A stretch of 26,455 nucleotides of DNA from a virus. The stretch covers positions 1-26,455 of the IMG/VR virus record IMGVR_UViG_3300049215_000804; one strand, written 5' to 3'. Position 1 is the stretch's first letter; the number at the start of each line of letters is the position of its first letter. Made by a program: the position numbers and the translations under genes. The notes under the pieces are model-generated. The model worked only from the letters and a program-made list of their open reading frames with translations, did not search any database and was not told where the DNA came from. Of this stretch, positions 1 through 26,455 are shown one piece after another.

Positions 1-3000
1 TCAGTAGGCGCAGATCCACTGGTTATGGACTCCGTAAACCATCGCGCCGGTTTTGGCGCCGCTCGAAGTACAGGCCGACGGCGGGTTCGTTGGCGGATCG
101 CAGTCCGGACAATAAAAATGAGCGCCATTAGTGACGCTGGAAGGCGTCGACGCGAAAGTCAGGCCCGAGCTTACAAACATCGTGCCCACCATAACGTCGC
201 CGCTGGTATTGCGTGCTGGTGGCGTGTAGGTAGAGGTGCTCTGCCCTTGATCATTAAACGATGTGATGCTGCCCGCAAGATTAGTCACGAGTGCCGTAGT
301 GGCGCTGCCCTTTAGTACATCCCAGCTGGCGCAGTTGTTAATTCCGGTCCAGTTGATCTGGATATAGTTCGAGCTGCTTAGCGCAGCTGGTCCATTAGCG
401 ACCGTGTTCGACGACGGCGACAGATAGGTCGTGCCTCCATTGTAATCGTGACATACCACGTAGTATGGACCGTAAGACGAACTTCCCGTGGTCCCTATCA
501 CCGTGATCGTCGGCGCTGCCGGATTAGGGAGCGCAGTCGCCACAAGGTGCTGCAATCCACCTGCGAAACTTGGCACTCCACTGAAAGTCGTGTTGCCGGA
601 CAATGTCCAGGTGTTTCCGATTGTTTGGACCGCGCTTGCCTGATTGGACCAGGGGATTCCGGCCGGCGGATTTGCTTGCGGCGGCGCGGTTCCAAATTCG
701 GTCTCGTCGAACAGCACCGTACCCTGCATTCCCTGGCTTCCGAACGCGCTGGTCGGCGTCTCCACATTGACGATCTCCGGCGTTCCGCTGTTTACTGACA
801 GCGCGCTTCCACGAATCGCGATATTGCCTGTGCTCTGCGGCGAAATGGTAATGAGGGGCGTCGTGCCCGCGGAGGTGAGGCCCCCACCAAAAATGTTCAC
901 CGACGCTGGACCCGAGATGAACAAAGCACCGGCGCTGCCCCCATTTTCAACGTCCAGAGCAGGATCAATCAAATTGAAAAGATTGAAACTCGAATTGAAA
1001 TTGTTGGCGATAATACTCCAGACGGTGTTGTTCTGCGGCGACATATAGGTCTTTGACCACGTTCCGCCACTACCCGTCAAAATCATGCAGGCCCATCCAC
1101 ACGCATCGATCTGCAAGTTATCCGCTTTAGTCACTCCGGAAGTATTCGTATCGATATAGGCTGACAAGCCGCCGGCGCCGCTCAGACGCAGATCAGCTTG
1201 CTCTGTATTGAATGACGAGTCCGCGATGAGCATTGCGGCATATTGTCCACTCAGGTTCAGATCGTGATACCGTCCACCGGTATTGACTAGGGATAGAATC
1301 GCAGTAGTGCCGCTAACGCTCAGTCCGTCGAATTCTGCGCCGGCTCCTAGCGCCAGGCCCAGGTTGCGCACTGCTAGCCAGGCGCCTGCACCCGCCGGCC
1401 CGTCGCCTGGCGCCATGTCGATGCCGTTCCAACGGTCGGCTCCAATCAGAAATGGACTCGTCGTAGTCGCCGCGCCATTCATGTTGAGTAGATTGTCAAA
1501 GTTCAGCAGCAACAGACTATTCGCATCGCCCGTGAACTTGGCCGCGTCCATCGCATACGCGGTATTGCCGCACGTGCGGCCCGCCGGAATCGCCTTGCGC
1601 AGCTCGAACGAATCGACCATCGCCGGGCCCACCGTGTTGAGCGTTCCAGTCGGCCCCGCCATCGGGAATACTTCCATTGACCCGCCGAGTACTTCGTCTT
1701 CATCCGCTCGCTGCGTGATCGTGCCGCTATGGGCGCTGGTGGCGACGCGCGTTCCATCCAGAAACAAACATACGTTCGCCCCGTCGAACACTGCTTCGAT
1801 CTCATGTGCGGTATTAACGGTAAATGCATTATTTGCGCTATGCACTTCCGTTTCCGCGCCGCTTACTTTGAACATGGCATGGAGCGCTAGGTTCGAATCG
1901 ATATAAACTTTCGCCGCGCCGTTGCAGGTCCAGGCGCCGCCCGGCGCGCTGAACCCGCACCCCTGACCATCCAGTTCGCTATCGCTGACGAAAAGAAAAG
2001 CCCCATTCCCGGATGGTGCTGCGCCAATCTTCATGAAAGCCCGGATATCCAAGGCGCTCAGGCCATTAAGCGGCGTAAGCCCTTGCGCCCGCATGACGTC
2101 ACCCAGATCCAGCACGAACGGAGTGCTAGCGTCGTGCCATAACAGCGACTGTCCGCTACCGCTTGCTAGCGAATTTGACGTGAGCGTTCCGCCGTTCATC
2201 GACGAAATCGAGCTCGCCGCGCCGGCTACAAACACCGGTCCGTAACTCGTTGCTAAAGCGTTCGTCTTCTGTATAACCGCGGTCGCATTCATCCCATCAC
2301 CATAGATCCGCATTCCAGTGCTGCACTGCACCACTACCGGTTTCAGGAATAGATACTGACCTGCTGGCAAATAGACGGAGGGTACCGTCGTCGTTCCCCC
2401 GGGCACTGTATTTGCCGCCGCGCATGCGGCATTGATCGCGTTCTGCACTGCCGATGAGGAATCGGCGCTGGCGTCACCGGTCGCGCCAAACGCTACCGCA
2501 TTGTACACCCCGTTTATATTGTAGCCGTCGATTGTATTCGAACCGTCGCTCGCCCCGCCCCGTAAGCTACGCACGCTGGCGCTGCTCCCAGCAATTGTGA
2601 TCGCCGCCGGCGGACCCGCCGCGCCTTTGATCAAGACTTCGCTCGCATTGAAAGTATTGCCTTGCGCGGAGCCGTATTGTGCGGAAAGAGCGATGCCATT
2701 CGGATTGAACTGGGGAAAGGTCTCTACTAGCGCGCCCCAGTTCCCCGCTTGGTCCAGACTCCACAAACTCTTGAGCCCATTGGGCGGCGTGGTGATATAA
2801 AGATTCGCGCCTCCTGATATTGCTATCAGCGCCAGCTCGCCCGATGAGCCCGGCGCCAGGCTGGGCACGCTGACCGTACTTGCAACCGTGTTAACTCCTG
2901 CACTGGTATCGACTGGCGAGGCCGTATTGACATTCCTGATATCAGCAATTCCGCCATTAAATTGATTCGGACCACTGCTGCACGTCCACGTATAGTTGCT

Positions 3001-3891
3001 TGGTTCGCTTGCGCCTACCACATGGTAGTCGATTCGTTGACAATCGGTGCCCGCGCAATCAATACGGATGTTAATCCATCCGCTAGGTGAGGTTACCGTT
3101 CCCCCGTCTTGATAGGAGACCACCGCAAACTCCACATCTGAGCCGGCCGCCACTCCTGCGGGAGTAGGAATCGTAAGATTCGCTCCGCTATGCTGCGCCG
3201 TGGAACTCGCCACCAGTGCGGGCATCTGCGAGGGAGCCAACTGCGCTCCGCTTTGATCATAAGAAAGCGCCTGACCAGACGCCGCCGCCGCGCCCAGATT
3301 GCTCAGCGGCATCCCGCTCAAACTCAAGCCGCTTAGCTGCGCTCCGCTTTGCCCATACGAGATCGGCTGGCCGGATCCGCTTGCCGCGGCCAACCCGGTC
3401 AATGTCTGACCATTCATACTGTAGCTGGCAGTCGCCGGCGCCAGCGAATTGATTCCGTTCTGAGTAGTTACCGGCGTCTTCCCATTCAAGACCGAATTTA
3501 CCGATGGATTAGGATAACTGCCCCCCAGATCATTTCCTGCAGGACCTACCGGGCTGCCGCTTCCACTGCCAGCCTCACACGCCCACTGCCCGTGAGCTCC
3601 CAACGCCATCGCGCCGGTGCCGCCCGCGCTACATGGCGTCGTCTGCGTGCAATCTTGACACCAGTACAACTGTCCGTCCTGTTCCGCCGGCAGTTGCGCA
3701 AATGGCAGCCCAACCAGCCGCGGAGCGATTGGCGTCACGCCCGACAAGTGATTATTTATGTCGTTTCGAAAACTGGCTCCCGCTCCAATACCCGTGTAGT
3801 TGGGAATCGCCTGGTATTGTGCTCGTGCTAGGCTCCCCAAACCACCGGCAATGATGAAACTCGCAATAGCTAGAATCTTGCTGACTCTCAT
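1..3891 (-). CDS. Large tailspike/tail fibre, pectate-lyase-like, with secretion signal
   Basis: A 1296-residue modular protein at the distal end of the tail operon, probably the host-surface-binding or polysaccharide-degrading spike. I chose the ATG at 3891 because AGGA lies just upstream, overlapping the previous stop; an upstream ATG at 3984 would run deep into the preceding gene. Modules: a signal-peptide-like start (residues 1-24, cleavage after ARA); a cysteine motif (C78, C81, C87, C105); a linker with the phage-fibre motif NDLGGSYPNPSV; a 32-residue internal repeat; a beta-sandwich-like region (about 225-430); a Pectate_lyase_3-type entry around 460-540 (VAFGATGDASADSSSAVQ, then VYLPAGQY); a LamG-like region (about 590-775); beta-helix-like sequence; a fibronectin-like region (about 1120-1240); and a second cysteine motif at the C-terminus. 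Domain calls come from sequence pattern only. An export signal is unusual for a virion protein that assembles in the cytoplasm. It could instead be a secreted host-type protein captured by the phage. Confidence 0.85.
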   Translation of the reverse strand: MRVSKILAIASFIIAGGLGSLARAQYQAIPNYTGIGAGASFRNDINNHLSGVTPIAPRLVGLPFAQLPAEQDGQLYWCQDCTQTTPCSAGGTGAMALGAHGQWACEAGSGSGSPVGPAGNDLGGSYPNPSVNSVLNGKTPVTTQNGINSLAPATASYSMNGQTLTGLAAASGSGQPISYGQSGAQLSGLSLSGMPLSNLGAAAASGQALSYDQSGAQLAPSQMPALVASSTAQHSGANLTIPTPAGVAAGSDVEFAVVSYQDGGTVTSPSGWINIRIDCAGTDCQRIDYHVVGASEPSNYTWTCSSGPNQFNGGIADIRNVNTASPVDTSAGVNTVASTVSVPSLAPGSSGELALIAISGGANLYITTPPNGLKSLWSLDQAGNWGALVETFPQFNPNGIALSAQYGSAQGNTFNASEVLIKGAAGPPAAITIAGSSASVRSLRGGASDGSNTIDGYNINGVYNAVAFGATGDASADSSSAVQNAINAACAAANTVPGGTTTVPSVYLPAGQYLFLKPVVVQCSTGMRIYGDGMNATAVIQKTNALATSYGPVFVAGAASSISSMNGGTLTSNSLASGSGQSLLWHDASTPFVLDLGDVMRAQGLTPLNGLSALDIRAFMKIGAAPSGNGAFLFVSDSELDGQGCGFSAPGGAWTCNGAAKVYIDSNLALHAMFKVSGAETEVHSANNAFTVNTAHEIEAVFDGANVCLFLDGTRVATSAHSGTITQRADEDEVLGGSMEVFPMAGPTGTLNTVGPAMVDSFELRKAIPAGRTCGNTAYAMDAAKFTGDANSLLLLNFDNLLNMNGAATTTSPFLIGADRWNGIDMAPGDGPAGAGAWLAVRNLGLALGAGAEFDGLSVSGTTAILSLVNTGGRYHDLNLSGQYAAMLIADSSFNTEQADLRLSGAGGLSAYIDTNTSGVTKADNLQIDACGWACMILTGSGGTWSKTYMSPQNNTVWSIIANNFNSSFNLFNLIDPALDVENGGSAGALFISGPASVNIFGGGLTSAGTTPLITISPQSTGNIAIRGSALSVNSGTPEIVNVETPTSAFGSQGMQGTVLFDETEFGTAPPQANPPAGIPWSNQASAVQTIGNTWTLSGNTTFSGVPSFAGGLQHLVATALPNPAAPTITVIGTTGSSSYGPYYVVCHDYNGGTTYLSPSSNTVANGPAALSSSNYIQINWTGINNCASWDVLKGSATTALVTNLAGSITSFNDQGQSTSTYTPPARNTSGDVMVGTMFVSSGLTFASTPSSVTNGAHFYCPDCDPPTNPPSACTSSGAKTGAMVYGVHNQWICAY
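3241..3392 (-). repeat. Internal 96-bp-period duplication in the tailspike gene
   Basis: The 15-mer CTGCGCTCCGCTTTG occurs at 3241-3255 and again at 3337-3351, followed by similar sequence. It encodes two copies of a segment ending SYxQSGAQL, offset by 32 residues, in the N-terminal linker. Such repeats are typical of trimeric fibre shafts and can change length by recombination. Confidence 0.7.
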
Positions 3892-3899
3892 ATTTTTTC

Positions 3900-4502
3900 C
3901 TAAAAGCCCAATGCCAGCCAGAAGAATCCGGTGAGTCCCGTTTTTGTGCCTCCCGCAAGTGCTACCGAACCTTCGCCATTCCAATCGGAGAAAAAGGTAA
4001 TCGTCGATTTGCCCAACGGCGTCACAGGTTCAAGCATCAATGCGGAATTTACCAGCGCGCCGTGACTCGCCGCGTTGTTTGACGCGTAATGCGCGATCGC
4101 CCACTCACTGGCGTTGCTGAACGCGATCGGCAAGCTGACTGTGAACATCGCATTTTCCACGCCGCCCGCGCTCAGCCCCGCAAACGAGAAAAAACCCCAT
4201 TGCACGATTATCTCGATCTGTCCGCGGCTTGCGTCCGCGAAAGGAATCATCACGTAGCCATTGGCTCCCATCGAGCCCGAGAATAGCGCCGTAAACGCCT
4301 GCAGCACCCCGATATTCGCGATGTTCGTATCCTGCCGGTTCTTGATGAACGCGGTTCGATTCGCCAGCTGCTGATGCGGTTGGTTACTTACTCCGATCCC
4401 GCCAAAACTCGCCCCAATTCCTGCGCCTTCGACCGGATCGGTCTGTTGGATTTCGTAGATCTCGTTTGCGCTATATTCCGCGCTGTCGATGAGACTTGCC
4501 AT
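3900..4502 (-). CDS. Tail fibre / receptor-binding protein with gp53-like C-terminal domain
   Basis: A 200-residue fibre-type protein. The N-terminal half (about residues 1-65) looks like an attachment segment. The C-terminal half has the pattern seen in putative tail-fibre gp53-like C-terminal domains: GYVMIPF, then IEIIVQWGFFSF, then SLPIAFSNASEWAIAHY, ending in a hydrophobic FFWLALGF. In that family the domain forms the trimeric tip that binds the host surface. It sits between the collar-like fibre gene and the large spike gene, with the spike start only 8 nt after its stop, so the two are probably co-translated. Two adhesins in tandem suggest a composite receptor-binding apparatus. The family assignment rests on motif spacing alone. 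Confidence 0.7.
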   Translation of the reverse strand: MASLIDSAEYSANEIYEIQQTDPVEGAGIGASFGGIGVSNQPHQQLANRTAFIKNRQDTNIANIGVLQAFTALFSGSMGANGYVMIPFADASRGQIEIIVQWGFFSFAGLSAGGVENAMFTVSLPIAFSNASEWAIAHYASNNAASHGALVNSALMLEPVTPLGKSTITFFSDWNGEGSVALAGGTKTGLTGFFWLALGF

Positions 4503-4547
4503 GCTCTGTTCCTGCAGCCGCTAAACTCAGCGCTCGAATGCTGATAG

Positions 4548-5192
4548 TTAAAAGGTTAAGGTCCAGGTCCCCGAGTAGTTCCCTGCTCCCGTATAGGCGA
4601 ACGCCGGCACGCTAACGTGCGCGATCATCGGAGCAGGCGCCTGATGAAATGCCGCCAGCGTCCACACCACGCTCCCATCGTTGGTCGTGCCATTCAGTGC
4701 TGTTGACCACACTGGAGCCGCATTCCCCGTGGTCCCGGGCGTAGTGCAGCGCTGCAAATTACCGTTGCTGTCAATCACCAGGCTGTTCACCGCCGTCGCC
4801 GTATTACCCAGCCAGGAAGGATTGCTTGTACTCTGGGCTACCGGCAACGCGACGCTTCCGCTATTCGCAAAAAGCCCCAGCTCCTGGATCGTAATTCCGC
4901 TCGCGCCGTAGTCGCTGGTCAGCAACGCGTAATTGAACTGCACGCTCCCGGAGGACGGGAAGCTATGCGCGCCAATCGCGTTATAGTATGCCGGGCCGGG
5001 ACTAAGGCTTGTATCAGCCGCGCTCGGTACTATATTTCCCGACCCATATCCGATAGCTGTCACGTATTGTCCGGCTGTCACTCCGGCGATCAGATTCGCC
5101 AATGCTGGTAATCCCGCATTGACGAAGATATTGTCCCTCTGCCATATCAAGACATTGCGATAATAAAGCCGTACTGTTCCACGTGGACGCAT
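4548..5192 (-). CDS. Tail-collar-like fibre protein
   Basis: A 214-residue protein directly after the gpI-like gene, where P2- and Mu-type phages encode their fibre attachment protein. The N-terminal part (FVNAGLPALANLIAG, then AIGYGSG, then ITIQELGLFANSG) matches the general pattern of phage tail-collar fibre N-termini, in which an 'eiGLF' motif is typical. A Gly/Thr-rich segment follows, containing DSNGNLQRCTTPGTTGNAAP and ending SVVWTL; this resembles an inserted small beta module common in phage adhesins. The start at 5192 is preceded by AGAGGA. A 98-nt gap separates it from the upstream gene, the longest in this part of the operon, and I see no further gene in it. Likely role: anchoring the distal fibre and spike to the baseplate. 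Confidence 0.65.
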   Translation of the reverse strand: MRPRGTVRLYYRNVLIWQRDNIFVNAGLPALANLIAGVTAGQYVTAIGYGSGNIVPSAADTSLSPGPAYYNAIGAHSFPSSGSVQFNYALLTSDYGASGITIQELGLFANSGSVALPVAQSTSNPSWLGNTATAVNSLVIDSNGNLQRCTTPGTTGNAAPVWSTALNGTTNDGSVVWTLAAFHQAPAPMIAHVSVPAFAYTGAGNYSGTWTLTF

Positions 5193-5290
5193 AATTCCTC
5201 TGCCAAAGCGTGATCGAAACGCTGGATTGCAAGCTTGCAGATCTGATCGCGCCGCCGCGACGGATCTATTTGGGCTCCGGAGACTGGAGC

Positions 5291-6127
5291 TTACTTCGTG
5301 GCTGCGATCGCTGAGCCATTTACTACTACTCCAGGGTCAGCTACTGCTGGTTCACTCGCACCATAGCTAATCCCGGCTTGAGTAAAGTGGCTGTTATATA
5401 TTGGTGTCGTAGTTTTGTTGTCGCTTACCTGCCAGGCCGGACTCGATACCACATCAATTGCGCGCGACACCTGGTCGCGCTGGCTGAATATCGTAACTAC
5501 GCTGTCGGCCGGCAATTGCATTAACGTTGCAATTGGCGGCGCGTTGAACCACAGCGAGTCGAGCAGGCATCGTACAGGTTTGAAAAAGTTGATCGCCGCA
5601 ATGATTCGGTTCGCGTCTGTATTTCCTACCGTCTGTTCATTGCTAATATTGAGGACCACCCTGAAAACTGCCCATCCTTCTGCTGCAGGATAGCTCGTCC
5701 CGCCCCAGCTGCTTTGGCCTTCTTGTAGCACCACGTTGTTCCAACCGAGCGATCCAAGAGCCGTTTTGATCGAATAGGGAGTCCCTCTCGTCCGATGTAG
5801 TGGAATCGCCGCCTTGAGCAGGGCCCGCAGTGAATCAAAATCTGAGGGTCCTACCATGTCGCTGCTCGAACTAAGCGTATCGATATTAGTTAGCGCGTCG
5901 ATATCCGTTAATGCGTCAATCGATTCTCCGGTCGAGGCGCCGAGCTGCCACTCTGGCGCTAACATATCGAACTGCCATGCAAGCGGCAGCAGCGCGCTGT
6001 CCGGCGCCGAGTCGAGGCGATAAACCAAAATGCCTGTCAGATCGATGCTATCGAGACGCGACAGTAGCTGCAGCAGTGACTGTCCGCGAAGATCGTTGAT
6101 CGATGGCTGAACTGTAAGTTGTGGCAT
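5291..6127 (-). CDS. Baseplate/tail protein I (P2 gpI-like)
   Basis: A 278-residue protein in the gpI position, directly after the J halves and before the fibres. In P2 and Mu, gpI-type proteins (Mu gp48) link baseplate wedges to tail fibres. The N-terminal region, starting MPQLTVQPSINDLRG and followed by LLPLAWQFDMLAPEWQ, fits the family pattern of a hydrophobic Trp-rich segment. The next part (FDSLRALLKAAIPLHRTRGT, then IKTALGSLGW) is also typical of it. I chose the ATG at 6127, 5 nt after the J stop; a longer frame opens at 6190 but would overlap the J 3' end by about 58 nt. Three tandem 18-nt repeats encode IDALTD, IDALTN and IDTLSS in a linker between the two conserved parts. The C-terminal ~100 residues extend beyond the usual P2 length and are unassigned. 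Confidence 0.8.
   Translation of the reverse strand: MPQLTVQPSINDLRGQSLLQLLSRLDSIDLTGILVYRLDSAPDSALLPLAWQFDMLAPEWQLGASTGESIDALTDIDALTNIDTLSSSSDMVGPSDFDSLRALLKAAIPLHRTRGTPYSIKTALGSLGWNNVVLQEGQSSWGGTSYPAAEGWAVFRVVLNISNEQTVGNTDANRIIAAINFFKPVRCLLDSLWFNAPPIATLMQLPADSVVTIFSQRDQVSRAIDVVSSPAWQVSDNKTTTPIYNSHFTQAGISYGASEPAVADPGVVVNGSAIAATK
5867..5920 (-). repeat. Three tandem 18-nt repeats in the gpI-like gene
   Basis: On the minus strand the units are ATTGACGCATTAACGGAT, ATCGACGCGCTAACTAAT and ATCGATACGCTTAGTTCG, encoding IDALTD, IDALTN and IDTLSS. The units have diverged at synonymous positions, so the duplication is not recent and the peptide repeat appears to be maintained. Confidence 0.8.
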
Positions 6128-6132
6128 CGCTG

Positions 6133-6669
6133 CTAACTGCCAATCGGACCCGTTGCTTGCGACAGCGCAATCGACGTGCAATTCGCCCATTGGCCGGCAG
6201 CTAAGGCGCGATATGCCGGGGCGGTCAACACTACTTCATAGACACCCGTTACTGAGAGCGCCTCTACGATTTGGCTTGGTACAATATCTCGCTGGATTCG
6301 CGACGCCAGCGCGATCGCGAATTCCTGCGCCGCGGCGTTTGCCGCCGCCATCGTGCTCACCGGGTCCGCGTCGCTGTATAACGTCACTGTCCCCGTGATC
6401 TGGTAATCTACTTCGACCACCGGCAACACATTGACCGTGTCCGTCAATGGCCTCACGTTGTCGGCGCTGAGCTGACTTAGTATCATTCCGAGCAACGCCG
6501 GGCTCGCGACTCCAGCGTTATTGGGACTCCCGGAAGGTTGCGTGTTAATCGGACCCGTCAGCACGTACACGTTCACTTGCCCGGGCGCGGGCGATGTTAC
6601 CTGAGCGTCAATTATCGACGAACTCGCGCTTAGCGCGAAAAACCGGTAGGCACCCTCTGGACCTGCCAC
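6133..6669 (-). CDS. Baseplate protein J, C-terminal part (after in-frame TGA)
   Basis: This is the 3' portion of a baseplate J gene. It is in the same reading frame as the upstream part (6697..7302), separated only by a TGA codon and nine further codons (I-Q-A-A-P-N-E-F-S). The Baseplate_J family signature 'FSVAGPEGAYRFFAL' spans the junction, so this piece does not begin at a natural domain boundary. The open frame can start at GTG 6669, with a weak GAG 6 nt upstream, giving 178 residues. The body (VLTGPI near residue 40, VRPLTDTVNV, then a long ASRIQRDIVPSQIVEAL segment) is the usual J C-terminal wedge region. Reinitiation at GTG 6669 or readthrough could make it. Otherwise it is a relic. 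Confidence 0.75.
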   Translation of the reverse strand: MAGPEGAYRFFALSASSSIIDAQVTSPAPGQVNVYVLTGPINTQPSGSPNNAGVASPALLGMILSQLSADNVRPLTDTVNVLPVVEVDYQITGTVTLYSDADPVSTMAAANAAAQEFAIALASRIQRDIVPSQIVEALSVTGVYEVVLTAPAYRALAAGQWANCTSIALSQATGPIGS

Positions 6670-6696
6670 GCTGAACTCGTTGGGCGCGGCTTGTAT

Positions 6697-7302
6697 TCAC
6701 CCCCTCAAATGATCGTCGCTTTCCGGCGCAGCCCCTCCTCCACTTACATTCGTATTCGTCACCGCTTGAACCAAGACGCTCGGATTAAGTTGGACGTTGA
6801 TCTGTCCGGGCAAGTAGCCGTTCGCTCCGGGCCCCGCAGTTAAGGCGCTTGCTGTAACGCTCCCGCTAGTTACCCCGGGCGCGAACGTCAATGCCGTCGT
6901 CGTTGCGAAGATATACTGCCCATCCGACGTTCCTACCTGGCTCCCCGCCGGAATCGTGTAAGAAACGTCCAGACTCGACGCCAAGCTGAATTCGAGAGTG
7001 GTGACAGCACTCTGTGCGCCGAGCCTATTCACTCCTAGCAGCTGGCCTAAATAGTCGATCATCGGAAAAGTAGCGTAGGCTAGCAGATTCTGCTGCCCCG
7101 CGTACTGGATCGCATTGCGCACTAGCGCTTCTCGATAGGCATAAAGATTAATTAGCAATCGCTCGACTTGCGCGGGCTGCAAGGTGCGCCCTGCCGCCGT
7201 TTCGAACTCCGCTACCATGTCCGCAAGGATAAGATTAGGATCCAATCCGTTAGCATCATTCACAAAGATTGGAGGTGGTAATACAGGAGGTGCCGCCGCC
7301 AT
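6697..7302 (-). CDS. Baseplate protein J, N-terminal part, ending at an in-frame TGA
   Basis: A 201-residue N-terminal portion of a P2 gpJ / Mu gp47-type baseplate wedge protein. Recognisable parts: LILADMVAEFETAAGRTLQP, RNAIQYAGQQNLLAYA, then YLGQLLGVNRL, all typical of J N-termini, and the strand-rich middle TIPAGSQVGTSDGQYIF. It stops at TGA 6697-6699, directly after 'ESDDHLRG'. The family usually reads ESDDxLRERI there, so the stop falls within a conserved helix. Sequence after the stop continues in the same frame with strong family similarity. Undisrupted, the protein would be about 389 residues, near the Mu gp47 length. Possible causes: a nonsense mutation (for example CGA to TGA), a base-call error, or regulated readthrough. 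Many other genes here end in TGA, so genome-wide recoding of TGA is unlikely. Confidence 0.8.
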   Translation of the reverse strand: MAAAPPVLPPPIFVNDANGLDPNLILADMVAEFETAAGRTLQPAQVERLLINLYAYREALVRNAIQYAGQQNLLAYATFPMIDYLGQLLGVNRLGAQSAVTTLEFSLASSLDVSYTIPAGSQVGTSDGQYIFATTTALTFAPGVTSGSVTASALTAGPGANGYLPGQINVQLNPSVLVQAVTNTNVSGGGAAPESDDHLRG

Positions 7303-7358
7303 AAATTCCTGCTGCTCGCGAAATCGTCTGTTTATCGTTCTGAAAAACTACGTCGCCG

Positions 7359-7826
7359 TTACAAACCCATCCCGATCGACGCTAGCATCACCGTAGTATT
7401 CTGTGGCTGCGCTCCGATACCCGGAGCTACTTGACTACCGCTCAGCGCCAGCCGCCAGGTGGCTGTTACACTCAGATGGGCGCCCGACTGTGGCGTGCTA
7501 TCGACTACCGGTGCAATAGCTATTTTCAATAGCTTTACGCGGGGTTCCCACTGCAAAATGGCTTCCGTCATCTCTCGTACCATGGCCGGTCTCGCTGCCG
7601 GCAAAGGGAAATCGAGGTATCGCCAGACATCTACCCCGAATGTCGGTCTGAGCGGATCCGACCCTTTCGGAGTCGTCAGAATGATTCGGATGCATTGGTC
7701 CACATCCTGCAACCCCTGCACGACGTTCCCCAATCCCGAGCCCGCACCGCCGCCAGCCGTTGCATCAAGCATCAGAGACCAATCCGCCGAAACAAGGTCG
7801 GCCAAAGTAATCGCGCCGCTTGGCAT
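7359..7826 (-). CDS. Baseplate wedge protein W (gp25-like)
   Basis: A 155-residue protein of the GPW/gp25 family, which forms the baseplate wedge core and nucleates sheath assembly in contractile tails. The diagnostic core is present: DVDQCIRIILTTPKGSDPLR, then RPTFGVDVWRYLDFP, then EAILQWEPRVKLLKI. In T4 gp25 and P2 gpW the 'IL.TP.GsrplrP.fG' stretch is the most conserved region. The ATG at 7826 has a strong GAGAGGGG Shine-Dalgarno sequence 5 nt upstream, overlapping the end of the V-like gene. It lies between V and J, the usual P2 order. The N-terminus is Gly-rich and slightly longer than in P2. Confidence 0.9.
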   Translation of the reverse strand: MPSGAITLADLVSADWSLMLDATAGGGAGSGLGNVVQGLQDVDQCIRIILTTPKGSDPLRPTFGVDVWRYLDFPLPAARPAMVREMTEAILQWEPRVKLLKIAIAPVVDSTPQSGAHLSVTATWRLALSGSQVAPGIGAQPQNTTVMLASIGMGL

Positions 7827-7835
7827 TAGCCCCTC

Positions 7836-8375
7836 TCAGCTCGCCTCAACGATCGCACTGGCGCTATTAATCGTGCCCGTGCCTGCCGGACAGACCACCG
7901 TATCTCCCAGCCTCGCTACTCCCTTCAGCATCCCGTTTCCTAGCTTGATCTGACCTCCTGCCGAAATGCTGACGTTGCCGATACTATCAATTTGGATATT
8001 CGCCCCATTCGCGTTGATGCTTACCTGTCCGCCTACCGGCAAGTTTATTGCCAGAGTGTGCGTCCCTCGATCGTATTCAACGCTGCCGCCGTCTTTCGCA
8101 GTCCAATTTACTTTGTCGCCGGACATCCCAGCTATGGTCGTGTCGGCGGTGGAGTAAACCGCCCCTAACACCACGCCGTCCTCGTCGAAAGCGTCCATCA
8201 GACAGACTACTTGCTCGCCTATATCAGGAAGAAAATACATCTTGTCATTCTGGCTCTTGGCCACCACTACTGGCAGCCACCAGCTCATCAGTTGATCTCG
8301 TTCGGGAAAGCGTACTCGTACTCGGCAGCCGGACACGTCCTGCGCTGCTACTATTCCTACTCGTAACTCGCTCAC
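7836..8375 (-). CDS. Baseplate assembly/spike protein V
   Basis: A P2 gpV-type central spike protein that would puncture the outer membrane when the sheath contracts. N-terminal OB-fold-like segment: GCRVRVRFPE, then WWLPVVVAKSQ, then FLPDIGEQVVCLMD. The C-terminal beta-helical stretch includes SINANGANIQIDSIGNVSIS. The last ~30 residues (ARLGDTVVCPAGTGTINSAS) look PAAR-like. I prefer the GTG at 8375 (179 residues) because AGAGG lies 7 nt upstream and the family's fold begins there. An ATG at 8423 would add 16 residues but has only a weak ribosome binding site. It lies after the D-like gene and before W. Confidence 0.85.
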   Translation of the reverse strand: MSELRVGIVAAQDVSGCRVRVRFPERDQLMSWWLPVVVAKSQNDKMYFLPDIGEQVVCLMDAFDEDGVVLGAVYSTADTTIAGMSGDKVNWTAKDGGSVEYDRGTHTLAINLPVGGQVSINANGANIQIDSIGNVSISAGGQIKLGNGMLKGVARLGDTVVCPAGTGTINSASAIVEAS

Positions 8376-8435
8376 TTTTACGCCTCTCGTTGGCCATGCG
8401 CCTTGCCTTAGGTTCTGCCCCATTAACTCATAGGC

Positions 8436-9422
8436 TTACAGTTGGCGAGCTTCTATCGCTGTTGTATAGCCCGTGCTCCGATTGAGGCTGTGCCGCGCCG
8501 TCTCGATTAGATAGTTGCCATCCTTGACGCCAAACCCGCCGATCGTAATTACACTTCCAGCCGCCAGGATTGGCATACCCTGCGTCACCAGTCTCATCGT
8601 CCGTTGTTTCATATTGGCGGCGTGCAAGGCGCTTTGTGCTTTCAACGCGGCCTGCTGACCGTCCTCACAGCGTACTCGACGCTTCAGCGAATCGCCGCTG
8701 GCCGGCGCAGGCGTTGCTACCAGCGCTTGGCTCACCAGTTCCTTGGTCGCCAACTGCTGATAGCTTACTTCCGCTGCCTGGTAAACCTCGTGAGTCTTAT
8801 CGACAAAGTTGAAGCTGAGAATATTCGATCTACCCAATGAAATAACTGGGGCGGACCCTTCGAGAGCTGCCACCGCATAGAATACTAGCTGATTGCCGCG
8901 CACGGTGAAGTCATAACCATGTGCAACCGCTTGCCTCTTCAGAAAGCCCAAGTCCGTTTCTTCCCGTTGCGTTACTCGACTGAACACGACATCAGGCGTG
9001 TTGGATGTCCCTAGGAAGGTAAACGAGTACGACTCTGCTATCCCCTGCGCAATCGCGCTGAGGCTCTGATTTTCGTAGGCAGCGCTTTTCAACGTTCTCA
9101 TCGCCGGGGTGATCCACGCTGCCAGACATCGGATGCGGAATACGTCAGGCGGCCCCTCCAACTCCAGCTCATCGACTTGAAAGTCGCCGCAAGGAAGCAA
9201 CTCGCCCTCCTCGTAGCCCATCTGTAGATTTACTACGTCTCCTTGCTGTGGATACCAGGGTCCCTGCCATAACTTCTGCGCGTCTTCCAACTCCACTTCG
9301 ATCTCACCCGCCGCCGCACTAAGCCGATCGATATATGCCACGCTCAAAGTCATCGGCGAAATATTCGTGGTAATATCTACGCCTTTATAGGTCAGGACAA
9401 ACTTCGGCGTTGATACGATCAT
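8436..9422 (-). CDS. Tail hub protein D (P2 late control gpD family)
   Basis: A 328-residue homologue of P2 gpD / T4 gp27, the trimeric hub joining tail tube to spike. In P2 the family was named for late control, but the structural role is general. Supporting motifs: ITTNISPMTLSVAYIDRLSA followed by IEVELED near the N-terminus, GDVVNLQMGYEEGE around 60-75, FQVDELELEGPP, REETDLGFLKRQAVAHGYDF around 150-170, and a C-terminal GMPILAAGSVITIGGFG that closes the second barrel. It is slightly shorter than P2 gpD. It starts 30 nt after the X-like gene and is followed by V, the arrangement seen in many P2-tail-type prophages. Confidence 0.9.
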   Translation of the reverse strand: MIVSTPKFVLTYKGVDITTNISPMTLSVAYIDRLSAAAGEIEVELEDAQKLWQGPWYPQQGDVVNLQMGYEEGELLPCGDFQVDELELEGPPDVFRIRCLAAWITPAMRTLKSAAYENQSLSAIAQGIAESYSFTFLGTSNTPDVVFSRVTQREETDLGFLKRQAVAHGYDFTVRGNQLVFYAVAALEGSAPVISLGRSNILSFNFVDKTHEVYQAAEVSYQQLATKELVSQALVATPAPASGDSLKRRVRCEDGQQAALKAQSALHAANMKQRTMRLVTQGMPILAAGSVITIGGFGVKDGNYLIETARHSLNRSTGYTTAIEARQL

Positions 9423-9452
9423 CAGCCTGCCATTGCTTCGCTAACTGCTCGA

Positions 9453-9677
9453 TCAGCTTGCCAGCTTCCAGGGTGGCAGATTTGTCGTCGCAGTCTGACT
9501 CAGTTGAATCAGTGGGATCACTATTTGGATGCCGGTTGCGAGTACCGCCGCGATCGGCGCCGCTGGATTCGCCGCTATGATCGGCGCGAACTGCGTGGGA
9601 TCCCCATAATAGGTCCACGCGAGCAGATCCCACCGTTCATTCGTTGTTGTTATATGCGTAACAAATGGTGCCGCCAT
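9453..9677 (-). CDS. Tail protein X (LysM-like)
   Basis: A 74-residue P2 gpX-type protein, small and LysM-like, which acts at the tail hub and binds tube or peptidoglycan. The segment ERWDLLAWTYYGDPTQFAPI followed by an AANP.AP.A run and GIQIVIPLI is the family pattern (wDl.A...YGd...yp.I...N......l.aG..l.iP). I chose the ATG at 9677 because AAGGA lies 6 nt upstream and the protein then matches the P2 length; an in-frame ATG at 9728 would overlap the U-like gene. It lies 13 nt after U and just before D, exactly as in P2. Confidence 0.85.
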   Translation of the reverse strand: MAAPFVTHITTTNERWDLLAWTYYGDPTQFAPIIAANPAAPIAAVLATGIQIVIPLIQLSQTATTNLPPWKLAS

Positions 9678-9690
9678 GACTGTCCTTCTT

Positions 9691-10341
9691 TTAGACCGGA
9701 CTGCGAACAATTGCGGATACCGGCACATCGGCTGCGATCATCAGCGCCGAGCCGGGACCGCTCGGCGCTGGATTGCCCAGCAACGGAGACAAACCAGCGG
9801 CGGTCATGATAGGTGCTGTGTAGATGCTCGCGCTCGCGATGTTTTCTCCTGGCGAACCTGCCGGTGCGATGTACGGTACTGTTCCGGTGGTTATCCCGCT
9901 GGATGCGACTACAGCAGCTATGGGTGCGAAGGATCCCGCCGGTAAGTTATTGGACCCCGAATTTTGTGTGGGCAGCCATTGCTTCAGACCCACTCGTACT
10001 GATACTGACACCGGATCGCCTACATCGCTCGTCTGTTTGTCAATCGTGCCTATCGAAGTGATGACAAAGTACCCTCGATGTACTCCATTGCCGAACACTA
10101 AGGCGCGCGCCTGGTGGTCCGATGCCGCCTCGAGCAGAGCCTCCAGTTGCGCTGCCGGGTTTGTGAAACTCACATGGAACAGAACGTCCAGCGTTACTGT
10201 CTCAAGTTCGTCGGCTATCCATTGTAGTTGCGACGTGTCTTCTACTACTCGATGTTCGGCGTAATGCCAGTTACGCTCTGCCGTGATCTGTTCCGGACCT
10301 GCCAGCGTTTCGAAGACTATATCTCCCAATACCGCGAACAT
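9691..10341 (-). CDS. Tail terminator-like protein U, with a C-terminal extension
   Basis: A 216-residue protein of the P2 gpU family. Residues 1-125 carry the family pattern: MFAVLGDIVFE, RNWHYAEHRVVEDTSQLQWI, ETVTLDVLFHVSF, ALVFGNGVHRGYFVITSIG, then VSVRVGLKQW. P2 gpU is about 160 residues. Here roughly 80 extra residues rich in Gly, Ala, Pro and Ser follow (APIAAVVASSGITTGTVPYI and onwards), without recognisable domain structure. gpU-type proteins act in tail completion or baseplate-proximal assembly. It is placed directly after the tape measure and before X. The extension may be exposed on the tail surface; I have no evidence for a specific function. Confidence 0.8.
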   Translation of the reverse strand: MFAVLGDIVFETLAGPEQITAERNWHYAEHRVVEDTSQLQWIADELETVTLDVLFHVSFTNPAAQLEALLEAASDHQARALVFGNGVHRGYFVITSIGTIDKQTSDVGDPVSVSVRVGLKQWLPTQNSGSNNLPAGSFAPIAAVVASSGITTGTVPYIAPAGSPGENIASASIYTAPIMTAAGLSPLLGNPAPSGPGSALMIAADVPVSAIVRSPV

Positions 10342-10389
10342 CGGTGCCCCTGGCTTCTCCTTATTCCTTTGCCGCTTCTGCTTTGAGTC

Positions 10390-11577
10390 CTAGAACTCAG
10401 TTCGCCGTTGCTTGGCCATTTCACGGTGTAGCATCTCGCTGATCTCCCGGCTGTGACTCAACAGTCCTGCGATGATCTTTCGGTCAATATCTCGATCAGT
10501 CAGCGTCGCGTTGATTATGACCGTCGGAGAATAGTTCAGGGTCGGTGCTGGATCGTTCACCGCCGGACGCCTGCTCAGGATTTGGTGCGCTCGTTCCGTG
10601 CGCGCGCCGCCCAAGTCATTCACTTCCAGCAGTAAAGCCGCGCGCCGCTCTCCTGCCGCTACCTGACGGTCTATCTCCCCTGGCGTCGCAAACCCATTCC
10701 CGGCCCCGTGAACTCTCGCCAACAGGGTTGAACTTCGCATTCGCCCTGTCACTTCATGAATTTTGAATCGCCCCAATGAATCAAGCTGAACTGATCCAAG
10801 CGGTTCACTCCTTGATAGTCCCCGCTGCCATGCGAGCAACTGCAACCCTCGCGCTGTTGGGATTGTCAATTTCCTCGTCGCTCGCTTATGCTCAAGCGTG
10901 GCATTTGCGACCAGGTAGTTAGTAGATCCAATACGCTTCGCTACGGGCGAGACTCCTTGTACTGCTTCCTTTCCGATTCGGCCTGCATCGGCGATCAAAA
11001 CTCTTCGGCTTCTATCCTGCGTGTCGAAAGCTTTCGCCCCGTGCACCCATTGCTTCAAGGCAGAAAGTGACTCATCGAGCCATTGCAGATTCGCTGGATC
11101 GTAACCTGCGATCCTCTTTCTCTGTATGATCCTCTCCTGCTTTCGCCCGCCACCTATAAGCGCTTTTGGAGCCCTGTTCTCCGTAAGTTTGCTATTATCT
11201 CTGAACAATTCGTTTGATCTTGCTTGCCCGGTTATCTCTTCTAGTCTCTCGGCCAATTTTAGCGCGTCTCTAACCAGCCGGTATTGATGGTCGTGGCCTC
11301 TTGTTTCAAACCCTTCTTGCTCCTGCGGCCCCCCTTCCGTGCTGGCGCTGCGATCATCTTGGAGGTTTCGCTCGGCTCCGTTTTGATACCGCTGCTGACG
11401 CTTACCTATGACCGGGCTAAATTGCCGCGCTGGCAGTTCCTTCGGTATCCCTTCGATTCGGGCCAATCCAGCATACCCCTTGGCGATCCGTATTAATGAG
11501 TCGCCAGCGGCGCTAAGTGCCGCGAGAGCGGCTCCCAAACGAGCCATGCTGCGTAAGTCAGTCGATCCTGCTCTCAT
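10390..11577 (-). CDS. Tape measure protein, short
   Basis: A 395-residue protein in the tape-measure position between E/E' and U. The N-terminus is an Ala-rich helix (GAALAALSAAGDSLIRIAKG); the middle is polar and strongly charged; the C-terminus has the usual ending of phage tape measures, NYSPTVIINATLTDRDID followed by a basic helix ending AKQRRTEF. It is much shorter than P2 gpT (about 815 residues) and has no long hydrophobic stretch that I can see. At about 1.5 angstrom per residue it would specify a tail near 60 nm. The ATG at 11577 lies 20 nt inside the end of the RRM gene with an in-frame stop just upstream, so it cannot extend further; an alternative ATG is at 11544. Assignment is by position and C-terminal pattern. 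Confidence 0.65.
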   Translation of the reverse strand: MRAGSTDLRSMARLGAALAALSAAGDSLIRIAKGYAGLARIEGIPKELPARQFSPVIGKRQQRYQNGAERNLQDDRSASTEGGPQEQEGFETRGHDHQYRLVRDALKLAERLEEITGQARSNELFRDNSKLTENRAPKALIGGGRKQERIIQRKRIAGYDPANLQWLDESLSALKQWVHGAKAFDTQDRSRRVLIADAGRIGKEAVQGVSPVAKRIGSTNYLVANATLEHKRATRKLTIPTARGLQLLAWQRGLSRSEPLGSVQLDSLGRFKIHEVTGRMRSSTLLARVHGAGNGFATPGEIDRQVAAGERRAALLLEVNDLGGARTERAHQILSRRPAVNDPAPTLNYSPTVIINATLTDRDIDRKIIAGLLSHSREISEMLHREMAKQRRTEF

Positions 11578-11878
11578 TCCTGCTGCTCAGACCGTTTGAC
11601 ATCGAGTGGTCCGATTTCCTTGCCGTCCGAGGTTTCGCTCTGCCTACCCGTATCGCTCGTCCCATTACCTCGCGGCCGTCTAGTTCTGCTACCGCACAGG
11701 CGGCATCTTCCTCCGTCATCATGTCAACGAAGCCAAAGCCGCGTGACATTCCCGTCCAGCGGTCTTTTATAATCTCCGCGCGCTCCACGCCTCCTGCCCA
11801 CTTGAAAACGTCGCGCAGTGCGTGCTCGTCAATGGCAAAGGCCAGATTACCCGCATATACTCGCCGGTTCGTAGTCAC
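11558..11878 (-). CDS. RNA recognition motif (RRM) RNA-binding protein
   Basis: A 106-residue protein with one RRM over residues 5-82 and a short basic/Ser-rich tail. RNP2 is VYAGNL (7-12) and RNP1 is RGFGFVDM (46-53), matching the consensus [RK]-G-[FY]-[GA]-[FY]-[ILV]-x-[FY] except for Met at the last position; the aromatic RNA-stacking residues Y8, F48 and F50 are all present. The ELDGREVMGRAIRV segment is the normal RRM beta-4 region. Small single-RRM proteins of this type occur in bacteria, notably cyanobacteria, as RNA-binding proteins. I know of none as a standard part of a phage tail operon. It starts at GTG 11878, 12 nt after the frameshifted chaperone stop, with a weak ribosome binding site, and overlaps the tape measure start by 20 nt, so it is embedded in the operon rather than beside it. 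Its target is unknown; the operon's own mRNA is a candidate. Confidence 0.9.
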   Translation of the reverse strand: MTTNRRVYAGNLAFAIDEHALRDVFKWAGGVERAEIIKDRWTGMSRGFGFVDMMTEEDAACAVAELDGREVMGRAIRVGRAKPRTARKSDHSMSNGLSSRNESRID

Positions 11879-11890
11879 AGTCTCAGTCGC

Positions 11891-12312
11891 TCACGCCTCA
11901 TGCTGCCTGCAGCTGACAATCGTTTTAAGCCAATGCTTCGCCTCAGCTAGACTCATCGTTTCAAGTTCACTTAAGGAAAACCCGAATCCTATTAGTTCGG
12001 CTATTGCCGCTGCGCTCAGGAGGCTGCCGCTTCGCTTCCCGGCGCTGCCCGAAAATTTGCGCCGCCTTCTCCTTCAATTACCTCGGACTGCAACATCAAC
12101 CCATCTGCTGCTGGCAGCTCAAGCAGATCTTCATAGACCGCCGGCTTGCCATCGAGCATTGCTACTTCGGCGACCAGCGCCAGCGCTAATGCCATTGGTT
12201 CGCTGCTAAACTGCGTCACGCGATGCGCCTGTAGGAGATCGCGTACCTTTGCCATCCGAAATGTCGCGCTGCGGCCCGAAGGTAGCATGATCGTTCTCGT
12301 GTCTTCACTCAT
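11891..12312 (-). CDS. Tail assembly chaperone, -1 frameshift product (E/E'-like)
   Basis: Fusion product made if ribosomes slip -1 on AAATTTT at 12052-12058. The first 87 residues are shared with the E-like protein. The frame then continues as S-G-S-A-G-K-R and so on for 53 residues to a TGA at 11891-11893, giving 140 residues in total. P2 E+E' is of almost the same size. The extension ends with FGFSLSELETMSLAEAKHWL, which resembles the short GpE family pattern (a Leu/Ser-rich 'SELxxMSLxELxxW' helix). Without frameshifting this reading frame would have no good start. Long-form chaperones in siphoviruses and myoviruses bridge the tape measure and tube during assembly. Confidence 0.85.
12016..12312 (-). 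CDS. Tail assembly chaperone, short form (E-like)
   Basis: A 98-residue protein between tail tube and tape measure, the position of P2 gpE and lambda gpG-type chaperones. The N-terminus reads as a phage tail assembly (gpE/gp41) protein: IMLPSGRSATFRMAKVRDLL, then an Ala/Leu-rich helix ALALALVAEV. It terminates at TGA 12016-12018, 11 codons after the slippery site. Most ribosomes should make this form and a minority the longer fusion. It follows the tube gene after a 65-nt gap. Confidence 0.85.
   Translation of the reverse strand: MSEDTRTIMLPSGRSATFRMAKVRDLLQAHRVTQFSSEPMALALALVAEVAMLDGKPAVYEDLLELPAADGLMLQSEVIEGEGGANFRAAPGSEAAAS
12052..12074 (-). promoter_or_regulatory. Programmed -1 ribosomal frameshift cassette
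   Basis: On the minus strand the zero-frame codons are GAA GGA GAA GGC GGC GCA AAT TTT. AAGGAG (12069-12074) acts as an internal Shine-Dalgarno sequence, followed by 10 nt and then the X-XXY-YYZ heptamer A-AAT-TTT (12052-12058). An internal SD about 10 nt upstream is the arrangement that stimulates -1 slippage in E. coli dnaX. The downstream region is GC-rich; I see only a weak 4-bp hairpin (GCCG/CGGC). Confidence 0.85.
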
Positions 12313-12377
12313 GCTTTTGGCATCCTCCTAACTAGATTTCTTCTCGCCGGCTACCAGATACTGCTGTGCGCCGGCGC

Positions 12378-12896
12378 TTAGCCTCCTAGGTTACTTCTGA
12401 ATTGCGCCAGCTGATCGATCCCATTGACGACGTAAATGTTGGCCAAGACATCGTAAAGATGGATCTGCGCGCCGCCGATATAAAGCTCGGAGTGATACAC
12501 CGAAAGTGACGACGTGGTGTTCACGTTTTCATGCTGTTTCAGCGCAAGGCTGCCCGCGTCCTTGAACACCGCTGTCATCAGATATACAAACGGCAGTTGC
12601 GCGGTTCGTCCTTGACTGGTGTACTGGTCAAGGCTCCCTCTGACCTGGAATGAATGCGAAGTGAATGGGCTGTCCGCTGCATAGAGCGCCTCTGGATACA
12701 GCGACGCCCACTTGATTTTCGCTTCCAGTTTATCGACCCCTGCCCAGAACTCCGCAGTTCCTGCCATTCCCAGCGCCTTATGCTCCACCATCCGATGGCG
12801 CGGCTGCGCTAGCTCGATCTCCTCGGCTCGTCCTAGCAGGCCGACTCCGTCGATATAGATGTTAGCGTTAGTTAACCGATTGACTGATACGTCCAT
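12378..12896 (-). CDS. Tail tube protein (P2 FII-like)
   Basis: A 172-residue major tail tube protein, forming the inner channel of the contractile tail. The N-terminus (VNRLTNANIYIDGVGLLGRA followed by EEIELAQP) and middle (KALGMAGTAEFWAGVDKLEA) follow the FII pattern, in which a strand-loop is followed by 'G..G.....p.G...l...i'. FRSNLGG closes the protein. It is the right length for P2 FII (about 172 residues). It lies 55 nt after the sheath gene and before the chaperone, the universal order for this tail type. Confidence 0.9.
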   Translation of the reverse strand: MDVSVNRLTNANIYIDGVGLLGRAEEIELAQPRHRMVEHKALGMAGTAEFWAGVDKLEAKIKWASLYPEALYAADSPFTSHSFQVRGSLDQYTSQGRTAQLPFVYLMTAVFKDAGSLALKQHENVNTTSSLSVYHSELYIGGAQIHLYDVLANIYVVNGIDQLAQFRSNLGG

Positions 12897-12951
12897 GATT
12901 CTTTTCCCTTGTCTCCAGCGTCAGCCTCTGAGCTAAAACCCTGGCCCCCTC

Positions 12952-14706
12952 TTAGGCCGTCGCCGAGGTTCCCATCAGCGCGCTGCTGGCGCCAAGTTGG
13001 GTCAATAAGGTCGTGTCGATATACACGTTAAACGTTACTCGCTCGGCCGGCGGCGGCGGCATTACGTCGATGTCGAACACCAATTGACCGGCGGCGATCG
13101 TGTTCGGTGGATTTTCCGCCGGATTGTAGGAGGCTGCGCCTGCTACCAGCGCGCCGCGCTGGATTAAAGTCCGGATAAACGAATTCACGCTCGCCAGGAT
13201 CGCTGTAATCAGTGCATTGCTAATCGGCTGATCCAGGAACTGTAACATCGCGAGCTCGACCGACTCCTCGATCACGTCCATCGTGCGCCGCACACTGATG
13301 AAGTTATCGGGTGTGGTAATCGTCGGATAACCCGCGCTCCGATTGCCCCACACTCGTAGCCCGGTGCCGAAAGCATTGAACACCGTCACGATGCCTGCCG
13401 AGTTCAAGTTGTTAACGTCTGACGCCGCGTCCAGGATCGAAGCATAGATCGCTACGTCCGGCCCCAAAATTCCGTTAACCGGCATGTTGGACGGCGACCA
13501 CCAGTATCCTTGCTGTAAGTCCCGCGCCGCGATCGCGCCGGCCACCCACTGTGAGTACGGCCCTATGGCATTGGCGTTCGCTTGGCTCTGCACCGGCGCA
13601 GTTCCATTCAGCGTCACGCCGGTCGGAACTACGCCCGTGTCAAAGAAGGTTTCCTGCGGATAACACAGAATCGTCCGTGTCGAGCTCGTGTCGAAAGCAT
13701 TCCCGTTCACGCCCCGATTCGCGATCGCCGCCGCCACTGTCGTGCTGGGCGGCGAGTCCACCAGCGCGATCCCCCTCATACTCCCCGCAATCGACGTTAG
13801 CGCCGTCGCAACGTCGGCATTCTGCGCGTACCCCGGCGCAATCAGCAGCTTCGGGAAGAAGCCCATAGTGCCATAGGTCGTTAGCCACGCCTGCATGCCC
13901 TTGTACGTGGACCCGGTCACTTCCCCAATAATGTCGCTGTCCTGGACTTTGCTCGGATCGGCATAGCTGAACGACGCAATCACCGTTGCGCCCGCCGGGA
14001 TTGTTCCTCCTGCTCTTAAAGTCGCAACTCCATTTACTAGGTCTGCCGAGTAATCCGCACTGCTCGAATAGGCCGTCCCCGAATAGTAGCTATAGCCGGC
14101 CAGCACCGCCTCAGTCGCCGTAAGTGCGCCGCTGGCGAGCCGGGTAATTAGTCCTGTTCGCGCGTCAACCGTGTAATCTGTGCCTTGAACATAGGTCGTT
14201 CCCGCCGGGTTGCTTGTCACCACGACCGACGACGCCTCGACGTTCCCATGCGTCAACTGGATAGTGCTCGGCGTCCCTGCAAAACTGTGACTTTCGCCGC
14301 TCACCGCCGTGGTCGCAACCGGCATCAAGACCAGATTGCTAATCCCCATGTGCCCTAGGTTGATCGCCCCCGCCGAACTGAAGGTAAACGACGCAACCAG
14401 GTCGCTGGTATGGATCGTCTCGTCAAACACATTAACCACGATAACCTGGCCGGCGCCTTGCGCTTGGATTGCCGCCAGCGCATACGGAATCGTGTAACCT
14501 TGCGTCACCGGTCCAAAGTTCGCCGCGTCCATCACTGAACTTACCAGCGTAGGCGAGTTTACTGCCGGAGCCGTCGCCGAAGGTCCAACTAGCCAGGTCG
14601 GCGCGGTCCCCACCAGACCTATCACCGACGATTTGACGACCGTTATTGGTGCTGGTCCGGTCGTCGTCTCGATTACTTCCACGCCATGAAGAAATGATGC
14701 GGCCAT
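12952..14706 (-). CDS. Tail sheath protein (P2 FI / Mu gpL-like)
   Basis: A 584-residue contractile sheath subunit. The N-terminus FLHGVEVIETTTGPAPITVV and the strand SVIGLVGTAPTW are the standard sheath start; the C-terminal region has WGNRSAGYPT, FISVRRTMDVIEESVELAM and FVFDIDVMPP-like endings (VFDIDVMPPPPAERVTF). The sheath fold is interrupted at residues 115-249 by repeat-type beta modules also found in the decoration and gp37-like proteins; that accounts for its size compared with P2 FI (about 396) and Mu L (about 495). The starting ATG is at 14706. It follows gp37-like after 78 nt. Confidence 0.93.
   Translation of the reverse strand: MAASFLHGVEVIETTTGPAPITVVKSSVIGLVGTAPTWLVGPSATAPAVNSPTLVSSVMDAANFGPVTQGYTIPYALAAIQAQGAGQVIVVNVFDETIHTSDLVASFTFSSAGAINLGHMGISNLVLMPVATTAVSGESHSFAGTPSTIQLTHGNVEASSVVVTSNPAGTTYVQGTDYTVDARTGLITRLASGALTATEAVLAGYSYYSGTAYSSSADYSADLVNGVATLRAGGTIPAGATVIASFSYADPSKVQDSDIIGEVTGSTYKGMQAWLTTYGTMGFFPKLLIAPGYAQNADVATALTSIAGSMRGIALVDSPPSTTVAAAIANRGVNGNAFDTSSTRTILCYPQETFFDTGVVPTGVTLNGTAPVQSQANANAIGPYSQWVAGAIAARDLQQGYWWSPSNMPVNGILGPDVAIYASILDAASDVNNLNSAGIVTVFNAFGTGLRVWGNRSAGYPTITTPDNFISVRRTMDVIEESVELAMLQFLDQPISNALITAILASVNSFIRTLIQRGALVAGAASYNPAENPPNTIAAGQLVFDIDVMPPPPAERVTFNVYIDTTLLTQLGASSALMGTSATA
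13960..14262 (-). repeat. Repeat-type beta module in the sheath, apparently nested
   Basis: Residues 149-207 form a complete copy (IQLTHGNV, YVQGTDYTVD, GLITRL, GYSY). It is flanked by an N-terminal half (INLGHMGISNLVL, residues 115-127) and a C-terminal half (TIPAGATVIASFSYADP). The two flanking halves together would make the copy usual in sheaths, so the complete copy seems to be inserted inside it. Read by eye, not by alignment software. Confidence 0.6.
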
Positions 14707-14784
14707 ATTTCCCTACATCTGCAGCTGCCCCAAGCCCGCGGCTGCTCTGCTCCTTGCTTTGCCCTTCGCAGTCTTCCGACTGCT

Positions 14785-15621
14785 CTAATTGGATGGTGCT
14801 AGCGGCGCGCTCCCCCCGGCTGCCGTTACGCTGATGATCTCCGCATAGCTATAGGAGATTGTAACTGTGCCTCCAGCCGGAATAGCGCCCGTCGGGACTC
14901 GACCTATAATGCCGTTGACGTTATCCACGGTGTAGTCGCTGCCAAGTAAGAAAGAGCGGTTGCCATTCGTGCTCGCAACTATCACCGATGCTACATTTCC
15001 GTTAGCTAGTTGAATCTGGTCAGTCGCCGGAAACTGATACTGACCCGCCGCGACGCTCACCACGGTCTGTCCTCCCTCTTCGAGCGCCTCGCCTCGTATA
15101 AACAAGGGAAAGTTGTCCGTGATTGAAGGCTCAACCGCTATCGTACTGAACCCATAAGTCGATTCGTAAATCCACACGCCCCCTTGCTGGTCGCGTCTTA
15201 TAAACCGTTCTGTAATCGGGTAAGCTTTGCTGCAGCCGCCCGGCTGAAACCCAGTTAGCGCCGCCCGAATTGATTCCATCAGACTGTACGCGCCCGGACT
15301 CGTGCCATCTGCCTCTCCGCCGTAGTTCCAGCCTAGGTCGCGTACTAAAAGCCGGATTGCAAATCGTAGCCGGCGCGTTTGCACGATCGCCGCTACGTCC
15401 ATCGGCTTGTCATAGGAACACCCGTCATACCGGACCAGGGCCGCTCCGATTCGATGCGTTAGCCGGTAGCTTTCTGGCTCCGCTGGATAATGCGCGATCT
15501 CGATCTGATTGATTTGCGCTTGCAGCTGACTGAGTATCGCGGCCTCCAGGGTCGCGATATCCAGGGGCGTCGGAGGCGAAAACGTAACTCCGGCCCACGC
15601 GCTGTCGAGCATTACCGCCAT
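14785..15621 (-). CDS. Mu gp37-like protein with an added C-terminal beta module
   Basis: A 278-residue protein whose first ~165 residues match the Mu gp37 family (DUF1834-type): DIATLEAAILSQLQAQI, LVRYDGCSYDKPMD, RRLRFAIRLLVRDLGWNYGG, then SIRAALTGFQPGG and WIYESTYGFSTI. In Mu this gene lies between gp36 and the sheath and is needed for tail or connector assembly. Residues 202-260 add a beta module (IQLANGNV, GSDYTVD, GAIPAGGTVTISYSY) shared with the sheath and decoration proteins. The start follows the gp36-like stop by 3 nt, so translation is probably coupled. Confidence 0.8.
   Translation of the reverse strand: MAVMLDSAWAGVTFSPPTPLDIATLEAAILSQLQAQINQIEIAHYPAEPESYRLTHRIGAALVRYDGCSYDKPMDVAAIVQTRRLRFAIRLLVRDLGWNYGGEADGTSPGAYSLMESIRAALTGFQPGGCSKAYPITERFIRRDQQGGVWIYESTYGFSTIAVEPSITDNFPLFIRGEALEEGGQTVVSVAAGQYQFPATDQIQLANGNVASVIVASTNGNRSFLLGSDYTVDNVNGIIGRVPTGAIPAGGTVTISYSYAEIISVTAAGGSAPLAPSN
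14842..15018 (-). repeat. Repeat-type beta module in gp37-like protein
   Basis: Residues 202-260 carry the pattern QIQLANGNV ... LLGSDYTVDNVNGIIGR ... GAIPAGGTVTISYSY. The same pattern appears in the sheath (residues 149-207) and decoration protein (141-200). Nucleotide identity between the copies looks low, so this is an old domain relationship and not a recent duplication. Confidence 0.7.
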
Positions 15622-15624
15622 TCC

Positions 15625-16083
15625 TCAGTAGCCTCGCAGCGTTCCGCGACTGAAGATGCGCGACGGCAGTATCCCTGATGGATCGCCGCCCGCTTCGGTC
15701 ACTACTGCTCCGCTCGCTTCCGGCGGCTCGATATTGTCCGCCGACAGCCCCAGCGTTACTTCCCCGCGCGCTACCTTGAGCAGCAGGCTTACCGCATCCT
15801 CGTAGCGCTTCCGCGCGTCAGTTACGTCGTGCGACGGCCGTAATGCCTGCAAGCGGTACATCGCGATATCGCAGGTTAGCCGATTGAGCACCGCCGGAGG
15901 ATCGAGCAGCGGCAGCGCGAAGCGTCCTTCTAGGTATCCGTCAATCTCTGCGCTCGCGTCATCCACTACTTGCTGTAGCGCCGTGGTGTTTACCGCAGTT
16001 TGCGTCGGATCCTCGTTGGTCAGCTGCACCAAATCGCGATTCGGATACCGCGCGACCATGTCATTCGGACTCGCGTAGCTCAT
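15625..16083 (-). CDS. Mu gp36-like head-tail connector protein (DUF1320)
   Basis: A 152-residue member of the Mu gp36 / DUF1320 family. Pattern: YASPNDMVARYPNRDLVQLT, ALQQVVDDASAEIDGYLEGR, FALPLLDPPAVLNRLTCDIA, then DARKRYEDAVSLL. These proteins resemble head-tail adaptor folds such as gp15/gp6-type connectors. It lies downstream of the major capsid after an 83-nt gap and directly before gp37-like, the Mu order. Confidence 0.88.
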   Translation of the reverse strand: MSYASPNDMVARYPNRDLVQLTNEDPTQTAVNTTALQQVVDDASAEIDGYLEGRFALPLLDPPAVLNRLTCDIAMYRLQALRPSHDVTDARKRYEDAVSLLLKVARGEVTLGLSADNIEPPEASGAVVTEAGGDPSGILPSRIFSRGTLRGY

Positions 16084-16166
16084 CCGTTTTACCTCAAGCG
16101 TACCTTGTGCTCAGAAGCTCAGCTCCGCTTTCTTACTTTTGCTTGTTATCCTTCAGGTAAGAGGTC

Positions 16167-17123
16167 CTAGGCCAAATACTCGCTCACGATGAGCTGTGCG
16201 CTTCCTTTCCAGATATTCGACGTTGGAACCGTGGAGCTGCCGCCCGTTCCTACCATGAATTCCGAGTGCAGCAGCTGCCTTCCTACTTCCTCCAGCGCCG
16301 GCGGCACCAGCAGGTATGCGCTCGCTGGATCCGTTAGCGCCCCGAACGGTAGTCCGCCGTCTGTTTTGATCGATCGCATTGCTGTGCGCGCCGCCCCATA
16401 GTTCGCCGGCACGCTTAGATCAGTGTTGCTCGCATACGCCAGTTGCCATAGACCCACGCCCGTATTCGCTCGCCCATCGACGCCAAAGCGAAACTCGCGC
16501 CGGTTGAATACCGACTCATCCGTCAGCGTGTTCATCCGCGTCATCGTGTACTCGCGCCGCAACTGAAAAATAAACGGCCGCAACGCCCGTGAAGCATCGA
16601 TTAGGAACCACCACGGCCCGCTCCCGGTCGAGTTGATATTCGATGCTATCGTGTCGCGCACGTCGCCCCCCGCTCCCAGCGGCCCTACCGGATGCGTTGC
16701 CGAGAAGAACGGCTGGCCGTCGAAACCCAGCACGCTCCCCGGCGTGTTCACCGCGTTCTTGATCATTGTGAACAGCAGTACATCCGGATGCACTTTCGTG
16801 TCCCAGCCGAGTTGCTCGATGATCGGCTCGTAAACTCCGTAGTTGTCGTCTTCAATATCGTTGCGGTCGATGCTAATCGTATCTTCAAAGTTGCGATTCG
16901 CGATCGTGTAAGTGTGCGTCTCCAGCGCCTGAACGACCCGGCTGCCCAGCCACTCCCGAAACTTGGTCGTCCTTCCTAGCCACGGATAAGTGGTCTGCCG
17001 CGACGTTGACCGTACGACCGTCGCAATCTTCTCGTAATAGGACGGCGGCCGTTCGAAGCCGCGCTGAAAAATTACGTCGAATCCCGTGAATAGGGCAGTT
17101 AGATTTGCTGCTGTAATTTCCAT
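16167..17123 (-). CDS. Major capsid protein (Mu gpT-like)
   Basis: A 318-residue Mu-like major head subunit. Matching parts: ITAANLTALFTGFDVIFQRG at the N-terminus, YPWLGRTTKFREWLGSRVVQ around residues 46-65, ANRNFEDTISIDRNDIEDDN around 75-94, then LLFTMIKNAVNTPGSVLGFD and GQPFFSATHPVG. These are hallmarks of the gpT family. Mu gpT is 305 residues, so this is full length. It sits after the protease and decoration genes, as in Mu. No decay is visible; the ORF is intact. Confidence 0.93.
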   Translation of the reverse strand: MEITAANLTALFTGFDVIFQRGFERPPSYYEKIATVVRSTSRQTTYPWLGRTTKFREWLGSRVVQALETHTYTIANRNFEDTISIDRNDIEDDNYGVYEPIIEQLGWDTKVHPDVLLFTMIKNAVNTPGSVLGFDGQPFFSATHPVGPLGAGGDVRDTIASNINSTGSGPWWFLIDASRALRPFIFQLRREYTMTRMNTLTDESVFNRREFRFGVDGRANTGVGLWQLAYASNTDLSVPANYGAARTAMRSIKTDGGLPFGALTDPASAYLLVPPALEEVGRQLLHSEFMVGTGGSSTVPTSNIWKGSAQLIVSEYLA

Positions 17124-17183
17124 GTATCCCTGCTGTGAGAACGTGCTGAGAAATCTCGCGACGCCGAAAGCATCCGCTTCCGC

Positions 17184-17882
17184 TTATACTGCCGCCGCTG
17201 ACTGATGCCAGAAATCAATCCACACTTGACCCGACGGATCGATATTGACTATTCGCCCGGCGACGCTCCTGGTCGGACCGCCCCAGTTGTAATCTACGAA
17301 GACCGTCGCTGCCGCGGCGATTCCGCCCCCGCTGATCAACATCAACAGCCCGGCTTGATAGTCCACCACGTAGTCGGTGCCTTCAACATATATCGTCCCG
17401 CCGCCCGCCGTGCTGTGCACCTTTACCTTGCTTACGTTCTCATGACCGAGACTGACTATCTGCGCTGACGCCGACGCCGGAAACGTGACCGCCTGTGCGC
17501 TTACCGGATTCGCACCCGAACCGTCGTTCGCCGATACTGAGTTGTCATCGACCGCGAACGCTGGCTGTCCAATCTGCGCCGCCCCGATCGATCCATCGTT
17601 GACGGCGTACATAAATACGCCGCGCCGCGTGACGATCGAGATCGCCCCGGCCGCACCCGGATTATTCACTGCGTCCTGACCGGGTATGCCGTTGAAGACC
17701 ATCTCCGCGCGGCCCACGATCTTCAGGCCCGCCACGCTCGCCGCCGGCGTCGCATTGCCGCTCCCATCGAGCGCGACCATACTCCCCAGGTACACTGTGG
17801 TATTGGCTTCCACCGGATACACCTGCATGCGCCCATCATCTGCGAGCTCGGGCGTGTTCCGCGAATTCGTAAGTGCTGACAT
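17184..17882 (-). CDS. Head decoration/cement-like protein with inserted beta module
   Basis: A 232-residue protein between protease and major capsid, the position of decoration or cement proteins in Mu-like phages. Residues 1-130 (VYPVEANTTVYLGSMVALDG, then GRAEMVFN and FMYAVNDG) and the last part (VAGRIVNIDPSGQVWIDF) together look like one small beta-barrel cement fold (DUF2190-like). The two halves are separated by a complete repeat-type beta module at residues 141-200. Such an insertion would project from the capsid surface. The function is inferred from position and fold pattern. The gene follows the protease after 95 nt. Confidence 0.65.
   Translation of the reverse strand: MSALTNSRNTPELADDGRMQVYPVEANTTVYLGSMVALDGSGNATPAASVAGLKIVGRAEMVFNGIPGQDAVNNPGAAGAISIVTRRGVFMYAVNDGSIGAAQIGQPAFAVDDNSVSANDGSGANPVSAQAVTFPASASAQIVSLGHENVSKVKVHSTAGGGTIYVEGTDYVVDYQAGLLMLISGGGIAAAATVFVDYNWGGPTRSVAGRIVNIDPSGQVWIDFWHQSAAAV
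17283..17462 (-). repeat. Repeat-type beta module in decoration protein
   Basis: Residues 141-200 read IVSLGHENVSKVKV ... TIYVEGTDYVVDYQAGLL ... TVFVDYNW, the same pattern as the modules in the gp37-like and sheath proteins. It lies between two halves of the cement-like fold. Confidence 0.7.
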
Positions 17883-17977
17883 TGCTCACCGCTCTTTGTG
17901 ATTCTTTCCGCTGGCTTTTGGGGACGCGCCGGCCGGCAATGCGCCATTTGCTGCGGCTCGCCCCTGATCTAGTGAAC

Positions 17978-19123
17978 CTAAACTTCTACGAACGAAGATA
18001 AATGCGCGCCGGCGCTCGCGCGCGCGGCCTTGCGCTTGGCGAACTGCTCTCTGCCGATTCCCAGACGCGAGCACACCGCCCATTCAATCGCGCTCAATTC
18101 CCCGCCCGGCCCCATCTCTTCAGGCATTCCGTCCGCCCAGCTGCGGCGACGCGGCTTGCCTTCCACCGCTGCTACATTGAGCGCCAGCCTCGGCTGCCGC
18201 GCGACGAACTGCTGAAAGCCTTGATAATCCGCCCGGCAATAACTCAGCGCCCACTCCCGCTGCGCCGGCACCAGCTTTCCCGACCGGATCGCGGTTTCGA
18301 CCGCATTCGCAGTTCGCTCCTCCGCACTGCGCTCGCGCAGCTCGCACAATTCGCGCGCTGTCGCTTGGAAGGCCCCCGCCGCGACATAGTCCGCTTCATT
18401 CTCACTGTTCGAAGCGCTCGGCTGCGCGCGCTCTATTGCAGGTTGCGCGCTGCGCTGGCCTGTTTCGGCCAGCGGCCCGCGGCGCAAAGTCGCAATGATC
18501 TCTTCGTCGGATACGCCGGGCGACAGCCCGCATAGCTGCCGCAGCCGCTCAAAGCCAACGTCATCTGCACCGCCGGCTTCTTGCTGAGCGTTGCCCCCCT
18601 GGCTGGGCTTGCCTCCCCCGCCGCTCGATTGTTCGCGCGCAGCGATCGCTTTCAAATATAAATTCGGATTATTAGTCAATGCCGCTCTGAGTAAACGCAC
18701 GACTACTCCGTCGGCGTCGTGCTCGAATACGGGCGATATATACCGGTATTCTTTGGTCGCTAGCGCCGCCGCTCCATGCTGCGTCCACTCGACGCGTCCC
18801 CACAGCGCTCCTTCCCGTTCCGCCAATTCCTTGATCCATCCTGCCGCCGGCGCTGGACGCCCCTCCGGCGCCGCGAAATCGGTCGCGTGGTCGTAGTCAA
18901 TCGGGATACCCGCGTCCATCCGCAGCTTGCTCGTCGCCGCGGCTACCCGGCTCGCATCATCTAGCCGGTATGGCCCGCGTCCATCGCGCCCGTTGAACTC
19001 TCCTGCCGGAATCAACTCAATCCACGCAGGCGGCGGCTCCGCCGGCGCATCCTCCAGCGTTACCGCCAGCCTATGGATTTGCAGCGCTTCTCGCCCTGAG
19101 ATTACTTGCCCTGACTCGCTCAT
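17978..19123 (-). CDS. Capsid maturation protease/scaffold (Mu gpI-like)
   Basis: A 381-residue protein of the Mu gpI type. The N-terminal ~165 residues form the protease: IELIPAGEFNGRDGRGPYRL, GIPIDYDHATDFA (a likely catalytic His in DYDHAT), AGWIKELAEREGALWGRVEW, and YRYISPVFEHD followed by LLRAALTNNPNL. The remainder is Ala/Gln/Glu-rich and helical, as in the scaffold portion that in Mu is also made separately as gpZ by internal initiation. I did not find a decisive internal start. It lies directly after the portal (59-nt gap), so the minor head protein gpF that stands here in Mu is missing. Confidence 0.88.
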   Translation of the reverse strand: MSESGQVISGREALQIHRLAVTLEDAPAEPPPAWIELIPAGEFNGRDGRGPYRLDDASRVAAATSKLRMDAGIPIDYDHATDFAAPEGRPAPAAGWIKELAEREGALWGRVEWTQHGAAALATKEYRYISPVFEHDADGVVVRLLRAALTNNPNLYLKAIAAREQSSGGGGKPSQGGNAQQEAGGADDVGFERLRQLCGLSPGVSDEEIIATLRRGPLAETGQRSAQPAIERAQPSASNSENEADYVAAGAFQATARELCELRERSAEERTANAVETAIRSGKLVPAQREWALSYCRADYQGFQQFVARQPRLALNVAAVEGKPRRRSWADGMPEEMGPGGELSAIEWAVCSRLGIGREQFAKRKAARASAGAHLSSFVEV

Positions 19124-19182
19124 GCGCGCGATTCTCGTCCCTTCCGGCCCGGCCTGAAAGGGTGAAATCCTTCAATACTTGC

Positions 19183-20574
19183 TCAGTTCCTCGCCAACTG
19201 ACTATTGTTGAGTCCTCGCGCCCTCAGCACCGCATCGTCCTCGCGCGGCTCCTCCAACCCCAATCGATCGAGCACCGACCTCTGGCTAATCCGCAGCCCG
19301 CGATCCGCCAGTTCCGCCACAATTTCCGCAAACACTTTGACGTCCTGATCGTCAGGCAGCGCCAGTTGCACCTGTGGATACCGCGCCTGCGGACCTGCGT
19401 TCAGATCGATCAACGGCTTGATCAGATCGCGCGTCAGCGTCGCTTCGAGCCGCAGCGCATCCGCCCCCAAAATATCGCGCCGCACCGCCTGATGAACTTG
19501 CGCGGCCGCCCGCGATCCTCCTCCGCGCGGCAACTCGGTCGTCAGCGTCTGCCCCAGTACCGCTTTGCTCACTTGCCGATCAAGAAAATCGCAAAATCGC
19601 TCATACAGCTCGGTGCTGCCGCTCTGCCGCGCCTGGTTAAACTCGATTAGCATTGAGTCGGGTATTATTGCCGCCGCGTCCGTGCCGATATTCGCCACCG
19701 CCTGGAGCAGCGCGCTCTTGTCCGCCTCCGTCGCTCCGGCTCCATACTTGCCCAACCGCAGCGGCTGCCCGAACACCTCGGCGTAAGTTACCCAGTCTTT
19801 CAAAATATAGTTCTTGAATAGGTAGGCCCACGCCGCCGCCCGCGCGATTCCTCCGCGAATTGGTAGTCCACTCTTCGCTTGCGCGTAATGTACGATAAAT
19901 TTGAAGGGTGCCAGTGGCGCAGTTAACGGCTGCCGTCCGATACTGCTTTCATCCCCCGCGCGCCTCCGGCCCAATGGCAATAACCGCGCATCCAGATGCG
20001 CATAGCCGGCCTCCCGCTCGATCGCTACGCTCTGGTTCTCCTCCTGCAACGTCCGCACCAGCAGTTCCCGCCCGCTCACCCAGTCGAATAAAAACCAGCG
20101 CGGATCTCGCCACAGCAGTTGCGCCGGATACCAGCTGCTTCCCGACATTTCCCACATAATCTCGGTCGCGGAAAATCCCTTGCCGATCGCATCCAGCATG
20201 TCGTATAGCGCCGGTCTTAGATTGAGCGCGCCTTTGAGTAAATACTCAGTCGCCATCTCCGCCAGCCGCACGTCCGCTGCCGCGCTCGACGCGGCGCGTA
20301 TCACCAGTTCGAGTTGTGCTACCGCCTGCTTCCGCGTATTCAGCACCGCAAGATAGTGCAGGTCCTTCTCCTCCATCTCTTCGGCCAACTCGAGATACTG
20401 AAAAGGATCGCCGAACTCCGCCTGTTGCAGCACGCCCGTCAGCTTCTCCGGCGTTAATCCGGCCGCCGGATGCATTACCGAGTAGATATTTCGCACGCCT
20501 GCCACGGTCGGGCCGGCCTGCTCCTCTTTCAGCCGCCCGATCGCGACTTCTCGCCCATACGCGTCGTATAGCAT
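19183..20574 (-). CDS. Portal protein (Mu gp29-like, DUF935)
   Basis: A 463-residue DUF935 portal, forming the dodecameric DNA gate of the capsid vertex. Matching parts: LTPEKLTGVLQQAEFGDPFQ, LAEEMEEKDLHYLAVLNTRK (a signature 'mee.D.hl.sv...Rk.av'), DAIGKGFSATEIMWE, PRWFLFDW, then FIVHYAQAKSGLPIRGG and WVTYAEVFGQPLRLGKYG. QTLTTELPRGG lies near residues 345-360. Mu gp29 is about 512 residues. The terminase stop is 7 nt upstream, with a ribosome binding site (GAAAGG) overlapping it. Confidence 0.93.
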   Translation of the reverse strand: MLYDAYGREVAIGRLKEEQAGPTVAGVRNIYSVMHPAAGLTPEKLTGVLQQAEFGDPFQYLELAEEMEEKDLHYLAVLNTRKQAVAQLELVIRAASSAAADVRLAEMATEYLLKGALNLRPALYDMLDAIGKGFSATEIMWEMSGSSWYPAQLLWRDPRWFLFDWVSGRELLVRTLQEENQSVAIEREAGYAHLDARLLPLGRRRAGDESSIGRQPLTAPLAPFKFIVHYAQAKSGLPIRGGIARAAAWAYLFKNYILKDWVTYAEVFGQPLRLGKYGAGATEADKSALLQAVANIGTDAAAIIPDSMLIEFNQARQSGSTELYERFCDFLDRQVSKAVLGQTLTTELPRGGGSRAAAQVHQAVRRDILGADALRLEATLTRDLIKPLIDLNAGPQARYPQVQLALPDDQDVKVFAEIVAELADRGLRISQRSVLDRLGLEEPREDDAVLRARGLNNSQLARN

Positions 20575-20581
20575 CAGCCTT

Positions 20582-22120
20582 TCACCATGTTCCGGCGCTG
20601 CCGAATCGTCCCCGGCGCCGCGTCGCCGCCTGCGTCTCGTCCATAAACTCCGCTTCCCAAATAGCCGCGGCGGGATTCGCCTTCACCGCTCGATAGCCAT
20701 ATTCACCCGCTGGCTCGCAGCTCGCGTAGTACGCCAGCGCTCCCGCGATCGCCGCGTCGCCATGACGGGTCCGGCCCCGCCTATCGACGCTCCGCCGCTC
20801 AGCTACTCGCGCTATCCCCTTCGTCACGGTTATCGCGCGATGGTCACTCAGGAGTTCGGCATCGCGCGGCAAATCAAACAGCCGATCCTCGAACGCCGCC
20901 TTGTAGCGGGGCATGTTGTCCCGATACCACTCCGCGGTGAGCATGACCTGCCGGATCCGCGCGCCGTAACGCTGCATCGCGCGCTCGGCTAGATACTGCC
21001 CATTGCCCCGTGCATCCATCGCCCCGCCGCTGAAGCGCGGCAGCCGATCGACCAGGTAAAAAAGGATTTCTTCCTGCTGCTTGAACGGGATATTGCGTAA
21101 TTCCACGACCAGCGGTGTATGCCGCCGCAGGTCCGCGCCGAATTGCAGCGGCCAAATCACCGTCAGGTCGCCCGATCGCCCAAAATCTTCCCCAAAAAAA
21201 CTTCGCGCATTCCGATCCAGTCCGGCCAGCGCCGGCCCGAGCCGCTCCTCGCAGAAATCCTGCGCTGCCCGGCTCCGCTCCGCATCCGGCAGCTGCGCAA
21301 ACTCCCCCGCCGTTTCCCAGCGCACCACCGGCGCATCTGCCATTCGCGACTCGATTAACAACGACGGCAGATACGCTCCGCCGCTCGCCTTCGGCACGCA
21401 CAGCAGCTCTTCGTCGGCGTCTTCCCCGTACTGCGCGAAAATTTCCGCGCGCCATTCTTCCTCCCGCGCGCTGCTCCACTCGATCCGCTTGATCTGGCAA
21501 ATCCGATGGAACAAGCCGTCTGCGATCGCATCGTCCAGCGTTATCCGATGGAGTGAGTAATCTTTGCGGCCCGCCCGAATCTCAGTAACTAGTTCATTGA
21601 AATAGCTATGCGCGCCGTTGTGCGTCGAAATCACCCGCACCGCGCCGCCCCACAACGTGAACGCCAGCGCCGCCTTCATCAGCTCCGGCAGATCGTCGTG
21701 GAACGCCGCTTCGTCGATCACCGCTCGTCCCTGCTTCCCGCGCAGACTCGCTGGACGCGACGACAGCGCCACGATCTTGTGGCCCGAGCTGAACTTGATC
21801 CGGTACGCCAGCAGGTCGCGCCGTTCATCTTCGACGGCGATTTGCTCAGCGCCATGCACGGCCTTGTTGAATTGCCGCGCCCAGCTCGCCGCCGTCGCGA
21901 TAAATTCCCGCGCCATCTCCTTGTTGTAGCCCAGGTACCAGGTATCGCAGCCGTTCTGCGCCGCCGCGTTCAGCACGCTGTCGGCCGCTTCCGTCCACGT
22001 GATCCCTACCCGCCGCGACTTCTCCGCCACCTTGACCGGCGCAGTGTCCGCGAGCCATCTCACTTGATACGGCAGCAAAACAGTTTGCGCGCCCTTGGCT
22101 ATTCTCGATATGTCAGCCAC
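20582..22120 (-). CDS. Terminase large subunit (Mu gp28-like)
   Basis: About 512 residues from the GTG at 22120; the open frame extends to an ATG at 22180 but that would overlap the gp27-like gene by 38 nt and precedes the family's usual start. ATPase motifs: Walker A-type AEKSRRVGITWTEA (about residues 33-46), Walker B GRAVIDEAAFHDD (about 130-142), then the coupling ISTHNG. The nuclease half has GEDFGRSGDLTVIW, DARGNGQYLAE and RHGDAAIAGALAYYA. This headful-type motor cuts and pumps DNA into the head. It follows the small terminase-like gene and precedes the portal, the Mu order. The ORF looks intact. Confidence 0.92.
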   Translation of the reverse strand: MADISRIAKGAQTVLLPYQVRWLADTAPVKVAEKSRRVGITWTEAADSVLNAAAQNGCDTWYLGYNKEMAREFIATAASWARQFNKAVHGAEQIAVEDERRDLLAYRIKFSSGHKIVALSSRPASLRGKQGRAVIDEAAFHDDLPELMKAALAFTLWGGAVRVISTHNGAHSYFNELVTEIRAGRKDYSLHRITLDDAIADGLFHRICQIKRIEWSSAREEEWRAEIFAQYGEDADEELLCVPKASGGAYLPSLLIESRMADAPVVRWETAGEFAQLPDAERSRAAQDFCEERLGPALAGLDRNARSFFGEDFGRSGDLTVIWPLQFGADLRRHTPLVVELRNIPFKQQEEILFYLVDRLPRFSGGAMDARGNGQYLAERAMQRYGARIRQVMLTAEWYRDNMPRYKAAFEDRLFDLPRDAELLSDHRAITVTKGIARVAERRSVDRRGRTRHGDAAIAGALAYYASCEPAGEYGYRAVKANPAAAIWEAEFMDETQAATRRRGRFGSAGTW

Positions 22121-22142
22121 GGCCTGATTTCCGCCCCTCTGA

Positions 22143-22685
22143 CTATTCGGCGATCGCCAGCAGCACCCGCCGGATCTCATCGCATACCGGCTGCGTCAGC
22201 CCGATCCCGCCCTCGCGCTTGATCGCTTGCGCCATCTTCGCTTCCGCCGCCGCGGCTCGCGCCTCCACCTTGGCCTTGAGTTCCTCAGCGAACCGCCGAT
22301 GCATCAGCGTGATCCGTCCCATCTGCGCGACGCTACGCGCCAGCGCTGCGACGTTCACCGCATGCCGCTCGCTCGGCTCCAGTTCGACCAGCGCGGCAAA
22401 CAAATGTTGTTGCACGAGCCGCAGCAGCGCCTCACTGATCTGGCAGTCCTCCCCGCTCGCCTCCACAATTTCTGTCGCATGCGCCGTCGCCAGCCTCACT
22501 AGCTCCAGCTGATATTCGAGCTTGCTGCCCGGCTTCGCCACGGGTGCCGCGGCGATCGTACATCCCTGTTCGCTCAGCCATGCTCCGAGCTCGCGCGAAT
22601 CTTTGAAGCCGCCGTCGCGCAGCCGCCGATCGAGCTCTTGCCGCGCTGCCGCCGGCAGCCCGTCACTTTTCCTGCGCGCCGCCAT
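22143..22685 (-). CDS. Mu gp27-like protein (DUF3486), small terminase-like
   Basis: A 180-residue helical protein of the DUF3486 / Mu gp27 family. Pattern: SDGLPAAARQELDRRLRDGG followed by FKDSRELGAWLSEQG (a helix-turn-helix-type N-terminus), and a long helical middle with AEAKMAQAIK and a final ReGGIGLTQPVCDEIRRVLL stretch. In Mu-like phages it directly precedes the terminase large subunit and is thought to be the small, DNA-recognising partner. About 106 nt separate it from the gp26-like gene. Confidence 0.85.
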   Translation of the reverse strand: MAARRKSDGLPAAARQELDRRLRDGGFKDSRELGAWLSEQGCTIAAAPVAKPGSKLEYQLELVRLATAHATEIVEASGEDCQISEALLRLVQQHLFAALVELEPSERHAVNVAALARSVAQMGRITLMHRRFAEELKAKVEARAAAAEAKMAQAIKREGGIGLTQPVCDEIRRVLLAIAE

Positions 22686-22791
22686 CGGCTCCCTATCGCC
22701 GCCTCGTCAGAATCATGAATCGGACCGCGTGCCGCCCCGACGAAGTACACGGGCCGCTCACTCCGCCGCGTGAGCCCCGGGCCAATCCTTC

Positions 22792-23109
22792 CTACCAATA
22801 CCGCTTTGGCCGCGCGATTCCCGGCGGCGCGGAAATCGTATATTCCACGATATCCACTCCCGCCGCAGTGAGTTTCACGAACCAGCTTTCGCCATCTTCA
22901 TCTTCGATCGTGATTAAACTTAGATTACGCAGATAGTCCAGTTCGCGCCTTACCGCCGCCGGTCCCAGCGCTAATCGAACGTCATTGAGTACTCGCCGGA
23001 TTATATTTTCCGATACTGCGATCGGCCGCCCCGCATCCAATACTCGCAGGATGCGCCATCGCGCCTCTTCGCGCTGCCGTTGCTCCAGTCCTGGTCCACT
23101 CACGCTCAT
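22792..23109 (-). CDS. Mu gp26-like protein
   Basis: A 105-residue protein in the Mu gp26 position. It reads as a winged-helix-type fold: RWRILRVLDAGRPIAVSENI, RRELDYLRNLSLI, then WFVKLTAAGVDIVEYT. This is the pattern of the phage family named after VpaChn25_0724. The start ATG overlaps the gp25-like stop as ATGA, implying translational coupling. The function is not established; conserved placement before the terminase suggests a DNA-related or packaging role. Confidence 0.8.
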   Translation of the reverse strand: MSVSGPGLEQRQREEARWRILRVLDAGRPIAVSENIIRRVLNDVRLALGPAAVRRELDYLRNLSLITIEDEDGESWFVKLTAAGVDIVEYTISAPPGIARPKRYW

Positions 23110-23462
23110 GCCACTGTCTCGTCAAGCCCTGTCAGCCCGCTTCGCTCGTATAACTTCTCGCGCAGCTCCGATATCTCCGCCCGCATCTCGGCCCGCAGCG
23201 CGTCCAGCTTCGCTTCCAGCGTATTGCTGAAGCGTATCCAGTCTTCGCGCCGCACGTAGTCCACCGGCAACTGCGCCTTGAGCTTCAGCAGCTCGCGCTC
23301 CACCGCATGCGAAAACTCACTCCCGTCGCGCGCGATCGCATCCAGCCGCTTTCCCACTTCGCGGCTGTACTGGCCCAATAGCCAGCGCAGCGCCGCCAGG
23401 TTCAGCCCAATCAGCGTGACGAAGGCGAGCGCGAAAGTCGCGATCGCATCCCAATACACCAT
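23106..23462 (-). CDS. Mu gp25-like membrane/coiled-coil protein (DUF2730-like)
   Basis: A 118-residue protein with one N-terminal transmembrane helix (about residues 5-30, IATFALAFVTLIGLNLAALR), followed by a long charged coiled coil. It matches the DUF2730 / Mu gp25 arrangement in length, topology and position. The role of the family is unknown. The frame ends in the ATGA that starts the gp26-like gene. Confidence 0.75.
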   Translation of the reverse strand: MVYWDAIATFALAFVTLIGLNLAALRWLLGQYSREVGKRLDAIARDGSEFSHAVERELLKLKAQLPVDYVRREDWIRFSNTLEAKLDALRAEMRAEISELREKLYERSGLTGLDETVA

Positions 23463-23488
23463 CCTTCTCCTCTTCGCGCCCTACGCTG

Positions 23489-23731
23489 TTAGCTCGCCTG
23501 TGGCTCCGGTTCCGTTGACGCCTTCAGCTTGACTGCGCCGGACATCGCCAGCACCACGGTCGCCAAACCCGCCCCGTAGGCCGCTGCATCCGTCGCATCG
23601 AAGTGCCCCAGTCCGAAGACCGCGGCCGACCAGAAAATGATATATGCGGCAGCCCCGATTACTCCCACCAGCCGCGCCGCGTCGTACGTCAAGTTGTCCT
23701 TTCCCGTCAGGGCATCGTGTAGGACTTTCAT
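23489..23731 (-). CDS. Two-helix holin candidate
   Basis: An 80-residue protein with two transmembrane helices (about 20-41 and 50-68), a short polar start containing LTGKDNLTYDAARL, and a polar, acidic C-terminus after KLKASTEPEP. The pattern 'tGKDN.TyD..R...' with a second helix ending in LKA.TEPEP recurs in a family of small phage membrane proteins near lysis genes. It starts at the ATGA overlap with the o-spanin stop. Holin is inferred from topology and neighbours; it could also be an anti-holin or an accessory membrane protein. Confidence 0.65.
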   Translation of the reverse strand: MKVLHDALTGKDNLTYDAARLVGVIGAAAYIIFWSAAVFGLGHFDATDAAAYGAGLATVVLAMSGAVKLKASTEPEPQAS

Positions 23732-24045
23732 CCGTGCATTCCCGCTTCGCTCGCCTCCTTGTTCGTCGGCCCCGCGCAGCCCGCCAGCAGGCTATCCAGT
23801 TGGATCACCGCCCCTTTCAGCAACGCCACACTCGCCGCGTAAGCCTTGATCGTTTCCGCCGGCCTGGAGTTCGGATTGAGACCCGCGATCGGCAGCGCCG
23901 GACGCGCCGGCGTCCCGCTCCCGCAGTACACCGGCTCATACACCGGCACCCGCACTTCCACCGGCCGCGGCGCAGACGCAAGGGGCGGGGCCGACGCGCA
24001 GCCGGCCATCAAGAAAATGACAGACGGGAGGAGGCGCCTTACCAT
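23728..24045 (-). CDS. Outer-membrane spanin lipoprotein (Rz1-like)
   Basis: A 105-residue lipoprotein with the start MVRRLLPSVIFLMAGC: basic N-terminus, hydrophobic helix and lipobox LMAGC at residues 12-16, followed by a Pro-rich stretch typical of Rz1. The frame is open from an ATG at 24096, but the ATG at 24045 gives a proper signal peptide, has GGAG upstream, and overlaps the i-spanin stop by 7 nt (ATGGTAA). Rz1 would be anchored in the outer membrane and meet Rz to fuse the two membranes at lysis. It is longer than lambda Rz1. Confidence 0.8.
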   Translation of the reverse strand: MVRRLLPSVIFLMAGCASAPPLASAPRPVEVRVPVYEPVYCGSGTPARPALPIAGLNPNSRPAETIKAYAASVALLKGAVIQLDSLLAGCAGPTNKEASEAGMHG

Positions 24046-24440
24046 TTTCCCAACTCCGGTCCCTGCGCGTTGCCCCATGCGATCGCGCTTGCGCATCCGC
24101 TCGGAATCGCGGCTTGCGCTATCTTTCGTGCTTCTTCCCGATGGGCCCGCATCGCCGCGGTTCCCTGCTCGCTCGCCGCAACCTGCCTTGCCTGCGCTCG
24201 ATTCTCCTCCGCTGCCGCCTGCTCGCTCAGCTTCGTCACCGCTGCATTCTGCTGACCAATCACTTGCTTCATTGCGCCGTTGGCCTGCTCCATCTCGGCG
24301 ACTTGCGCTCCCAGCGCCACTGCCTTCGCCCGCGCCGCGTCGCGCTGCTCGATCAGCAGCATCCGGTAGCTCAGCAGTCCCGCCACTAGCGCCAGGATTC
24401 CCAACGGCTTGTACAAGCTGCTCAGTAAGGTCAGTCCCAT
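24039..24440 (-). CDS. Inner-membrane spanin (Rz-like)
   Basis: A 133-residue protein with an N-terminal transmembrane helix (about residues 10-30) followed by a long coiled-coil region (QRDAARAKAVALGAQVAEME and onward), ending in an IPSGCASAIAWGNAQG segment. This is the i-spanin layout, and the downstream lipoprotein gene overlaps its end, as in embedded or overlapping Rz/Rz1 pairs. It would span the periplasm during the last lysis step. Assignment is by topology and gene pairing; Rz families share little sequence. Confidence 0.8.
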   Translation of the reverse strand: MGLTLLSSLYKPLGILALVAGLLSYRMLLIEQRDAARAKAVALGAQVAEMEQANGAMKQVIGQQNAAVTKLSEQAAAEENRAQARQVAASEQGTAAMRAHREEARKIAQAAIPSGCASAIAWGNAQGPELGKW

Positions 24441-24511
24441 GTAATTCCGGAATGCTCGGCGCCTATTTCGGTATTCGCCCTCTTGTCATTCACGGCGCTG
24501 CTTTCGACTTC

Positions 24512-24823
24512 CTATTGCGCCGCCGGGCTCACGGCGCTGCTTTCGACCGCCGCCGCGACCGTCGCCGCCCCATGATCATCGATCGCAGCCGCATGCTTCT
24601 CGATCGCCCCTGCCAGTTTCTCCAACGCCGCCGCATGCGCATTCGCCTGCACGGCTGCCGCGCCGGAGTTTCCTCCGGCCGCCCGCTCGATCGCCGTCAC
24701 CCGCAGCTCCAGGCTCTGCACCAGCGCGCTCACGTCGCTGGCGAGCTTCCGCCCATACATAGTCCCCAGCGCAAACCCGCCCAGCGCAAACGCCGCCATC
24801 TCACCGATTTCGCCGTAGATCAT
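24512..24823 (-). CDS. One-helix, coiled-coil protein of the lysis region
   Basis: A 103-residue unrecognised protein. It has a small hydrophobic N-terminal helix (GEIGEMAAFALGGFALGTMY), then a helical region with heptad-like spacing (LVQSLELRVTAIERA) and an Ala/His-rich tail (IEKHAAAIDDHGAATVAAAV). Position between endolysin and spanins suggests a membrane lysis accessory or holin-like role. I cannot place it in a family. Confidence 0.6.
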   Translation of the reverse strand: MIYGEIGEMAAFALGGFALGTMYGRKLASDVSALVQSLELRVTAIERAAGGNSGAAAVQANAHAAALEKLAGAIEKHAAAIDDHGAATVAAAVESSAVSPAAQ

Positions 24824-24884
24824 CTCGTCTCCTCTTGATACTCACTTGGCTCGCCCCTTGTGCCGCCTTGATCTTTGCCAATAC

Positions 24885-25424
24885 TCACTCGTAAGCGCGG
24901 TTGAGCCAGCCGCGGATGAATTCCTCGCTCTCCCGGCTCCCTCTGCGCGCCGTCGCAATTACGCGGTAATACCCAGCCGCTTCCGACCGCAGCGCAGCCG
25001 CCAACGCTAATTGACTGACAACTCTGACCGCCGCTACGGTCGCCTTGCCGAGCGCTCCGTCCTCCGCGACTGCTTTCCCGCACGCCCGCAGCGCGCGCTG
25101 CAAACAGCGCGTCGCCGCCCCCGGTCCCATGTTTACTGCGAGGTCAAATACCTTCGCCCCGATCGGTCCGGGCAACTCGGCATACCGGAAGCGCTGCCAC
25201 CAATCGCGATAGTAAATTGCCAGCGCTTCGTCCCGGCTCAGATTCTTGATATCCAGTGACGGATACTCACGCTTGCTTAGTCCGTAACGCGTCTCCCCGC
25301 CGGCGTCCGACGGATCGTTCACGTAGCCGCCTTCATCCGCCAGCAGCCGCTCGGCCGCCTTCAAAAATGCTGCCGGATACCCTGGCCCGCTACTCGCGTC
25401 GCCCGCTGCGCTCGACCCATTCAT
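24885..25424 (-). CDS. Endolysin, glycoside hydrolase family 108-like
   Basis: A peptidoglycan-degrading endolysin of about 179 residues. The GH108 active-site segment is DEGGYVNDPSDAGGETRYGL (about residues 30-49), where the Glu of EGGY is the catalytic residue, followed by the family's YYRDWWQRFRYAELP and AVNMGPGAATRCLQRAL, with the PG_binding_3 type C-terminal domain after it. No signal peptide or SAR helix is visible, so export needs a holin. A GTG at 25427 immediately precedes the ATG at 25424; an in-frame TAG lies just upstream of both. No clear Shine-Dalgarno sequence is visible. It is the first gene of the operon, as in Mu (lys). Confidence 0.9.
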   Translation of the reverse strand: MNGSSAAGDASSGPGYPAAFLKAAERLLADEGGYVNDPSDAGGETRYGLSKREYPSLDIKNLSRDEALAIYYRDWWQRFRYAELPGPIGAKVFDLAVNMGPGAATRCLQRALRACGKAVAEDGALGKATVAAVRVVSQLALAAALRSEAAGYYRVIATARRGSRESEEFIRGWLNRAYE

Positions 25425-25487
25425 CACCGATGCAAGCTAGAGCACGGCCACGCTCCCCATAAGGGTGAAATATTTCCATTTCCTCTG

Positions 25488-25516
25488 TTGTCATTCTGAG
25501 CTCCATTAGGGAGCGA
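25488..25516 (-). repeat. Intergenic repeat-like segment, copy 1
   Basis: On the minus strand it reads GCTCCCTAATGGAGCTCAGAATGACA-like sequence. Ends of the form 'CAGAATGACA' or 'CGGGATGACA' after a GCTCC-rich arm are common in dispersed intergenic repeats of many environmental bacteria. Family membership is inferred. Confidence 0.4.
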
Positions 25517-25607
25517 ACGCTGGTGGAGCACAGCGGAACGAACCCGGGGGCGGCGGAGTCTGCGACGCGCGGCCAACACGTCCCGTCTGCGGTTCGCGTT
25601 TTCCTTG

Positions 25608-25630
25608 CTGTCATCCCGAAGGGAGCGAGC
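25608..25630 (-). repeat. Intergenic repeat-like segment, copy 2
   Basis: On the minus strand it reads GCTCGCTCCCTTCGGGATGACAGC, sharing GCTCCCT and the ATGACA end with copy 1. The two copies are about 120 bp apart in the same orientation. Confidence 0.4.
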
Positions 25631-25879
25631 CGCAGACGAACGCAGTCGCGGGACCTACGCGAACCGATGGGACCGGAGCGCGTCTGTAAGCTGCGTTAAA
25701 TGAAAGATCCCTCAGGCGAGTGCAGCCGGTGCCGTTGCTGCCTGTCGGCAGCGCACAAGCGCGCAGACGCGGCAAAGTCCACCACAGGCTGCCGATTCAT
25801 CGAGCCTCGCTCTCCCTCCTTACCTTTCGTGGGATAGGCGCATCGCCCGAAATCGTGGTATGGTCCTGCGTGGCCAATC

Positions 25880-26455
25880 ATGGCGCCAAGCCGCAATCCT
25901 CGCGACCGCCGGCTGCAGTTTGAAGAAGCCGCCCTGCCGCATCTCGATAGCCTCTATACCGCTGCCTTGCGCCTGACCCGCAATCCCGAAGACGGCAAGG
26001 ACCTCCTTCAGGATACCGTCCTGCGCGCCTACAAGTACTTCGATCAATTCGAGTCAGGAACTAATTGCCGCGCCTGGATGTTGACTATTATGTACAACCT
26101 CTTTCGCTCGGCCTATCGGCGCGGCCATCGCGAGCAGCTCGCCGTCACCAGCGAGGAGTTCCAGCAAGAGGTCGAAGCGGATGCCGATAACGAGCGCGAT
26201 TCCAGCGAAAACCCCGAGGAATTCGTAGCCCGGCGCAAGCTCGGCAGGATTATCGAACGTGCCTTAACCGATCTGCCCAACGAATTTCGCGAGGCCCTGC
26301 TTTTGGTCGATCTGCATGAACTCGATTACCAGGAGGTTGCGATGGTTCTCGAAATCCCGCTCGGTACCGTCAAATCGCGGGTCTCGCGCGGGCGCGCAAT
26401 GATGCGCGTGGCACTCGAAAAGGCTGCCCTTACGAAAGGTAAAACAGGCACTTGA
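25880..26455 (+). CDS. ECF-type RNA polymerase sigma factor
   Basis: A 191-residue sigma-70 family ECF factor, the only sizeable gene on the plus strand. Region 2 covers about residues 15-80 (TAALRLTRNPEDGKDLLQDT followed by FDQFESGTNCRAWMLTIMYN), region 4 about 130-180 (LTDLPNEFREALLLVDLHEL, then the helix-turn-helix YQEVAMVLEIPLGTVKSRVS). The linker is acidic. It is divergent from the phage operon, has no phage similarity I can see and probably belongs to the host. The ATG at 25880 has no obvious Shine-Dalgarno sequence, so initiation may be leaderless or weak. No anti-sigma gene is seen in the window, although one could lie just to the right. Confidence 0.93.
   Translation: MAPSRNPRDRRLQFEEAALPHLDSLYTAALRLTRNPEDGKDLLQDTVLRAYKYFDQFESGTNCRAWMLTIMYNLFRSAYRRGHREQLAVTSEEFQQEVEADADNERDSSENPEEFVARRKLGRIIERALTDLPNEFREALLLVDLHELDYQEVAMVLEIPLGTVKSRVSRGRAMMRVALEKAALTKGKTGT

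Follow-up and report, generated by a model that had tools for sequence, protein, structure and literature searches.

An RRM protein conserved in the tail operon of a seemingly domesticated, Mu-like gene cluster of Candidatus Binatota

RRM proteins dominate RNA regulation in eukaryotes, but little is understood of what they do in bacteria. Bacterial single-RRM proteins, such as cyanobacterial Rbp1, Rbp2 and Rbp3 (PMC9333190) and the chromosomal RRMs of Candidatus Binatota, share domain, size and RNP motifs with the protein described here, but the latter and its relatives form a separate clade and are encoded in a phage-derived tail operon. Virus-encoded RRMs also occur in Microcystis phage MaAM05, Acinetobacter phage MD-2021a and jumbo contigs; these differ in being only about 35% identical and in having long tree branches, and none of those examined lies between a chaperone and a tape measure. 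A literature search, outside of which most subscription papers lay, found no paper on an RRM in a phage tail module.

Two known systems resemble the surrounding gene cluster. RcGTA-like GTAs (PMC6821227, PMC8987985) likewise consist of structural genes only, are mostly present as a single copy, are inherited vertically and are under purifying selection. The separation of portal and tail genes by other genes in one Binatota genome (G034) is also GTA-like. The Binatota cluster differs from RcGTA-like GTAs in being Mu-like and in having an RRM in its tail module. Contractile-tail phages of the Mu and P2 types have the same Mu-type head genes (gpT, I, Gp27, Gp36 and portal), P2-type tail order and frameshifted chaperone, whereas the Binatota cluster has no nearby transposase or integrase and contains the extra RRM.

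The stretch of DNA analysed, hereafter the window, comprises 26,455 nucleotides (positions 1 to 26,455 of IMG/VR virus record IMGVR_UViG_3300049215_000804). Its late cluster is encoded on the minus strand (Table 1).

Table 1. Features of the late cluster, listed in their order along the minus strand from its 5' end
Feature	Position	Strand	Basis or remark
Lysozyme (Glyco_hydro_108)	24885..25427	-	5' end of late cluster
Mu Gp27-like (small terminase position)	22143..22685	-	Pfam Phage_Mu_Gp27
Terminase large subunit	20582..22180	-	phrog_2
Mu-type portal	19183..20574	-	Pfam Portal_Mu
Mu I-like protease/scaffold	17978..19123	-	Pfam Mu-like_Pro
Mu gpT-like major capsid protein	16167..17123	-	Pfam Mu-like_gpT, E=1.5e-94
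Mu Gp36-like	15625..16083	-	Pfam Phage_Mu_Gp36
Tail sheath	12952..14706	-	Pfam Phage_sheath_1, phrog_23
Tail tube (FII)	12378..12896	-	Pfam Phage_tube, E=2.5e-38
Tail assembly chaperone (TAC), zero-frame product	12016..12312	-	Position; phrog_21320 (no assigned function), E=3e-12; conserved in relatives
Chaperone -1 frame extension (TAC')	11891..12058	-	Slippery AAATTTT 12052-12058, stop 11893-11891
Single-RRM protein	11558..11878	-	GTG start, 106 aa; RNP2 VYAGNL, RNP1 RGFGFVDM; short basic C-terminal tail
Tape-measure-like protein, 395 aa	10390..11577	-	Position and conserved C-terminal motif
P2 GpU-like tail protein	9691..10341	-	Pfam Phage_P2_GpU
Baseplate hub (LysM/X-like)	9453..9728	-	phrog_46
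GpD-like tail protein	8436..9422	-	phrog_52
Baseplate V and W/gp25	7359..8423	-	Pfam Phage_base_V, GPW_gp25
Baseplate J, split in two ORFs	6133..7302	-	Name J from gene order
Baseplate I	5291..6190	-	Tail_P2_I

The original prediction was that a gene in this tail operon encodes a clean single-RRM protein. The Pfam RRM_1 profile (PF00076) matched residues 7-77 over its whole length (positions 1-70 of 70; E=1.3e-17) with a score of 63.9 bits, well above the curated cut-off of 20.7, and both RNP motifs were exactly as predicted. No PHROGs family matched the protein. A PDB search returned RRMs of PABP, nucleolin, chloroplast cS22 and the HuR type. Structure prediction, which had been proposed as a check, also gave an RRM: AlphaFold with a 42-relative alignment predicted a beta-alpha-beta-beta-alpha-beta fold with pLDDT of about 90 over residues 11-80, and Foldseek matched this model to HuR, Cyp33 and CIRBP-type RRMs with probability 1.00. 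The RNP aromatics of the cluster RRMs were retained without exception (Y/F at position 8, F/Y at position 48 and F at position 50, each in 42/42). Because these RNA-contact residues are under selection, the protein likely binds RNA in vivo.

The predicted tight packing of the gene agreed with the coordinates: 12 nt separate the TAC' stop codon (11893-11891) from the GTG start codon at 11878, and the downstream ORF starts at 11577, giving a 20-nt overlap. The identities proposed for the two neighbours fared differently. The upstream gene is a chaperone with frame and slip site kept, as the -1 frame extension was present in 63/63 scorable elements, and 61/64 had the slippery heptamer A-AAT-TTT/C in frame. 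The name tape measure comes from position and the C-terminal motif; Pfam and PHROG searches with the ORF at 10390-11577 matched no family. The tape-measure-like protein is short and fast evolving and is conserved only in its last ~50 aa; it measures 257-498 aa in the Binatota clusters, compared to 728-895 aa for the majority of those non-Binatota relatives whose ORF is full-length, and it is gone altogether in several element lineages. Tandem short ORFs (MSLVGGTSPEGGAG...), perhaps duplicates of the N-terminal part of the tape measure, lie between chaperone and tape measure in some clusters that lack the RRM (L078, L027/L035).

Several other features of the window were recorded. Baseplate J is divided into two ORFs (201 + 178 aa), compared to a single ORF of 389-398 aa in relatives, which reflects either decay of the window copy or a sequencing error. 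An ECF-type sigma factor gene on the plus strand (25880-26455) flanks the 5' end of the late cluster and points away from it, and no counterpart was found at that position in ten genomes compared. Upstream of the lysozyme end, G001, G002, G003, G008 and G022 share a conserved helix-turn-helix, repressor-like gene (in L337, for example, ~4.9 kb into the tube-oriented stretch), which is a possible regulator of the cluster. There was no transposase or integrase among the window genes scanned, no Rfam match to known RNA elements, and no tRNA. The leader upstream of the RRM gene showed some conservation within one clade, which is suggestive at most.

Relatives were gathered by tube and capsid scans of viral contigs, which yielded ~145 loci. 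Using tblastn, an RRM was located just past the chaperone in 71 of the loci compiled up to that stage, the window's own included, with 43-66% identity. After removal of duplicate tubes and with at least 1 kb of downstream sequence required, 88 distinct tail clusters were scored; 66 of them carried the RRM at this site, starting a median of 566 nt past the tube. The window RRM had its closest homologues among the RRMs of other clusters, with identities of up to 65-66%, and the best host chromosomal RRMs by score were 46-54% identical to it. In a tree built from this short alignment, the deep forks of which are uncertain, the cluster RRMs formed one clade of 60 (bootstrap 98, SH-aLRT 48), to which none of the 28 Binatota chromosomal RRMs belonged. 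The pattern expected of a recent stray insertion, with relatives lacking the gene and all of its closest homologues in host chromosomes, was not what we found, and the RRM clade together with the shared site in 66/88 relatives rules out a stray host-gene insertion. Each host genome contained a total of 1-6 RRM matches, chromosomal RRM genes among them, and this chromosomal family is the likely source of the cluster RRM.

Median dN/dS was 0.047 for the tube, 0.078 for the RRM and 0.49 for the tape-measure-like protein, these being Nei-Gojobori estimates from non-independent pairs and, for the last, from a poor alignment. The value of ~0.08 points to purifying selection on the RRM. On the minus strand between 11400 and 12450, neither a promoter nor a terminator specific to the RRM gene was found. 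The view that the gene functions within the late operon and is not a random host gene therefore held up, as dozens of relatives share its site, its frame, the RNP residues and the purifying selection, and no separate promoter or terminator was found. Its tight packing and the absence of these signals suggest that it is co-transcribed with the late genes.

The carriers of the cluster that we found were exclusively Candidatus Binatota MAGs, mostly with one copy each; several were titled only Deltaproteobacteria or bacterium, and their phylum was inferred from the order search. The cluster was present in 28/41 genomes of one Binatota order (portal genes in 25/41) compared to 0/107 other genomes in the class. 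Flanking host genes were common to G004, G005, G006, G008, G010 and G011, to G023/G024, and to G001/G002. Distances between RpoB proteins and between tubes were correlated among 20 genomes (0.83, with 0/2000 permutations as high), and the correlation was 0.79 without two long branches. G035 and G001/G002 depart from the vertical, fixed-site pattern, and in G034 the portal and tube are ~23 kb apart. No Mu transposase C-domain or tyrosine integrase was found near the tube on the tube contigs, some of which are short or broken. Integrase-family matches on these contigs were only found ~59 kb (G023) and ~418 kb (G003) away, and the flanks consisted of host genes. Mu-transpos_C matches occurred in 5/16 genomes, all on contigs other than that of the tube.

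An active Mu-like prophage carries MuA/MuB-type transposition genes with its structural genes, and this combination was not found among the window genes scanned or on the tube contigs. What was found instead agrees with the gene-level features that published work asks of a GTA (PMC6821227, PMC8987985), i.e. head, packaging and tail genes, no adjoining mobility genes, vertical fixed-site inheritance and a tube under purifying selection (dN/dS 0.047). The cluster, whose hosts are represented by MAGs, thus looks like a domesticated, vertically inherited, Mu-like and GTA-like entity, although prophage decay under slow vertical inheritance may account for it instead. As to the earlier description of the locus as a phage tail operon, the tail operon stands, but it most likely belongs to a vertically inherited, domesticated, Mu-like Binatota cluster rather than to an active phage. 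A search for literature on Binatota prophages returned only a single plant-microbiome paper in which both terms occur.

A second, diverged cluster was found in G003 (C15, L410), a genome that also carries the first, and on contigs L475 and L476. Its tube, capsid and sheath are 49%, 47% and 42% identical to those of the window, respectively. Its RRM is also directly past the chaperone and shares 50-54% identity with cluster RRMs but only 41-43% with host RRMs. In the stretch covered, no RRM was present in about 28 non-Binatota loci whose tubes are related (40-48% identical to those of the second lineage). Annotated phage records contained distant RRMs only. A wider scan found RRMs in other phage contigs, many of them large, near glycosyltransferase, RdgC, FtsK or terminase genes. 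In two of these, L425 and L432, the RRM was near a tail protein, and these RRM stretches may be host flanks. In three other viral contigs (L428, L460 and L473) an RRM gene is located shortly before the terminase large-subunit gene, which may represent a separate capture beside packaging genes.

Our leading explanation, in which we place close to even confidence, is that a canonical ssRNA-binding RRM has become fixed in a GTA-like late operon, where it would most likely regulate or chaperone late mRNA post-transcriptionally. The RRM protein would be made together with the late proteins and would bind either the polycistronic mRNA of the cluster or, as a chaperone, RNA generally. This binding would then set late-mRNA stability or translation during particle building. 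That particles are made, and that the protein acts chiefly on late mRNA, are our inferences. Weighing against this explanation, no RNA target or conserved RNA structure turned up, the gene is missing from some relatives, and the chromosomal RRMs of the hosts could share a general RNA role with it. A bolder version is possible but doubtful: that Binatota have an order-wide, vertically inherited, Mu-like contractile-tail GTA that recruited an RRM as its own post-transcriptional regulator, the first in a bacterial virus-derived particle assembly.

The main rival to regulation of late mRNA is that the protein is a general RNA chaperone or stress protein, i.e. a copied host cold-shock-like RRM of the cyanobacterial Rbp type. 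It would work on RNA of the host, or on bulk RNA, during expression of the cluster and would have no specific target in the cluster. The several chromosomal single-RRM genes of Binatota genomes are consistent with this idea, as is the role of small single-RRM proteins of Synechocystis in cold and salt tolerance; Rbp1 and Rbp2 of this organism have nearly identical RNA preferences in vitro (PMC9333190). However, a gene acting on behalf of the host need not stay at one operon site, and the cluster RRMs have both a fixed site and their own clade. We consider this rival unlikely, if still worth serious attention.

The RRM was absent from 21-22 relatives, and its presence and absence require six changes on the tube tree. 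In G022 (L338) a decayed-looking remnant, LGFAEMTTSEDSEEASAEANDKGL, was read by eye, indicating loss there. Because of these absences and this remnant, we consider the RRM dispensable. Conversely, in ten elements that carry the RRM, the tape measure is missing from the interval up to GpU; the tape-measure C-terminal motif had no copy in nine of them and a weak match (E=0.011) in the tenth, L220, in which chaperone and tape measure are both missing and the RRM is intact. As the RRM persists without them, its role is not tied to either gene, and a specific partnership with the tape measure or chaperone is disfavoured.

These observations bear on the proposal that the RRM regulates the chaperone -1 frameshift or tape-measure translation through the adjacent mRNA. 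Although its gene is immediately flanked by the frameshift gene on one side and the tape-measure ORF on the other and the AAATTTT/C slip site is conserved, that site is unchanged in clusters that lack the RRM, which can retain both chaperone and tape measure, and the RRM outlasts the tape measure and, in L220, the chaperone as well. We regard such a role as improbable. RRM-like folds can also bind proteins. Reuse of the fold as a non-RNA-binding tail-assembly factor or minor particle component would suit the position of the gene among tail genes, but with the RNA-contacting aromatics kept in 42/42 and no RRM in the tail loci of other phages, this appears more improbable still. Binding of ssDNA, or handling of RNA or ssDNA cargo, during DNA packaging has in its favour that a similar PDB RRM chain, 2ki2 (12RNP2), is named ssDNA-binding and that the cluster encodes a terminase and portal; the RRM gene lies in the tail module, away from the terminase, and we give this option very little weight. 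Finally, that the gene is moron-like, or a passenger carried by accident in a mobile prophage, is scarcely credible: the RRM is patchily absent from about a quarter of relatives, but a moron has its own promoter and terminator and inserts variably, whereas this gene has neither on the minus strand, occupies a single site in 66 elements, belongs to a single clade, is under strong purifying selection and follows host-congruent inheritance.

A domain best known from eukaryotes is a conserved part of a tail operon, where no RNA-binding regulator was known. As a selected part of a phage-derived cluster, the RRM offers a compact system in which RRM-based control in bacteria can be tested. Judging by the hosts, metagenome contigs labelled 'viral' conceal a GTA-like system, so far undescribed, of an uncultured phylum.
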